Positions 1-61,547 of a DNA stretch of 61,547 bases are shown here, one piece after another. The number at the start of each line of letters is the position of its first letter. Position 1 is the first letter of the stretch. Under the pieces are notes generated by a model. That model saw only the letters and a program-made list of their open reading frames with translations. It was not told the origin of the DNA and ran no database searches. The position numbers were made by a program, and so were the translations under genes. The stretch lies in NCBI GenBank assembly GCA_036003045.1, contig DASYSS010000058.1:1-61547 (forward strand), given 5' to 3'. The DNA is from Gemmatimonadaceae bacterium (GTDB lineage: Bacteria; Gemmatimonadota; Gemmatimonadetes; Gemmatimonadales; Gemmatimonadaceae).

Positions 1-792
1 CCGATGCCGAGGGTCGACACGGTCACCATCTACCGTACCGACACGCTGCAGATGCCGCCTCGCGTCGATACGGTGACGACGACCAACACCGTCGTGCGCA
101 CGGACACGTTGGTGCAAACGATCACGCGGCCGATTCCCGCGATCGGGAGCTTCTACGGCGGTATCGCCGGCGGTGTGACCGTCCCAGCGGGTGGACTTCG
201 CGACGTCAACGAGACCGGCGGAACCGGGCAACTGCAAGTCGGCTGGCAGCCGGTACGCTCCGTGCTCGGCGCTCGTCTGGACGCGTCGTACTCGCGGTTC
301 CGTCGGCCGTTCGAGTTCGGGACGTTCAACGTCGTGAACCCGCTCGGCACGACCATCACGACGTTCGACGACCGAAATTCGAATCTCTGGAATTTCAACC
401 TCAGCCTCAAGGTCGCGATCCCAGGCATCGAGACGGCGTTCGGTCGCGCCGTGACGTTCCACCCGTACCTCATCGGTGGCGGTGGATTCGTGACGTACGA
501 TCACCTGAACCAGCGTACGAACCACGGCTTCCTGATCGTGAACGGACAGGGCGTCCTCCAGACGGAAGACGGCATCATCCTCAACGACGTGACGGTCGAG
601 AACTTCGACAGCGGCTGGCACACTGATTGGGGTTGGAACGCCGGCGGCGGTCTCGCCTGGCGGTTCGCCAACAAAGAACTGTTCGTCGAGTCGCGCGTGA
701 TGGGCTTCACCCGCCGGAACAGCGATTTCCCGAACATCAGCTGGTCCGCGGCGCGTCAGGTCCCGATCGTCTTCGGCATGAACTTCTATTGA
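1..792 (+). CDS. Outer-membrane beta-barrel protein, 5'-truncated
   Basis: The reading frame is open to the window edge, so the true start and signal peptide lie upstream; an internal ATG at 4 is unlikely to be the start. The first ~45 residues are a low-complexity linker built on R-V-D-T-V / R-T-D-T-L. The remainder alternates aromatic and glycine-rich strands (FYGGIAGGVTVPAGGL, FHPYLIGGGGFVTYD, WGWNAGGGLAWRF) and ends in the aromatic residues NFY, the usual C-terminal signature of an outer-membrane barrel. It is probably a structural or porin-like surface protein; no enzymatic motif is seen. Confidence 0.7.
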   Translation, partial: PMPRVDTVTIYRTDTLQMPPRVDTVTTTNTVVRTDTLVQTITRPIPAIGSFYGGIAGGVTVPAGGLRDVNETGGTGQLQVGWQPVRSVLGARLDASYSRFRRPFEFGTFNVVNPLGTTITTFDDRNSNLWNFNLSLKVAIPGIETAFGRAVTFHPYLIGGGGFVTYDHLNQRTNHGFLIVNGQGVLQTEDGIILNDVTVENFDSGWHTDWGWNAGGGLAWRFANKELFVESRVMGFTRRNSDFPNISWSAARQVPIVFGMNFY

Positions 793-858
793 TCGATCGC
801 GCCCCAAAGCGCGAAAGACAGCTCGGTAATTGCACGACGAACTGAACGGCTCGATTCT

Positions 859-909
859 CGCGGCAGGCTGGGCAGCACGGTGGAGGCACCGGCGCATCAG
901 CCTGCCGCG
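859..909 (+). terminator. Long inverted repeat downstream of the barrel gene
   Basis: Perfect 12-bp arms (859-870 and 898-909, cgcggcaggctg and its complement) are separated by 27 nt, 67 bases after the stop of the barrel gene. There is no T tract, so it may be a Rho-assisted terminator or an mRNA-stabilising hairpin. Confidence 0.4.
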
Positions 910-1021
910 CTTCGCGCGACAGGGTACGTTTACATGGAACGGATTTGGCAATTTGAACGGTTACCAAAGTGAATTGCGGGCGCTGCGTTCCCGCGCCGGC
1001 TCACCGCCAACTTCGACTTCC

Positions 1022-1867
1022 ATGAGCAGGACATTGCAGATACGATGGATCGCAACGCTCTCAGCGGCGATCCTCCTTGTCATTCCGTCCCTCGCCACGG
1101 CCCAAGGCGGCCGGCATCCACGTTCGGACGCCGCCAAGCGCATGTGGCATCCATCGAAAGACTCGGTCGCCTCGGTCGACGACGACGACGAGTCCGTAAC
1201 CCTCCACTTCAACTCGCGCGAAGACAGCCTTTCCTGGCTGCGCGCCAGGAACCTCGCGCACAAGGCGAACGGACTGCGGCTCGTCGTTTCACTCCAGGAA
1301 CGGCACCTCTGGGCGATCGCCGGACGCGACACGCTGCTCAGCGCCCCGGTCGCCGTGGCCAAGGGCACGACGCTCGAGTACGGCAGCAAATCGTGGCGCT
1401 TCACGACGCCCCGCGGCATGCGCACCGTGCTATCGAAGGACGCCGATCCGATCTGGCAGCCGCCGGAGTGGCTCTACGCCGAGACGGCGGTGGAGAACGG
1501 TCTCAGGCTGCGGCGCTTGAACTACGGCGAGAAAGTCCACCTCGACGACGGCCGCGTCCTGACGATCGTCAACGGCTCTGCTGGCCTCATTGACACCGAC
1601 GGCGCGTTCGGCGAGCTCCCGACCGATGAGCACATCGTCTTCGGCGACTATCTCTACATCCCGCCGATGGGCTCGAAGAACCGCAAGGTCGAGGGCGAGC
1701 TCGGGAAGTACAAGCTGAGCCTCGGCGACGGCTACCTGCTGCACGGCACCCCGGACAAGCAGTCGATCGGCATGGCCGCGACCCACGGGTGCATTCGTCT
1801 CCGTGACGAAGACATCGAGTGGCTGTACGATAACGTCCCGGTGGGGACGAAGGTGTACATCTACTGA
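1022..1867 (+). CDS. L,D-transpeptidase (YkuD domain), secreted
   Basis: 281 aa. It cross-links or modifies peptidoglycan (3-3 links, or attachment of lipoprotein) in the periplasm. Residues 1-27 form a signal peptide (MSRTLQIRWIATLSAAILLV, cleavage near ATAQ). The C-terminal YkuD catalytic region reads HGTPDKQSIGMAATHGCIRL, containing the conserved first His, Gly and the active-site Cys in T-H-G-C-I-R-L. The reading frame extends upstream to 830, but the ATG at 1022 begins directly at the signal peptide and the upstream extension is arginine-rich and unlike a secreted N-terminus. It stands alone, upstream of a strong hairpin terminator. Confidence 0.88.
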   Translation: MSRTLQIRWIATLSAAILLVIPSLATAQGGRHPRSDAAKRMWHPSKDSVASVDDDDESVTLHFNSREDSLSWLRARNLAHKANGLRLVVSLQERHLWAIAGRDTLLSAPVAVAKGTTLEYGSKSWRFTTPRGMRTVLSKDADPIWQPPEWLYAETAVENGLRLRRLNYGEKVHLDDGRVLTIVNGSAGLIDTDGAFGELPTDEHIVFGDYLYIPPMGSKNRKVEGELGKYKLSLGDGYLLHGTPDKQSIGMAATHGCIRLRDEDIEWLYDNVPVGTKVYIY

Positions 1868-1905
1868 GGTGGGACAGGCGGACCGGTGGACAGGTGGACC
1901 GGTCA
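1867..1905. repeat. GGTGGACC-type word array
   Basis: Short degenerate run of g-gac/ccggtggac words immediately after the L,D-transpeptidase stop. The same word family recurs at 8741-8786 and 31254-31296. Confidence 0.6.
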
Positions 1906-1922
1906 GACGGCGAGAAAAACAG

Positions 1923-1948
1923 AGAGCCCCGCGACCACGCGGGGCTCT
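1923..1948 (+). terminator. Rho-independent-like terminator of the L,D-transpeptidase gene
   Basis: Perfect 11-bp GC-rich stem (agagccccgcg) with a 4-nt loop (acca), followed by the short T-rich stretch tcgttt. Confidence 0.75.
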
Positions 1949-2033
1949 TCGTTTGACCCGACTTCGTCCGTCGCTCGTTGCCGCTTCGCTGCGCGAACGA
2001 TCGAGGACGGCCGTCAGGAAACCGTCATGCGAG

Positions 2034-2567
2034 TTATTGGGGAATCAGCTGCGCGCGAATTTCGCCGCCGGGGTTCGTGACCGTGTGGATGTTGACATAG
2101 GTTTTCCCGGCGAGCAGCAGCTTTTTCAAAGAATCGCCGTTGACTGTCGTCGAAATCTGTGTCGACGCGTTCAGCGTCGCGGTGCCTGACACCGAACCGC
2201 TGTTCGCCGTGCCGAAACCGACGAACGTCGCCCCGGGCAGCGTGTTGAAGTTGAGAATCACGTTGGCGGTCGTCGCGGTGCCGCCGGGCGTGAAGGGGCC
2301 GTGAATGTGGCCGTTGTTCACGTTCGACGTGAGGCCGCTGAAGCTCCCCGTGTAAGTGAACACGTTCGTCGCCGTGTCGAGCGTGGCGGTGAACGTACCG
2401 GTTCCTGTCGGATTGCCCAAAAGCCCAGGCGGCTCGCCCGACGGCGAGAGTGTTACCTGGAAATGAACTACCGTCGACTTCGGTGGTGTAGTCGTGTTGT
2501 CGCTCCCGCACGCGATGACAATCGCGAACGTCGAGAGCGTCAGAACTGCGAGAATTCGTTTTGGCAC
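2034..2567 (-). CDS. CHRD-domain lipoprotein
   Basis: 177 aa. The N-terminus is a lipoprotein signal with lipobox I-V-I-A-C at residues 16-20. The rest is one CHRD (chordin-like) domain: an early F-x-V-x-L-S-x-S-G-E-P strand, a central NNGHIHGPFTPGGTATTANV segment and a terminal Y-V-N-I-H-T-x-x-N-P-G-G-E-I-R-A-Q motif, both hallmarks of the family. The function of bacterial CHRD domains is unknown; the protein is probably membrane-anchored at the periplasm or surface. The start is a GTG at 2567, chosen because GAGGAG sits 7 nt upstream and the lipobox is then correctly placed. Confidence 0.85.
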   Translation of the reverse strand: MPKRILAVLTLSTFAIVIACGSDNTTTPPKSTVVHFQVTLSPSGEPPGLLGNPTGTGTFTATLDTATNVFTYTGSFSGLTSNVNNGHIHGPFTPGGTATTANVILNFNTLPGATFVGFGTANSGSVSGTATLNASTQISTTVNGDSLKKLLLAGKTYVNIHTVTNPGGEIRAQLIPQ

Positions 2568-2690
2568 GATGATACTCCTCGCTGCTGGTGAATGCGCCTC
2601 CGCTCACGGTTCGTGGTGGCCGCGCCAGCGACGAATCCCAGGCGGCCAAGCTCGGTTCCGTTTCGGTGTATGCGTCCCCAAGAGCGAAAA

Positions 2691-2732
2691 CGGGGCGGGG
2701 CGCGGCGGATTCATCCGCTGCGCCCCGCCCCG
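2691..2732 (-). terminator. Strong hairpin terminator of the OmpA/Pal gene
   Basis: Twenty-bp arms (2691-2710 and 2713-2732) with one mismatch and a 2-nt turn. On the minus strand the stem is followed by ttttcgctctt, a reasonable U tract, and it lies 66 bases past the stop of the OmpA/Pal gene. Confidence 0.75.
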
Positions 2733-2750
2733 TATTCGTGTCTGAACTCC

Positions 2751-2789
2751 CGGTGACCGGAGACTGGTGACCGGTGACCGGTGACCGGC
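2751..2789. repeat. GGTGACCGG word array
   Basis: Five near-copies of ggtgacc(gg) in tandem between the OmpA/Pal stop and its terminator. Confidence 0.65.
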
Positions 2790-2797
2790 TTTCGATC

Positions 2798-3889
2798 TTA
2801 CCTCGGTGCCACCAACGAGCTTCCGCCCGCCACGATCAGGAACTCGTCTCGCCGATTCTGTTTCCAGCAATCCTCGTCGTGTCCCTGACAGACGGGCTTT
2901 TCTTCGCCGTTGCTGGCGACGTCGATCCGTGCCGCGTCGATTCCGTTGTCGATCAGATATTTCCGCGTCGCCTGCGCGCGGCGCATACCGAGCGCGAGGT
3001 TGTATTCATCGGATCCGCGCTCGTCGGCGTTCCCTTCAATGCGAATGCGCACGCCCGGGTTCGCTTTCATGACGGGGAGCTTGGCATCGAGCACTGCTCG
3101 CTGATCCGGACGCAACTCCGAGTGGTCGAAGTCGAAATACACCGGCGCGAGCAGCGCTTCTCGAGCGCGGTTCACCGCGCTGATCGAGTCGGTGTTTGGA
3201 CCCGGCGCCGGCGCGACGCGAGCGGGCGGAGCGACGGGTTCAGTCCGCGGCGGCGGGACCTCGCGCTGCGGCTGCGCCACCGGTGCCGGAGGTGGTGGTG
3301 GCGGGGCCTTGGAGCTGCCGAGCAAGAAACTCAGTCCGCCTCTCAGTTCCAGATTCGTCGAGCGAGCTGCCGCGGAGTTTCTGCCGAGAACAGGCGGAAA
3401 TCCGAAGGTTGCCGCCGTCGGATTCTCGACATACTCGACGATGGCGTCGAGCCGAAGCGCGATCGCGTTGCTGAAGCGAATGCGAAGCCCGCCGCCATAT
3501 GGCGCCGAGAAGTCGGTGTGGCTGGCGAACCGCTGGCCGCCGACGCCTCCCTCGAGAATGAGGTCGTGCGTCTGTCCGCCGAGCCCGAACGGGAGATTGA
3601 AGTTGAGCTGCCCGTTGAAGGTCTGAACGCTGCTCGTTCCGGTGCCGCGCGCCGCCTTGTTGTCGAACGTCGACGAGGAGAACGTCCCCTCGAGCTCCCA
3701 CCGCCGGTTCAGGAAGACTCCGAGTCTTCCGCCCAGTCCAAATCCGTCGTCGGTCTGCCACGCTTCGTCGGCGCGCGTGAACTGCCCGAAGACGCCTACT
3801 TCGGTCGTGCCGAGCTTTTGCGCGGCGGCCTCGACCGAGCTCACGAGCGTGAGAACGATGCTCGCGACAGCCAAACGCTGTATGCGCAT
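2798..3889 (-). CDS. OmpA-family protein: N-terminal barrel plus Pal-like peptidoglycan-binding domain
   Basis: 363 aa. It anchors the outer membrane to peptidoglycan. A signal peptide (residues 1-24, ending EAAAQ) is followed by an 8-strand-type barrel (about 25-195), a Pro-rich linker (about 198-235, PPPPPPAPVAQP) and an OmpA_C domain (about 245-355). The last keeps the Pal signature: VYFDFDHSEL, the G-x-x-D-E-R-G-S-x-E-Y-N binding loop, L-G-x-R-R-A, and a late GHDEDCWKQNRR. The ATG at 3889 has AGAGGA 6 nt upstream. It is a single gene with its own hairpin terminator. Confidence 0.9.
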   Translation of the reverse strand: MRIQRLAVASIVLTLVSSVEAAAQKLGTTEVGVFGQFTRADEAWQTDDGFGLGGRLGVFLNRRWELEGTFSSSTFDNKAARGTGTSSVQTFNGQLNFNLPFGLGGQTHDLILEGGVGGQRFASHTDFSAPYGGGLRIRFSNAIALRLDAIVEYVENPTAATFGFPPVLGRNSAAARSTNLELRGGLSFLLGSSKAPPPPPPAPVAQPQREVPPPRTEPVAPPARVAPAPGPNTDSISAVNRAREALLAPVYFDFDHSELRPDQRAVLDAKLPVMKANPGVRIRIEGNADERGSDEYNLALGMRRAQATRKYLIDNGIDAARIDVASNGEEKPVCQGHDEDCWKQNRRDEFLIVAGGSSLVAPR

Positions 3890-4174
3890 GCGAAGTCCTC
3901 TCTGGATTGATTTTGATCGCTGCCGACCTCGCCGGGCGAATGAAGGGACGTGCTGCGATGGCCAGGGGGGCGGCTCAAACCCGCGGCGGGTAATCTAACG
4001 ACCGGACTCTGCCGGAGATCGTAGGGAGTTTCGACGCACTCGACACCCGATCGCACCGGGCGGATATTCCTGCGTCGCCGAGCCGCCGTTTGTCGGCGTC
4101 AGCCGTCCGAGTCTCCCAACGCCGAAGTCCCACTGGCCCCGGCCCCTTCGCGAACCACCCTGGCGAGGACCACG

Positions 4175-5932
4175 TTGCACATGCCGAATCGCATTTCGCC
4201 CTCTTCCTCTACCCGTCCGGTTTCGTTCGTCACGACCGCGCTGCTCGCCGCGTGCGCGATGGCAGCGCTGCCGGCCACGGTGCTGGCGCAGCGCGTCGCG
4301 AATCGTGAGCTGAGCGCTCCGAACGCGTACGCGATCACGAACGCGCGCATCGTCCCCGGAAACGGTCCGACGATCGACCGCGGAACGATCGTCCTGCGCA
4401 ACGGCCTGATCGCGGCCGTCGGCCCGGCCGTGCAAGCGCCGGCCGACGCGCGGGTCATCGATGGCAGCGGCCTTACCGTCTACCCCGGCATCATCGACGC
4501 CAACAGCAGCCTCGGACTCGGCGGCGGCGCGGCCGTCGTCGCCGATGCCGGCCGCGGTGGTCGCGGCGGCGGAGGAGGCCGCGGAGCGGCGCCGGCGCAG
4601 CAGGGGGCGCCGGTTGGCGCCCCAAACTCGCTGCACCCGATCGGACTTCAGCCGGAACTCGCGGTGGTCGATCTTCTGCACGCCGACGAAGAGGCGCTCG
4701 CCGGTCCGCAGAGCGCCGGGATCACGGCCGCGCTCACCGCCCCGCCCACGGGAATCTTCCGCGGTGAATCGGCCGTGATCCTCCTCGCCGGCTCGACGGC
4801 GCAGGCGATGCTGATCAAAGCGCCCGTCGCGGAGCACATCGGCTTCACGCCGTCGCGCGGTGGCGGCTATCCAAATTCTCTCATGGGCGTGTTTTCGGCG
4901 CTGCGACAGACGCTGCTCGACGCGCAGCACTACGCCGCTGAACAGGCCGCGTACGCCAAGAATCCGCGTGGCATGCGCCGCCCCGAGCCCGACCCGTCGC
5001 TCGAGGCGCTGCAGCCCGTGTTGCAGCGGCAGATCCCCGTGGTGATGGAAGCGTCGTCGCAGCGCGAGATCGAACGCGCGCTGGACCTCGCGAAAGAGTT
5101 CAATCTCCGCCCGATCATCGCGGGCGGCGAAGAGGCCGATCTGGTCGCGGCGCGGCTCAAGGCGGAGAACGTGCCGGTGCTTCTGTCGCTCAACTTCCCG
5201 CGCCGCCCGCAGGCGTCGGCCGACGCCGACCCCGAGCCGCTGCGCACGCTGCGCGCGCGCGTCGAAGCGCCCAAGCTCGCCGCGAAGCTGCAGGCGGCCG
5301 GCGTGAAGTTCGCGTTCGAGGACGGCGGGCTGACGACGTGGTCCGACTACCTCGGCAACGCGGGCCGCGCGGTCGAGAACGGCCTCACCTCCGATCAGGC
5401 GGTTCGCGCGCTGACGCTGGCGCCCGCCGAAATTCTCGGCGTGACCGACCGGCTCGGCTCGATCGAAACCGGCAAGGTCGCGAACCTCACCGTGACGCGC
5501 GGCGACCTATTCACGGGCCGCGTGGCGCACGTCTTCATCGACGGCACGCCGCTCGAGCCGCGCGCGCCGGCCAACGCGGCCGCGTCGCTCGCCGCCGGCA
5601 CGTGGACGATCACGATCACGACGGACGAGGGCGAGAAGCCGGTGACGCTCACGCTGCAGCAGGTCGGCGAGCAACTGCGCGGCACGATCCAGGGCTCGCT
5701 CGGCAGTTCACAGATTTCTAACGGGTCGATCGGGCCGGCGGGCGACGTGCAGTTCTCGGCATCGCTGACGATGGGCTCCGGGACGGAGGAAGGACGGTTC
5801 ATCGGCACGATCGAGGGCAACCTGATGCGCGGCACCGTCGCCGTCGTCGGACATCCGCAGTCGACGTTCGTGGGCACCAAGCCCGACGCCGGCCAGGGCG
5901 GTGGCCGCCGCGGAAGGCCGCCGGTCGAATGA
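4175..5932 (+). CDS. Amidohydrolase-fold protein lacking the metal-binding residues
   Basis: 585 aa from a TTG at 4175 (GAGGA 5-6 nt upstream); an ATG two codons later at 4181 is the alternative. A signal peptide ends near TVLAQ. The composite amidohydrolase fold is recognisable (AITNARIVPGNG, YPGIIDANSS, ILGVTDRLGSIETGKVANLTV), but where active enzymes have H-x-H this protein has A-N-S-S. The later His pair is EASS, the strand-6 region is AGGEE and the strand-8 Asp region is FEDGG. A Gly/Arg-rich insert (about residues 128-150) and a C-terminal beta-rich domain of ~110 aa are present. It is first of three co-directional relatives; probably a non-catalytic partner, substrate binder or decoy. 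Confidence 0.83.
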   Translation: MHMPNRISPSSSTRPVSFVTTALLAACAMAALPATVLAQRVANRELSAPNAYAITNARIVPGNGPTIDRGTIVLRNGLIAAVGPAVQAPADARVIDGSGLTVYPGIIDANSSLGLGGGAAVVADAGRGGRGGGGGRGAAPAQQGAPVGAPNSLHPIGLQPELAVVDLLHADEEALAGPQSAGITAALTAPPTGIFRGESAVILLAGSTAQAMLIKAPVAEHIGFTPSRGGGYPNSLMGVFSALRQTLLDAQHYAAEQAAYAKNPRGMRRPEPDPSLEALQPVLQRQIPVVMEASSQREIERALDLAKEFNLRPIIAGGEEADLVAARLKAENVPVLLSLNFPRRPQASADADPEPLRTLRARVEAPKLAAKLQAAGVKFAFEDGGLTTWSDYLGNAGRAVENGLTSDQAVRALTLAPAEILGVTDRLGSIETGKVANLTVTRGDLFTGRVAHVFIDGTPLEPRAPANAAASLAAGTWTITITTDEGEKPVTLTLQQVGEQLRGTIQGSLGSSQISNGSIGPAGDVQFSASLTMGSGTEEGRFIGTIEGNLMRGTVAVVGHPQSTFVGTKPDAGQGGGRRGRPPVE

Positions 5933-6000
5933 AGATGCGACATGAGCAGAACGTCTCCGCCCACCGGACTCCTTTTCCCTCGCCATTCACGGCCAGACCC

Positions 6001-7356
6001 ATGTCCAGACTATCGATCGCCATACTCTTCGCCGCGGCGACGGGGGGGGCGGCCGGCGCGCAGCAGGCGCAGCCCGCGACCGTCGCCAAGCCGACACTCA
6101 TCAAGAACGCGACGGTCCTCACCGTCACCAAAGGAAAGCTCGAGAACACCGACCTGTTGTTGCAGAACGGCAAGATCGCGCAGATCGGCAAGAATCTCTC
6201 GGCGCCGGCTGGCGCGACGGTCATCGACGCGACGGGCAAGTACGTGATGCCCGGCATCATCGACCCGCACTCGCACACGATGATCGACGCGGTGAACGAG
6301 GGCTCGCTCTCGGTGACGTCGATGGTGCGCGTTCGCGACGTCCTCAACCCGACGGACATCAACATCTACCGCCAGCTCGCCGGCGGCGTGACGACGATCA
6401 ACGTGCTGCACGGCTCGGCGAACACGATCGGCGGACAGAACGCGGTCGTGAAGCTCAAGTGGGGCCGCGACGTCCCCGAGATGCTGTTCCCCGGCGCGAT
6501 GCCCGGAATCAAGTTCGCGCTCGGCGAGAACGTGACGCAGAAGAACGGGCAGACGGCGGCGCAGGCGCAGGGGCGGGCGCTGCGATACCCGGCGACGCGC
6601 ATGGGCCAGGAAGAAGTGCTGCGCGACGCGTTCACGCGCGCCCGCGACTACAAGGCGTCGTGGGACGACTACAACGCGAAGGTGAAGGCCGGCGACAAGA
6701 CCGCGGTGGCGCCGGAGCGCGACCTGGAGCTCGAGCCGCTCGTCGAGGTGCTCGAGGGCAAGCGCTTCGTGCACGCGCACTCCTACCGCGCCGACGAAAT
6801 GTTGATGCTGCTGAACGTCGCCAAGGAGTTCGGCTTCACGGTCAAGACACTTCAGCATGGGTTGGAAGGCTATAAAATCGCATCGGAGATCGCGCAGGCC
6901 GGAACGGGCCTGTCGACCTTCGCCGACGAGTGGTCGTACAAAGTCGAGGCGTACGACGCGATCCCGTACAACACGGCGATCCTCATGCACCACGGCGTCG
7001 TGGCGACGGTGAACTCCGACTCGGACGAGCGGGCGCGCCGGCTCAACATCGACGCGGCGAAGATGATGCGCTACGGCGGGCTGACCGAGGACGAAGCGCT
7101 CAAGACGATCACCTACAACGGCGCGGTGCAGCTGGGCGTCCAGAACCGCGTGGGGTCGATCGAAATCGGCAAGGACGCCGACGTCGTGATCTGGTCCGGC
7201 GATCCGCTGAGCGTGTACTCGTCCGCCGAAACGACGTTCATCGACGGCGAAGTGTTCTTCGACGTCAAGAAGGACGCCGCGATGCGCGATCAGATGGCGA
7301 AAGAGCGCGCGGCACTCGAGGCTGCCGATCGCGGCCGCCGTCCCGTGATTCCTTGA
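6001..7356 (+). CDS. Amidohydrolase (imidazolonepropionase-like), catalytically intact, secreted
   Basis: 451 aa. Metal-dependent hydrolase acting on C-N or C-O bonds of an unknown substrate outside the cytoplasm. The signal peptide is MSRLSIAILFAAATGG, with cleavage near AGAQQ. Putative metal ligands are present: H90-S-H92 (GIIDPHSH), H258-A-H260 (FVHAHSY), H286 (TLQHG) and an Asp in VNSDSDERA near 340. The C-terminal fold ends with the family motif VGSIEIGKDADVVIWSGDPL. The frame opens at 5929, overlapping the previous stop, but the ATG at 6001 begins at the signal peptide. It sits between two degenerate relatives in a presumed operon. Confidence 0.88.
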   Translation: MSRLSIAILFAAATGGAAGAQQAQPATVAKPTLIKNATVLTVTKGKLENTDLLLQNGKIAQIGKNLSAPAGATVIDATGKYVMPGIIDPHSHTMIDAVNEGSLSVTSMVRVRDVLNPTDINIYRQLAGGVTTINVLHGSANTIGGQNAVVKLKWGRDVPEMLFPGAMPGIKFALGENVTQKNGQTAAQAQGRALRYPATRMGQEEVLRDAFTRARDYKASWDDYNAKVKAGDKTAVAPERDLELEPLVEVLEGKRFVHAHSYRADEMLMLLNVAKEFGFTVKTLQHGLEGYKIASEIAQAGTGLSTFADEWSYKVEAYDAIPYNTAILMHHGVVATVNSDSDERARRLNIDAAKMMRYGGLTEDEALKTITYNGAVQLGVQNRVGSIEIGKDADVVIWSGDPLSVYSSAETTFIDGEVFFDVKKDAAMRDQMAKERAALEAADRGRRPVIP

Positions 7357-7369
7357 GGAGAATCGATTC

Positions 7370-8737
7370 GTGATCAACGCAATGACAGATAGAATCGGCG
7401 GTCGCGCGCGCTGCATGGCGCTCGCCGCTCTCGCGGCAGCGGCGCTGCCGGCCGCCGCCCACGCCCAGCTCGGATCGTTCAATCCGAATCCGGGGCCACA
7501 GGGCACGTTCGCGATTCGCGGTGGGACCGTCGTCACCGTGAGCGGCGCCGACATTCCGAACGGCACCGTCGTCATCAGCGGCGGCAAGATCACCGCGGTC
7601 GGGGCGAACGTGCAGGTGCCCGCCAACGCGCAGGTGATCAACGCGACGGGGTTGATGGTCTACCCCGGGATGATCGAGACCGGCTCGAGCATCGGCTTGT
7701 CCGAGATCGGCCAGGGCGCGGTCGCGACGGTCGACATCGCCGAGGTTGGGTCGTTCAACCCGAACGCGCAGGCGTTCTACGGCATCGATCCGCACAGCGC
7801 GCACATCGGCGTGGCGCGCGTCGTCGGCATCACGACGGTCGTGTCTCGTCCGACGGGCGGCATTCTGTCGGGGCAAGCGGCGCTGATGAATCTCGCCGGC
7901 GACACGCCGCCGAAGATGGCCGTCATCCCGAAGCTCGCGCTCGTCATCGAGCTTCCGCGCTCCGGATTCGGCGGACGAGGATTCGCCCGTGCCGCGGCAT
8001 TGCAGCAGGGCACGCCGGCCGACGCGAACCGCGTTCGTCAGGCGCAGATGGACTCACTCCGCAAGCTCCTGCACGACGCCGACGCGTACGACAAGGCGCA
8101 GGCCGCGTACGCCAAGGACAAGTCGATTCCGCGTCCGGCGCACGACGTCGTGCTCGAGTCGATGGTGCCCGCGCTGCGCGGTCAGATGCCCGTGATCTTC
8201 CCCGCCGATCGCGCGAACGACATTCGCGACGCGGTGAACTTCGCCGAAGAGATGCACGTGAAGCCGATCATCATGGGCGGCGAGCAGGCGCCGGCCGTGG
8301 CGGCGTTCCTCAAGCAGCACAACGTCCCGGTCATCATCACGGCGGTGATGCACCTTCCGTCGCGCGAGGACGATCCGTACGACGTGAACTACAGCATCCC
8401 GGCGAAGCTCGCCGCCGCCGGCGTCACGTTCGCCATCTCGACCGGCGACAAGGGCTCCGAGGTTCGCACGCTGCCGTACAACGCCGGCATGGCCGCGGCG
8501 CACGGCCTGTCCAAGGCGGACGCGCTCAAGTCGGTGACGCTCTGGCCCGCGCAGATCTTCGGCGTCGGCGACCGCATGGGCTCGATCGAGGTCGGGAAGA
8601 TGGCCAACATCGTGGTCACCACCGGCGACATGCTCGAGGCCAAGACCGACACGAAGTACCTGTTCATCGACGGCCGCAACGTGCCGCTGGACACGAAGCA
8701 CACGCAGTTGAATGCGCAGTTCAAGGATCGGCCGTGA
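7370..8737 (+). CDS. Second amidohydrolase-fold protein lacking the metal-binding residues
   Basis: 455 aa from GTG 7370 with a good GAGGAG 9 nt upstream. A signal peptide is clear (LAALAAAALPAAAHAQ). The family frame is preserved (FAIRGGTVVTVSGADIPNG at the start; FGVGDRMGSIEVGKMANIVV near the end), but H-x-H is replaced by E-T-G-S-S (YPGMIETGSS). The later ligand positions read PVIFPADR, PIIMGGEQ and FAISTGD. It resembles the first gene of the trio more than the active middle one (shared AYAKDKSIPRP / YAKNPRGMRRP and PIIxGGE motifs), so the two outer proteins may form a heteromer with the middle enzyme. It lies 13 bases after the middle gene and ends upstream of a hairpin terminator. Confidence 0.83.
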   Translation: MINAMTDRIGGRARCMALAALAAAALPAAAHAQLGSFNPNPGPQGTFAIRGGTVVTVSGADIPNGTVVISGGKITAVGANVQVPANAQVINATGLMVYPGMIETGSSIGLSEIGQGAVATVDIAEVGSFNPNAQAFYGIDPHSAHIGVARVVGITTVVSRPTGGILSGQAALMNLAGDTPPKMAVIPKLALVIELPRSGFGGRGFARAAALQQGTPADANRVRQAQMDSLRKLLHDADAYDKAQAAYAKDKSIPRPAHDVVLESMVPALRGQMPVIFPADRANDIRDAVNFAEEMHVKPIIMGGEQAPAVAAFLKQHNVPVIITAVMHLPSREDDPYDVNYSIPAKLAAAGVTFAISTGDKGSEVRTLPYNAGMAAAHGLSKADALKSVTLWPAQIFGVGDRMGSIEVGKMANIVVTTGDMLEAKTDTKYLFIDGRNVPLDTKHTQLNAQFKDRP

Positions 8738-8740
8738 GGC

Positions 8741-8786
8741 CGGGTGACCGGTGGACCGCTGGACCGGTGGACCGGTGGACCGGTAG
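8741..8786. repeat. GGTGGACC word array
   Basis: Tandem ggtggaccg / ctggaccg words directly after the third amidohydrolase stop, the same family as at 1867-1905 and 31254-31296. Confidence 0.7.
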
Positions 8787-8823
8787 AGGCCGAAACCTCG
8801 GAAGCCCGAGATGTTCAGCATGG

Positions 8824-8848
8824 GCCCCGCGAGCCAAGCTCGCGGGGC
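8824..8848 (+). terminator. Terminator of the amidohydrolase operon
   Basis: Perfect 11-bp stem (gccccgcgagc) with a 3-nt loop (caa), followed by tttgagttt. Confidence 0.75.
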
Positions 8849-8895
8849 TTTGAGTTTGGAGCCGACGGTCCACCTGTCCCCAGACCCCGCCGGCC

Positions 8896-8980
8896 CACCG
8901 GCACCCCGGCACCCCGGCACCCCGGCACCCCGGCACCCCGGCACCCCGGCGCCCGGCGCCCGGCACCCGGCCCCCCGGCA
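8896..8980. repeat. GGCACCCC tandem array
   Basis: About six consecutive ggcacccc 8-mers that decay into ggcgccc/ggcaccc. It is low-complexity and non-coding, and lies between the amidohydrolase terminator and the PadR promoter region. Confidence 0.75.
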
Positions 8981-9004
8981 ACCCTTTCCCCTCCCGCGGT
9001 GTCT

Positions 9005-9047
9005 ACTATGCTCACATTGACCCTATTGCTGTCAAACTGAGCATAGT
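9005..9047. promoter_or_regulatory. Nested dyad operator upstream of PadR-ADOP module 1
   Basis: Outer perfect 10-bp arms actatgctca (9005-9014) and tgagcatagt (9038-9047) enclose an inner TTGAC (9017-9021) / GTCAA (9031-9035). Both pairs share the same centre at 9026. The dyad ends 20 bases before the GTG of the padR gene and contains the TTGACC and CATAGT hexamers (19 nt apart). PadR regulators commonly bind such dyads to repress their own operon; binding here is inferred. Confidence 0.6.
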
Positions 9048-9066
9048 CGTTTCACCCGGAGGTCCG

Positions 9067-9438
9067 GTGAGTTCGTCGCGCCCGCGCGTCCGCGATCCGC
9101 AAGAGCTCCTGCCCCTCAAGCCGATCGAGTTGCTCGTGCTCACCATGTTGAGCGCCGGCGAACGGCACGGCTACGGACTTCGGCAGGACATCGTCGACCA
9201 CACCGAGGGTCGCGTCGCGCTCGAGGCGGGCAACCTGTATCGGCACATCCGCAAGTTGCAGAGCGACGGTCTCGTCGACGAGACCGAGCCCCGTCCCGCG
9301 GGGCGCGGCGACGACGAGCGCCGGATCTACTACCGTCTCCTTCCGTTCGGCCGAGAGGTGCTGGCCGCCGAAGTCGAACGTCTGCGCGCGCTGATGCGCA
9401 TCGTCGATTCCAAACGTGTGTCCCCGAGGCGGGCGTGA
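9067..9438 (+). CDS. PadR-family transcriptional regulator (module 1)
   Basis: 123 aa, GTG start at 9067 with GGAGG 4 nt upstream. Winged-helix PadR domain covering about residues 15-95: PIELLVLTMLSAGERHGYGLRQDIVDH (first helix and recognition region), then LEAGNLYRHIRKLQSDGLV and a wing ending RRIYYRL. PadR proteins of this size are usually ligand- or stress-responsive repressors encoded with the transporter they control. The stop overlaps the GTG of the downstream permease (GTGA), so the two are translationally coupled. Confidence 0.88.
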   Translation: MSSSRPRVRDPQELLPLKPIELLVLTMLSAGERHGYGLRQDIVDHTEGRVALEAGNLYRHIRKLQSDGLVDETEPRPAGRGDDERRIYYRLLPFGREVLAAEVERLRALMRIVDSKRVSPRRA

Positions 9439-12092
9439 CGCGCGGCGAGCGATTCTACGAGCGGTTGCTCACGCTGTACCCCGCCGAGTTTCGCGCGCGC
9501 TACGGCCGCGCGATGGGCGACTTTCACCGCGACCGTCTGGCCCTCGCGACGCAGAACCACGAATCCATCGCGGCGCTCTGGGCGCGAACCATCGCCGACG
9601 TCGTCGTGTCCGCCGCGGCCGAGCATCTACGCTCGTTCGTGTCCGGCGGCGGAACGCTCGACACGCTGCGTCAGGATCTCGCGTTCGCCCTTCGCGGGCT
9701 CGCCCGGCGGCCACGGTTCGCCGCGCTCCTGATCGGAACGGTCGCTCTCGGCGTCGGCGCCAACGCCGCGATCTTCAGCGTCGTGAGCGGCGTGCTGCTG
9801 CGGCCGCTGCCGTATCCGCACGACGAGCGGCTCTTCTCGTTCGGACACGAACCGCCGCAGTGGCTCACGTCGGCGCCGGACTTCATCGACTACAAGCGCG
9901 AGATGAAGTCGATCTCGGGCTTGGCCGCGTTCGACCAGCGCGTCGCGACGCTGGGCGCGAATCTCGACGCCGACTCGCGTCCGGAGCGCGTCGGCGTCGT
10001 TCGCGCGAGCGAAGGTTTCTTCGACGTGCTCGGCGCAAAACCGGCGCTCGGGCGCACGTTCGCCGCCGAAGATCACGATTCCAAGATCGCGCGCGTGGCG
10101 GTGCTTGGTTACGGACTCTGGCAGCGCGACTTCGCCGGCTCGCGATCGGTCATCGGGCGGACGATCAACATCGACGGCGCTCCGCGCGTGGTGATCGGCG
10201 TGATGCCCCCGCGCTTCGCGTACCCCAAGCCCGCGACAGCGGTCTGGATCCCGATGGCGCGGTTCAACCTCGACAGCCTTGGCGACCGGGACCAACACTA
10301 TCTGTTCATGGTCGGCCGTCTCCGGCCGGGCTTCACGCTGGACCAGGCTCGTGCTGAAGCGGCGGGCGTCGCCCGCGCGATCATGCGCGCCGAGCCGTCC
10401 AAGTTCGATCCGAAGGCCCCGCTCACGCCGCGCCTCACCGGCGTGCGTGAAGAGCTGGTCGGACAAACGCGGCCCTATCTCCTCGCGCTGCTCGGCGCCG
10501 TCGGATTCATCCTGCTCATCGCCTGCGCGAACGTGGCAAATCTGCTGTTGGTGCGCGGCGCCGCGCGCGAGAAGGAGCTCGCCGTTCGCACCGCGCTGGG
10601 CGCGTCGCGCCGCCGGCTGGTGGTACAACTGTCGACCGAAGGCGCGATGCTGTCGGCGATCGGCGCCGCCCTGGGGCTCGCGCTGGCGGTGATCGTCGAT
10701 CGCGTCTTTGTCGCGATGGCGCCGGCGAGCGTGCCTCGTCTCGACGACGTGGGCATGGATTGGCGGGCCCTCTCATTCACCGCGGTGACCTGCATCGTGA
10801 CCGCTGTGTTGATCGGCGTCATCCCGTCGCTGCGCGCGTCGCGCGGCGACCTCGCCGGCGGGCTGCGACAGGGCGGCAGAACGACGGGGGCCGAAGGCGC
10901 GTCGAGAGCGCTGCGACGAACGCTCGTCGCGATGGAGATGGCGTTGGCCGTCACATCGCTGTCGGGGGCAGGACTGCTGCTTCGAAGCTTGCTGGCGCTC
11001 CAACACCAGCAGCTTGGATTCGATCCGCGCGGAGTTCTCACGGCGGAAGTCGCCGTTCTGCCGGGGGCGTACGACGACGCGCGCGCCGCGATCTTTTTCG
11101 AGCAGCTCATGGCGCGCGTGCACGCCATCCCGGGCGTACGGTCCGCCGGCGCGTCGGCGTGGCTCCCGGTCGTCGGCACCGGTGGCCTGTGGGGATTTCG
11201 CCCCGAAGGCGGCAGCTTTCCGGACGGACGGTGGCCGCTCGCGGTTCCGCAACACGTGACGCCCGACTACTTCGCCGCGGCGGGGATTCCGTTGCTGTCC
11301 GGCCGCGAGTTCACGAGCGGCGACCGGCTGAACAGCCAGCTCGTCGTCATCGTGAGCGACAAGCTCGCGCGAAGCGCGTGGCCCGGACAAAACGCGATCG
11401 GAAAGCGCCTGCGTCTTAGCACCGACTCGATTTACCTCTCCGTCGTCGGAGTCGTCGGCGACATACAGTCGCGCGGATTCGGCGATCCACCGGAGCCGAC
11501 GATGTATTTCGCGTACGCGCAGTCGGCGCGCAGCGGGTACTATCAGCCGAAACAGATGTCGCTGCTCATCCGCACGGACGGCGATCCATTCGCGCTCGTC
11601 CCCGCGCTGCGACGCCAAGTCGCCGCCCTCGATCGCATGACGCCGGTCTCGGAGATTCGGAGTCTCGACGAGATCGCCGGCCTGTCGGTGGCCGTTCGAA
11701 AGTTCACCACTCTTCTGCTCGCCGGCTTCGCGGTGTTGGCGCTCTTGCTGGCGGGACTCGGTACGTACGGCGTGATCGCCTATGCGGTCACCCTTCGTCG
11801 CTACGAAATCGGTGTGCGAATGGCGCTGGGCGCGGCGAATCGATCGGTGCTGCTGCTGGTCATGTCCGAAGGATTCGTCATCTCGGCCGTCGGGCTCCTC
11901 GCCGGCCTCGTGGCTTCGGGCCTGGTCGGACGCGCGATCAGCACGATGTTGTTCGGCGTAGCGCCAAATGATCCGGCATCGCTGGTGGGAACGTCGCTGC
12001 TGCTCGCGGTCGTCGCGATCGCGGCGTCGGTGATTCCGGCGCGGCGCGCGCTGAGGGTGGATCCGCTGGAGGCGCTGCGCGCGGAGCAGTGA
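9435..12092 (+). CDS. ADOP-type orphan ABC permease (MacB_PCD/FtsX twice), module 1
   Basis: 885 aa, starting at a GTG that overlaps the padR stop. Residues 1-80 are a soluble helical N-terminus of the kind found before ADOP permeases. Two MacB/FtsX halves follow: a TM segment (FAALLIGTVALGVGANAAIFSVV), a periplasmic core domain, three TM helices with the E-L-A-V-R-T-A-L-G-A motif, then the second half with E-I-G-V-R-M-A-L-G-A. No ABC ATPase is encoded nearby, consistent with 'orphan' permeases of Acidobacteriota and Gemmatimonadota. The substrate is unknown; export or mechanotransmission by analogy to MacB is only inference. Confidence 0.88.
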   Translation: MTRGERFYERLLTLYPAEFRARYGRAMGDFHRDRLALATQNHESIAALWARTIADVVVSAAAEHLRSFVSGGGTLDTLRQDLAFALRGLARRPRFAALLIGTVALGVGANAAIFSVVSGVLLRPLPYPHDERLFSFGHEPPQWLTSAPDFIDYKREMKSISGLAAFDQRVATLGANLDADSRPERVGVVRASEGFFDVLGAKPALGRTFAAEDHDSKIARVAVLGYGLWQRDFAGSRSVIGRTINIDGAPRVVIGVMPPRFAYPKPATAVWIPMARFNLDSLGDRDQHYLFMVGRLRPGFTLDQARAEAAGVARAIMRAEPSKFDPKAPLTPRLTGVREELVGQTRPYLLALLGAVGFILLIACANVANLLLVRGAAREKELAVRTALGASRRRLVVQLSTEGAMLSAIGAALGLALAVIVDRVFVAMAPASVPRLDDVGMDWRALSFTAVTCIVTAVLIGVIPSLRASRGDLAGGLRQGGRTTGAEGASRALRRTLVAMEMALAVTSLSGAGLLLRSLLALQHQQLGFDPRGVLTAEVAVLPGAYDDARAAIFFEQLMARVHAIPGVRSAGASAWLPVVGTGGLWGFRPEGGSFPDGRWPLAVPQHVTPDYFAAAGIPLLSGREFTSGDRLNSQLVVIVSDKLARSAWPGQNAIGKRLRLSTDSIYLSVVGVVGDIQSRGFGDPPEPTMYFAYAQSARSGYYQPKQMSLLIRTDGDPFALVPALRRQVAALDRMTPVSEIRSLDEIAGLSVAVRKFTTLLLAGFAVLALLLAGLGTYGVIAYAVTLRRYEIGVRMALGAANRSVLLLVMSEGFVISAVGLLAGLVASGLVGRAISTMLFGVAPNDPASLVGTSLLLAVVAIAASVIPARRALRVDPLEALRAEQ

Positions 12093-12125
12093 AAACGGAT
12101 TGGCGGGAGACCGGGTTACCGTGCA

Positions 12126-12224
<99 letters not shown>

Positions 12225-12233
<9 letters not shown>

Positions 12234-13175
12234 GTCGGCTCTCGGCGGACCGGGGTTGCCGCCGTCGACCACGAACTTCCACGTGCCGTCGCTCTGGCGT
12301 TTCCATACGGTGAGGTACTTCCCGATTCGCTGGACAGCGGCGCCGGACGCGCCGAGTCCCGTCGCGGTGGATTCGCCGATCGTGAAGCCGAGGTCTCTCG
12401 ACGCGGCGACGTACGCGAACACGGGCTGCCAGACGAGCGACGACTGCCCCGCGCGCGCCTCGAGGTACTCCTGAATGGCGCGGGCGCCGATCACGAGCTG
12501 CGGATCTCCGAACACGACGCCGTCGGGCGCGACGGTATTAGCAAACGCGAAAGCGACGCCCATGCGGTAGGACAGATCGGAGAAGGAGCTGTCCGCCGCG
12601 CGAATGCGGGCTCGTTCTTCGGCGACGGCCGCTGAGCCAGCCGGCCCTCTTTCACTCGGCACGACGTCGCCGTCGCTGTGTCGCGCGGCCGGTTCGCCGG
12701 GCGCGGCCGTGGAGACGGGACCGTTCACCTCCGCGTACGCCGCGATGCGCCAGGGGCCGTTCTTGACGCGCTCCCAAAAAGCGATGTAGCGGCCGAACTG
12801 AGGTGAAACGGCCGGCGAGACTCGTATCGCGACGCCGAACGTGTAGGCCGCGAGAAGATCACCGGACACGCCGCCGCCGAGCGGCTGCCACAACGATCGC
12901 GCCGCCGGCGCATTGTCGCCGGCGGCGAGCAGCGTACGCGTCGCAGCCAGTCCGAACGCGGCGGGCGCCCCGGCGCGCAGATACACGACGTTGTCGCCCA
13001 GCAATGCAATGGTCCCGGCCAGAAGACCGCGAGCGGCGACGCTGTCGGTGCGCGATTGGTCGAAGTGGAACAAACTGTCGCGCGCCGGCCCGCGCGCTGG
13101 CTCGGGGACCGTCGTCGATCCGTGAAGGGCGCATCCGCATAGGAGGGCGGACACGATGACCGGTAGGACCTTCAT
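12225..13175 (-). CDS. Lipoprotein with two tandem NTF2-like (SnoaL/DUF4440-type) domains
   Basis: 316 aa from the ATG at 13175, chosen because it gives a compact lipoprotein signal (MKVLPVIVSALLCGC, Cys at 15); in-frame starts at 13199 and 13244 are possible. Two repeats of an NTF2-like cone are visible. Each ends with the typical G-x-Y-x-x-x-W-x-R-x-x-x-G-x-W: RYIAFWERVKNGPWRIAAY (about 130-148) and KYLTVWKRQSDGTWKFVVDGG (about 285-305). Such domains bind small ligands or have SnoaL-like enzyme activity; no catalytic residue can be assigned. The last residues run into a tandem repeat array. Confidence 0.72.
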
Positions 13176-13259
13176 CAGCAAGACGCTACGGCGACCCATG
13201 CCTAGCCGCCAGACCTGCAACGTCTCGTCACAGAAATGAGACAAGCCGAGCGGACGGCA

Positions 13260-13619
13260 TCACGCGTCCCGACGCAGCCGCGGCGCGAGACGAACCGCCG
13301 TGCCATAGCAGAGTACTTCAGTCACGCCGTCCATGATCTCGGTCGCGTCGTAGCGGACGGCGAGCATCGCGTTGCCGCCCATCGCGACGCAATGCTGTGT
13401 CGCGGCGGCGAACGCGTCGGCGCGCGCTCGCTCACAGAGGTCGGTGAGGAGCGTGATGTCGCCGCCGAAGAACGTCTGGAATTTCACCCCGATCCGGCCG
13501 AGCGCCGACCGCGACCGAACGACGATTCCGCGGACGACGCCGAAGGTCTGCGTCACTTCGTATCCATCGACGGCGTTCGCGGTCGTCGTGATGAAGTCGA
13601 CGCCTGGCAAGATTGGCAT
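13260..13619 (-). CDS. ybjQ: YbjQ/UPF0145-family protein
   Basis: 119 aa, similar to the usual ~105. The features match the family: I-T-T-T-A near the start, G-Y-E-V-T-Q-T-F-G-V-V-R-G in strand one, F-F-G-G-D, a helix with E-R-A-R-A-D-A, then G-G-N-A-M-L-A-V-R-Y-D, and a terminal Y-G-T-A-V. YbjQ forms small pentameric or decameric rings; the heavy-metal-binding label is by annotation tradition and the role is unproven. The ATG at 13619 has GAGGA 5 nt upstream. It lies 84 bases upstream of the lipoprotein gene on the same strand. Confidence 0.82.
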   Translation of the reverse strand: MPILPGVDFITTTANAVDGYEVTQTFGVVRGIVVRSRSALGRIGVKFQTFFGGDITLLTDLCERARADAFAAATQHCVAMGGNAMLAVRYDATEIMDGVTEVLCYGTAVRLAPRLRRDA

Positions 13620-13735
13620 GGCGATCCTCTGTGTTGTGGGCGCGCACGAATCAGCACGGACGCCGCTCTGGGGACAAGACCCTATCCCGTGCGCGTACCG
13701 GGTCTTAGCTTCGTGAGACGGTTTTTCCCGCCCGC

Positions 13736-14740
13736 ATGGATCTCCGCGAACGCCTCCAAATCGCGCTGGGTGACGCTTACCGAATCGAACGCGAGCTCGG
13801 TGGGGGAGCCATGTCGCGCGTGTTCGTCGCGACGGACACGACGCTGGGACGGACCGTCGTCATCAAGACGCTGCCGCCGGCGCTCGCGGCGGGGCTGAGC
13901 GCTGAGCGGTTCCGCCGCGAGATCCGCCTCTTGGCGGCGCTCACGCATCCCAACATCGTGCCGATTCTTTCGGCCGGCGAACGCGACGGGCTGCTCTACT
14001 ACATCATGCCGTACATCACGGCGGAGTCGCTGCGCGCGCGTCTGGTTCGCGAGCCGACGTTGGCCCTGCCCGACGCGCTCAACGTCGCGATCGAGATCGC
14101 TGAAGCGCTCGACTACGCGCATCGGCAGGGCATCGTCCACCGCGACATCAAGCCGGAGAACATTCTCCTCGCCGACAACCACGCGATCATTTCCGACTTC
14201 GGGATCGCGCGCGCGCTCGCTCGCGCCGGCGAAGGCGAGCGGCTCACGGCGACCGGCATGTCGGTGGGAACGCCGGGCTACATGAGCCCCGAGCAGGCGG
14301 CCGGTGAGCTCGACGTCGACGGCCGCGCCGACACGTACGCGTTGGGTTGCGTGCTGTACGAGATGGTCGCCGGTTCGCCGCCGTTCACGGGAAAGACCGC
14401 CGCCGCGGTGATCGCCGCGCACATGGCGACGCCCGTGCCGTCGGTGCGAGCGCTTCGGTCGACAGCGCCGCAAAAACTCGACGAGCTCTTGAATCGCTCG
14501 ATGGCGAAATCGCCCGACGAGCGCTATCCGACAGCCGCGGCGTTCGTTCAGGCGTTGCGGCAGGTCGAAGCACGAACGCGCCGTCCGGTGATCTCGCGGA
14601 CGCCCGTTCCGGCGCCGACTCCGGTCGCGACGCCCGTCGTCGTGCCGGCGAAAGCCAGCCGCACACCGTGGTATTTCGTCGCGGGCGCGATGGTGGTGAT
14701 CGCCGCGCTCGTCGCGGCGCTCGCGATGCGCGGCCACTGA
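13736..14740 (+). CDS. Pkn-type serine/threonine protein kinase with C-terminal membrane anchor
   Basis: 334 aa. The kinase domain spans residues ~15-270: Gly-rich loop ELGGGAMSRVFVA, Lys in VVIK, catalytic loop HRDIKPENILL, DFGIAR, G-T-P-G-Y-M-S-P-E-Q, all active-type. A Pro/Val-rich juxtamembrane linker (about 280-305) and a single TM helix (WYFVAGAMVVIAALVAALAM) end the protein, with only a few residues outside, so it has no sensor domain of its own. No Shine-Dalgarno is evident before the ATG. It is convergent with the HisC-like gene, with a short hairpin between. Confidence 0.88.
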   Translation: MDLRERLQIALGDAYRIERELGGGAMSRVFVATDTTLGRTVVIKTLPPALAAGLSAERFRREIRLLAALTHPNIVPILSAGERDGLLYYIMPYITAESLRARLVREPTLALPDALNVAIEIAEALDYAHRQGIVHRDIKPENILLADNHAIISDFGIARALARAGEGERLTATGMSVGTPGYMSPEQAAGELDVDGRADTYALGCVLYEMVAGSPPFTGKTAAAVIAAHMATPVPSVRALRSTAPQKLDELLNRSMAKSPDERYPTAAAFVQALRQVEARTRRPVISRTPVPAPTPVATPVVVPAKASRTPWYFVAGAMVVIAALVAALAMRGH

Positions 14741-14760
14741 CGCCGCGCTTTCGCGCGGCG
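14741..14760. terminator. Hairpin between convergent genes
   Basis: 8-bp GC stem (cgccgcgc / gcgcggcg) with a tttc loop directly after the kinase stop. There is no clear T tract on either side. Confidence 0.45.
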
Positions 14761-14774
14761 CCAGTTCAACCGAC

Positions 14775-15953
14775 CTAGTGCTGCGACGCGGTGACCGGCG
14801 TCGCGAGCACCGTTCGGAATACCTCGACCGCTTTCTTCATCTGCGGCATCGTACCGACGGAGACGCGCGCGTAGTTCGCGAGTGACGGAAACGCGCGGCC
14901 GATCGCCACCTTGTGTTTCACGCACTCGAGCTTGAACGCGTGCGCGTCGCGGCGAACGTCGACCATCATGAAGTTCGCTTCGGCGGCATGCACCGTGTAA
15001 CCGGCATTCTGAAAGAAGGCGCGAGTGAACGCGCGCGCTTCCTCGTTCTTGCGCTGCTCCGACGCCACGTGTGCCGCGTCGTTCACCGTCGCAGCCACCG
15101 CGGCGAGCGCGAGCTGATTCACGTTGGAGCCGAGGCACCAGCTCGACATGCGCTTGACGGTGTCCTGCTGCCCGATCGCGTAGCCGGCGCGGAGGCCGGC
15201 CATGCCGAACACCTTCGAGAACGTGCGCGTGACGACGACGCGCGGGTTCGCGAGCGCGATGGGGATGGCTGTCCGGTACGACTTGTCGGCGACGTACTCG
15301 TGATACGCCTCGTCGACGAGGATCACCGTGTCCGGCGACGCGCGGTTCACCGCTTCGACGAACGACGCGACGTCGTCGCCGCCGTGGACCGTGGCCGTCG
15401 GATTGTTCGGATTGCAGAAATACACCAGCCCCGCGCCCTTCGACGCGGCGACGATCGCGTCGAGGTCGAGCCTGAGCTTCGAGTCGACCGGCGGCGCGAC
15501 CACGGGATGTTTGACGAACCGGGCGAAGTTCGCGGGCGCTTCGAACGTGGGCTCGGGAGCGACCAGCCCCTTGTCGGGCGCGGTGAACGCGAGGACCGCG
15601 GCTCGCAGCAGCTCGCCCGATCCACAGCCGAGGATGATGTTCGAGGGCGACACGCCGCGCGCCTTGGCGATCGTGACGAAAACGTCGTCCTCCTCTTTCA
15701 CCGGATACCGATTCGCGTGCGTGAACGCGTTCGACACGGCTTCGAGCGCGCGCCGTCCGGGGCCGTTCGGGTTTTCGTTGCTGTCGATCCGGATCATTCC
15801 GGGGGCAGACGCCAGCAATCGATCCGCGCGCCGCTCAGGTTGGCCCTGCGCGAGAAGGGCTTCGTGCCCTTGCCACCGAATCAGCGGCGCCGTGAGAAGA
15901 CCGGCGGTCCCTGCCCCAAGGCTGGCGACGAACGAACGACGCGAGACGGACAT
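14775..15953 (-). CDS. Tat-exported PLP aminotransferase, histidinol-phosphate aminotransferase-like
   Basis: 392 aa. Fold type I PLP enzyme: RIDSNENPNGPGRRALEA near the N-terminus, ILGCGSGELLRAAV, PNNPTATV, VDEAYHEY and the Schiff-base Lys in R-T-F-S-K-V-F-G-M-A-G-L-R. The reaction is presumed to be transamination of an amino acid, with the HisC subfamily as nearest match by motif. Unusually, the protein opens with a twin-arginine signal, M-S-V-S-R-R-S-F-V-A-S followed by a hydrophobic stretch. The ATG at 15953 (GGAG 5 nt upstream) starts exactly at this signal; the frame extends further upstream without RBS. No other his genes are nearby, so it is not a normal HisC. Confidence 0.85.
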   Translation of the reverse strand: MSVSRRSFVASLGAGTAGLLTAPLIRWQGHEALLAQGQPERRADRLLASAPGMIRIDSNENPNGPGRRALEAVSNAFTHANRYPVKEEDDVFVTIAKARGVSPSNIILGCGSGELLRAAVLAFTAPDKGLVAPEPTFEAPANFARFVKHPVVAPPVDSKLRLDLDAIVAASKGAGLVYFCNPNNPTATVHGGDDVASFVEAVNRASPDTVILVDEAYHEYVADKSYRTAIPIALANPRVVVTRTFSKVFGMAGLRAGYAIGQQDTVKRMSSWCLGSNVNQLALAAVAATVNDAAHVASEQRKNEEARAFTRAFFQNAGYTVHAAEANFMMVDVRRDAHAFKLECVKHKVAIGRAFPSLANYARVSVGTMPQMKKAVEVFRTVLATPVTASQH

Positions 15954-16208
15954 GGCGGCTCCCGATTGAGGAACGCCGCCGAGTATAGCGCGATTGATGC
16001 GCGGACACCACAGGCGGCTGTGACGCACGGCCGAATTGGACGGGTTTGGCAACGTTCTAGGCCTCGTAAATGTGTGTCCTGCATCACCTTGTTACAAGGC
16101 ATGAGTCCTGCGCCGATGAGGTCGCGGCGAAGGGTGGACGGCGCCTTTCCCGACGTGTATTTCACTATGGTTGGCGTCGCCGTTTTTTCTCCGGAGCAGT
16201 CGGAAGTC

Positions 16209-16901
16209 ATGTTCGGTGCAATCGTCGTCGGCCTGCTGCTTTCGGCTCTCGCGGCCGGAGCCATCTTCGTCGTGCGTGCCTGGCTGCAGAGCCGCGGCGC
16301 GCGCTCGCGCGAGGTTCCGCCGCTCTTCGTCATACCGCGGGCGGTCGCCGGGGTGGAGCCCATCATGGACGCCGCCGTGGTCTCCGCGGCGCCCGCGCAC
16401 CCGACGCACGACGCGCGTTCGTCCAGGCCGCTTCGTGGTTCGGGACTTCCGAACTTCGGCGAGCGCGTGGTATTCGACGACAACCGATTCGACGATGACG
16501 ACGAGATCCCGGTGCGCGGCGCCAACTCCGAGACAGTCCGATTCCTGCGACCGGGCGAAGAGCCGGTGCAGATTCTCCCCGGCCGCCTCGAGGTTCTCTC
16601 CGGCGAGCCAAAGCACCGCGAGATTCGTTTCGTTCGCGCCCCGGGCGAACCCCCCGAGCTGATCCTCGGACGCGAGGCCGGCCGTTCGCCGCAGACCGTC
16701 GCCCTCCATTCCGACACGGTGAGTCGCCGCCACGCGCGATTCGCATACTCGAATGGCCGGTGGGCGGTCAGGAACTTGTCGCGAACGAATCCCGTCGTCG
16801 TCAACGACGAGCGGATCATGGACGACTCGATCGAACGGCCGCTCGCCGATGGCGATCGCCTCGAGCTCGGCGAAGTGGTTCTCCGCTTCCGGTCGCGGTA
16901 G
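16209..16901 (+). CDS. Membrane-anchored FHA-domain protein
   Basis: 230 aa from the ATG at 16209; in-frame ATGs at 16167 and 16101 would add 14 or 36 residues. Residues 2-25 are a TM helix (FGAIVVGLLLSALAAGAIFVV), followed by an acidic/Pro linker and a C-terminal FHA domain (about 140-228). The FHA domain carries the pThr-binding signature: I-L-G-R-E, S-R-R-H-A-R-F, and N-L-S-R-T-N-P-V-V-V-N. FHA domains read phosphothreonine on kinase substrates. The kinase gene starts 48 bases downstream, so the pair is probably an operon in which the FHA protein docks at the membrane with the phosphorylated kinase or its targets. Confidence 0.85.
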   Translation: MFGAIVVGLLLSALAAGAIFVVRAWLQSRGARSREVPPLFVIPRAVAGVEPIMDAAVVSAAPAHPTHDARSSRPLRGSGLPNFGERVVFDDNRFDDDDEIPVRGANSETVRFLRPGEEPVQILPGRLEVLSGEPKHREIRFVRAPGEPPELILGREAGRSPQTVALHSDTVSRRHARFAYSNGRWAVRNLSRTNPVVVNDERIMDDSIERPLADGDRLELGEVVLRFRSR

Positions 16902-16949
16902 CGAAGCCGGTCCCATGGACGTCGTGGTCGTCTCCCTGCCTCGCATCCG

Positions 16950-19715
16950 ATGAGCTCCGAGCGAGTTCCCCCGGGACTATCGGCGCTCGAACCGGCGTAC
17001 GAAGTCATCCGCGAGATCGGGCACGGCGGAACGTCCGTCGTCTATCTCGCCCGCGAGCGTTCGTCCGACGCCGAAGTCGCGATCAAGCTCATTCGCTCGA
17101 AGTACCTCGGCGACGAAGAGGCGATGGGGCGCTTCGCGCGAGAAGCGCGATTCCTCGAGCGGCTCGTGCACCCGAACATCGTGCGCGTGCGCGACGTGCT
17201 GGAATTGGGCGACGCGGGTCTGGCGATCGTGATGGCGCACGTGCCGGGTCGCACGCTCAAAGAGCTGATTCGCGACGAACGGCGGCTCGAGCCGCAGCGG
17301 GTTGAGCGCTTCACGCGCGACATCGCGCGTGCGCTCGGTGCCGCGCACGCGATGGGAATCGTCCACCGCGACGTAAAGCCGGAAAACGTTTTCATCGACG
17401 CCGACGATCGGCCGCTCCTCGCGGACTTTGGTCTCGCGCGGTCGATGACGAACGACTCGCAGCTCACGATGGCCGGCGTCGCCATCGGCACGCCGGCGTA
17501 CATGCCGCCGGAGCAGATCGAGGGCGCCGCTCTCGATGCTCGCGGCGACGTGTACAGCCTCGGGCTCGTCGCGTGGGAGATGTTGACCGGCCATCGTCCG
17601 TGGGAAGGCGAGAGCCTCTACGCGATTCTCTACCACCAGCGCTACGAGCAGCTCCCGGACGTCCGCGACCTGCGCGACGACGTTTCCGATACGCTGGGCG
17701 ACACGATCGCCGTCGCCATCGAGAAGAATCCCGCGATGCGCTGGCAGAGCGCGCACGAGATGATCGAGGCGCTCGACGGGGCCGCGCCGCCTCGCCGTGC
17801 GATGCGCCGAGCGCCATTGAACGCGGACACCGTGCGATTCATGCGGCCGGCGGCCGGGGCCCCACGTTCGGACGCGCCCATCGTCGGCGGGGTGGAATCT
17901 TCGGCCTCGCATCCGCCGTTGCCGCTCCCCGCGGTTGCGCCCGCGCACGCGGCGGCGCCGCCGCAGCTCACGGGGGGGGCGCCGCGACAAGAGGTTCCGT
18001 TCGTCGAACTCGGCCCGGCGTCGTTGCCTCGGTCGACGGGGGGGGGCGAGAACGAGTCGCCGTTCATGAGCCCGGCCGCGTTTTCGACGCTCGCCGCGGA
18101 ACTCGAGGCACAAGACGAAGAGCCGCGCGCCGGGACACCGCGGAGATACCTCATCGCGGTCGGCGGCATCGCCGCGGCCGCCACGCTCGTGCTGGTCGCG
18201 GCGAATCTGCAAGGGCGGTCGAACGACGCTCACCGCGAGCCTGTGCTCGTCTCGAGCGGATTCGCGGTGAACGACACGGCCGGCAAGACGCTGCCGGGGG
18301 GAAGGCCGCGTCCCAACGCCCCGCCGCCGACCGCTACGCCCGCGACCGACGCGGCGTCGCGACCGGTCACGCCCGCCGCGGGCGTCGCATCCTCGGCGGT
18401 GCCGCCGAGTTTGCCGGAATCGCGAAAGTCGCCGCCACCGACGCGTCTCCCCGTCGCGCAGCAATCGCTCGAGACGACGAACAACAACTCCAAGAGCGCC
18501 GCGAAGAAGGACGACAAGCCAAAGAACGCGTCCACCAAGAGCGCCGAGACCGGCAGGATCGTCGACAAACCGGGCGCCGACAAAACGACGTCGCCCGCCG
18601 ACAAGGCCGCGCCGACACCGGTGCCGGCCGCGCCTCCTCCGCTTCCAGCTTTGGCCGCTTCGCGCGTCGTCGTGGCGGCGGGCGGACTGCATTCGTGCAT
18701 GCTCAACGCCGAGGGACGCGCGTATTGCTGGGGCGGAAACGACCGCGGCCAACTCGGCGCGGGCGGCGCGAACTCCGTCGCGACGCCGCTGGCCGTCGCA
18801 GGCGACGTTCGCTTCACGACGATCGCGGCCGGCCTCTCGCACAGCTGCGCGATCGCGCGCGGCGGAGGCGCGTGGTGTTGGGGTGAGAACGAGCGCGGTC
18901 AGCTCGGCGACCGGTCCACGATGGCGCATCAGGCCCCGATGCGCGTGGCCGATTCTCGGATGTTCGTCGCGATCGACGTCGGCGCGGCGCACACGTGCGC
19001 CATCGACAGCCAAGGCGAGGCGCTCTGCTGGGGCTCGAATTCACACGGCCAGCTTGGCACCGAAACGATGACGACGGAGCTGAGCGCTCCGGCCGCGGTG
19101 GGCGGCGATCGCCGCTACTCGTCTATTTCCCTCGGCTGGAATTTCACGTGCGGGCTCGACAACGGCCGCGCGTTCTGCTGGGGTGAAAACGCGAACGGAC
19201 AGCTCGGCGACGGCACGATCAGCGACCGGCGCGGCCCCGTCGCGGTGGCTGGGGGTTTGACGTTCCGCGCGATCTCGGCGGGTGCGACGCACGCCTGCGG
19301 CATCACGCCGCGCGGCGAGGCGTACTGCTGGGGCAACAACTACGGCGGGCAGCTGGGCGACGGAACTCGCGTGAGCCGCGAGCTTCCCACCCCCGTGAAG
19401 ACGTCGCTGCGCTTCGTCGCCATCGCGACCGGCGCGCTGCACACCTGTGCGTTGACCGGCGACGGCGAAGCGTTCTGCTGGGGACGCGACAACTACGGGC
19501 AGCTTGGCAACGGCGGAAGCACTCAGGATTCGGCGGAGCCGGTCCGCGTCGTTGGCGACCACTCGTTCGCGACGATCCGCGCGTTCGGGTCGCACACCTG
19601 CGCGACGACGCCGTCGGGCGACGCGTTCTGCTGGGGCTACAACCTCGACGGCCAGTTGGGAGATGGCTCCCGCGTGAACCGCTCGCGGCCGATGTACGTG
19701 GAGCCGCCTGGATGA
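16950..19715 (+). CDS. Ser/Thr kinase fused to an extracytoplasmic seven-bladed RCC1 propeller
   Basis: 921 aa. The cytosolic kinase (about 12-270) is active-type: IGHGGTSVVYLA, VAIK, HRDVKPENV, DFGLAR, G-T-P-A-Y-M-P-P-E-Q. A linker follows, then one TM helix (YLIAVGGIAAAATLVLVAANL, about 398-418). A long Pro/Thr/Lys-rich stalk (about 430-570) leads to seven RCC1 repeats to the C-terminus, each marked by C-W-G-x-N/D-x-x-G-Q-L-G. Every blade also has a Cys in H-S/T-C, giving 14 regularly spaced cysteines, consistent with an oxidising exterior. The propeller is the likely sensor or ligand platform. The stop overlaps or lies close to the next lipoprotein start. Kinase-RCC1 fusions are unusual. 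Confidence 0.9.
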   Translation: MSSERVPPGLSALEPAYEVIREIGHGGTSVVYLARERSSDAEVAIKLIRSKYLGDEEAMGRFAREARFLERLVHPNIVRVRDVLELGDAGLAIVMAHVPGRTLKELIRDERRLEPQRVERFTRDIARALGAAHAMGIVHRDVKPENVFIDADDRPLLADFGLARSMTNDSQLTMAGVAIGTPAYMPPEQIEGAALDARGDVYSLGLVAWEMLTGHRPWEGESLYAILYHQRYEQLPDVRDLRDDVSDTLGDTIAVAIEKNPAMRWQSAHEMIEALDGAAPPRRAMRRAPLNADTVRFMRPAAGAPRSDAPIVGGVESSASHPPLPLPAVAPAHAAAPPQLTGGAPRQEVPFVELGPASLPRSTGGGENESPFMSPAAFSTLAAELEAQDEEPRAGTPRRYLIAVGGIAAAATLVLVAANLQGRSNDAHREPVLVSSGFAVNDTAGKTLPGGRPRPNAPPPTATPATDAASRPVTPAAGVASSAVPPSLPESRKSPPPTRLPVAQQSLETTNNNSKSAAKKDDKPKNASTKSAETGRIVDKPGADKTTSPADKAAPTPVPAAPPPLPALAASRVVVAAGGLHSCMLNAEGRAYCWGGNDRGQLGAGGANSVATPLAVAGDVRFTTIAAGLSHSCAIARGGGAWCWGENERGQLGDRSTMAHQAPMRVADSRMFVAIDVGAAHTCAIDSQGEALCWGSNSHGQLGTETMTTELSAPAAVGGDRRYSSISLGWNFTCGLDNGRAFCWGENANGQLGDGTISDRRGPVAVAGGLTFRAISAGATHACGITPRGEAYCWGNNYGGQLGDGTRVSRELPTPVKTSLRFVAIATGALHTCALTGDGEAFCWGRDNYGQLGNGGSTQDSAEPVRVVGDHSFATIRAFGSHTCATTPSGDAFCWGYNLDGQLGDGSRVNRSRPMYVEPPG

Positions 19716-19759
19716 CGGTGCGCCGACCGGTGGCATTTGAGAATTTTCGGAAGTTCGGA

Positions 19760-21652
19760 ATGCGGCGAATGGCGGTTTGGTCATTGGCGGCCGCGGTCGC
19801 GGCGTGCGCGGGCACGACGCCGGACCAGGTATCGGGTCCGCAGATCGCGTCGGTATCGATCACGCCGCCGACGACGACTCTGTCGATTGGCTCACAGGCT
19901 CCGCTTCAGGCGTCCGTGCGAGACGCGTCGGGCAACTCGATCAGCGGCGCCGACGTCTTTTGGTCGGTGCAGGACGCGACCGTCGCGACCGTGTCGAGTG
20001 CCGGAGTCGTGACCGGACTCGCGATCGGGTCGACTCAAGTCGCGGCCAGCTCGAACGGCAAGTCAGGGATCGCGACGATCACCGTGCAGAAGATACCTGT
20101 CTCCAGCGTGGTGGTCACTCCGCCGCACGTCGACGCATCGCCCGGTGGAAAGGCGCCGCTCAGCGCCACGGCGTACGACGCGGCTCAGAATCCGCTCACC
20201 GACCGGTTCATCTCGTGGAGCACGAGCAACGCCGCCGTGGCGACGGTCGATGCGAACGGGATCATGACGGCCACCGGCCAGGGCACGGCGACCATCACAG
20301 CAACGTCCGAGGGCAAGAGCGGGGTCGCCACGGTTTCCGTGTCGCAAGCCGCGGTCTCTCTCGTGACGGTGGCTCCGTCGCCGCTCTCCATGTCGGTCGG
20401 GCAGACCACACAGCTCACGGCGACGCTCACGGACAGCGCCGGCAACCTGTTGAGCGGCCGCACGGTGACGTGGGCCAGCTCCAACACCGCGGTGGCCACG
20501 GTGTCGTCACAGGGCGTCGTGACGGCCGTCGCCGCGGGCAGCACGTCGATCACGGCGACGAGCGAAGGGAAGAACGGCAGCGCCGCGCTGACGATCTCGA
20601 ACGTCGCGGTGGGTTCCGTCGCCGTGCAGCCGCAAGGGCCGGCGATCTTGGTCGGCGCAAACGTTCAGCTGAGCGCCACCGTCCGCGACGTGAACGGCGT
20701 GATCGTAACGAACCGAGTCGTCACTTGGTCGTCGAGCTCCGCCGCGGTGGCGGTCGTGTCGTCGTCGGGTGTCGTGACCGGCGTCGGCGGTGGAACGGCG
20801 ACGATCACCGCCACGAGCGAAGGAAAGTCCGGCACCACGTCGGTGACGGTGACGGCGCTCCCCGTGGCGACCGTGACGATTCAGCCGCCCAGCCCCGACA
20901 CGGTGTTCATCGGCTACACGACGCAATTGACGGCGGTCACCAAGGACTCTCTCGGGGGCGTGCTGACGGGTCGCGCGGTGACGTGGCATTCGACCAACAC
21001 GGCGATCGCGACGGTCGACGCGAACGGTCTCGTGACCGGAGTGGCCGCCGGTTCGACGTCCATCACGGCGACGAGCGAAGGCAAGACCGGTACGGCGACC
21101 CTCGTCTCGATCAAGGCACCGGTGGGAAGCGTCGTCGTCGCTCCGGCGTCGGACTCGGTGAGCACCAGCGGAACGCTTCAGCTCAGAGCGACCGTCACCG
21201 ACGTGAAGGGAACGGTTGTCACCGACCGCGCGATCGCATGGGCAAGCTTGCAGGGTCCGATCGCAACGATCTCGCCGAACAACGGCGCGACGACGAACGT
21301 CGACGGCAAGGCGAAGGGCACGGCGAGCATCGTGGCCACGTCGGAGACCAAGGCGGACACCGCGACAGTGAACGTCGTTGCCGCGGTGAAAACGGTCACG
21401 GTCTCGCCGCTGATCGGAAGCCTCAGCCTGGCCACCCATCCGACGATTCAACTGACCGCGACGTGCAAAGACGCGGGCAACACCACGGTCACAGGTCGCG
21501 TGGTCACGTGGACGTCGAGCAATCCCGCCGCCGCGACGGTTGACGCGAACGGATTGGTGACCGCGAAGGGAGCGGGCATCGCGAACATCACCGCGACAGC
21601 GGTGTTCGACGGCGTGACGTCCGTCGCGTCCGTCATCACCGTTACTCCGTAG
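19760..21652 (+). CDS. Ig-like (BIG2-type) repeat lipoprotein, 7 repeats
   Basis: 630 aa from the ATG at 19760 (GGAAG 6 nt upstream; lipobox A-A-V-A-A-C directly behind). An ATG at 19712 overlapping the kinase stop is an alternative and suggests translational coupling. After the lipid anchor come seven ~85-aa repeats of the form P-V-x-S-V-x-V-x-P...Q-L-x-A-T-x-x-D...V-x-W-x-S-x-N-x-A-x-A-T-V...G-V-V-T-x-V-x-x-G-x-x-x-I-T-A-T-S-E-G-K. Such stalks place proteins away from the membrane or mediate adhesion. No enzymatic module is present. Repeats 1-4 and 5-7 correspond to the ends of the next gene's product. Confidence 0.87.
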   Translation: MRRMAVWSLAAAVAACAGTTPDQVSGPQIASVSITPPTTTLSIGSQAPLQASVRDASGNSISGADVFWSVQDATVATVSSAGVVTGLAIGSTQVAASSNGKSGIATITVQKIPVSSVVVTPPHVDASPGGKAPLSATAYDAAQNPLTDRFISWSTSNAAVATVDANGIMTATGQGTATITATSEGKSGVATVSVSQAAVSLVTVAPSPLSMSVGQTTQLTATLTDSAGNLLSGRTVTWASSNTAVATVSSQGVVTAVAAGSTSITATSEGKNGSAALTISNVAVGSVAVQPQGPAILVGANVQLSATVRDVNGVIVTNRVVTWSSSSAAVAVVSSSGVVTGVGGGTATITATSEGKSGTTSVTVTALPVATVTIQPPSPDTVFIGYTTQLTAVTKDSLGGVLTGRAVTWHSTNTAIATVDANGLVTGVAAGSTSITATSEGKTGTATLVSIKAPVGSVVVAPASDSVSTSGTLQLRATVTDVKGTVVTDRAIAWASLQGPIATISPNNGATTNVDGKAKGTASIVATSETKADTATVNVVAAVKTVTVSPLIGSLSLATHPTIQLTATCKDAGNTTVTGRVVTWTSSNPAAATVDANGLVTAKGAGIANITATAVFDGVTSVASVITVTP

Positions 21653-24600
21653 ATGACGCGCCGGCGGCCCTGGTCTGCGGGCCTTCTTGCGCCCACGTCG
21701 CGACGGCTGGCCTCGCTAGCCGCGGTCGCGGTCGCCGCGTGCACCATGTCCACCGAGGTCACTCCGACCGCCGACGTCGCGTCGGTGGCGGTCAATCCGC
21801 CCACGACATCGGTGTCCGTCGGCGCGCAGGTTCCCCTACAGGTCGTCGTTCAGGATTTCTCGGGCAAGCCGATCACCGGCAACAGCGTGTTCTGGTCCGT
21901 GCGCGATCCAAACATCGCCTCGATCTCCAGCGCGGGCGTCGTGACCGGAGTGTCGGCCGGGTCGACGGAGATTGCCGCGAGCGTGAACGGCAAGTCGGGC
22001 ATCGCGACGATCACCGTGCAGCGAGAGCCGGTGTCGAGCGTCGTCGTGACGCCGCCACAACTCAACCTCGTCCCCGGCGCGCACTTTCAACTCACGGCAA
22101 CCGCATACGACGCCGCGCAAAATCCGCTGTCCGGCCGCACGATCACCTGGAACACGAGTAGCGCGGCAATAGCCACCGTCGACGGAAACGGCATGATGAC
22201 CGCCGTCGCTCCCGGCTCGGCGAGCATCACGGCCACGGCGGAGGGAAAGATCGGCGTCACGGCGATCACCGTGTCGCAGTCGCCGGTCGCGACGGTCACC
22301 GTGTCGCCCACACCGCTCTCGATGTCGGTCGGCCAGGTCACTCAACTCGCCGCGACGCTGACCGACAACCTCGGCAACGTGCTCAACGGACGCACGGTGG
22401 CCTGGACGAGCTCCAACACGGGCATCGCGACGGTGTCCGACCAAGGCGTCGTGACAGCGACGGCATCGGGGACCGCGACGATCACCGCGACGAGCGAAGG
22501 AAAGACCGGCACGGCGGAGGTCACGGTCACGAACGTCGCGGTGGGATCCGTCGCGGTGCTACCTCAGACTCCCACGATCGTCGTGGGCGCCAGCGTTCAA
22601 CTGAGCGTCACCGTGCGCGACGTGAATGGCGCCGTCGTCACGAATCGCGTGGTGACATGGGCGTCGAGCAACGCGAACGTCGCGACGGTGTCCACGTCGG
22701 GCGTCGTCACGGCGCTGACCCCCGGAACGGCGATCATCACGGCGACGAGCGAGCAAAAGTCGGGAACGACCTCGGTGACCGTGACGCCGGTTCCCGTCGC
22801 CACCGTCACGCTGTCGCCGGCCACCGCGAACATCCGCGTGACGGCGACGACGACGCTCACGCCGACGGTCAAGGACGCCAATGGCGTCGTCGTCACGAAC
22901 CGAATCATCGCCTGGACGACGAGTGATTCCACGCTGGCGACGGTGAGTTCATCCGGTGTCGTGACCGGCATCGCGCCGGGCACGGCGACCATCACCGCGA
23001 CCAGCGAAGGCAAGAGCGGGTCGTCGTCGATCAACGTCTCGAAGATTCCCGTCAGCACGGTGACAGTGTCGCCGCCGACCAAAGCCTTGCTCGTCAGTCA
23101 AACGGTCGCTCTCGCGACGACGGTCAAGGACAGCGTCGGAAATACGGTCACGGATCGAGTCGTGACCTGGAGCTCGAACAATCCCGCGGCGGCGACGGTG
23201 TCGGCTACCGGCTTGGTGACCGCCGTCGCGGCGGGCGCCGCGACGATCACCGCCACCAGCGAGACGAAGACCGGCACGAGCACGATCACCGTGTCGCCCG
23301 TTCCGGTTGCCAGCGTCGCCATTCAACCGCCCACGGCGAGCGTCACGATCGGCACGACAGCCCAGCTCACCGCGCTCACCAAAGACTCCATCGGCGGCGT
23401 CTTGAACGGCCGCGTCGTGGCGTGGGGCTCGAGCGATCCCACCACCGTGAGCGTCTCGTCGACCGGCTTGGTCTCGGCGCTGAAACTCGGCAGCGCGACG
23501 ATCACCGCGACAAGCGAGGGAAAGAACGGCACGTCGCTCGTGACCGTCGTCAAGGTTCCGGTCGCGAGCGTGACGGTGGCGCCCGCGAGCAAGGCGCTCC
23601 TGGTCACCGAGACCGTTACGCTCACGCCGACGGTCAAGGACAGCACCGGAACCGTCGTGACCGATCGCCCCGTGTCGTGGAGCTCGAACGCCACCGGCGT
23701 CGCGACGGTTTCACCGCTCGGCGTGGTCACAGCGGTCGCGCCGGGCACGGCGACGATTACGGCCACCAGCGAAACGAAGACCGGTACGAGCACGATCACC
23801 GTTTCGCCGATTCCGGTGGGCATCGTCGTCATGCAGCCGTCGCACGACAGCCTCACCATCAACACGTCGCGTCAATTTGCCGCCGTGACCGAAGATTCAC
23901 TCGGCCGAGTGCTGACCGGTCGAGTCGTGGCGTGGAGCTCGAGCGATCCGACGACAGCGAGCGTGTCGGCGACTGGACTCGTCACCGCGCTCAAGCTCGG
24001 CACGGCGACGATCACCGCGACGAGCGAGGGAAAGAACGGCACGTCGCCGGTCTTGGTGGCGAAGGTGCCGGTCGGAAGCGTGACCGTGGCACCTCCGACG
24101 AAGGCGCTCTTCGTCACTCAGACCGCGACGCTCGCGCCGACCGTGAAGGACAGTCTCGGCACCGTCGTGACCGATCGCATCGTTACGTGGGGCACGAGCA
24201 ACCCGGCGGTTGCCACCGTGTCGTCGAGCGGATTGGTGACGGCCGTCGCGCCTGGCACCGCGACCATCACGGCGACGAGTGAGACGAAGAGCGGGACCAG
24301 CACGATCACGGTCTCGCTCGTTCCGGTGAGCACCGTTACCGTTTCGCCGGCGAGCGTAGGAATTCGCGTGACCGCGGCGACTCAGCTGACGGCCGTCACC
24401 AGGGACTCGGTCGGCGGTGTGCTCAGCGGACGCGCGGTGACGTGGGGCTCGAGCGATCCGACGATCGCAACAGTGAGCTCGACCGGCTTGGTGGCGGGCG
24501 TCGTACCGGGCACGGTCACGATCACCGCCACGAGCGAAGGCAAGAGCGGCACATCGACCATCACCGTCACGAAGATCCCCGTCGGCAGCGTGACGGTGGC

Positions 24601-26647
24601 GCCGCCGGCCAAATCGCTCTTCGTCACCCAGTCGGTCGCTCTCACGGCCACGGTGAGGGACAGCGTGGGCACGATCGTCACGGACCGTGTCGTCACGTGG
24701 GGCTCGAGCAACCCCGCGGTCGCAACGGTGTCGACGGCCGGTCTCGTGACCGCGGTCGCGCCGGGGACGGCAACGATCACCGCGACGAGCGAGACGAAGA
24801 GCGGGACCAGCACGATCACCGTGTCGCTCGTCCCGGTCGCCTCAGTCGTCGTTTCTCCGCCGAGCGCCGGCATCCGTGTGTCGGCGACGACGCAGCTGGC
24901 CGCCGCCACGCTGGATTCCATCGGCGGCGTGTTGACCGGCCGCGTAGTGACGTGGGGCTCGAGTGACCCGACGATCGCGACGGTGAGCTCGAGCGGCTTG
25001 GTGACGGGGGTCGCGCCGGGCACGGCGACGGTTAGCGCGACGAGCGAAGGTAAGAGCGGGATCTCGACGATCACCGTGACGAAGATTCCGGTCGGCAGCG
25101 TGACGGTGGCGCCGCCGAGCAAGAACTTGCTCGTGACCCAGACCGTCGCGCTCACCGCGACCGTCCGCGATTCGACGGGCGCGATGGTGACGGATCGAGT
25201 CGTCACGTGGGGCTCGAACAACACCGCCGTCGCCACCGTGTCGACGGGCGGATTGGTGACGGCAGTCGGACCGGGCACGGCGACGATCACTGCGACGAGT
25301 GAGACGAAGAGCGGCACGAGCACCATCACGGTCTCGCTGGTGCCCGTGAGCACCGTCGTCGTACAGCCGCTTCAGGATACGCTCAACATCGGCGGAACCG
25401 CGCAGCTGACGGCCGTCACACTTGATTCGATCGGCGGCGTGTTGACCGGCCGCACCGTGACGTGGGGATCGAGCGATCCGACGACGGCGACCGTTTCGGC
25501 AACCGGCCTCGTGACGGCGATCAAAGCCGGTGGCGCGACGATCACGGCGACGAGCGAAGGAAAGAGCGGCCTTTCAACGATCACGGTGCTTCAGGTTCCC
25601 GTCGCGACGGTCACCGTGGCGCCGGTGTCGACGACGGTGACTGTCGGCAACACCACCGGCTTCACCGCCACCACTAAGGACGCGCAGGGGAACGTGCTCA
25701 CCGGGCGCTCGGTCACGTGGGGCTCGAACAACACGGCCGCGGCCACCGTGAACTCGTCGGGCGTCGCGACCGGCGTCGCGCCGGGCGCGGCGACGATCAC
25801 CGCAACGAGCGAAGGACAATCGGGCAGCGCGACTCTCACCGTCAATCCGGTCCCGGTCGCCACCGTCACGATCGCGCCGCCGAGCCCCGACACGGTGTTC
25901 ATCGGCTATACGACGCAACTCTCGGCGGTCACCAAGGACGGGAACGGAACGGTCCTCACCGGCCGCGTCGTAACCTGGCAATCGGACAATACGTCCGCTG
26001 CGACCGTGGACGCGACAGGCCTCGTCACGGGCGTGGCGGCCGGTGTGGCAAACATCACGGCGACGAGTGAAGGGAAGACGAATTCTGTGACGATGGTTTC
26101 CATGGTCGCCCCGGTGGGCAGCGTTGTCGTCGCGCCGGCGTCGGATTCGGTGACCACGGCCGGCACAAAGCAGCTGGCCGCTACCGTCAGAGACGTGAAG
26201 GGGACAGTCGTGACCGATCGCGTCGTCAGTTGGGCGAGTCTTCAGCCTCTCCTTGCCTCGGTGAGCCCGAGTACCGGGCCCACGACGATCGTGACTGGCG
26301 TCGGCCCAGGGCCGGCGTCGATCACGGCGTCGGCGGAGACCAAATTCGGGTCCTCGACGATCAAAGTGATACAGGCCGTCGTCACGGTCCAGATTTCGCC
26401 ACTATCTGCAACGCTGAGTCTGGCTACCACACCGACCGTACAGCTCTCGGCGACGTTGCTCGATGGATCGAGCGGGGCAATCGCCGGACGCACGGTCAGC
26501 TGGCAGTCGAGTGACCCTTCGATCGCGACGGTGAGTGCGAATGGTCTGGTGACTGCGAAGGCTGTTGGGACGGCGTCGATCACGGCGACGGCGGTCCTGG
26601 ATGGCGTGGTTTCGTCCGTGGCCACAGTGATAACGGTGACTCCCTGA
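21653..26647 (+). CDS. Giant Ig-like (BIG2-type) repeat lipoprotein, 19 repeats
   Basis: 1664 aa. The ATG directly follows the previous TAG. The lipobox is V-A-V-A-A-C (Cys at 30). I count 19 Ig-like repeats of ~85 aa with no other domain. Repeats 1-4 and 17-19 align with the seven repeats of the upstream paralogue; repeats 5-16 are an expanded core. Core repeats alternate two sub-types ending in T-S-E-T-K and T-S-E-G-K, so the duplication unit appears to be two repeats (~170 aa, ~510 bp). Repeats 10, 12 and 14 are nearly identical, which points to recent expansion or gene conversion. Predicted to be a very long surface filament anchored by lipid. Confidence 0.9.
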   Translation: MTRRRPWSAGLLAPTSRRLASLAAVAVAACTMSTEVTPTADVASVAVNPPTTSVSVGAQVPLQVVVQDFSGKPITGNSVFWSVRDPNIASISSAGVVTGVSAGSTEIAASVNGKSGIATITVQREPVSSVVVTPPQLNLVPGAHFQLTATAYDAAQNPLSGRTITWNTSSAAIATVDGNGMMTAVAPGSASITATAEGKIGVTAITVSQSPVATVTVSPTPLSMSVGQVTQLAATLTDNLGNVLNGRTVAWTSSNTGIATVSDQGVVTATASGTATITATSEGKTGTAEVTVTNVAVGSVAVLPQTPTIVVGASVQLSVTVRDVNGAVVTNRVVTWASSNANVATVSTSGVVTALTPGTAIITATSEQKSGTTSVTVTPVPVATVTLSPATANIRVTATTTLTPTVKDANGVVVTNRIIAWTTSDSTLATVSSSGVVTGIAPGTATITATSEGKSGSSSINVSKIPVSTVTVSPPTKALLVSQTVALATTVKDSVGNTVTDRVVTWSSNNPAAATVSATGLVTAVAAGAATITATSETKTGTSTITVSPVPVASVAIQPPTASVTIGTTAQLTALTKDSIGGVLNGRVVAWGSSDPTTVSVSSTGLVSALKLGSATITATSEGKNGTSLVTVVKVPVASVTVAPASKALLVTETVTLTPTVKDSTGTVVTDRPVSWSSNATGVATVSPLGVVTAVAPGTATITATSETKTGTSTITVSPIPVGIVVMQPSHDSLTINTSRQFAAVTEDSLGRVLTGRVVAWSSSDPTTASVSATGLVTALKLGTATITATSEGKNGTSPVLVAKVPVGSVTVAPPTKALFVTQTATLAPTVKDSLGTVVTDRIVTWGTSNPAVATVSSSGLVTAVAPGTATITATSETKSGTSTITVSLVPVSTVTVSPASVGIRVTAATQLTAVTRDSVGGVLSGRAVTWGSSDPTIATVSSTGLVAGVVPGTVTITATSEGKSGTSTITVTKIPVGSVTVAPPAKSLFVTQSVALTATVRDSVGTIVTDRVVTWGSSNPAVATVSTAGLVTAVAPGTATITATSETKSGTSTITVSLVPVASVVVSPPSAGIRVSATTQLAAATLDSIGGVLTGRVVTWGSSDPTIATVSSSGLVTGVAPGTATVSATSEGKSGISTITVTKIPVGSVTVAPPSKNLLVTQTVALTATVRDSTGAMVTDRVVTWGSNNTAVATVSTGGLVTAVGPGTATITATSETKSGTSTITVSLVPVSTVVVQPLQDTLNIGGTAQLTAVTLDSIGGVLTGRTVTWGSSDPTTATVSATGLVTAIKAGGATITATSEGKSGLSTITVLQVPVATVTVAPVSTTVTVGNTTGFTATTKDAQGNVLTGRSVTWGSNNTAAATVNSSGVATGVAPGAATITATSEGQSGSATLTVNPVPVATVTIAPPSPDTVFIGYTTQLSAVTKDGNGTVLTGRVVTWQSDNTSAATVDATGLVTGVAAGVANITATSEGKTNSVTMVSMVAPVGSVVVAPASDSVTTAGTKQLAATVRDVKGTVVTDRVVSWASLQPLLASVSPSTGPTTIVTGVGPGPASITASAETKFGSSTIKVIQAVVTVQISPLSATLSLATTPTVQLSATLLDGSSGAIAGRTVSWQSSDPSIATVSANGLVTAKAVGTASITATAVLDGVVSSVATVITVTP

Positions 26648-27747
26648 TGACTCGCAAACTCTGGCTGCCCATTCTGGGCTCGTTCCTCGCGCCGCTGGCT
26701 CTTTCGGGCCAGAGTTCGGCGCCTCTGCGAGAGCAACTCAAGTTGCGACCCGTCGCAGTGCGCATGCGTCCGGCTTGTCCTCCCTCGGTGACCCAGGCGT
26801 CGTCGCCGACCGAAGCGCAGCGACGCGACGCGCGTGAGATGGCGCAACGCGCGCGACAGTCCGCGATTCTCGGCGACGCGACCGCGGCGCTCAGCCAGTT
26901 GCGAGGCGCAGCCGGACTCGATCCGACCGACCCGAACCTCGCGTACGAGCTCGCGCGGGCGTACGAAGGCGCCGGCGTTCTCGCAAACGCCGCGACCGAG
27001 TATTGCCGGTTCTTGTCGCTCGCGCCGAGCGCCGCCGAGGCAGCCGACGTGCGCGCGCACGTGTCGACTCTGGTTCCACCGAAGCAAGACACCGTCGTGA
27101 CGATCGAGGGCACGGCATTCAGGCGCGGCGTGGATGCCTACGCCAAGGGACAGTGGAACGACGCGGAAGTCTTCTTCACGACCGTCGTCCGGATCGACTC
27201 GACGTCGGCCGACGCGTACTACGACCGCGGACTGGTGCGGGCGCTCCAGAATCGTCGCGACGGCGCGGCTGATGACTACGAGCGATATCTCCGCCTCCGC
27301 CCCGAAGCCACGGACCGTACGCTCGTCGTGGCTCGCATCAACGCCCTTCGGTCGCAGCGGCTGTCGGCGTCTCAGGCGTTCGGCCTGGGCGTGATCGTAC
27401 CCGGTGGCGGGCAGTTTTACACGAAGCGACCTGTGCGCGGCTTCCTTTCGCTCGCCGCCGTGGGCGCGGCCGCCGGATTCGCCCTTACCCAGAAGGACAA
27501 TCCCACCACGACGACCAAAACCGCGACCGATCCGTTCGGCAACAAGTACAGCTACTCCGAGACGACGACGCACAAGACACGGCCCTATCTCATCCCCGGC
27601 TTGGGCGTCGCCGGCGGCATCGCGCTCTACAGCGCGATCGAGGCGGCGTCGTATGCGCGTCGGCTTCGGAACGGGGCAACTCTCGCCCTGTCGGTCGCGC
27701 CAGCGGCGAACGGAGTGGGAGTCGTGGGGTCGTTCACGATTCCTTGA
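26647..27747 (+). CDS. TPR protein with C-terminal membrane segments (DUF5683-like)
   Basis: 366 aa. The ATG overlaps the preceding stop by one base. A signal-like N-terminus (LWLPILGSFLAPLALSGQ) is followed by TPR-type helices (about 55-240; e.g. DPTDPNLAYELARAYEGAG, STSADAYYDRGLVRALQNR). The C-terminal region has two hydrophobic segments: FGLGVIVPGGGQFY...FLSLAAVGAAAGFAL, typical of the G-x-G-Q-F-Y motif of DUF5683 proteins, and YLIPGLGVAGGIALYSAI. It is likely a periplasmic/inner-membrane scaffold for the Ig lipoproteins of the same operon. No enzymatic residues were recognised. Confidence 0.8.
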   Translation: MTRKLWLPILGSFLAPLALSGQSSAPLREQLKLRPVAVRMRPACPPSVTQASSPTEAQRRDAREMAQRARQSAILGDATAALSQLRGAAGLDPTDPNLAYELARAYEGAGVLANAATEYCRFLSLAPSAAEAADVRAHVSTLVPPKQDTVVTIEGTAFRRGVDAYAKGQWNDAEVFFTTVVRIDSTSADAYYDRGLVRALQNRRDGAADDYERYLRLRPEATDRTLVVARINALRSQRLSASQAFGLGVIVPGGGQFYTKRPVRGFLSLAAVGAAAGFALTQKDNPTTTTKTATDPFGNKYSYSETTTHKTRPYLIPGLGVAGGIALYSAIEAASYARRLRNGATLALSVAPAANGVGVVGSFTIP

Positions 27748-28130
27748 ACCGGGAAGCGAAACTGCCGAGGCCCGAAACCTCCGAGAACCGAAACTGCCAC
27801 GGGCCGAAACGGCCGAAACTCCGAGACGCCGAAACTGCCGAAGGCCGAAACCGCCAAGAGGCGAAGCTGCCGAGAGCCGAAAGGGCCAGAGGAAGCTCGC
27901 CTCTGACCTTCGCGCTCCCTTGCGGAACGGAGTGAGCGGCGAAGGACCTTTCACGATTGTTTGCCAACTCGAACGTGGGCGCGGGCCGAAGCGTTTGGCC
28001 GTTGGCAGTTTCGGCGTTCGGCCATTCTCGGCGTTCGACCGTTCCCGCCGTCTCGGATTTCGGCAGTTTCGGCGTTCGGCAGTTTCGGTCTTCGGCAGTT
28101 CTCGGCGCTCGGCCGTTTCGCCCCTCGTAC
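27744..28130. repeat. Head-to-head CCGAAACTGCCGA / TCGGCAGTTTCGG arrays
   Basis: The first half (27744-27890) is built of ccgaaactgccga-type words. The second half (27985-28130) is built of the complementary word tcggcagtttcgg. The gap thus forms a large imperfect inverted arrangement with a ~95-nt centre. This is the bulk of the 543-base space before the third Ig gene; no convincing gene lies within it. Confidence 0.75.
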
Positions 28131-28290
28131 CTAGTGCCGAGCCCGTCAGCCCGTGACTCCTCGGCGCCTTTCAGCGTCGTAGAAGCGGCGATCTCTAGCC
28201 AGGCTTTTGCAGAGTCTCAACGGCCAACCGCGACACGCCTCGCGGTTGAACCGCGCGTTGTTCGCGCATTTCGTCCCCGCCGCCGGAGAG

Positions 28291-31251
28291 ATGAGAGTCC
28301 TTCGAAGACAGCGCCTGTCCGCCGTTCCCGCGTGGGGGCGGCGCCTGGGAATCTGGGCCGCGACCGTCTTGGTCGCGGCCTGCGTGAGCGTGGCGACCGA
28401 CGTCGCGACGACGCTGAACGTGGGGTCCGTGTCGATCACACCGCCGACGACGACGTTGGCCGTCGGCACGCAGATCCCGCTCCAGGCGCTGGTGAAGGAT
28501 CCGAACGGCAAGACGCTTTCTGGCGCTAGCGTCTTCTGGTCGGTTCAGAATCCGAACGTCGCGACGATTTCCAGCGCCGGCATCGTCACCGGCGTGGCGC
28601 TCGGCTCGACGCAGGTCGCGGCGAGCGTGAACGGAAAATCGGGCGTCGCGACGATCACGGTCGAGAAGACACCCGTGGCGAGTGTCGTCGTCACGCCTCC
28701 GCACATCGAGGCAGCCCCCGGCACCCACGCCGCGCTCTCAGCCGCGACATACGACGCGGGGCAGAATCCTCTCAGCGGGCGGGCCGTCATCTGGAGCACG
28801 AGCAACGCGGGCGTCGCGACAGTAGACGCCAACGGATTGATGACCGCGGTCGCCACCGGAACGGCGACGATCACCGCGACGTGCGAAGGAAAGAACGGCT
28901 CGATGACGGTCACGGTCTCGCAGGCCGCGGTCGCCTCCGTCAACGTCACACCGGGCGCGCTCACCATGTCGGTCGGTCAGACGACGCAGTACCTGGCGAC
29001 TCTTCAGGACGCGGGCGGAAACGTCTTGAACGGACGCACGGTGACGTGGGCCAGCTCGAATACGAGCGTGGCGACGGTGTCGTCGTCAGGCCTAGTGACG
29101 GCCGTCGCTCAAGGCACGAGCACGATCACCGCGACGAGTGAAGGCAAGAACGGCACGGCCGCATTGACGGTGACGAACGTGGCCGTCGGGTCGGTCACGG
29201 TACAGCCGCAAGGGCCGACGATCTTGCAGAGCACGAGCGTGCAGCTGAACGCCGTCGTACGCGACGTGAACGGAAACGTCGTCACGGACCGCGCGGTGAC
29301 GTGGTCGTCGAGCAACTCGAGCCAGGCGATCGTGTCGACCAGTGGGATCGTGACCGGCTTGGCGCCGGGCACGGTGACCATCACCGCGACGAGTGAAGGA
29401 AAATCCGGCACGTCGTCGGTGACGGTGAGAGCGGTACCGGTCGGCAGCGTGACCGTATCGCCGGCGTCCGCGAGCATCCGCACCGGAAAGACGGCGAACT
29501 TCGACGCGACCGTGAAAGACTCGCTCGGCAACGTCGTCACGAACCGGGCGATCACCTGGGCGTCGAGCAACACGTCGATCGCCACGGTGAACGGCGGCGT
29601 GGTAACGGGCGTGGCAGCGGGCACTGCGACGATCACGGCGACCAGCGAAGGCAAGAGCGGAACGGCGACGATCAACGTCACGCCGATTCCCGTCGCGAGC
29701 GTGGTTGTATCGCCGACGACGAAATCGATGTTGGCCACGCAAACGTTCTCGCTCGGCGTGACGGTGACCGATTCGGCCGGAAACATCGTAACCGACCGCG
29801 TCGTGACGTGGGCGTCGAACAACAGTGCCGCGGCGACCGTGTCGGCGTCGGGCGTCGTGACGGCCGTTGCCCCAGGAACGGCGACGATCACCGCCACCAG
29901 CGAAGGCAAGAGCGGCTCGAGCACGATTACGGTGACGCCGGTTCCTGTCGCACTCGTGGTGGTGCAACCGCCGAGGGACAGCATCGGCGTCGGCGTCACG
30001 GTGCAACTCGCGGCGGTCACCGAGGATTCGGCGGGCGGCGTCCTCACCGGGCGCGTGGTGAGTTGGGGCTCGAGCAACCCCGCGGTGGCGACGGTCTCGT
30101 CGTCCGGTCTCGTAACGGGAGTCGCCTTGGGCACGGCGACGATCACGGCGAGCAGCGAAGGCAAGGGCGGCACCTCGACGATCACCGTCTATGTCCCGGT
30201 TGCATCGGTCACGGTCGCGCCTCCGACCGCGACGGCTGTCGTGACGGAGACCAAGCAGTTCACGGCCACGGCCAAGGACGCGCAGGGAAACACGCTCGTC
30301 GGCCGAACCATCACGTGGACCTCGAGCAGTCCCGCGGTCGCGACGGTGAATGGTTCCGGCTTGGCCACAGCCATCGCCGTGGGCACGACGACGATCACCG
30401 CGAAGAGCGAAGGGAAATCGGGCGCGGCGACACTCTCGGTCACCGTGGTGCCGGTCGCCAGCGTGTTGATCACGCCGTTGAGTCCCGACACGGTTTTCCT
30501 CGGCTACACGACGCAGTTGACCGCGGTCACCAAAGACTCCACGGGTGCCGTTCTCACGGGGCGCGTCGTCACGTGGCAGTCGGGCAATCCGGCCGTCGCG
30601 ACGGTGAGCGCCAGCGGTCTCGTGAGCGGACTGACGGCCGGAAATACGACTATTTCGGCGATCAGTGAGGGCAAGGGAGCCACGAACTCCCTCGTGTCGA
30701 TGCGCGCGCCGGTCGGAAACGTGTCGGTCGCTCCGACCACCGACTCGATCACGACCTCCGGTGCGTTGAGCACCCGCACCGTCTCGGCCACGGTGACGGA
30801 CGTGAAGGGAACCGTGGTGACCGACCGTCTCGTGACCTGGACGAGCAACCCCGGCTCCGTCGCGACGGTCGCGCCGAACAGCGGCGCGTCGACCACGGTC
30901 ACGGGAAAGGCGGTCGGCTCGGCGCGCGTCATCGCGACGTCGGAAGCCAAGGCCGACACGTCGAACATCAAGGTGATTCTCGCCGTGACCAGCGTTCAGA
31001 TCACCCCGGGCTCGGCGAACGTGAGTCTCACGACGAATCCGACGGTGCAGCTCACCGCGACGGCGAAGAACGGCGGGACGACCGTCACCGGACGAACGAT
31101 CACCTGGACGTCGAGTGATCCGACCATTGCCACGGTGTCGGCTACCGGACTGGTGACGGGCGTGAAGACCGGCGTCGCGACCATCAGCGCGCGCGTCGTG
31201 TTCGACGGCGTGACCTCGGCGACTCCGGCGACCGTCACCGTGAAGCCTTGA
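28291..31251 (+). CDS. Ig-like (BIG2-type) repeat lipoprotein, 11 repeats
   Basis: 986 aa from the ATG at 28291, which follows GGAGAG; a TTG at 28207 would add 28 residues with no benefit. The lipobox is T-V-L-V-A-A-C. Eleven ~85-aa Ig-like repeats follow. Repeats 1-4 match the first four of both upstream paralogues (for example GQNPLSGR in repeat 2, SMSVGQ-type in repeat 3, VQPQGPTIL in repeat 4). Repeats 9-11 match their last three (D-T-V-F-L-G-Y-T-T-Q-L-T-A-V-T-K-D; T-D-V-K-G-T-V-V-T-D-R; V-F-D-G-V-T-S). The central four are variable. It is separated from the TPR gene by the inverted array, so it may have its own promoter. Confidence 0.87.
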   Translation: MRVLRRQRLSAVPAWGRRLGIWAATVLVAACVSVATDVATTLNVGSVSITPPTTTLAVGTQIPLQALVKDPNGKTLSGASVFWSVQNPNVATISSAGIVTGVALGSTQVAASVNGKSGVATITVEKTPVASVVVTPPHIEAAPGTHAALSAATYDAGQNPLSGRAVIWSTSNAGVATVDANGLMTAVATGTATITATCEGKNGSMTVTVSQAAVASVNVTPGALTMSVGQTTQYLATLQDAGGNVLNGRTVTWASSNTSVATVSSSGLVTAVAQGTSTITATSEGKNGTAALTVTNVAVGSVTVQPQGPTILQSTSVQLNAVVRDVNGNVVTDRAVTWSSSNSSQAIVSTSGIVTGLAPGTVTITATSEGKSGTSSVTVRAVPVGSVTVSPASASIRTGKTANFDATVKDSLGNVVTNRAITWASSNTSIATVNGGVVTGVAAGTATITATSEGKSGTATINVTPIPVASVVVSPTTKSMLATQTFSLGVTVTDSAGNIVTDRVVTWASNNSAAATVSASGVVTAVAPGTATITATSEGKSGSSTITVTPVPVALVVVQPPRDSIGVGVTVQLAAVTEDSAGGVLTGRVVSWGSSNPAVATVSSSGLVTGVALGTATITASSEGKGGTSTITVYVPVASVTVAPPTATAVVTETKQFTATAKDAQGNTLVGRTITWTSSSPAVATVNGSGLATAIAVGTTTITAKSEGKSGAATLSVTVVPVASVLITPLSPDTVFLGYTTQLTAVTKDSTGAVLTGRVVTWQSGNPAVATVSASGLVSGLTAGNTTISAISEGKGATNSLVSMRAPVGNVSVAPTTDSITTSGALSTRTVSATVTDVKGTVVTDRLVTWTSNPGSVATVAPNSGASTTVTGKAVGSARVIATSEAKADTSNIKVILAVTSVQITPGSANVSLTTNPTVQLTATAKNGGTTVTGRTITWTSSDPTIATVSATGLVTGVKTGVATISARVVFDGVTSATPATVTVKP

Positions 31252-31253
31252 GG

Positions 31254-31296
31254 GCGGTGGACGGGTGGACGGGTGGACGGGTGGACGGGTGGACAG
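31254..31296. repeat. GGTGGACG word array
   Basis: Five tandem copies of ggtggacg directly after the third Ig gene. Same family as 1867-1905 and 8741-8786. Confidence 0.75.
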
Positions 31297-31336
31297 GGAA
31301 ATACCAGAAGTGTAATCGCCAAGACCATCCGTACCT

Positions 31337-31396
31337 TTCCGGTCTTCCGGTCTTCCGGTCTTCCGGTCTACCGGTCTACCGGTCCACCGGTCTTCC
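31337..31396. repeat. CCGGTCTTC / CCGGTCTAC word array that enters a gene's 3' end
   Basis: Tandem ccggtcttc units change to ccggtctac and ccggtccac. On the minus strand the word ccggTAGacc provides the stop codon (31368-31370) of the NHL-propeller gene, whose last ~8 residues are repeat-encoded. Confidence 0.8.
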
Positions 31397-32510
31397 GCTT
31401 TCCCTCTGCCGGATGAAGCGTCAGCCTCTGCACGCGCCAATTGAGAAGCTCGGCGACGTACAGCTCGTTCTCTGATGGACAGGCGATCTCGTGGATCCAG
31501 CCGAACTGCTTCAGCCCCTTCCCTGCCTCGCCGAGCACGCCGAGCACCTTGCCGTCGAGTGAGAGTTTGTAGATGCGGCCGGGAACGGCATCGGCGCTGT
31601 AGAGCACCTGGTTGGGACCCGGCGTGATGCAGATCGCCCATGGGGCGCCGGAGACCGCGAGCGGGTTCGAGTTGGGCGACGGCATCCCTCCGAGCATCAC
31701 GTTCGGCGCCTTGTCGAAGGGCACGTCAATCGTGAACTGGCGCTGGAAGTTTCCGTCGGAGTCGAAGACCTGGATGCGGCGGTTCGTGCGGTCGGCGACG
31801 TAGACGTTGCCGCGCTCGTCGCTGGCGATCGAGTGCAGGATATTGAACTGCCCCTGCCCCGAGCCGCGCTCGCCCCACGTTTTCACCCAGCGGCCGTTCT
31901 TGTCGATCTTCACGACGCGCGAATTGTTGTAGCCGTCGGCGACGAAGATGTCGCCGTTCGCGTTCCATGCGACGTCGGTCGGACGGTTGAACGATCCCCA
32001 GCCCGGTCTCGGAATCGTGCCCGGAGCCGTCTCCGCCGGCGCCTCGACGGCTTCGGCGCGACGGCCGAGGACCATCATCACGCGGCCGGCCGGGTTGAAC
32101 TCCATGATCATGTTCGTGCCTTCGTCGGTCGCCCAGAGATTCCCGCTCTTGTCGATGCGGACCGTGTGGGCGAAGGCGAAGCCGTAGAGGTCCTTGCCGA
32201 TCTCGCGAATGAACGCGCCGTCCGGCCCGAACTCGAAGAGTTGCGACGCCGCCTCGCCGTGCAGCGTGCTCCGGCTGCCCGTACGCGAGAACACGTAGAG
32301 GTGCTTTCGCGCGTCGATCGCGACGCCGGCTACCTCGCCGAGGTACATGTTGGGCGGCACCTTGAGAAAATCGACGCTCGCGTCGAACCGGATTTCCGGG
32401 GGGGCAACCGACTCCTGCGCGGATGCGACGGATCGAGTCGTGCAGATGCTGACAACGGCGCTGAGGCCGGCGACGACGATCCGCCGGATGTTGGATGGGG
32501 ATTGTCTCAT
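31368..32510 (-). CDS. NHL-repeat six-bladed beta-propeller protein, secreted
   Basis: 380 aa. A signal peptide (residues ~10-32, cleavage near SVASAQ) precedes an NHL propeller: blades marked by V-A-I-D-A-R-K-H-L-Y-V-F, T-V-R-I-D-K-S-G-N-L-W-A-T-D, D-V-A-W-N-A-N-G-D-I-F-V-A-D-G-Y, S-I-A-S-D-E-R-G-N-V-Y-V-A-D-R-T-N-R-R-I, and a closing E-L-Y-V-A-E-L-L-N-W-R-V-Q. Peptidylglycine lyase-like proteins share this fold, but a catalytic assignment cannot be made. The ATG at 32510 starts the signal peptide; a longer frame to 32546 exists. The C-terminal ~8 residues and the stop come from the flanking tandem array. Confidence 0.83.
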   Translation of the reverse strand: MRQSPSNIRRIVVAGLSAVVSICTTRSVASAQESVAPPEIRFDASVDFLKVPPNMYLGEVAGVAIDARKHLYVFSRTGSRSTLHGEAASQLFEFGPDGAFIREIGKDLYGFAFAHTVRIDKSGNLWATDEGTNMIMEFNPAGRVMMVLGRRAEAVEAPAETAPGTIPRPGWGSFNRPTDVAWNANGDIFVADGYNNSRVVKIDKNGRWVKTWGERGSGQGQFNILHSIASDERGNVYVADRTNRRIQVFDSDGNFQRQFTIDVPFDKAPNVMLGGMPSPNSNPLAVSGAPWAICITPGPNQVLYSADAVPGRIYKLSLDGKVLGVLGEAGKGLKQFGWIHEIACPSENELYVAELLNWRVQRLTLHPAEGKRKTGGPVDR

Positions 32511-32605
32511 GGGGCAATCATGCGGGGCGCCGTCCTGGTGGGTCAAGCCGATGCGTAGTTAGTTGAGACTTGATTCGACCGCCCGCGGGAGGGGAGGCGC
32601 CTCAG

Positions 32606-33259
32606 ATGAAGGTGATCGTGTTCGGCGCGACGGGGATGATTGGCCAGGGAGTGTTGCGCGAGTCTCTGCTCGACGGCGGGGTCGAGCAGGTGCTCACCAT
32701 TGGCCGTGTGCCGACTGGCCGCCAACACAGGAAACTCCGCGATCTCGTCTGGACCAATCTCTACGACTTGTCCGGAATGGAGTCCGAGCTCCACGGATTC
32801 GACGCATGCTTTTTTTGCCTCGGCGTGTCGGCCGTCGGCATGACCGAGGAACAATACACACGCGTCACCTACGATCTCACGATGTCGGTTGCCGCGGCTC
32901 TGTCGCGCATCAACCCGGACATGACCTTCGTCTTCGTCTCGGCGGCCGGTGCCTCGTCGGAGGAGACGGGCGCGATGTGGGCGCGCGTGCGCGGGCGGAC
33001 CGAGAACGCGCTGTTTCGGCTCCCGCTTCGCGCCTACGTCTTTCGACCCGGGCTCATCCGGCCGCTCCACGGCATCAAATCGAGGACGCGCCTCTACAAC
33101 GCCGTGTACGTCACCATGGCGCCGGTCATGCCGCTCCTCGAGCGCTTGTTTCCCGGCCACGTCACGACGACCGAACAGATCGGCCGAGCGATGATGCGGG
33201 TCGCCCGAGACGGCTTCCCGCGAAAAGTCCTTCACACGATCGACATCAACGCGCTGTAG
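32606..33259 (+). CDS. NAD(P)-binding Rossmann protein, HTATIP2/NmrA-like short-chain epimerase family
   Basis: 217 aa, ATG at 32606 with GGAGG 8 nt upstream, an excellent site. The N-terminal M-K-V-I-V-F-G-A-T-G-M-I-G-Q-G dinucleotide fold is clear, followed by C-L-G-V-S (strand 4) and F-V-F-V-S-A-A-G-A-S-S (strand 5). There is then R-T-E-N-A-L-F-R in place of the usual Y-x-x-x-K active pair, as in atypical SDRs. It ends with P-G-L-I-R-P. Either an oxidoreductase of unknown substrate or a redox-sensing regulator. It diverges from the NHL gene and converges on the MgtC gene. Confidence 0.82.
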   Translation: MKVIVFGATGMIGQGVLRESLLDGGVEQVLTIGRVPTGRQHRKLRDLVWTNLYDLSGMESELHGFDACFFCLGVSAVGMTEEQYTRVTYDLTMSVAAALSRINPDMTFVFVSAAGASSEETGAMWARVRGRTENALFRLPLRAYVFRPGLIRPLHGIKSRTRLYNAVYVTMAPVMPLLERLFPGHVTTTEQIGRAMMRVARDGFPRKVLHTIDINAL

Positions 33260-33281
33260 TGCCGCGCCGACGGGACGCCAC

Positions 33282-33803
33282 TCAGACCTCCTCGTGGTCG
33301 CGCCGCGGCTTGGAGCCTTCGCCGCGCGCGGGCTCGGGGCCCCGCCATGCCTCCGGCGTCGGCGGAATCATGTGCTTCGCCTCCATCGCGCTCACGATCC
33401 AGAGGGTGAAGTAGGTGAACAGCGCAAGCACGACCGCGATCTCCGCGTGCCCCAATCCGACGCACGCACCGATGGCCGCGGTAGACCAGATGCTGGCGGC
33501 TGTCGCGGTTCCTCTCACGCGATCGTTCGCCTTGAGGATCGCTCCGCCGCCGATGAAGCCGACTCCCGTCACGAGTCCCTGAATCACGTACATCACCGGA
33601 ACTGAACCCGGCGGAAACTCGGAACTCGCGAGCAGCACGAGGCCGCACGCGCCAAGTGCGACGATCGGGAACGTGCGGAGCCCAGCGCTCATGTCGTGCA
33701 GCTCACGTTCGCGCGCGATCGGCAGCGTCAACGCCAGCGCGAGCGCCATCCGCAGCGTGGCTGCAAGGAGCAGCGAGAAGTCGAAGCTCATTCCGATGTG
33801 CAT
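33282..33803 (-). CDS. MgtC/SapB-family inner-membrane protein
   Basis: 173 aa from the ATG at 33803; the frame continues to 33959 but that extension is arginine-rich, and the ATG at 33791 is a second option. Multi-TM protein with the family signature G-L-V-T-G-V-G-F-I-G-G-G-A-I-L followed by V-R-G-T-A-T-A-A-S-I-W and A-I-G-A-C-V-G-L-G. An N-terminal A-R-E-R-E-L-H-D loop matches the usual R-x-x-x-G-L-R-T segment. In pathogens MgtC modulates F1F0-ATPase and Mg2+ homeostasis; in environmental bacteria the role is less clear. The polar C-terminal tail is rich in charge. Confidence 0.83.
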   Translation of the reverse strand: MHIGMSFDFSLLLAATLRMALALALTLPIARERELHDMSAGLRTFPIVALGACGLVLLASSEFPPGSVPVMYVIQGLVTGVGFIGGGAILKANDRVRGTATAASIWSTAAIGACVGLGHAEIAVVLALFTYFTLWIVSAMEAKHMIPPTPEAWRGPEPARGEGSKPRRDHEEV

Positions 33804-33959
33804 TGGCCAGGAGGCTCGAGTGCGCCCTAACCTGCTGGTCGTTCGACGGAGGTGGAAGGGCCGCGTCGGGAGGGCCCGGCGGCATGACCAGATTCTTACG
33901 GTGGCGGCGCGGCCGGGGCGACTTGTCCCGGGAGCGTCGCGCACTCTATCGTATTTCAC

Positions 33960-34199
33960 ATGACCGGCACTCGCGGAGCCCTACGGCGTCAAATGAGCGG
34001 GCGAAACAAGCTCGGTGCCTGGCTCGCCATCCTGACCTGTCCGTGTCACGTGGTGATGCTCGGCTTCGTGCTCACGGGCACGGCGATCGGAACGTGGCTC
34101 CTGGCCGTTCGGGCCTACGTCATCCTCGTTTTCAGCTTGCTGTTCCTCTTTGGATTGTGGCTCATGATTCGCCCCGATCCGACCTGTCGAATCGACTAA
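33960..34199 (+). CDS. Small membrane protein, MerE-like (C-P-C-H motif)
   Basis: 79 aa with two hydrophobic segments. The first carries L-T-C-P-C-H-V-V-M-L-G-F-V-L-T-G-T-A-I-G, matching the vicinal-cysteine motif of MerE-type mercury uptake proteins. There is no merR, merA, merT or merP in the window, so either the role is different or it is an orphan. It diverges from the MgtC gene (156 bases between starts) and stops 8 bases before the VPS10 gene, so it may be co-transcribed with it. Confidence 0.65.
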   Translation: MTGTRGALRRQMSGRNKLGAWLAILTCPCHVVMLGFVLTGTAIGTWLLAVRAYVILVFSLLFLFGLWLMIRPDPTCRID

Positions 34200-34207
34200 C
34201 CAACCCC

Positions 34208-37200
34208 ATGACCAACCCGCTCGGCTTGTTGCGGCGCTCGGCGCCGACCATCGCTCTCGCCCTTTCGCTTGTCGCCTCCGCCCAGGCGCAGAGCGGCGGA
34301 CCTATAGACTCGCGGGTCTATTCCGCGCTCTCGTGGCGCAACCTTGGCCCCTTCCGCGGCGGACGAATCGCAGCCGTGAGCGGCGCGGTCGGACAAGCAG
34401 GCGTCTTCTACATCGGACTTCCCGCGGGCGGCGTTTGGAAGACCACCAACGCCGGGCACACCTGGTTCCCGATCTTCGACAGCATCAAGGACGTCTCGTC
34501 GATCGGTTCAGTCGAAGTCGCGCCGTCGGATCCGAACATCGTCTACGCGGGCACGGGCGACATCATCACAGGCGGCGGGATCAACGAGGGAAATGGCGTC
34601 TACAAGTCGACCGACGCGGGCCGGACGTGGCGCCACCTCGGGCTCGACGCGACCAAGCAAATCCCGTCGATGTCGGTGGACCCCCACGACCCGAACATCG
34701 TGCTCCTCGCCGCACAGGGGAACGTGCACGCCAAAAGCAAGGAGCGCGGCGTGTACCGCAGCACCGACGGCGGCGCCACGTGGACGCAGACGCTGTTCGT
34801 CGATGACAGCACCGGTGCGCAGAAGGTCGCCCGCGCCTTCGACACGCCGATGATCGTCTTCGCGACGACCGTCGCGCACTACACGCCGCCGATTCCTCCC
34901 CCGGGTGGCTTCGGCGGCGGCAGAGGAGGCCAGCAGACGGGCCCGACGAGCACGAAGCTCTTCAAGTCGATCGATGGCGGCGTGACGTGGAAAGAGATCA
35001 CCGGCAGCGGACTGCCCGCCCGCCTCAGCGGCAAGATTTGGGTCGCCGTCGCCAACAACACGCAGGGCCAGCGCGTGTTCGTGATCGGCGACGCGGGGCT
35101 CTACCGCTCCGACGATGGCGGCGCGACGTGGCACCAGATGGCGGCCGACGATCAGAGAATTCGTAACGGCCAGGGCGGCTACAACTGCGGCGTCTATGTC
35201 GACCCGCAGAACCCGGACGTCGTCTACACGCTCAACACGGCAAGCTACGTCTCGCGCGACGGCGGCAAGACCTTCACCGGATTCAAGGGCGCCCCCGGCG
35301 GCGACGATCCGCAGCAGATGTGGATCGATCCCACGAACGGGCAGCGCATTCTCTTCGGCTACGATCAGGGCGCGATCGTCTCGCTCGACGGCGGCGCAAC
35401 ATGGAGTTCGTGGTATAACCAATCGACGGAGCAGATATACCATCTCTCGGTCGACAACTCGGTTCCGTACTGGGTGTACGGCACGCAGCAGGACGCCGGC
35501 GCCATCCGCACGCGCATCCGCGGCAACCTCGGCGCGATCACGCCGTTGGACTGGAATCCGGTTTCTGGTTGGGAGTGGGGCACGATCATCGCCGACCCGC
35601 TGGATCCGAATACCGTGTACGCCAGCGGCTCGGGGATCTTGAAGATCTCGTATCCGAGCGAGCAGTGGATCAACGTGAGCCCGGCGATCGACGCGTCGCG
35701 GCAGCTCCGCACGACGAGCGACCAGCCGATCGTGTTCGCGCCATGGAACAAGCACATGCTGATCGCCGCGTTCCAGTCGGTCTGGACGACGATCGACGGC
35801 GGCGCGCACTGGACGTCGATCAGCCCCGACCTCGGGGCACGTCCGGAGCTGCCGCCCCCGGCCAGGAACGGCGCAATTCAGTCGATGCGCGCTTCCACCA
35901 TCGGTGCGGGCACGATCTGGGTCGGCACGAACAACGGCTTGATCAAAGTCACGCACGACGGTGGAAAGACGTGGTCTGGTGGCACTGTCCCTGGAATCCC
36001 GGCGATCGCCTCCGAGGTGCTGTCGGTCGAGCCGTCGCATTTCGACGTCAACGAAGCGTACGCGGTGGTCGCGGGATTCCGCAGCGGCGACTACGAGCCT
36101 TACATCCTGCGCACTCGCGACTCGGGCAAGACGTGGACGCGAATCACCGAAGGACTCGCGACGAATCAGCCGAGCGGCAGCTTCGCGCGCGTCGTCCGCA
36201 ACGACCCGGTGCGGCGCGGGCTTCTGTTCGCCGGCACCGAGAGCAACATGTACGTGTCGTTCGACGACGGCGATCATTGGCAATCGCTGCAACTCAACTT
36301 GCCCACGACTTCATTTCGCGACATCGCGCTCAAGGACAATGACGCCGTCGTGTCGACGTACGGACGCGGCTTCTGGGCGCTCGACGACTACTCGATGCTG
36401 CGACAGGTCTCGCCCGCCATCGTGAGCGAGGCCGCACATTTGTTCAAGCCGGGCGACGTCGTGCGCACGCGCCGCAACGTCGGCGCTGACACGCCCTTCC
36501 CGCCCGAGGTCCCGCACGCGCTCAACCCCGCGCAGGGCGTACAGCTCGACTATTGGCTCGGCCAAGCTCCGCACGGCGACATCACGCTCGACGTGCTCGA
36601 CGCGTCGGGCGGCGTCGTTCGGCACATGTCGAGCGCGGCGATCGCGCCTGTTCCCGAAGCCGCGCGTCCGCCCGAGCCGAACTTCTGGATCGAGACCCCG
36701 AAGCCGCTGCCGACGAACGTCGGCGGCAACCGGACGAACTGGGATCTGCGCTACGACTCACCCAATTCGTTCTCGCACTCGTTCGAGATCAACGCGAATC
36801 CCGGTCTCACGCCGGCGTCGCCGGAAGGACCGGTCGCGATTCCGGGCACGTACACGCTCAAGCTCACCGTCGACGGCAAGAGCTACACGCAGACGGTGGC
36901 GATCAGGCCCGACCCGCATTCCCCCGCGACGGTCGCCGCGATCACGGCGCAGCACGCGCTGCAGATGAAGTTGTTGCAGGGCATCAACAGCGCGTACGAA
37001 GGACACCGCATGGCGCAGGCTTTGCGCGACGCGCTGCGCGCGTCTGCCAACGCAGGATCGGGCGACGCCGCCAAGGCCAACTCGCTCGCCGCCCAACTCG
37101 ACACGCTCGCCGGAATGGGCGGCGGTGGACGCGGCCGCGGTCGCGGCGGTCAGGGCGGGACGCCGAACTTCCAGGGCCTGAACGGCGCGATGGTCGGACA

Positions 37201-37375
37201 GCTCAACGCGCAGGATCTGGGCGATCAAGCTCCGACGGCCGCGATGCTGACCGCATTCGGTGCCAGCTGTCGCGACCTGACGAAGACCGTAGCCACGTGG
37301 CAGAAGCTGGCGGCTGAGGCGGGCACTTTGAAAGTGCAGGCTCCGAGTGGCGCACTCAAGCCGCCGGTGTGCTGA
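34208..37375 (+). CDS. VPS10/sortilin-like BNR-repeat propeller protein, secreted
   Basis: 1055 aa. Signal peptide MTNPLGLLRRSAPTIALALS, cleavage near ASAQAQ. A long beta-propeller array carries about ten Asp-box motifs (S-x-D-x-G-x-T-W), from KSTDAGRTW and YRSTDGGATW near the N-terminus through VSRDGGKTF, VTHDGGKTW and RTRDSGKTW to VSFDDGDHW. Propellers of this type resemble sialidase/VPS10/xyloglucanase folds. A second region (about 770-1050) has beta-sandwich character (LLQ/TYTLKLTVDGKSYTQ) and a Gly/Arg loop. No VPS10-type TM helix is present. It is probably a secreted or periplasmic binding protein or glycan-active enzyme. The frame extends upstream to 33656; the ATG at 34208 starts the signal peptide. 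Confidence 0.85.
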   Translation: MTNPLGLLRRSAPTIALALSLVASAQAQSGGPIDSRVYSALSWRNLGPFRGGRIAAVSGAVGQAGVFYIGLPAGGVWKTTNAGHTWFPIFDSIKDVSSIGSVEVAPSDPNIVYAGTGDIITGGGINEGNGVYKSTDAGRTWRHLGLDATKQIPSMSVDPHDPNIVLLAAQGNVHAKSKERGVYRSTDGGATWTQTLFVDDSTGAQKVARAFDTPMIVFATTVAHYTPPIPPPGGFGGGRGGQQTGPTSTKLFKSIDGGVTWKEITGSGLPARLSGKIWVAVANNTQGQRVFVIGDAGLYRSDDGGATWHQMAADDQRIRNGQGGYNCGVYVDPQNPDVVYTLNTASYVSRDGGKTFTGFKGAPGGDDPQQMWIDPTNGQRILFGYDQGAIVSLDGGATWSSWYNQSTEQIYHLSVDNSVPYWVYGTQQDAGAIRTRIRGNLGAITPLDWNPVSGWEWGTIIADPLDPNTVYASGSGILKISYPSEQWINVSPAIDASRQLRTTSDQPIVFAPWNKHMLIAAFQSVWTTIDGGAHWTSISPDLGARPELPPPARNGAIQSMRASTIGAGTIWVGTNNGLIKVTHDGGKTWSGGTVPGIPAIASEVLSVEPSHFDVNEAYAVVAGFRSGDYEPYILRTRDSGKTWTRITEGLATNQPSGSFARVVRNDPVRRGLLFAGTESNMYVSFDDGDHWQSLQLNLPTTSFRDIALKDNDAVVSTYGRGFWALDDYSMLRQVSPAIVSEAAHLFKPGDVVRTRRNVGADTPFPPEVPHALNPAQGVQLDYWLGQAPHGDITLDVLDASGGVVRHMSSAAIAPVPEAARPPEPNFWIETPKPLPTNVGGNRTNWDLRYDSPNSFSHSFEINANPGLTPASPEGPVAIPGTYTLKLTVDGKSYTQTVAIRPDPHSPATVAAITAQHALQMKLLQGINSAYEGHRMAQALRDALRASANAGSGDAAKANSLAAQLDTLAGMGGGGRGRGRGGQGGTPNFQGLNGAMVGQLNAQDLGDQAPTAAMLTAFGASCRDLTKTVATWQKLAAEAGTLKVQAPSGALKPPVC

Positions 37376-37450
37376 GGCCTCGGGTCTGAGTTCTGAGAAC
37401 TGAGATTCGTTCGGGCTTCGGCCCGCCGGAATGGAAATCTCGAAAGTCGG

Positions 37451-37555
37451 AGCGAGCCTAGCCTCGAGCAATAGCGATAAGCACGAGCGGTGAGCCGGTA
37501 ACGTCGTTAGGCCGGAGGCTCTTGCTCCCAGCCGCCGCTCGAGGCTGGGCTCGCT
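37451..37555. repeat. Inverted repeat pair, 19-bp arms, possible MITE-like element
   Basis: Arms agcgagcctagcctcgagc (37451-37469) and its complement with one mismatch (37537-37555) flank 67 bases in the 261-base gap between the VPS10 and protease genes. There are no clear target duplications. Confidence 0.45.
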
Positions 37556-37636
37556 CTCCTAACGAGTTGCCCGCGCCAAACCCGAAGCTCGACAGGAGCA
37601 GTTGCGCCTTCAGCATTTGACTCGGCGCGCGGGAAA

Positions 37637-38056
37637 ATGGTACCGTTCGGCGACGCCGCCGAGAGTATGATGTCGGACGAGATGGGAACGTTTCGCACGA
37701 CGATCGAGATCGAGAATCCGTCCCGCCGCGGCTTGCGGCGGGCGCTCGACGACGTGCTCGTGGATACGGGTGCCGAACTGTCGTGGGTGCCGGCGCCCGT
37801 GCTCGAGTCATTGCGTATCGCGCGCGACAAGCCGCTTCGCTTTCGCCAGGCCAACGGCGAGATCCTCGATCGTTGGACAGGCGTCGCGCTCGTCTACGCC
37901 GGCGGAACGTGGACGGTGGATCACGTCGTTTTCGGCGAGCCGGACGATCTCACGCTGCTCGGAGCTCGAACGCTCGAAGGACTCAATCTTCGCGTCGATC
38001 CCGTTCTCAAGCGACTGGTTGATGCCGGGCCCGCGCCGGCGGCGGCGGTCGCATAG
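37637..38056 (+). CDS. Retropepsin-like (clan AA) aspartic protease
   Basis: 139 aa from the first ATG. Conserved sequence begins only at residue 16 (M-G-T-F-R-T-T-I-E-I-E-N-P), so ATGs at 37670 or 37682 are plausible. The active-site triad reads V-D-T-G-A-E-L-S-W-V-P, followed by the flap-like F-R-Q-A-N-G-E-I and a second structural motif L-T-L-L-G-A-R-T-L-E-G. Single-domain bacterial enzymes of this size act as homodimers. The protein ends 8 bases before the convergent efflux operon; no signal peptide, so cytoplasmic. Confidence 0.8.
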   Translation: MVPFGDAAESMMSDEMGTFRTTIEIENPSRRGLRRALDDVLVDTGAELSWVPAPVLESLRIARDKPLRFRQANGEILDRWTGVALVYAGGTWTVDHVVFGEPDDLTLLGARTLEGLNLRVDPVLKRLVDAGPAPAAAVA

Positions 38057-38064
38057 CGCCGCGC

Positions 38065-39552
38065 CTATCTACTGGTCGTCCAAGTTCCGCCCAGCGCTTT
38101 GTAGAGCTGCACTGCCGCAGTCAGCTCGCCGAGCTGCGCCTGACTCAACGCCAGCTCCGCGCTGAACAAGCTCCGCTGCGCGTCGAGCAGATCGAGGTAC
38201 GATGACAACCCCGCGTCGTACCTCGATTCGGCGAGACTGAGCGCCTGCCGCAGCGCCCGAGCCTGCGTGGCTTGCGCGGCCACCTCGTCACGCGCAGCGC
38301 GCACTCCGGCGAGGGCATCGTTCGCTTCGCGGATCGCGTTGAGCGCCGTCGACTCGTACGACGCTTTCGCCTGGTCCGCGCGAGCACGCGCTTCCGCGGA
38401 CAAGTTCGCGAGGCGACGGTTGTCGAACACCGGAAACGAGACACCGGCGAACAGCTGGTACACGTGCGTGTTGTCTCCGAACACGTTGTTCGGCACGCCG
38501 GCCTGCGATCCCAGCGACCCCACGATGCTCACCGTCGGCAACCGAGCCGCATCGGCGACTCCGATGCGCGCGTGGGCGGCGGCGTAGTTGCGCTCCGCCT
38601 GCTGCACGTCGGGGCGCCGCGCGAGAAGGCCGGCCGGAATCGAATCGGGGATCGAGAGAGCCTCCACCGCCGCGGCGAGCGTTCCGCGTCGCGGGATCGC
38701 CGTCGGACCTTCGCCGAGCAAGACGTTCAGGTTGTGCTCCGTCACGGCGGTCGCGCGCTCGGTCTGCGCCAGCGTCACCGCCGGCGCGGCCACCTGCGCC
38801 TCGAACTGTCGCACGTCGAGCTCCGACGTGAGTCCCTCCGAGTATCGCGCGCGCGCGACGTCGAGCGTCGCTTGGCGGGAGCTCAACGTCTGCTGCGCCA
38901 CGAGCCGCTCTTGATCGAGCTCGAGCAGTTGGAGATAGCTCGTCGCGACGTTGCTCACCAGCGAAAGAACGGTCGCGCGCTCCGCCGCCTCCTGCGCGCC
39001 GAGGTCGGCCGACGCCGCTTGAACGCCGCGACGCAGCCGGCCCCAGAAGTCGAGCTCCCACGTGAGATCGGCCGTGACGCGCGCCGCGCGATAGGCGCTC
39101 GGCGGAAACGACCCGAGCACGACCTGGTTCGAGCTCTCCGATCCATTGAGCGCCACGGACGGAACGAGCGGCGCCTTCGACACGCCGACCGCCGCGCGAA
39201 ATTCTCGGATTCGTGCCTCGGCGACACGGAGATCCCGGTTTTGTTGAAGCGCGACGTCGACCAGCCGAGTGAGCGTCGTGTCGCGCAGGAGATCCAGCCA
39301 GGCGAACGACGTGAGGGAGTCGATCGCCGCCAAGCGACGAACGGCAGGCACGGCCGCGATGCGAGCCGTGTCCGCTCGTCGCGCCGCGGCGAGCGAATCG
39401 AAGAACGCGTTTGCCGAGTCGCCCGTTCGCGTGACGCCGATGCGTTCGCGCGAGCTGGCGACCGTCTCGGGCACGTACCGCGGGCCGGCGAGACACGCCG
39501 ACGCCAACACGACGGGAGCCGCGGCGACGAGTAGTCCGCGAGAGCGCATCAT
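38065..39552 (-). CDS. Outer-membrane efflux lipoprotein (NodT/OprM family)
   Basis: 495 aa. Lipoprotein signal with L-A-S-A-C at residues ~15-19. Two OEP repeats are visible: the first around residues 75-290 (LVDVALQQNRDLRVAEARI), the second around 290-490 (RRPDVQQAERNYAAAHARIG, DLLDAQRSLFSAELALSQAQ). It trimerises into the outer-membrane/periplasm tunnel of the pump. The start ATG overlaps the RND stop (ATGATG), giving translational coupling. Frames extend upstream into the RND gene but the lipobox sets the start. Last gene of a three-gene operon. Confidence 0.9.
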   Translation of the reverse strand: MMRSRGLLVAAAPVVLASACLAGPRYVPETVASSRERIGVTRTGDSANAFFDSLAAARRADTARIAAVPAVRRLAAIDSLTSFAWLDLLRDTTLTRLVDVALQQNRDLRVAEARIREFRAAVGVSKAPLVPSVALNGSESSNQVVLGSFPPSAYRAARVTADLTWELDFWGRLRRGVQAASADLGAQEAAERATVLSLVSNVATSYLQLLELDQERLVAQQTLSSRQATLDVARARYSEGLTSELDVRQFEAQVAAPAVTLAQTERATAVTEHNLNVLLGEGPTAIPRRGTLAAAVEALSIPDSIPAGLLARRPDVQQAERNYAAAHARIGVADAARLPTVSIVGSLGSQAGVPNNVFGDNTHVYQLFAGVSFPVFDNRRLANLSAEARARADQAKASYESTALNAIREANDALAGVRAARDEVAAQATQARALRQALSLAESRYDAGLSSYLDLLDAQRSLFSAELALSQAQLGELTAAVQLYKALGGTWTTSR

Positions 39553-42500
39553 GCGTGCTCCGTCGTCGGCGCGACCACCGCTTCGGGCGCCGCGGGCTCC
39601 GTTTTGCTTTTTCCCTCGGCGACACCGCGAATGATGCGGAAGAAGAGGGGAATGAAGAAGATTCCGACTGTCGTCGCGAACAGCATTCCCGCGAACACGC
39701 CGGTGCCGATCGAGTGCCGGCTCACCGCGCCGGCGCCGCTCGCCAACATCAGCGGCAGTACGCCGAGGATGAACGCGAACGAGGTCATGAGGATCGGCCG
39801 CAATCGCTCTCGCGCCGCTTCGACCGCCGCTTGGCGAATGCTCATGCCGTGCATGCGCAGCTCGTTCGCGAACTCCACGATCAGAATCGCGTTCTTCGCC
39901 GCGAGTCCGACGACGGTGATCAGTCCCACCTGGAAGTAGATGTCGTTCGGCTGGCGGCGAATCCAAATGCCGAGTAGCGCGCCCAGCACACCAAAGGGCA
40001 CGCCGAACAAGACCGCGAACGGCACCGACCAGCTCTCGTACTGCGCCGCAAGCACCAAGAACACGAGCACGAGTCCGAGCGCGAAGACCACGGCCGCGTC
40101 ACCGCTCGACGCGCGCTCCTGGAACGACTGGCCGGAGTAGGACACGCCAAGTCCCGCCGAGGCGAACTGGTTGGCGATCAGGTCGTCGACTTGATGCAGC
40201 AATTCGCCCGTGCTGTGTCCCGGCTTCGGCGTTCCGGTGAACTGCGCCGACGTGAATCCATTGAACCTGGGTACGACCGTCGGCGCGCTGCGGAAGCTGA
40301 TCGTCGTCACGGCGGAAACGGGCACCATCGTGTTGTTCGCGCCGCGCACGTAGAGCTTGCCGATGTCGGCCGGAGTCTGCCGGAACTGCGGCTGGGCCTG
40401 CGCCTGCACCCGGTAGGTCTTGCCCTGAAGATTGAAGTCGTTGATGTAGAGCGACGAGAGATTCGCCTGCAGGGTCGCGAACAGGTCGGTGAGGTTGATC
40501 CCGCGCGCCTTGGCGGCCGTGCGATCCACCGTGACGTACACCTGCGGCACCGCGGCACGGAACGTCGTATTGAGTCCGCCCGCCGCCGGCAGTTGATTCA
40601 CCGCCGCCCGGAACTCGGCCACGTGCTGGGCGAAGGTGCGGATGTCCTGGCCGTTGCGGTTCTGCAAGTTGATCTCGACGCCCGCCGTGATGCCGAGTCC
40701 CGGCACTTCGGGCAGGTTGAACCCGAACGCCTGCGCGTCGGGGAGCGCGAACAGCTTGCGGTTCACGCGCGACGCGATCGAATCGAGCGCGTCGTGCGAC
40801 GAGCGCTCGTCCCACGGTTTCACGTTGAGGAACACGGTGGCGCCGTTCGTCGCGCTCGACTGAGTGAGAAGATCGAGACCGACGAGCGCGACGATGTTTC
40901 GTACGGCCGGCTCGGCGCGCAGAATCTTTTCGATCGAGGCAACGGTCGCTTCGGTGCGCTGGAGCGACGCGGCGTCGGGAAGCTGCACCGACAGCGCCAT
41001 GTACCCTTTGTCTTCCGTCGGAATGAACGCCGTCGGAATCTTGCGCCAGAAGAATCCCGCCAGCGCCACGATCACCACGAACATGCCGACCCACATCGGC
41101 GGGCGGCGGATCACGGAGTCAACCGCGCCGACGTAGCCATTCGTGGCTTTCGTGAAGAGGCGATTGAACCAGCCGAAGAAGCCCGTCGTGTGCGTCGCTT
41201 CGGATTCGGTGAGCAAGAGCGCGCAGAGCGCCGGCGTCAACGTCAACGCGACCAGCCCCGACAGCACGACGGCGATGACGATCGTCATCGCAAACTGCTT
41301 GAACAACTCGCCCGTCACGCCGCCGATGAACGCGACCGGCACGAACACGGAACACAGCACGAGCACGATCGCGACCAGGGCACTCCCCACCTGGCGAATC
41401 GCCTTGTCCGCGGCGAGACGCGGCTCGAGCCCCTCGCTCGCCATGATGCGCTCGACGTTCTCGATCACGACGATCGCGTCGTCGACGACGATGCCGATCG
41501 CCAACACGAGGCCGAACAACGTCAGCACGTTGATCGACATGCCGAACGCCAAGAGACCGAGGAACGTGCCGATGACGCTCACCGGCACGGCGAGCATCGG
41601 TATCAGCGTCGCGCGCCAGCTCTGCAAGAAGAGGAACACGACCAGCGTCACGAGAATCATCGCTTCGACGAGCGTGATCGTGACTTCGTGGATCGACGCG
41701 CTCACGAACGGCGTCGTGTCGAACGGCAGCGCCCACTTCACCCCTTGCGGGAAGCCGGACTGCATCTCGCCCAGCCGATCGACGACCGCCTGCTTCACGG
41801 CGAGCGCGTTGGCGCCCGGCCGCATGTAGAGCAGCACGAACGCGGTCGGCACGCCGTTGAGACGTCCTTCGAGATCATAGCTTCGCGCGCCGAGCGTAGC
41901 GCGCCCGATGTCCCGTAACCGTATCACCGAGCCGTCGGGGCGCGCCCGGATCACGATGTCGTTGAACTCTTCCGGGTTTTGAAGCCGGCCGATCGTCGTG
42001 ATCGGCAGCGTGAGTTGCGTGCCCGGCGGCGACGGCTCGGCACCCAGGCGCCCCGCCGGATTCGTCGCGTTCTGCTCTCGCACCGCCGCGGCGATGTCGC
42101 TCACCGTGAGGCTGAGTTGCGCCATCTTGTCGGGGTCGAGCTGGAGCAGCATCGAGAAGTCGCGCGCCGGGAACGGCGTCGCGTCGCCGACGCCCGGCAC
42201 GCGCTTCAGCTCGTCCACGACGAACAGCTTCATGTAGTTCGCGAGATACGTCGCGTCGTAGCGCGGATCGCTCGACTGGAGCGCGACCACCGCGAGGATG
42301 TCGGTGTTCGCCTTGAGGATCGTGATGCCGTTCGTGCGCACCGCGTCCGGCAGCTGAGGCTCCGCCAACTTCTCGGCGTTCTGAACGTCGACCGCCGCGA
42401 GGTCCTGGTTGCGCGATACGTCGAATGTCACGTTGATCGTCGTCGACCCGTCGCTCGAGTTCGACGACGCGTAGTAGAGCATGCCCTGCAGTCCCGCCAG

Positions 42501-42713
42501 TTGCTCCTCGATCGGCGCCGCGACGGCCTGTGCCGCGTCCTCCGACGACGCTCCCGGATAGTTCGTCTGAATGCGCACCGCGGGCGGCGTGATCTGCGGA
42601 TACCGCGTCACCGGCAGCAGGTGAATCGCGAACAGACCGAGCAGCGTGATGACGATCGAGATCACGGCGCCGAAGATCGGGCGCCGGATGAAGAAGTAGC
42701 GCGGCTCGCTCAT
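39549..42713 (-). CDS. RND multidrug efflux inner-membrane pump (HAE1/AcrB family)
   Basis: 1054 aa, the normal size. Twelve TM helices with two large periplasmic loops. N-terminus M-S-E-P-R-Y-F-F-I-R-R-P-I-F. Proton-relay Asp pair in G-I-V-V-D-D-A-I-V-V-I-E-N-V-E-R; drug-binding/porter motifs such as N-T-D-I-L-A and F-P-A-R-D-F. The C-terminal region keeps G-L-A-A-K-N-A-I-L-I-V-E-F-A and P-R-H-S-I-G-T-G-V. Its start overlaps the adaptor stop and its stop overlaps the outer-membrane gene start. It should export amphiphilic compounds; the substrate is not predictable. Confidence 0.93.
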   Translation of the reverse strand: MSEPRYFFIRRPIFGAVISIVITLLGLFAIHLLPVTRYPQITPPAVRIQTNYPGASSEDAAQAVAAPIEEQLAGLQGMLYYASSNSSDGSTTINVTFDVSRNQDLAAVDVQNAEKLAEPQLPDAVRTNGITILKANTDILAVVALQSSDPRYDATYLANYMKLFVVDELKRVPGVGDATPFPARDFSMLLQLDPDKMAQLSLTVSDIAAAVREQNATNPAGRLGAEPSPPGTQLTLPITTIGRLQNPEEFNDIVIRARPDGSVIRLRDIGRATLGARSYDLEGRLNGVPTAFVLLYMRPGANALAVKQAVVDRLGEMQSGFPQGVKWALPFDTTPFVSASIHEVTITLVEAMILVTLVVFLFLQSWRATLIPMLAVPVSVIGTFLGLLAFGMSINVLTLFGLVLAIGIVVDDAIVVIENVERIMASEGLEPRLAADKAIRQVGSALVAIVLVLCSVFVPVAFIGGVTGELFKQFAMTIVIAVVLSGLVALTLTPALCALLLTESEATHTTGFFGWFNRLFTKATNGYVGAVDSVIRRPPMWVGMFVVIVALAGFFWRKIPTAFIPTEDKGYMALSVQLPDAASLQRTEATVASIEKILRAEPAVRNIVALVGLDLLTQSSATNGATVFLNVKPWDERSSHDALDSIASRVNRKLFALPDAQAFGFNLPEVPGLGITAGVEINLQNRNGQDIRTFAQHVAEFRAAVNQLPAAGGLNTTFRAAVPQVYVTVDRTAAKARGINLTDLFATLQANLSSLYINDFNLQGKTYRVQAQAQPQFRQTPADIGKLYVRGANNTMVPVSAVTTISFRSAPTVVPRFNGFTSAQFTGTPKPGHSTGELLHQVDDLIANQFASAGLGVSYSGQSFQERASSGDAAVVFALGLVLVFLVLAAQYESWSVPFAVLFGVPFGVLGALLGIWIRRQPNDIYFQVGLITVVGLAAKNAILIVEFANELRMHGMSIRQAAVEAARERLRPILMTSFAFILGVLPLMLASGAGAVSRHSIGTGVFAGMLFATTVGIFFIPLFFRIIRGVAEGKSKTEPAAPEAVVAPTTEHA

Positions 42714-43855
42714 TTTGCCGCCGAGGATTTCGTGCTGTCGGCGAGCGCCACCGGCTTCACCACGCGCCCCGGACCGACCTTCTGAGTTCCCTCGACGATC
42801 ACGCGATCACCGGGCGACAACCCGGAGTCGATGATCCAGAGCTGGCCGCTCCACGGCCCGGGCTTCACGTCGCGCGCCGTGACGGTGTCGCCGCTGCCGA
42901 CGACGTAGACGAACTGCCGACCCATTCCCTGCATCACCGCGCGCTGGGGAACGGCGAGCGCCGCTGCCCGAGTGAATCCTTCGAGCCGAACGCGCACGAA
43001 CTGTCCCGGCAGCAAGCGCCGGTCGCCGTTCGAGAACGTGGCACGGAATTCCTCCGTGCCGCTCGCCGAGTCGAGCGACGGCGCGATGAAGTCGAGCCGC
43101 CCGGCCCGCGGCAACAGCGAGCTGTCGGGAAGCACGACGCGCACGGCGAGGCTGCTCCCACGACGAATCAGAGCACCGGCCCGCGGGTCCCGTTCCCACG
43201 TCGCGAGCTGCTGCGACGACGGATGAAACGTGACGTACACCGGATCCAGCTCATCGATTGTGGTGAGCAAGTCGCCGGGCCCGGTGACGCGTGCCCCCAA
43301 CTCGAGCCGCGCGCGTCCCACCTGTCCGTTGATCTCGGCGCGAATCACGCAGTCGTCGAGATCTTTTTTTGCCGCGTCTACCGCGGCCTGGGAGGACTCG
43401 AGCTCCGAGTGCGCGTTGTCGACGTCCTGCTGCGCGACCGCGTGCTTCGGAATCAGCGGCTCGAGCCTCGCGACAGTGCGCTTCGCGTTGTCGAGACGCG
43501 CGACGGCGCTTCTGTATGCCGCGTCGTATTTGACGGGATCGAGCTTGTAGAGGACTTGTCCCTTCGAGACGACCGAGCCTTCGGTGAACGGCCGCTCGAC
43601 GATGATGCCTTCGACACGCGCGCGAACCTCGACGCGGCGGTACGGCTGCACCTGCGCGCCAAGCTCGTACGGCTCGGCGATCGTCGTCGGAGAAACGGTC
43701 ACGATGCCGACTTGCGGCGGCGGCGGACCGCCCCCGCCCGATTGGCCTTGCTGCTGTACGCCTGTTCCTGAGGCCTTGCTGCAACCGCTTGCCGCGAGGA
43801 GACCGAAGAACGTCGAGGCGAGCACGCGGGCTCGCCGATGATACGCGATGATCAC
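42710..43855 (-). CDS. RND periplasmic adaptor (MFP, HlyD-like), lipoprotein
   Basis: 381 aa from a GTG at 43855, chosen because it gives a signal with L-L-A-A-S-G-C lipobox; the frame runs to 44056. A Gly/Pro patch (QQQGQSGGGGPPPP) follows the anchor. Then come an adaptor beta-barrel/lipoyl half (YRRVEVRARVEGIIVERPFTEGS), an alpha-hairpin (about 120-185), the second lipoyl half (AEINGQVGRARL), and a barrel/membrane-proximal region ending V-I-V-E-G. It links the pump to the outer-membrane channel. First gene of the operon; its 5' flank faces the CXXCH protein gene divergently. Confidence 0.88.
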   Translation of the reverse strand: MIIAYHRRARVLASTFFGLLAASGCSKASGTGVQQQGQSGGGGPPPPQVGIVTVSPTTIAEPYELGAQVQPYRRVEVRARVEGIIVERPFTEGSVVSKGQVLYKLDPVKYDAAYRSAVARLDNAKRTVARLEPLIPKHAVAQQDVDNAHSELESSQAAVDAAKKDLDDCVIRAEINGQVGRARLELGARVTGPGDLLTTIDELDPVYVTFHPSSQQLATWERDPRAGALIRRGSSLAVRVVLPDSSLLPRAGRLDFIAPSLDSASGTEEFRATFSNGDRRLLPGQFVRVRLEGFTRAAALAVPQRAVMQGMGRQFVYVVGSGDTVTARDVKPGPWSGQLWIIDSGLSPGDRVIVEGTQKVGPGRVVKPVALADSTKSSAAK

Positions 43856-44105
43856 TGCACGTGGGGCTGGGGGACCTGGCGTCGGACGAGTACGGGGAGG
43901 TCTGTGTAAGATGAACCCCGACGCCAGCCCAAGGGAGCTTCCTCGGGGTGCGACGCGCCTGCCCGATTCCGGGCCGTGGCGATGCCGGCGCAAGATGCGG
44001 TCATATTCCTTACAATTGTCACGGCCGACCCGATGGTTCTCTTCCAGCGGGCTCACCGTTGTGCTTGGGGGGGGGAAACGCGTGCCGAAACCGAAAGGAG
44101 CCGCG

Positions 44106-45191
44106 ATGAAGGCATCCCGCGCACTGGTCTTCGCTCTTCTCTGCGCGTCGTCGACTGCCGCCGCGCAGACGTCGTGGGACGCGCGCGCCGCCGCGGCCTA
44201 CCTCGACGCCCGCCAAACATGGTGGTCGAGTTGGCAGACCGCGGCACGCGATCATCAGACGGCGTGTGTCTCGTGTCACACCGCGCTTCCCTTTGCGCTC
44301 GCGCGCCCCGCGCTCCGTGGAGCGCTGCACGAAGACGAGCCGTCGACCGCCGAGCGCAAGATGCTCGACGACGTGATCAAGCGCGTCGCTCTCTGGAAAG
44401 ACGTCGAGCCATTCTATCCCGACCAGACGCGCGGACTCCCCAAGACGAGCGAGTCGCGCGGCACCGAGTCGGTGTTGAACGCGATCGTCCTCGCGACACG
44501 CGACGCACACGCCGGCCGACCGAGCGACGAAGCGGGTGCCGCCTTCGACAACATGTGGGCGCTCCAATTCCGCAATGGCGATCTGGCCGGTGGTTGGGCG
44601 TGGCTCAACTTCCACAACGAGCCGTGGGAGGCGAACGACAGCCCGTACTTCGGCGCGGCACTCGCCGCAATCGCCATCGGTCGAGAGCCCGGCGTTGCAT
44701 CGGCGGCCGAAAACCAGGAGCGGATCAAACGCCTCCGCGAATACTTGAGAAAAGGAATGGCGACGCAGCCGCTCGTCAATCGCGCGATGCTGCTCTGGGC
44801 CTCGGGTGGCCTGGCCGACCTGCTCGCGGCCGATGAGCGCCAAGCGATCGTCGACGCGTTGTGCGCCAAGCAGAACGCCGACGGCGGCTGGAGCCTCTCG
44901 TCGCTCGGCCAATACAAGCGCGGCGACAACACGCCGCTGGACACGGCGAGCGATGGCTACGCCACGGGTCTCGTCGCGTACGCGCTGCAACGCGGCGGCA
45001 GCGACGCCGCTGACGCGCGTGTCTCACACGCGATCGTGTGGCTCGAGCAACACCAGGATCGCACGACGGGCAATTGGTCGGCTTCGTCGCTCAACAAACA
45101 GCGCGACCCAACGACCGACATCGGGAAGTTCATGAGCGACGCCGCCACGGCCTACGCGGTGCTCGCCCTTACCAGCGCGGCAAAGCGCTGA
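44106..45191 (+). CDS. Secreted prenyltransferase/squalene-cyclase-fold protein with a CXXCH haem motif
   Basis: 361 aa, ATG at 44106 with AAGGAG 5 nt upstream. A signal peptide ends at AAAQT. At residues 54-58 it has C-V-S-C-H, a haem c attachment motif, followed by a Met/His-poor stretch. The remainder is an alpha/alpha-toroid like squalene-hopene cyclase or prenyltransferase: repeats around WALQFRNGDLAGGWAW, RAMLLWASGG, DALCAKQNADGGWSLSSLG and TGLVAYALQ. No D-x-D-D-T-type catalytic motif was seen, so it is not a normal cyclase. Probably a periplasmic redox-linked or terpenoid-binding protein. It diverges from the efflux operon and converges on the M13 gene across a bidirectional terminator. 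Confidence 0.8.
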   Translation: MKASRALVFALLCASSTAAAQTSWDARAAAAYLDARQTWWSSWQTAARDHQTACVSCHTALPFALARPALRGALHEDEPSTAERKMLDDVIKRVALWKDVEPFYPDQTRGLPKTSESRGTESVLNAIVLATRDAHAGRPSDEAGAAFDNMWALQFRNGDLAGGWAWLNFHNEPWEANDSPYFGAALAAIAIGREPGVASAAENQERIKRLREYLRKGMATQPLVNRAMLLWASGGLADLLAADERQAIVDALCAKQNADGGWSLSSLGQYKRGDNTPLDTASDGYATGLVAYALQRGGSDAADARVSHAIVWLEQHQDRTTGNWSASSLNKQRDPTTDIGKFMSDAATAYAVLALTSAAKR

Positions 45192-45206
45192 GCATGGAGG
45201 GGGGGA

Positions 45207-45235
45207 CGGCGAGCGCGGAGAATCCGCGCTCGCCG
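45207..45235. terminator. Bidirectional terminator hairpin between convergent genes
   Basis: Perfect 13-bp stem cggcgagcgcgga with a 3-nt loop (gaa), sitting between the CXXCH protein stop and the M13 peptidase stop. Confidence 0.7.
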
Positions 45236-45246
45236 ACCTCACTCCG

Positions 45247-47325
45247 TTACCAGATCCTCGCGCGGAGATTGTCGGCGCGCACCATCGGGTCGCCGTCTTT
45301 GCAACCCCACGCCGCCTTGAACTCCGGCATGTTCGACAACGGCCCGTCGACGCGCCACTTGCCCGGCGAGTGCGCATCTGTCTTGATCTGATTCAGCTGC
45401 GCCTGCTGCGTCGACAGCCCGCGCCAGATCTGCGCCCACGCGAGAAAGAACCGCTGTTCCGGCGTGAAGCCGTCGATCTTGGGATGCGGCTTGCCCGCGA
45501 TCGCCTTTTGCATCGCGTAGTACGCGACCGTCAGTCCGCCGAGATCGGCGATGTTCTCGCCGAGCGTCTGTCGGCCGTTCACGTGCGAAGCGCTGTCCAC
45601 GACGGTGTAGGCGTTGAACTGGTCGACGACGAGCTGCGCGGCGGCTTTGTACTTCGCCGCGTCTTCCGGCGTCCACCAATCGCGAAGATTGCCGTCCGCG
45701 TCGAATTGGCGACCCGAGTCGTCGAAGCCGTGCGTCATCTCGTGTCCGATCACCGCGCCGAGCGCGCCGTAGTTCACGGCGTCGTCCGCGTTCGGATCGA
45801 AGAACGGCGGTTGAAGAATGCCCGCCGGGAACTGGATCTGGTTGAGCGTCGAGCTGTACGACGCGTTCACGGTCGGCGGCGTCATGCTCCACTCCGTGCG
45901 ATCCGGCGCCTTGCCGAGCCGCGCCCACGTCCGCGCGGCGTTCCACTCGGCGACGGCTTGCTGGTTGGTATAGTACGAGCCGGATTTGACCGACAGCGTC
46001 GTGTAGTCGCGCCACGTGTCGGGATACGCCACTTTGCGCAGGAACGCGTTCAGCTTGGCGACCGCCTGCGTCTTGGTTTCGCTGCTCATCCAATCGAGCC
46101 CGTTGATCCGGTCGCGCAGCGCGGAAACGAGGTTGTCCACCATCTTCGTCGCGCGCGCCTTTGCCTCGGGCGAGAAGTTGCGTTTGATCCAGTCCTGACC
46201 GACGGCCTCGCCGAGCGCGCCATTCGTTCCCGCCGCGCATTGCTTCATGCGTGCCTGCTGGACCTTCACGCCGGTCGAGAACTGCTGCCAGCGGAACGCC
46301 TCGCGCCGGAATGGCGCGCTGAGCGACGTCATCGCCCCGTTCGTGACGTGCCACCGCAGAAACGCCTTCCAGTCGTCCACCGGCGTCGCCGCGACGAGCG
46401 AGTCGAGCGCCTTGAAGAAGCTCGGCGCCCGCACGTTGACGTCGCCGGCGTAGGTCGTGTGGTGCTGCTGGAGATACCGCGTCCAGTTCAAGTGCGGCGT
46501 GGTCTTCTGGAAATCGGCGACCGTCATCTTGTGATACGTCGCCACCGGATCGCGCATGTCCGCCTGCGGGATCGTGATGTTGGCGATCGTCGTCTCGAGC
46601 GCGAAAATCTTCTTCGCGTCGGCCAACGCCTGGGCGTTGCTCTCGCCGAGCAACTCGAGCGTGCGTGTGACGTGCGCGACGTACTCGGTCCTCGTGGAAT
46701 CGGCGCGCGGGCGCTGGCTCACGTAGTCGTCGCGATTGAGCGTCAACCCGCCCTGGTTCGCCGAGAGGATGACCATTTTGCTGTTGCGCGGATCGGTGCC
46801 CGGCCCGAGTGAGAACGGCGCGACTCCTCCGCCGCCTCGGCCGCCGCCGCCACCACCGCCGCCCCGCCCGCCGGCGGTCCCAAAGAGCTTCACGATGTCG
46901 TCGGTCGTCTTCGCGGCCGCGATCGCGTCGAGCGTCGGCTTGATCGGCGTGAAGCCGGCCTTGTCGAGCGCCACGGTGTCCATGCAGGCGAGGTAGAAGC
47001 TACCGATCTTGGCGTCGTTCGTGCCTGCCTTGGCCTCCCCGTCGCGCACCAGATTCGCGTCGTCGATGACGATCTTCTGGACGACCTCCTGGTTCTGATC
47101 GCCGAGCATGCCGAAGCTGCCGAGGTTCGTCTTGTCGGGCGGAATCGTGTGCTTTTTTAGCCACGTCCCGTTGGCGAATTCATAGAAGTCGGTGCATGGC
47201 GCGCAGGTCGTGTCGAGATTCGCGCGATCGAGCACGCGCGACGCCCCCCGTTGGGCTGTCGCGACCGACGAAATGACCGCCACCATCAGCGGCGCGGCCA
47301 GGGCAAAACGCAGACGAAAGACCAT
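45247..47325 (-). CDS. M13 (neprilysin/PepO-type) zinc metallopeptidase, secreted
   Basis: 692 aa, close to the usual ~670-750. Signal peptide MVFRLRFALAAPLMVAVISS, cleavage near ATAQ. M13_N region (about 30-440) followed by the catalytic domain: N-A-S-Y-S-x-x-x-N-x-I (NAxY motif), zinc site H-E-M-T-H-G-F-D-D near residue 530, third ligand in G-E-N-I-A-D-L-G-G near 593. It hydrolyses short peptides in the periplasm. A Gly-rich insertion (GGRGGGGGGGGRGG, coded near 46800-46880) interrupts the N-terminal half. The ATG at 47325 has GAGGA 5 nt upstream. Confidence 0.9.
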   Translation of the reverse strand: MVFRLRFALAAPLMVAVISSVATAQRGASRVLDRANLDTTCAPCTDFYEFANGTWLKKHTIPPDKTNLGSFGMLGDQNQEVVQKIVIDDANLVRDGEAKAGTNDAKIGSFYLACMDTVALDKAGFTPIKPTLDAIAAAKTTDDIVKLFGTAGGRGGGGGGGGRGGGGVAPFSLGPGTDPRNSKMVILSANQGGLTLNRDDYVSQRPRADSTRTEYVAHVTRTLELLGESNAQALADAKKIFALETTIANITIPQADMRDPVATYHKMTVADFQKTTPHLNWTRYLQQHHTTYAGDVNVRAPSFFKALDSLVAATPVDDWKAFLRWHVTNGAMTSLSAPFRREAFRWQQFSTGVKVQQARMKQCAAGTNGALGEAVGQDWIKRNFSPEAKARATKMVDNLVSALRDRINGLDWMSSETKTQAVAKLNAFLRKVAYPDTWRDYTTLSVKSGSYYTNQQAVAEWNAARTWARLGKAPDRTEWSMTPPTVNASYSSTLNQIQFPAGILQPPFFDPNADDAVNYGALGAVIGHEMTHGFDDSGRQFDADGNLRDWWTPEDAAKYKAAAQLVVDQFNAYTVVDSASHVNGRQTLGENIADLGGLTVAYYAMQKAIAGKPHPKIDGFTPEQRFFLAWAQIWRGLSTQQAQLNQIKTDAHSPGKWRVDGPLSNMPEFKAAWGCKDGDPMVRADNLRARIW

Positions 47326-47400
47326 GGAGTCCTCAGAGAGAGAGTTCCTTTCGTCCAACCTACGCGCCTGCACTGGCTCCCGCTGACTGCCGCTTCTCGG

Positions 47401-47580
47401 GAACCGCAACTGCTCAACGCAGAGACGCAGAGAGACGCAGAGGTAACGGCGGAATAGCCTTTGGAAACGGCCTCGGGGTGGCATCACGTGGCCCGCTCGA
47501 GGCGGTTCCCAAAGAATCTCTTCGCCGTTCCCTCTGTGCTCCTCTGCGCGCTCTGCGTCTCTGCGGTGAGTTAGTTGTTT
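47401..47580. repeat. GCAGAG-arm inverted repeat element, copy 1
   Basis: The left arm begins gaaccgcaactgctcaacg and runs in cgcagaga/cgcagagg words. The right arm (complement of 47521-47580) has the same caact-x-actc-accgcagagacgcag order. A central hairpin about 47473-47504 (cctcgggg ... cgagg) lies between. The same element recurs at 55855-56035 and, degenerate, near 59727-59772. Confidence 0.7.
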
Positions 47581-47584
47581 TTTT

Positions 47585-48853
47585 GTGGAGCCGGCCTCGA
47601 CAGGACAGCGCTTGTTGCGTCAACGTATCCGCGTGCCGAGATCGAAAACCACTGTCGCCGACCGAATCGCGGCATTCAACGCGGGACGCGATGCGCGGCG
47701 GCTCGAACGGAAGTACCGAGCGATGCGGCTCGATGCGTTTGTGTTCTTTCGAGGCGCGGCTCATTTGTACTGGGAGGATTGGGAGCCGCGCGCGGCTCGT
47801 TTGCCGAAGAGTCCCAGGGTCTGGGCGTGCGGCGACCTTCACCTCGAGAACTTCGGCAGCTATCGTGGCGACAATCGCCTCGTCTACTTCGACCTCAACG
47901 ATTTTGACGAGGCCGCCATGGCGCCGGCGACAGCCGACGTCTGTCGGTTGCTCACAAGCCTTCGATTGGCGGCGGGCGCCCTCCATCTCGATGATCCGGA
48001 GACCGCGGAGCTGAGCGAGGGGCTGCTCGTTGCCTATTGCGAGGCACTCGGTTCGGGTAAGGCGCGTTGGGTCGAGCGGCCGACGGCGCGCGGGATGGTC
48101 CGCGACCTCCTGAACGGCGCGCGGGAGCGAACCCACGCGGCGCTCCTCGCGCGCCGCACCGTCGTCGAAGACGGCCGGCGACGGCTTCGGCTCGACGGGA
48201 TCCGGATGGAAGCCTTGTCGCCGCGCGAGCGCGCGTCCGTGACGCAGCATCTGGCGGAATTCGTGGAGTCGGTGGCCAAGACGGAGGATCAAGCGAAGTT
48301 CTACCGCTTGATCGACGTCGCGGCGCGCATCGCGGGGACCGGGAGCTTGGGCGTGCGGCGATACGTGGCTCTCGTTCGCGGACACGGCGGCGAGGACGGC
48401 CGTGTGCTGCTCGACATCAAGCAGGCACGACCCTCGTCGATGGCGAAGCACATCGGCGTCCCGCAGCCGGCGTGGAAGTCCGAAGCGCATCGGGTGGTCG
48501 AAATCCAGTGGCGGATGCAAGCGATCTCCCCCGCTCTGCTCGCGCCGGTGAGTTTCGGCCGGAGCTCGTTCGTGTTGCGCGAGCTTCAGCCAGTCGAGGA
48601 TCGACTCGCGCTGGCGCACTGGGACGGCAAGCTGTCGCGCCTGCGGAAAGTGGTCGTGACGATGGGCGAGACGTTGGCCTGGGCGCAACTCCGATCGGCG
48701 TCGCGCGAGGGGTCGGCGACCCTCGACGATCTCATCGCGTTCGGTCGCTCGCACGCTTGGCGCGAGAGCGTCTTGGAGTACGCACGACTCTACGCCAACA
48801 AGACCGTGCGATACTGGGGCGAGTTCAAGCGGTCGTCGCTCAGCGCCGTGTAG
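47585..48853 (+). CDS. DUF2252-family protein (kinase-like fold)
   Basis: 422 aa from a GTG at 47585; the conserved part starts near residue 20. Motifs of the family: F-F-R-G-A-A-H, C-G-D-L-H-L-E-N-F-G (catalytic-loop-like, as in aminoglycoside phosphotransferases) and Y-F-D-L-N-D-F-D-E-A, plus a later D-I-K-Q-A-R-P-S-S. The fold suggests an ATP-dependent small-molecule phosphotransferase or a pseudokinase; the substrate is unknown. The first bases overlap the boundary of the GCAGAG repeat element, so the exact start is uncertain. It ends at a hairpin terminator. Confidence 0.83.
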   Translation: MEPASTGQRLLRQRIRVPRSKTTVADRIAAFNAGRDARRLERKYRAMRLDAFVFFRGAAHLYWEDWEPRAARLPKSPRVWACGDLHLENFGSYRGDNRLVYFDLNDFDEAAMAPATADVCRLLTSLRLAAGALHLDDPETAELSEGLLVAYCEALGSGKARWVERPTARGMVRDLLNGARERTHAALLARRTVVEDGRRRLRLDGIRMEALSPRERASVTQHLAEFVESVAKTEDQAKFYRLIDVAARIAGTGSLGVRRYVALVRGHGGEDGRVLLDIKQARPSSMAKHIGVPQPAWKSEAHRVVEIQWRMQAISPALLAPVSFGRSSFVLRELQPVEDRLALAHWDGKLSRLRKVVVTMGETLAWAQLRSASREGSATLDDLIAFGRSHAWRESVLEYARLYANKTVRYWGEFKRSSLSAV

Positions 48854-48872
48854 AAGGCGCTGCGAAAACCAG

Positions 48873-48898
48873 AGGGCCGAGGCAATCGCCTCGGCCCT
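48873..48898. terminator. Bidirectional terminator
   Basis: Perfect 11-bp stem agggccgaggc with loop aatc. It is followed by ttcgtt on the plus strand and by a ggttttcgc U-rich stretch on the minus strand, between convergent genes. Confidence 0.75.
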
Positions 48899-48937
48899 TC
48901 GTTAACCTCGCTCGAACGATTCGGTTCTTACTTCCGC

Positions 48938-49498
48938 TCAGCCAGGCGTGGGTATCGGGTTGAACGTACCGGTGAGGTTGGCCGACGACTGACACGCGTC
49001 TCCGGTCGTGAGGTCGGTCAACGTGCCGGTGACCTGAGCGTCGAATCCTTCCTGAGTCAGATCGAGGAAGTCGGTTCCCTGGATCGTGAACGAGAACAAG
49101 GCATCGGACACGGTTCCATGAGTGACGACCTTGCCGTTCTGAATGTCGTGCAGGTCGATGCTGCCGGTCGAGCTGCTGGTCAAGGTTGGGGTCACGGTCA
49201 GGTGAACGACCTGGTTGGTGGTGCCGGTGGCTTGGAGGTAGCTCCATGAAAAATGCAGGGGAAAATCGTGTCTGCACACCAGAATGATGGGCTGCGCATC
49301 CGGCCCGACACTGGCGTCGCTGAAACCAACAGCCAGGTCTCCCGAGCCATTGTCGCCGGCCAGCGGCGGCGGTGGCGGGTCACCGGGAGAATGCAATGAG
49401 GAACCGGGCGCCGCACGCGAAACCGGCGAAATCATGTTCGAGTCGGTGCACGCGGCGATGAATGCCACGAGGCCGACGGCCGCGAAGAATCGCTTCAT
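48938..49498 (-). CDS. Hypothetical lipoprotein
   Basis: 186 aa, ATG at 49498 with AGAGGA upstream. Lipobox F-I-A-A-C at residues 13-17, then a Pro-rich stretch (SPGDPPPPPLAG) and a beta-rich domain of ~130 aa (for example VVHLTVTPTLTSSSTGSIDL) with two Cys (C-R-H-D-F and D-A-C-Q-S). I do not recognise the family. The frame runs to 49756 but the lipobox fixes the start. Probably a periplasmic or surface lipoprotein encoded alone, 59 bases downstream of the large kinase gene on the same strand. Confidence 0.75.
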   Translation of the reverse strand: MKRFFAAVGLVAFIAACTDSNMISPVSRAAPGSSLHSPGDPPPPPLAGDNGSGDLAVGFSDASVGPDAQPIILVCRHDFPLHFSWSYLQATGTTNQVVHLTVTPTLTSSSTGSIDLHDIQNGKVVTHGTVSDALFSFTIQGTDFLDLTQEGFDAQVTGTLTDLTTGDACQSSANLTGTFNPIPTPG

Positions 49499-49557
49499 GA
49501 GTGAATCCTCTTTTTGCGGTACCGGCACCCCGCGCCGGCGGCGGCGAACGGAAACGA

Positions 49558-52494
49558 TCAACGATCCGAGTTGCCCACTCGTACTGGCAGCGGCTGATCG
49601 CCGCCCAGTTGTCCAGCTTTCGTTGCGGCCTGCATGGCAACCGCTCGTTGAGGCCCGTCCCCCCGCGACCACGCCCGGGCCACCAACGCGTACGCGCGCG
49701 ACGCGGCCGGGTAGTGCTGCAGTTTTTCTGCCACTAGGGCTCGCTCGAGTGCCCACGGGATCTCGAGTGGCGTGAGCAACGAGTAGAGACGTTCGCCAAG
49801 CGCGGTCTCTGCCTCGACATGGAAGCCCAGACTATCGAGCAATCGTGCCTTCGTGTATCGATCGAGATAGCAAGCTGGACAGAGCGAATCAGGAAGCGCG
49901 CGGAATTGCGCGAGTGCATCGGTGCTGTGGCGCGCGAGCGACAGATACGCGCGCGTCGCCGCCACTCGATAGCCGGCGTTTCGGCGACTCACCGGCGTCG
50001 CTGCTTTTGCGACCTGGCTGTCGGCGCGCGCCACTGCGCCCACGAGCGATGCCGTGTCACCATGCGCGGCCCACCAGGGGAGAGCGGCCGCGACCCACAC
50101 GCTTCGATCGTGCAGCATGCGCGCGAAAACCGCTCTCGCCGTGTCAGTCGGCACACCACCCATCAGTGCGAGAAAGCCGAACGGCTCCGCCTCGATACCA
50201 CCGATGTTCGTCCCCAACGTGTCGAACGCCTCGCGCAGCCTGCCGCGCAAAGCAAGCTCGTCGACGAGGTACCTGCGCCGATATCCCGGGTTGAAGATGA
50301 ACGCCGACGTCGGCTCTCGCGCGCGGTTGGGAAGCTGAAGAAGTCTCGTGCCGATTTCCGTCGTATCCGGCCAACGACGCACGATCAACCACGCCGTCTG
50401 AATCGCTTTGCTCGACAACGTGTCGAGGACGCGAACGGTCTTGCCGTTGATGCCACCGTCGCGCAGCAGCAGCGTGAGGACGCGAATGCCATCGGCCTCT
50501 TCGTCAGTCGGGCTGAGGGCCAGATAGCGATCGGCGTACGCCAGCCCAGCGTCGCGCCCGTCGCGCGTGACCGAGAGCTCGATCGCGTGGATGTAGGCCG
50601 GCGTGAAACCCGAGTCGAGCGCAATCGACCGATCGAATGCCGCGCGGATCGTATCTTCGGAAACGCTGAGGCCTGGGCCGAATCCGTAGTGGAAGTACGC
50701 GTCGGCCAGAGCGAACCACACCTCCGGATCGTTCGGAAAGCTGTCGCGGGCGGCGCGTAACGTCCTGAACAGTGAAACGACAGTCGCGCGGTAACTCGTA
50801 TCGGTCTCGAACGCCGCGAGCGATGCGCGCATGGCGTCAGCGGCGACGAGGATGCTATCTCGTTCGGGCAATCCCCTGTTGTGCCGCCCGGCCGCCGCCA
50901 GGTACGCGCGCGCGAGCGAATCGTTCGTGCCTCGGAGCCAACCAAAGGCGAGTCCCGCGTGCCGGCTCGCCAAAGCAAGTGCCGAATCGGAACCGATCGC
51001 TCGCAGGTAATAGGCGGCGGCGGAATCCCACGCCGATTGGCGGTAGAACTGTTCGCCGATGAGAAATGCTTCGAGCGCGGGGGCCGTCGTTTCCTCGAGC
51101 CACGTCGCGCGAAAGGCGGCCAAGGGCTTGAGCGTGCTGAGCTCGCTCCGCAGATCCTTGACCAACTCACTGACGATGTGCCTGGGATCGTCGCCAGGAC
51201 CCATACGTTGGTGCGTGACGCCGACTTTCTTTCCGCTGACCACATTGAAGACCGTCGCCGTGACCGAGAGTGAGTCGTGGGGCAAGCCCGCGACGGTGCC
51301 GTAGATCGCGAGCCCCGCGCCCATTTGGCGCCCGAGTTGGGCGGCACTCGCCTCATCGGCGTGCGACGACGCCTTCCACTTACGAAGGTACCGCGTCGCC
51401 GGGACTGTCTTCACCCAGCCCACCGCGATCGGTCCGAGTAGGTCGACCATGCTCTCCCTGAACTTCGGATCCGCGCTGCCTTGCACGTTGAACGGAACCA
51501 CGACGACGTAGTTGGGATCGAGCTTCGGCGGGCGCGTCGCGAAGAAGGCCGCGGCGGCAATCGCCAACCCCGCGACCGTGGAACCACCGACAATCGCCCA
51601 GCGCGGCACCTTCGGTTTCGTCGGAACCACCTGGAACGCTGCGGTCATCTGAAGATCGAGCGCGTCGCGGAAATCGGCGGCCGTGCGATAGCGATCGTCC
51701 GGCGCTTTGGCGAGCGCTCTCTCGATGATCGTGCTGATGACCGGCGGCACGTCCGGCGCGACTTCCGAGAGCGACGGCGGCGGCTCCGTCAAATGCGCCG
51801 CGACCAGGGCCTGCGCGGTCGGGCGCGAGAATGGTGGTTTCCCAGCGAGCATCTCGTAACCGACGACCGCCAGCGCGTAGACGTCGGCTCGGGCGTCGAG
51901 CCCCTTCTCACCCGCCAGCTGTTCCGGCGCCATGTAGCCGAGCGTGCCGATGCCAATGCCCGTCGCGGTAAGCCGCTCGGCGGTCGTCTCGAGGCGCGCT
52001 TCCTCGACCGCGCGCGCGATGCCGAAGTCAGTGAGCACCGCGTGCCCTTCTTGCAGCAGGATGTTCGCCGGCTTGATGTCGCGGTGCACGATGCCGCGGC
52101 TGTGGGCCAGCGCGAGCGCATCGGCGATCTCGCGCAACACACGCAGCGCTTCGTGAATCGGGAAGCGGTTGCCGCTCTCGAGGCGGTGACGCAGTGACTC
52201 GCCGGCCACGTACGGCATGACGTAGTAGAACCCGTCGCCGCTCGTTCCCGTCGAGAGAACCGGAAGGATGTTCGGGTGCTGCAGGCGCGCGGCGAGCTGC
52301 ACCTCTCGCTGAAAACGCGCCGCGCTCACTTCGCTCGCCGTCTCGGGCGGGAGCATCTTGATCACGACCTTGCGGCCGAGCGACGACTCGGTCGCCAGGA
52401 ACAGCCGGCTCATACCGCCCGGGGCAAGCTCGCGCTCGATGACGTAGAAATCACCGAGGGTCTGTTGAAGTTGTTCGAGGAGTTCCGTCGTCAC
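49558..52494 (-). CDS. Ser/Thr protein kinase with TM helix, FlgO/TolB-N-like domain and TPR-like tail
   Basis: 978 aa from a GTG at 52494 that starts the usual kinase leader (V-T-T-E-L-L-E-Q-L-Q-Q-T-L-G-D-F-Y-V-I-E-R-E-L); other starts at 52545 and 52623 are possible. Kinase about 10-280: ELAPGGMSRLFLA (the first Gly of the loop is Ala here), VVIK, HRDIKPANILL, DFGIAR. A single TM helix (GGSTVAGLAIAAAAFFA) lies near residue 300. Then come V-V-V-V-P-F-N-V-Q-G and G-A-G-L-A-I-Y-G-T-V, typical of the FlgO/TolB-N domain of such kinases, and ~600 residues of TPR-like helices (e.g. FLIGEQFYRQSAWDSAAAYYLRAIG). Likely a membrane sensor kinase. Confidence 0.87.
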   Translation of the reverse strand: MTTELLEQLQQTLGDFYVIERELAPGGMSRLFLATESSLGRKVVIKMLPPETASEVSAARFQREVQLAARLQHPNILPVLSTGTSGDGFYYVMPYVAGESLRHRLESGNRFPIHEALRVLREIADALALAHSRGIVHRDIKPANILLQEGHAVLTDFGIARAVEEARLETTAERLTATGIGIGTLGYMAPEQLAGEKGLDARADVYALAVVGYEMLAGKPPFSRPTAQALVAAHLTEPPPSLSEVAPDVPPVISTIIERALAKAPDDRYRTAADFRDALDLQMTAAFQVVPTKPKVPRWAIVGGSTVAGLAIAAAAFFATRPPKLDPNYVVVVPFNVQGSADPKFRESMVDLLGPIAVGWVKTVPATRYLRKWKASSHADEASAAQLGRQMGAGLAIYGTVAGLPHDSLSVTATVFNVVSGKKVGVTHQRMGPGDDPRHIVSELVKDLRSELSTLKPLAAFRATWLEETTAPALEAFLIGEQFYRQSAWDSAAAYYLRAIGSDSALALASRHAGLAFGWLRGTNDSLARAYLAAAGRHNRGLPERDSILVAADAMRASLAAFETDTSYRATVVSLFRTLRAARDSFPNDPEVWFALADAYFHYGFGPGLSVSEDTIRAAFDRSIALDSGFTPAYIHAIELSVTRDGRDAGLAYADRYLALSPTDEEADGIRVLTLLLRDGGINGKTVRVLDTLSSKAIQTAWLIVRRWPDTTEIGTRLLQLPNRAREPTSAFIFNPGYRRRYLVDELALRGRLREAFDTLGTNIGGIEAEPFGFLALMGGVPTDTARAVFARMLHDRSVWVAAALPWWAAHGDTASLVGAVARADSQVAKAATPVSRRNAGYRVAATRAYLSLARHSTDALAQFRALPDSLCPACYLDRYTKARLLDSLGFHVEAETALGERLYSLLTPLEIPWALERALVAEKLQHYPAASRAYALVARAWSRGDGPQRAVAMQAATKAGQLGGDQPLPVRVGNSDR

Positions 52495-52796
52495 TACCTC
52501 GTGACCGTCGCTGACGGCGTCTCGAGTCAGTCCCGAAGCGAACATAGACAAACGCGAGCGTGAGGGCCAGCGCGTCGTCCGCTCGGATGGATCGGTCGCC
52601 GCGCAGTCCTCGGCGTTCCTCATCGCCCTCCACCGTCAAACACGCAGACGGATCGAGCGAGCCGACGCGGCCGCGCCGGCGAGCCCGACCGCTAGTCTAG
52701 CGCGCGCTCTCATCGCGTCATGTGCGGTGGCTCACATCCGGCGCTTCGCGGCCCCGCGCGCGAACGGAGCCGCGGCGACCTGCCCTCTTGTCCCTC

Positions 52797-52817
52797 ACAT
52801 CTTGACAGTCAAGATGT
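52797..52817. promoter_or_regulatory. Near-perfect palindromic PadR-type operator, module 2
   Basis: Ten-bp arms acatcttgac (52797-52806) and gtcaagatgt (52808-52817) around a single A. The TTGACA hexamer (52802-52807) lies inside and a CATCGT-like -10 follows after 17 bases, so the dyad overlaps the -35. It sits 42 bases upstream of the padR start. Repressor binding is inferred from family behaviour. Confidence 0.7.
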
Positions 52818-52858
52818 AGCGACGCATCGTGAACGCGTCACGCAATCGGACGCGACGC

Positions 52859-53194
52859 ATGGACCAGCCGAACACCGACGTCATTCAGGGCACGCTCGAC
52901 CTGCTCATCCTCAAGACGCTCAGCCTTCAGCCAATGCACGGCTTCGGGATCGCGCGCCGCGTCGAGGACATCTCGCGCGGCGTCTTCAAGGTGAATCCCG
53001 GCTCGCTGCTCGTCGCGCTGCAGCGCCTCGAGCGTCAGGGCTGGCTCGACGCGGAATGGCGGCAGACCGAGAACGCACGCCGCGCGAAGTTCTACACGCT
53101 CACGCGCGCCGGACGAAAGCAGCTCGACTTCGAGACAGCCGACTGGAGGCGCCGCGCCAACGCGGTCGCGCGCCTGCTCAGCGCGGAGGGATGA
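52859..53194 (+). CDS. PadR-family transcriptional regulator (module 2)
   Basis: 111 aa from the ATG at 52859 (an in-frame GTG at 52829 adds 10 residues). PadR winged helix: V-I-Q-G-T-L-D-L-L-I-L-K-T-L (N-terminal helix), M-H-G-F-G-I-A-R-R (recognition helix region), N-P-G-S-L-L-V-A-L-Q-R-L-E-R-Q-G-W-L, then a wing with R-R-A-K-F-Y-T-L-T. It belongs to the short two-domain PadR class. The stop overlaps the first ATG of the permease gene, so the two are coupled. The palindrome upstream is the probable autoregulatory site. Confidence 0.9.
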   Translation: MDQPNTDVIQGTLDLLILKTLSLQPMHGFGIARRVEDISRGVFKVNPGSLLVALQRLERQGWLDAEWRQTENARRAKFYTLTRAGRKQLDFETADWRRRANAVARLLSAEG

Positions 53195-53196
53195 CC

Positions 53197-55836
53197 ATGT
53201 CCATTTGGCGGCAACTGACGCGCGGGCTCCGGACGCTGGCGCGACGCGGCGAGACCGACGCCGAGCTGAACGACGAGGTACGCGACTATCTCGACCGCAC
53301 GACCGCCGCGAACGTCGCGCGCGGGATGTCGCGCAGCGCGGCGCATCGAGCGGCGCGGCTCGAGCTCGGGAATCCGACCGTCACGCAGGAGCGCGTGCGA
53401 AATTCCGGATGGGAGCACGGCGTCGAGACGCTGATCGTCGACGTCCGCTACGGACTTCGTCGACTGCGATCGAACCTGGGTTTCACCGCGGTCAGCGCGA
53501 TCACGCTCGCCCTCGGGGTCGGCGCGACCACCGTGATCTTCAGCGCGATCAATCCGATTCTCTTCAAGTCGCTTCCCTACCCTCGCGCCGACCACATCCT
53601 CGCCGTGTCCGACGTCTCGAGCGGACCCGTGACGTTCGGTACCTATCGAGAGATCCTCCAGCGTAGCCGATCGTTCGACGCGCTCGCTCCGTTCAAGCCG
53701 TGGCAGCCGACGCTCGAAGGCGGGTCGGAGCCGGAACGGCTGAACGGCCAGGCCGTCGGTTCCGACTTCTTCCGCGTTCTCGGCGTGATGCCGGCGCGAG
53801 GCCGCGCGTTCACCGCCGCCGAGGATCGCAGCGGCGGCCCTCGCGTCATTGTCATCAGCGACGCGCTCTGGCATCGCCGGTTCGGCGGCGACCAAGCGAT
53901 CGTCGGGCACACCATCACTCTCGACGACGATCCATGGCTCGTGGTCGGCATCATGCCGCCGTCGTTCGAGGACGTGACCGACGCGGGCGCGGATCTCTGG
54001 ATGCCGCTCCAGTACAAGACCGTGTTCACGCCCGACGATCGCGAGTGGGGCCACCACCTGCGCCTCATCGGTCGAGAGCGAGCCGGCGTCACGCTGGCCG
54101 CGGCGCGTGCGGACTTGAACCAGATCGCGCGCGCCCCGCGTCCTGATCTGCCGCGGGTCCCCTGGGCGTCCCTCGCGAACGGCCTGCGGGTCGAGTCGCT
54201 CCAGGACCAAGTCGCGGGCGACGTTCGGCCGGCGCTGCTGGCCGTGTTCAGCGCGGTGCTCGTCCTGCTCGTCATCGCCTGCGTCAACGTGACCAACCTG
54301 TTGCTGGCCCGCGGCGCGCAGCGGCGCGGCGAGTTCGCGTTGCGCGCCGCCCTCGGCGCCGAGCGCGGACGGCTCGTGCGACAGCTGATCACCGAGAGCA
54401 TGCTGCTCTCGCTGTTCGGTGGGCTCCTCGGCATCCTCGTCGCGGTCGCGGGGCTGCGCGCGTTCGTCGCGGTCAGTCCCGCGGGTTTGCCGCACGTGGC
54501 ATCCATGCACCTGGACGGGAGCGCGCTCACGTTTGGTCTTTTGTTGACGACCGTCATCGGGCTCGCGGTCGGCGTACTCCCGGCACTTCACGCCTCGCGC
54601 GACGATCTGCAAGCCGGACTGCAGGAGACGTCGCGCCGCTCGGTCGGCGAGCACCATGTGACGCGGCGAGTGCTCGTCGTCGCCGAGGTCGCGCTTTCTC
54701 TCATGCTGCTCGTGAGCGCGGGATTGCTTCTCCGCAGCCTGCAGCGGGTGTTCGCGGTGGACGTCGGATTCGATTCGTCGAATCTGCTGACCATGCAGGT
54801 CCAGCTCACGGGCCCGCGCTATCGGCAGGACGACGCGAAGGCGCGGTTTCTCGACGAAGCACTCGACGCCGTGCGCCGGGTGCCCGGTGTCACCGAGGCC
54901 GCATTCACGCAGCAGTTGCCGTTGAGCGGCGAGTTCGACGTCTACGGCGTACATCTGGAACGAAACTCGGACCCCAAAGACGATGGGGCCGCGCTTCGCT
55001 ACGCCGTAACGCCGGATTACTTCACCGCGATGCGCATTCCGTTGGTCCGCGGCCGGTTGCTGAACGCGCACGACGTCGCGGGCCAGCCGCGCGCGGCGTT
55101 GATCAATCAGAGTTTCGCGAGGTCGGAATTCGGCGCCGACGATCCGATCGGACAACGTTTCCGCTTCGGCCCCGACGACGGCCAGTGGTACACGGTGGTC
55201 GGCGTGGTGGGCGACGTGAAGCAGGCGATCGATGCCCTCGATAGCCGCAAAGCGGTCTACATCACGCCGTCGCAATGGCATTGGGTGGACAACCTCGTGT
55301 CGCTCGTCGTTCGGACGCGAAGCGCGAGCGACGCGTCGTCGATGGCACCGACGGTACGGGGCGCGATCTGGTCGGTCGATCGCAACCAGCCCGTCGTGCG
55401 CGTCGCGACGATGTCGACGCTCGTCTCCACGGCGACCGCCGGGCGACGCTTCGCCCTCGTACTGTTCGAGGTGTTCGGCGTCGCGGCGCTCGTGTTGGCG
55501 GCCGTCGGGATCTACGGCGTTCTCTCGGGCAGCGTGACCGAGCGGATTCGGGAGATCGGCGTACGCGCGGCGATGGGCGCGGCGCCAACCGACATCCTCG
55601 CGCTCATTCTGCGGCAGGGCATGATGCTGACGGCCGTCGGAGTCGCGCTCGGGCTCATCGGTGCGGCGGCAGCGACGCGCGGACTCGTGACGATGCTCTT
55701 CGGCGTCACCCGCCTCGATCCACCAACGTACGTCGGCGTAGTCGTCTTGCTCTTCGGAGTCTCCGCGGTCGCCTGCTGGATGCCTGCCTGGCGCGCCGCG
55801 CGCATCGATCCGTCGGTCACGCTGCGCGCCGAGTAG
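53197..55836 (+). CDS. ADOP-type orphan ABC permease, module 2
   Basis: 879 aa from the ATG at 53197, which has GGAGG 7 nt upstream; ATG 53191 overlaps the padR stop but is only 1 nt from that site. The N-terminal ~75 residues form the helical ADOP leader (EVRDYLDRTTAANVARGMS). Then come a TM segment (LGFTAVSAITLALGVGATTVIFSAI), a periplasmic MacB core, FtsX helices with E-F-A-L-R-A-A-L-G-A, a second core domain, and a second FtsX unit with E-I-G-V-R-A-A-M-G-A. There is no ATPase partner nearby. The paralogues at 9435 and 56471 share the architecture and the PadR coupling. Confidence 0.9.
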   Translation: MSIWRQLTRGLRTLARRGETDAELNDEVRDYLDRTTAANVARGMSRSAAHRAARLELGNPTVTQERVRNSGWEHGVETLIVDVRYGLRRLRSNLGFTAVSAITLALGVGATTVIFSAINPILFKSLPYPRADHILAVSDVSSGPVTFGTYREILQRSRSFDALAPFKPWQPTLEGGSEPERLNGQAVGSDFFRVLGVMPARGRAFTAAEDRSGGPRVIVISDALWHRRFGGDQAIVGHTITLDDDPWLVVGIMPPSFEDVTDAGADLWMPLQYKTVFTPDDREWGHHLRLIGRERAGVTLAAARADLNQIARAPRPDLPRVPWASLANGLRVESLQDQVAGDVRPALLAVFSAVLVLLVIACVNVTNLLLARGAQRRGEFALRAALGAERGRLVRQLITESMLLSLFGGLLGILVAVAGLRAFVAVSPAGLPHVASMHLDGSALTFGLLLTTVIGLAVGVLPALHASRDDLQAGLQETSRRSVGEHHVTRRVLVVAEVALSLMLLVSAGLLLRSLQRVFAVDVGFDSSNLLTMQVQLTGPRYRQDDAKARFLDEALDAVRRVPGVTEAAFTQQLPLSGEFDVYGVHLERNSDPKDDGAALRYAVTPDYFTAMRIPLVRGRLLNAHDVAGQPRAALINQSFARSEFGADDPIGQRFRFGPDDGQWYTVVGVVGDVKQAIDALDSRKAVYITPSQWHWVDNLVSLVVRTRSASDASSMAPTVRGAIWSVDRNQPVVRVATMSTLVSTATAGRRFALVLFEVFGVAALVLAAVGIYGVLSGSVTERIREIGVRAAMGAAPTDILALILRQGMMLTAVGVALGLIGAAAATRGLVTMLFGVTRLDPPTYVGVVVLLFGVSAVACWMPAWRAARIDPSVTLRAE

Positions 55837-55854
55837 TGTTCTCCGGGCGACTCA

Positions 55855-56035
55855 GAACCGCAACTACCTGACGCAGAGAACGCAGAGGGACCGAGAGACA
55901 CAGAGGGACGGCGAAGAGGGATTTTATGAACGACCTCGGGGAGCCACTCAGTGGCCTCCCGAGGTTGTTCCCCCAAATTCTTTTCGTTGTTTGTTGGCTC
56001 CGCGAAATCCGTGGTTCTCCGCGAAATCCGCTAGC
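55855..56035. repeat. GCAGAG-arm hairpin element, copy 2
   Basis: The start gaaccgcaactacctgacgcagaga matches copy 1 at 47401 almost base for base, followed by cgcagaggga/cacagaggga words. A 20-bp hairpin (55929-55948 and 55950-55969, three mismatches) sits at the same relative place as in copy 1. The right half has two ccgcgaaatcc words instead of GCAGAG arms. It fills the gap after the module-2 permease and may also serve as its terminator. Confidence 0.7.
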
Positions 56036-56131
56036 ATTATCGTTTGGTACAGCTTCCCTGCGCAGGACGAGCTAGCTTCCTACGACACAGCTCATTCAAT
56101 GCAGGCGTGAAGGATTCGCGCGGAGAGAACG

Positions 56132-56467
56132 ATGGGACTCTTTGACGGTCTTTTGGGCGGCATCGTCGGCGCAGGCATGGTGTCGGTCGTCAGTGACATC
56201 ATCGACAAGCACGGCGGATTGAACGGAGTGGTGAATCAGTTTCAGAGGCAGGGATTCGGCGACACGGTCAAGTCGTGGGTCGGCACGGGGCGGAACATGC
56301 CGATCTCGCCGGACGAGCTTCACAAAGTCCTCGGGACCGACACGATGAATCAGCTCGCGGCCAAGCTCGGGATGACGCCCGACGAGCTGGCGCAGAAGCT
56401 ATCCACCGCGCTGCCGCAAGCGATCGACAAGCTCACGCCGCACGGCGTCGTTCCGGCCGGCCAGTAG
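56132..56467 (+). CDS. yidB: YidB-like protein (DUF937)
   Basis: 111 aa, ATG at 56132 with GGAGAG upstream. The family pattern is complete: M-G-L-F-D-G-L-L-G-G-I-V-G at the N-terminus, G-G-L-N-G-V-V-N-Q-F-Q-R-Q-G-F-G-D-T-V-K-S-W-V-G-T-G, then I-S-P-D-E-L-H-K-V-L-G and L-A-A-K-L-G-M-T-P-D-E-L-A-Q-K-L-S. The role of YidB/DUF937 proteins is unknown. It stands between module 2 and the convergent module 3 permease, with only 3 bases between the stops. Confidence 0.85.
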   Translation: MGLFDGLLGGIVGAGMVSVVSDIIDKHGGLNGVVNQFQRQGFGDTVKSWVGTGRNMPISPDELHKVLGTDTMNQLAAKLGMTPDELAQKLSTALPQAIDKLTPHGVVPAGQ

Positions 56468-56470
56468 ATC

Positions 56471-59128
56471 TCAGCCGCTGCGCAGCGCTTCGACGGGGTC
56501 CGCGCGCATCGCGCGCCGGGCCGGGACGAGACTGGCGATGAGCGCGACGCCGATCAACGAGAGCGTCGCGACCGCGAAGGTGACTGGGTCCGTCGTCGAC
56601 ACGCCGTAGAGCAACGACCGAATGCTGCGCGTCGCGAGGAGCGCCAAGCCACATCCCGCGAGTGCCCCCGCTCCGGCAACGGCGGCCGCGCGACGCAGCA
56701 CGTCTCGCGCGATGTCGCCGGCGGTCGCGCCGAGTGCCATGCGCACGCCGATCTCGTGCGTGCGCTGGCTCACGACGTAACTCGTGACGCCGAAGATGCC
56801 GATTGCGCCGAGAAGCAGCGTCACGAGCGCGAACCCTCCGACGATGACCGTGGTGAAGCGCGGCTTCGCGACCGACCGGGAAACCACCTCGTCCATCGTT
56901 TGCTCGGCGCTCACCGGCACGGTGTGATCGATCGACTCGGTGATCGCGCGCAATTCGCGGCCCACTGCCGCCGGATCGCCATTCGAGCGAACGACGACCG
57001 ACATCTCCGGCGACCCGATGGCGGGGCGCTGCGCAAATGGGATGTAGAGCGCGATCGCCGATGTGTCGCGAAGACTGTCGAGACGAACGTCGGGCACGAC
57101 GCCGACGATGGTGATCCAGGGACTCGCGTATGGGTAGCCGATGCGCTTCCCGATGGCGTCGTCGTTCGGCCAGAATCGCCGTGCCAGCGCGCGTGACACG
57201 ATCGCGACCGGCGGCGCACCGGCCCGGTCCTCATCAGTGAACATCCGCCCTTTCACGAGCGGGATTCGGAGCGTCGAGAAATACCCGGCCGTCACGACCT
57301 GCATGTGGTTGGCGGAGGGAAGCGTGTGAGTCATGTCCTCGAACTGCCCCTGCACGCGCATCCCGCCCAATCCATAGATAGGCGCGGCGATCGGCAGACG
57401 ATTGACGAGCCCGACGCTCGACACGCCGGGCGTTGCGGCGAGTCGTTCGACGAGCGTCGTGTAGAATCCCGAGGTGCGCGATTCGTCGCGGTAGCTTGCC
57501 GCGGGTGGGCTGACCAGGGCCGTGACCACCTGCTCCGAAGAAAAGCCCGGCGAAAGCTCGGTGAGGTATCTGAAGGAACGCGTGAGCAACCCGGCGGTGA
57601 TCGCGAGCAGTACGGCGAGCGCGATCTCGCCGATTACGAGCGAGGATGCCAAGCGGTGCTGCGCGGCGCCTGCCCGAGCGAGATGCGCGGCGTCGGTGGA
57701 GCGACTGGAGGATTCACCGGCCGCGCGGAGCGCGGGCAACAGGCCGAAGGCGATCCCCGTCGCGACGGAGAGAATCGCCGTGAACGCGAACACGCCGGTG
57801 TCGAAGCGGACTTCGGCGGTGCGAGGCATGGCCGGCGGAAGCGACGCGGCCATCCAATGCGCGCCGGCCAATGCGAGCGCGAATCCCAGCGTGCCTCCAA
57901 TGAGCGCGACGACGATGCTTTCCGTGAGAAGTTGACGAACCAGCCGCGCGCGCCCGCTTCCCAACGCCGAGCGCACGGTGAACTCCCGCTCGCGCGCCGT
58001 CACGCGAGCCAGCATCAGGTTCGCGAGGTTGACACACGCCACGAGCAGAACCACCGCCACGCACGCAAAGAGCAAGAGAAGCGCCGGCCGCTCGGCACCA
58101 ACGAGAGTTTGTTGAAGCGGATGCGCGGCGGCGGTCTTGGCATAGTCGGCGCCTGGATCCCACATCGGATTCAAGCGGCGGAACCCGGGGAGAATCGACG
58201 CGAGCGCCGCGCTGGCCCGTGACACGCTGACGCCGGGCGCGAGCCGCGCAATCCAACGGCTGTTTCCCACGGCCCACGTCTGAGCCACGTTCGTGGCCGA
58301 GATCGTGAGCGGCATCCAGAATTGAGTGCGCGTAGACGGGATCGCGAATTTCGTCGGCATCACACCGACGACGAGCGACTGGACGCCGTCCACGAGCACG
58401 TATCGTCCCACGATGCCACGATCGCCGCCGTATCGCTCGAGCCAGAGCGAGTGCGAGAGAAGAATCACGTTGCCGGCACCCGGACGGCTGGCGTCTTCCG
58501 TGAAGGCGTGACCAAGCTCCGGCGCGACGCCGAGCATCGGGATCAGATTGCTGGTGATCGACACGCCATCGAGCCTGGACGCCGGGCGATCGTCACCGTA
58601 TGTGATGCTCCGAGGGCGAATCATCGCGACGCCGGCGAGCCCCGTGCGGCGCTCACGCAGCGCCAGCAGCTCGCCGATCGACCCGACGATGTTCGCGTCG
58701 ATCGTCACGAGCTCGTTGGGGCGACTGTACGGGAGCGGCTCGAGCAGCACCGCGTTGACGAACGAGAAGATCGTCGTGTTCGCGGCGATCGCGATCGCCA
58801 GCGTCACGATCGCGGTGACCGCGAAGCCCGGCGCGCGGCGCAGCGACCGCAGGGCGAACCGGGCGTCCTGCCAAGCGTCGCGAATCCAGTCGGCGCGGAT
58901 GCGGCGCCGCTCTCTGGACCGATCGATCGCCCGCAGCTGGGCGACGACGCCGTCGACGTCGCCGAATCGTTCGCGCGCGGCGGCGCGCGCCTCGTTGAGA
59001 TCGAGACCGGCGCGCAGCGCCTCCTGCTCGCGCATCTGCAGGTGATGACGGACTTCGTCTTGCGCGTCCTCGACGGATCGGCGGCGCACGAGGTCGCGGT
59101 AGCGGCGCCACACGGGTTGGTCGCTCAT
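56471..59128 (-). CDS. ADOP-type orphan ABC permease, module 3
   Basis: 885 aa. ATG at 59128 overlaps the padR stop (ATGA). The ADOP leader (DEVRHHLQMREQEALRAGL) is followed by TM segment APGFAVTAIVTLAIAIAANTTIFSFVN, two MacB core domains, and FtsX units with E-F-T-V-R-S-A-L-G-S and E-I-G-V-R-M-A-L-G-A. The first loop differs from modules 1 and 2 (L-L-E-P-L-P-Y-S-R). No ATPase is encoded next to it. Substrate unknown; it is regulated by the preceding PadR and its dyad. Confidence 0.9.
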   Translation of the reverse strand: MSDQPVWRRYRDLVRRRSVEDAQDEVRHHLQMREQEALRAGLDLNEARAAARERFGDVDGVVAQLRAIDRSRERRRIRADWIRDAWQDARFALRSLRRAPGFAVTAIVTLAIAIAANTTIFSFVNAVLLEPLPYSRPNELVTIDANIVGSIGELLALRERRTGLAGVAMIRPRSITYGDDRPASRLDGVSITSNLIPMLGVAPELGHAFTEDASRPGAGNVILLSHSLWLERYGGDRGIVGRYVLVDGVQSLVVGVMPTKFAIPSTRTQFWMPLTISATNVAQTWAVGNSRWIARLAPGVSVSRASAALASILPGFRRLNPMWDPGADYAKTAAAHPLQQTLVGAERPALLLLFACVAVVLLVACVNLANLMLARVTAREREFTVRSALGSGRARLVRQLLTESIVVALIGGTLGFALALAGAHWMAASLPPAMPRTAEVRFDTGVFAFTAILSVATGIAFGLLPALRAAGESSSRSTDAAHLARAGAAQHRLASSLVIGEIALAVLLAITAGLLTRSFRYLTELSPGFSSEQVVTALVSPPAASYRDESRTSGFYTTLVERLAATPGVSSVGLVNRLPIAAPIYGLGGMRVQGQFEDMTHTLPSANHMQVVTAGYFSTLRIPLVKGRMFTDEDRAGAPPVAIVSRALARRFWPNDDAIGKRIGYPYASPWITIVGVVPDVRLDSLRDTSAIALYIPFAQRPAIGSPEMSVVVRSNGDPAAVGRELRAITESIDHTVPVSAEQTMDEVVSRSVAKPRFTTVIVGGFALVTLLLGAIGIFGVTSYVVSQRTHEIGVRMALGATAGDIARDVLRRAAAVAGAGALAGCGLALLATRSIRSLLYGVSTTDPVTFAVATLSLIGVALIASLVPARRAMRADPVEALRSG

Positions 59129-59469
59129 GCCGACGCCGGCCGGGTCGTGGACTTGAGCACCTTGCCGACCGCGGCGGCGTAGCGCCACCAATCGCGCGCG
59201 TCGGCCGTCAGCTGCTCGCGCCCTTTGGCCGTGAGCTGATAGAACTTCGCTCGGCGATTGTTCTCCGATGAACCCCAGGTCGCCTTGACCCACCCCTTGT
59301 CCTCCATCCGGTGCAAGGCCGGATAGAGCGAGCCCTCTTCGAGCCGGAGCACGTCGTCGGCGGCGTCCTGGACCCAGCGCGCGATGGAGAACCCGTGCTG
59401 CGGCCCCCACGAGAGCGCTTTCAGCACCAGCAGCTCGACGGCTCCGTGACGGAATTCGATCGTCGACAT
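59125..59469 (-). CDS. PadR-family transcriptional regulator (module 3)
   Basis: 114 aa from ATG 59469 with GGGAG 7 nt upstream; the frame also opens at 59493. Winged-helix PadR: H-G-A-V-E-L-L-V-L-K-A-L, Q-H-G-F-S-I-A-R-W, E-E-G-S-L-Y-P-A-L-H-R-M-E-D-K-G-W-V, then the wing N-R-R-A-K-F-Y-Q-L-T. The E-E-G-S-L-Y-P form differs from module 2 (N-P-G-S-L-L-V), which suggests distinct operators or ligands. Its gene is first in the operon with the module 3 permease. Confidence 0.9.
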   Translation of the reverse strand: MSTIEFRHGAVELLVLKALSWGPQHGFSIARWVQDAADDVLRLEEGSLYPALHRMEDKGWVKATWGSSENNRRAKFYQLTAKGREQLTADARDWWRYAAAVGKVLKSTTRPASA

Positions 59470-59493
59470 TCCGGCTCTCCCTTTACTTGGCAT

Positions 59494-59806
59494 TTCTATG
59501 GGGAAGGCTATCGCCGTTTCCCCCTAGACTTGTCAAGTGAGACAACAGATGTCGCGGAAGGGTTGGGTTTGCGGCTGATGAACGGTGAAGCACGAATGCG
59601 GCGTGGTGCGCGCCACCCACGGCGCGGCGTCTGCGCGTGCGCCGCACCCGGCCACCACTCTCGTTCCAGGTCTCCGCACCCCGCCACCGCTCCCGTTCCA
59701 CCTCGTTCACCAACAGTCCTTCCCTCGTTTCCTGTGCGTCCCGTGTCCCCTGCGTTAAGTAGTTGCAGTTACGGCAGCTCGCCGGGTCCCGACGCCTCGC
59801 GAGCCG
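59494..59806. other. Intergenic region, 313 bases, no gene
   Basis: It holds the padR module 3 promoter dyad (59528-59538). It also holds a degenerate third copy of the GCAGAG-type element: reverse complement of 59727-59772 reads gtaactgcaactacttaacg, then caggggacacggg words. No reliable reading frame is seen; frames across it change composition abruptly. Confidence 0.5.
59528..59538 (-). promoter_or_regulatory. Short TTGACA-centred dyad, PadR-type operator, module 3
   Basis: Arms acttg and caagt around one T. On the minus strand this is a consensus TTGACA (59536 to 59531) with a GATAGC-like -10 18 bases further, 59 bases upstream of the padR start. Weaker than the module 2 palindrome but built on the same TTGAC core. 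Confidence 0.55.
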
Positions 59807-60502
59807 ATGCTCATCCAAATGACCCCGCCCCCGCCCTCGCCACAGCCCTCGCCACAGTACCAGCCGACCCTCTTCGACCGCCGCGGACCGGAAGCCGCAA
59901 CGCTCCTTCAGGCGCTCGGACTCGGCCTGATGGTCTTCGGCGTCACGACTGGGGCGCTGATGTCGCAGATCGGCTTTCATTGGTGGGAGCTTCCGGTGGG
60001 CCTGGGTGCGGGTGCCGTCTGCGGGTCCGTGGGCTGGGTCATCGGCGAGGCCGTCGGCAATGGATGGAAGCAAGTCGCCGTGAACGGGTCGAGCACGCCG
60101 TATGAGCGACAGTTCTCGTACGAGCAATCGCTCGTCATGAGGGGACGTGTGGACGACGCGCTGGAATCGTTCGAGGCGGTGATCGCGACCGAGCCCGAGC
60201 TGATCGCGCCGCGCATCAAGGCGGCGGAGCTCTACGCCCGTGAGAAGAACGACCCGCAGCGAGCCGCGGAGTTGTTCCGCGACGTTCTGCGATCGCCGAT
60301 GATCACACCCGGCGACAACGTCTACGCCACGAATCGACTCGTGGACCTCTACATCGGACCGTTGAACGAGCCGGGGCGCGCGCTGGTCGAGCTGCGGCGT
60401 CTCATCGACACGCGACCAGGCACTCCGGCCGCCGAGCACGCACGGCGAAGCCTTGCCGATCTCAAGGCTCGTATGAATGTTGACTCGGTCGAGGAAACCT
60501 GA
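59807..60502 (+). CDS. Membrane protein with TPR-like tail
   Basis: 231 aa. A Pro-rich N-terminus (PPPPSPQPSPQ) precedes two TM helices (LGLGLMVFGVTTGALMSQIGF and GLGAGAVCGSVGWVIGEAV) and a cytosolic tail of TPR-like helices (QSLVMRGRVDDALESFEAVI, AAELFRDVLRSP, GRALVELRRLIDT). It could be a scaffold. There is no Shine-Dalgarno before the ATG at 59807; the ATG at 59819 is an alternative. It lies 9 bases upstream of the next gene, so the two probably form an operon. Confidence 0.72.
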   Translation: MLIQMTPPPPSPQPSPQYQPTLFDRRGPEAATLLQALGLGLMVFGVTTGALMSQIGFHWWELPVGLGAGAVCGSVGWVIGEAVGNGWKQVAVNGSSTPYERQFSYEQSLVMRGRVDDALESFEAVIATEPELIAPRIKAAELYAREKNDPQRAAELFRDVLRSPMITPGDNVYATNRLVDLYIGPLNEPGRALVELRRLIDTRPGTPAAEHARRSLADLKARMNVDSVEET

Positions 60503-60511
60503 GTCGAACGA

Positions 60512-61547
60512 ATGCGAATGCGTTGGGCCACAAAATCCAATCGAGTCTTCATGGCGCTGAGCGCCGTGCTCGTCATGGCTCCACGTGCCGGAGCACAGGC
60601 ACCGGGACACACCATTCGCGGAACGGTCCGCGACTCGGCCACGGGACAAGAGCTGAGTGGCGCGGTCATAGAGCTCGCGGGCCCGCCGCCGTCCGCGCGC
60701 ACGGTGACACGCAGCGATCAGCGTGGCACGTTTCAGTTCTCTCGCATCGCCGACGGGCGATATCGCCTCTCCGTACGACTGATCGGTTTCGCCGAGGCGG
60801 CGAGGGACGTCGACGTGACCGGGCGCGATTTGTCGCTCACGATCGCGTTGACGTCGACGTCACAGCGCCTCGACACCGTGCGGGTGCGCGCGGCGGTCAC
60901 CGCGGTGTACGGCGTCGTGGGCACGAGCTCCACGCTGCGTCCCGTCGCCGATGCGTCGATTCAAGTGATCGGTTCGCAGCAGAAGGGATCGAGCGACAGC
61001 GCGGGAAAATTCTTCGTGTCGCTCGCAAAGGGCGGGTCCTACTTCCTGCGAGTGCATCATCCCGGCTTCGCGGACCAGTTCTTTCCGGTCAACGTACCGT
61101 CGGACCACACGGTCGAGACGTTCGTGCTGCTCGATTCGGGGTCCGTCTCGGCGGGCTCCGAGATGGCGTGGAACGATTTCGACGAGCGGCTGCGCTGGCA
61201 GGGGCAGGGCGGAAGCACAGTGTCGGGGGAAGAGATCACGCGAAATGGCGGGTCGTCGGGCGATGCGATCCGCGGCGCGTCGTCGTTCGTGAGGAAAGGG
61301 CTGGTCCTCGGACCGAGCGTATGCCTGTTCGTGAACGGCGTGCCGAAGCCCGGATGGGGGTTCGACGGCATTCCGCCCGAGCAGATCGCCACCGTCGAGC
61401 TCTATACGATCACCGGCGACGAGACGCACACCCTCGCGTCGCAGTGGCCCCACGGCGCGCAATGCGGCCGGACCGGCGGCGTACCGGCGCCGACGAGCCC
61501 GATGAACCGGCGCTCGATCGTGCAGTACGCCGTCGTCTGGCTGAAGC
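60512..61547 (+). CDS. CarboxypepD-regulatory/TonB-plug-like outer-membrane protein, 3'-truncated by the window
   Basis: 345 codons open to the window end; the stop lies outside. Start ATG 60512 or 60518 (MRMRWATKSNRVFMALSAVL), signal peptide ending near AGAQA. Residues ~33-115 form a carboxypeptidase-regulatory-like domain (I-R-G-T-V-R-D-S-A-T-G-Q-E-L-S-G-A-V-I and R-G-T-F-Q-F-S-R-I-A-D-G-R-Y-R-L-S-V). A second similar domain spans ~130-205 (G-K-F-F-V-S-L-A-K-G-G-S-Y-F-L-R-V). Residues ~240-310 resemble a TonB plug (V-C-L-F-V-N-G-V-P ... I-P-P-E-Q-I-A-T-V-E-L-Y). Probably an outer-membrane protein related to TonB receptors or their accessory plug proteins; the barrel, if any, is outside. Confidence 0.75.
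   Translation, partial: MRMRWATKSNRVFMALSAVLVMAPRAGAQAPGHTIRGTVRDSATGQELSGAVIELAGPPPSARTVTRSDQRGTFQFSRIADGRYRLSVRLIGFAEAARDVDVTGRDLSLTIALTSTSQRLDTVRVRAAVTAVYGVVGTSSTLRPVADASIQVIGSQQKGSSDSAGKFFVSLAKGGSYFLRVHHPGFADQFFPVNVPSDHTVETFVLLDSGSVSAGSEMAWNDFDERLRWQGQGGSTVSGEEITRNGGSSGDAIRGASSFVRKGLVLGPSVCLFVNGVPKPGWGFDGIPPEQIATVELYTITGDETHTLASQWPHGAQCGRTGGVPAPTSPMNRRSIVQYAVVWLK

Follow-up and report, generated by a model that had tools for sequence, protein, structure and literature searches.

A conserved gene cluster of Gemmatimonadota encodes a candidate receptor-kinase module with an RCC1 propeller, an FHA protein, Ig-repeat lipoproteins, and a TPR protein

Receptor Ser/Thr kinases paired with an FHA reader, some families adding a PP2C, are a kind of system already known. 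Among its closest described representatives, GarA and OdhI, considered here with PknB and PknG, are soluble FHA proteins, and the T6SS threonine phosphorylation pathway (PpkA, PppA, Fha, and TagQRST) brings together a kinase, a PP2C, an FHA protein, and an envelope lipoprotein arm in a way that resembles the module described below; to our knowledge, RCC1 and Ig repeats are absent from that pathway. The propeller of PknD is six-bladed and of the NHL type. PknD, from Mycobacterium tuberculosis, is a receptor Ser/Thr kinase whose sensor is an extracellular beta-propeller (PMC2877116).

The locus analyzed here lies in a contig of 61,547 nucleotides from a Gemmatimonadaceae bacterium (DASYSS010000058.1), the whole of which is referred to as the window. 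Six co-directional genes reported in a first-pass annotation of this DNA are present and near contiguous, as judged from open reading frames and Pfam domains:

16209..16901, + strand: membrane-anchored FHA protein of 230 residues, with an N-terminal TM helix, a flexible linker carrying a TVRFLR motif, and a C-terminal FHA domain (Pfam FHA, 5.8e-13)
16950..19715, + strand: kinase::RCC1 receptor Ser/Thr kinase of 921 residues, with kinase domain at ~17-270, TM segment at ~400-418, and RCC1 domain at ~550-917 (Pfam Pkinase, 9.1e-51; RCC1, 4.9e-67)
17829..17831, + strand: Thr294 codon, a predicted phosphosite within the juxtamembrane motif DTVRFMR
19712..21652, + strand: Ig1, predicted lipoprotein of 646 residues with 7 Big_2 repeats (Pfam Big_2, 2e-69; lipobox pattern)
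21653..26647, + strand: Ig2, predicted lipoprotein of 1664 residues with 18 Big_2 repeats by Pfam and 19 by a local model (Pfam Big_2, 4e-189; lipobox pattern)
26647..27747, + strand: TPR protein of 366 residues with C-terminal membrane helices and a beta-hairpin (Pfam TPR_9, 4.4e-12; alignment of 22; AlphaFold2 model)
27748-28290: spacer of 543 bases between the TPR gene and Ig3, a dispersed repeat
28291..31251, + strand: Ig3, predicted lipoprotein of 986 residues from the ATG at 28291, with 10 Big_2 stretches (Pfam), an uncertain member of the module

The junctions are likewise those that had been described, with a gap of 48 bases between the FHA and kinase genes, a 4-base overlap of the kinase gene with Ig1, no gap between Ig1 and Ig2, a 1-base overlap of Ig2 with the TPR gene, and the 543-base spacer ahead of Ig3. 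A scan for promoters and terminators was uninformative (0 promoters; four terminators vs 9.5 expected). Further Ser/Thr kinases are encoded close by in the window at 13736-14740 and 49558-52623, and the kinase::RCC1 query has 73 matches in its own genome, mostly to other kinases.

The window kinase and PknD have in common a receptor Ser/Thr kinase joined to an extracellular propeller, predicted as such for the former, but the propeller of the window kinase is of the RCC1 type rather than NHL, has seven Cys-paired blades, and its gene clusters with those of FHA, Ig, and TPR proteins. By sequence, UVR8 is the nearest solved relative of the propeller and PknB that of the kinase domain, and the PASTA kinases PknB and Stk1 offer the closest solved kinase domains; in contrast to these, the window kinase has no PASTA match in Pfam and scores 278 against a cut-off of 450 with the PknB_PASTA_kin model. 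A Thr motif near the FHA domain and the pairing of kinase with FHA protein recall GarA and OdhI, from which the window protein differs in having a TM helix and in scoring 28.7 bits with the OdhI model NF041660 (cut-off 200), and by score it is not TagH of the T6SS pathway either (29.9 bits vs a cut-off of 120.25). Two Gordonia proteins (L030 and L033) also combine kinase, TM segment, and RCC1 domain in one chain, but with these models no FHA or Ig neighbor was found beside them and their linkers carry no TVRF motif. Searches of the open-licence literature on RCC1 domains, combined with kinases, with FHA or Big_2 domains, or with Gemmatimonadetes, and on Gemmatimonas Ser/Thr kinases returned no description of such a system, which is no proof of novelty; the main text of a G. 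phototrophica transcriptome paper does not mention the module genes.

With the FHA and TPR families as markers for family-wide searches, the order FHA > kinase::RCC1 > Ig > TPR, with FHA genes single or paired and Ig genes numbering one to three, was found in 19 genomes from 11 genera of one family (G000, G002, G010, G016, G127, G165, G166, G168, G169, G178, G200, G239, G240, G241, G259, G262, G263, G264, and G267). The first-pass annotation had named a lack of conserved gene order among relatives as an outcome that would count against its proposal, and this is excluded; recurrence in 18 other genomes of the family places the neighborhood far from chance. Of 288 genomes of the order, 47 carry the TPR family by a search with a TPR alignment, and these 47 belong to a single family. 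Strong matches to kinase::RCC1 occur in two of the six genomes of the window's genus, its own included, and G002 of that genus has the full gene set; presence is thus patchy even at the genus level. Junctions across the family loci are mostly short overlaps or very short gaps, although the use of longest-ORF starts makes large overlaps upper limits, and those between kinase and Ig genes are very tight in many genera. The Ig part is not obligatory, since two loci (G196 and G226) keep FHA, kinase, and TPR genes with the Ig gene missing, and FHA and kinase::RCC1 pairs exist without adjacent Ig or TPR genes in G139, G179, G199, and a second locus of G197 (L220, L221, L223, and L225). The number of Ig genes per locus runs from 0 to 3. 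Longer proteins of ~660-815 residues that match the TPR family (L149-L153 and L158) lie mostly beside a Big_2 gene on the opposite strand, and the single-contig genome G167, of the same genus as G168 and G169, lacks both the TPR and the FHA families and is a possible natural negative.

Beyond this family (f1), other families of the class carry the same components in different orders, often with an added PP2C gene or an FHA::PP2C fusion. The order is TPR > Ig genes > FHA > kinase::RCC1 in G329 and G333 and FHA > PP2C > kinase::RCC1 > TPR > Ig in G366, G379, and G422, and G416 carries both kinase::RCC1 > TPR > Ig and kinase::RCC1 > Ig > TPR. Because the same parts stay together in permuted orders, we regard the cluster as a functional module and reject chance or frozen synteny as its explanation. 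Pfam finds PP2C domains in 4/4 proteins tested, namely the G366, G379, and G422 proteins encoded between FHA and kinase, and the FHA protein of G329 in its C-terminal half, whereas none is seen by Pfam in the window's own cluster; kinase, FHA protein, and PP2C make up a set of writer, reader, and eraser. Across 395 genomes sampled from the phylum, 65 have the TPR family, 70 the FHA family, and 54 both (Fisher p 8e-41 for co-occurrence, common descent uncorrected), and distances among FHA, kinase, RCC1, and TPR sequences at 20 loci correlate with Mantel r of 0.62-0.83, which fits genes traveling together and could also be produced by common descent alone. At L208 (8129-16660, G313), the gene of a 2843-residue protein with 20 DUF11 stretches separates the FHA gene from that of a small Big_2 protein. 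A search for such neighborhoods had been suggested for Gemmatimonadota and Acidobacteriota. In Gemmatimonadota the set recurs; for Acidobacteriota the search covered the TPR family, which had no match in a sample of 297 genomes taken from the same phylum as an Acidobacteria record, a search that lacked a positive control. The proposed six-gene make-up holds for a core of FHA, kinase::RCC1, Ig, and TPR genes, but the third Ig gene is optional, the Ig count varies, and other families add a PP2C.

Within the kinase::RCC1 proteins, the Hanks-type catalytic motifs K46 (VAIK), H139-R140-D141, and D159-F160-G161 are invariant in 22 aligned sequences. Between residues 266 and 577 the only invariant residue of these 22 is Thr294, in a TVRFxR motif cytoplasmic to the predicted TM segment; the linker of 310 residues between kinase and propeller is otherwise variable, with Arg299 kept in 20/22. 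The pattern T[VIM]x[FYLI] occurs in 20 of the 22 discovery linkers, where shuffles predict 1.55. Among 20 kinases left out of the defining alignment, a set whose independence is incomplete because members of family f1 are among them, 15 have it vs 0.8 expected; the 13 other kinases of the same genome yield no case vs 1.1 expected. The TVRF motif is missing from the linkers of G329, G333, and G328, which have FHA::PP2C-type or long FHA proteins, and from those of G139 and G313. TVRFxR fits the pThr-x-x-hydrophobic form commonly bound by FHA domains, and the phosphothreonine-binding residues of the FHA protein, R155, S172, H175, and N194 (GR, SxxH, and N), are invariant in 28 relatives. A model of the FHA protein has a helix at 2-29, a low-confidence linker with TVRFLR, and a beta fold at 121-228, and the matches to the protein include GarA structures, among them the phospho-Thr22 form of Rv1827. 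From these features together we infer that Thr294 is autophosphorylated and that the FHA protein docks on it, which makes Thr294 a predicted phosphosite and the conserved kinase and FHA pair a plausible phospho-relay by computation, much as had been proposed. A phosphosite of equal conservation in the linker of the FHA protein was considered and rejected, as an S/T-type motif is present there in only 18/28.

The aligned relatives also share 14 invariant cysteines, all in the RCC1 domain and arranged two per blade ~10 residues apart (22 relatives), whereas the cytoplasmic part of the kinase averages 0.45 Cys per protein. This distribution places the propeller outside the cytoplasm and fits seven disulphide-stapled blades there, so that the extracytoplasmic location claimed for it earlier is now a prediction from the cysteine pattern. 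In the AlphaFold2 model of the TPR protein, membrane-type helices and a beta-hairpin come after a TPR solenoid, and Foldseek with this model returns generic TPR solenoids only; judging from an N-terminal hydrophobic segment, the TPR domain is probably extracytoplasmic.

Ig1, Ig2, and Ig3 are ~64-65% identical over their first 300 residues and 58-65% identical over their last 330; what sets them apart is how many 85-residue repeats they carry internally. This pattern, in which the ends are conserved and the middle varies, suggests a rod that serves as a spacer and has specific ends. In all three, a VAAC lipobox ends a hydrophobic N-terminal signal in a simple pattern search. The spacer that precedes Ig3 is an imperfectly palindromic dispersed repeat, with units like CGAAACTGCCGA and dozens of further matches in the same genome. 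Since this repeat lies before it, Ig3 may be a separate unit outside the module; an Ig gene also follows the TPR gene in G165 and G166, but most loci have none at that place, and Ig3 as a core part is thus unsupported. Ig genes that are widespread without the kinase, another outcome held to count against the proposal, are a fact for Big_2 proteins in general, and Ig repeats alone are not diagnostic. As to whether kinase-RCC1 and multi-Ig proteins co-occur or are fused, conserved neighbors and Ig::RCC1 fusions were both found, but the fusions lack the kinase: the same genome encodes Big_2 and RCC1 fusions without a kinase at L095 (9286-11463, - strand) and L096 (10132-12618, - strand), and G444 joins RCC1 to Big_1 domains in a protein that has no kinase domain. 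Such fusions are compatible with an association of propeller and Ig repeats, although they are no proof of contact.

We consider it moderately likely, for the reading as a whole, that the cluster encodes a conserved receptor-kinase module of propeller receptor, Ig fiber, TPR protein, and FHA reader. The kinase would be an inner-membrane protein whose catalytic domain lies inside and whose disulphide-stapled, seven-bladed RCC1 propeller lies outside, and the long Ig-repeat lipoproteins, as candidate ligands of the propeller, would form the extracytoplasmic side together with the membrane-anchored TPR protein. By contact, tension, or the assembly state of the fiber, this side may set the state of the propeller and so constitute the signal that is sensed. 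The active kinase would then phosphorylate its own Thr294, and the FHA protein, encoded just upstream, would bind the phosphothreonine and hand the signal on to partners in the cytoplasm. The PP2C that other families encode beside FHA or fused to it would reset the phosphate mark.

The same cluster could instead build and regulate a surface adhesin, with the kinase as controller of the Ig fiber, the TPR protein aiding export or assembly, and the kinase and FHA protein switching this process when the propeller binds some other ligand. TPR and Ig genes do adjoin in nearly all loci, even where the contig shows no kinase, and an Ig part of very variable length with conserved ends is as expected for a displayed fiber; RCC1 and Ig fused in one protein nevertheless point to direct association, and two loci keep FHA, kinase, and TPR genes without an Ig gene, and we regard this account as unlikely. 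More doubtful is a view of the FHA and kinase::RCC1 pair and the Ig and TPR surface pair as two independent units, neighbors by inherited synteny with no shared function. The former pair does exist without Ig and TPR genes, and Big_2 proteins are common without a kinase, but the parts stay together despite rearrangement of their order between families, and the very tight kinase/Ig junctions also speak against it; we judge it improbable. An anti-phage or T6SS-linked phosphorylation system was considered because PADLOC PD-T4-6 models match the kinase and the FHA protein weakly matches the TagH model. The PADLOC matches fall for the most part in the generic kinase domain, and none of the other members tested gave a match, so that a defense system as the main reading was rejected on domain-level matches, and the TagH score stays far below its cut-off; such a system seems very improbable.

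The receptor-kinase module is real, conserved, and apparently undescribed; the layout given by the first-pass annotation stands, and its mechanism is plausible in outline. We tentatively raise the possibility of a new receptor class, a contact or tension sensor of Gemmatimonadota in which a long Ig-repeat surface fiber would act through a TPR membrane adaptor on an RCC1-propeller kinase whose autophosphorylated juxtamembrane Thr would recruit a dedicated, membrane-bound FHA effector. It is rare for a bacterial receptor Ser/Thr kinase to be encoded together with a candidate ligand, reader, and eraser. The cluster described here, conserved yet open to rearrangement, offers candidates for all three in a large, little-studied phylum, and gives a precise phosphosite to examine.
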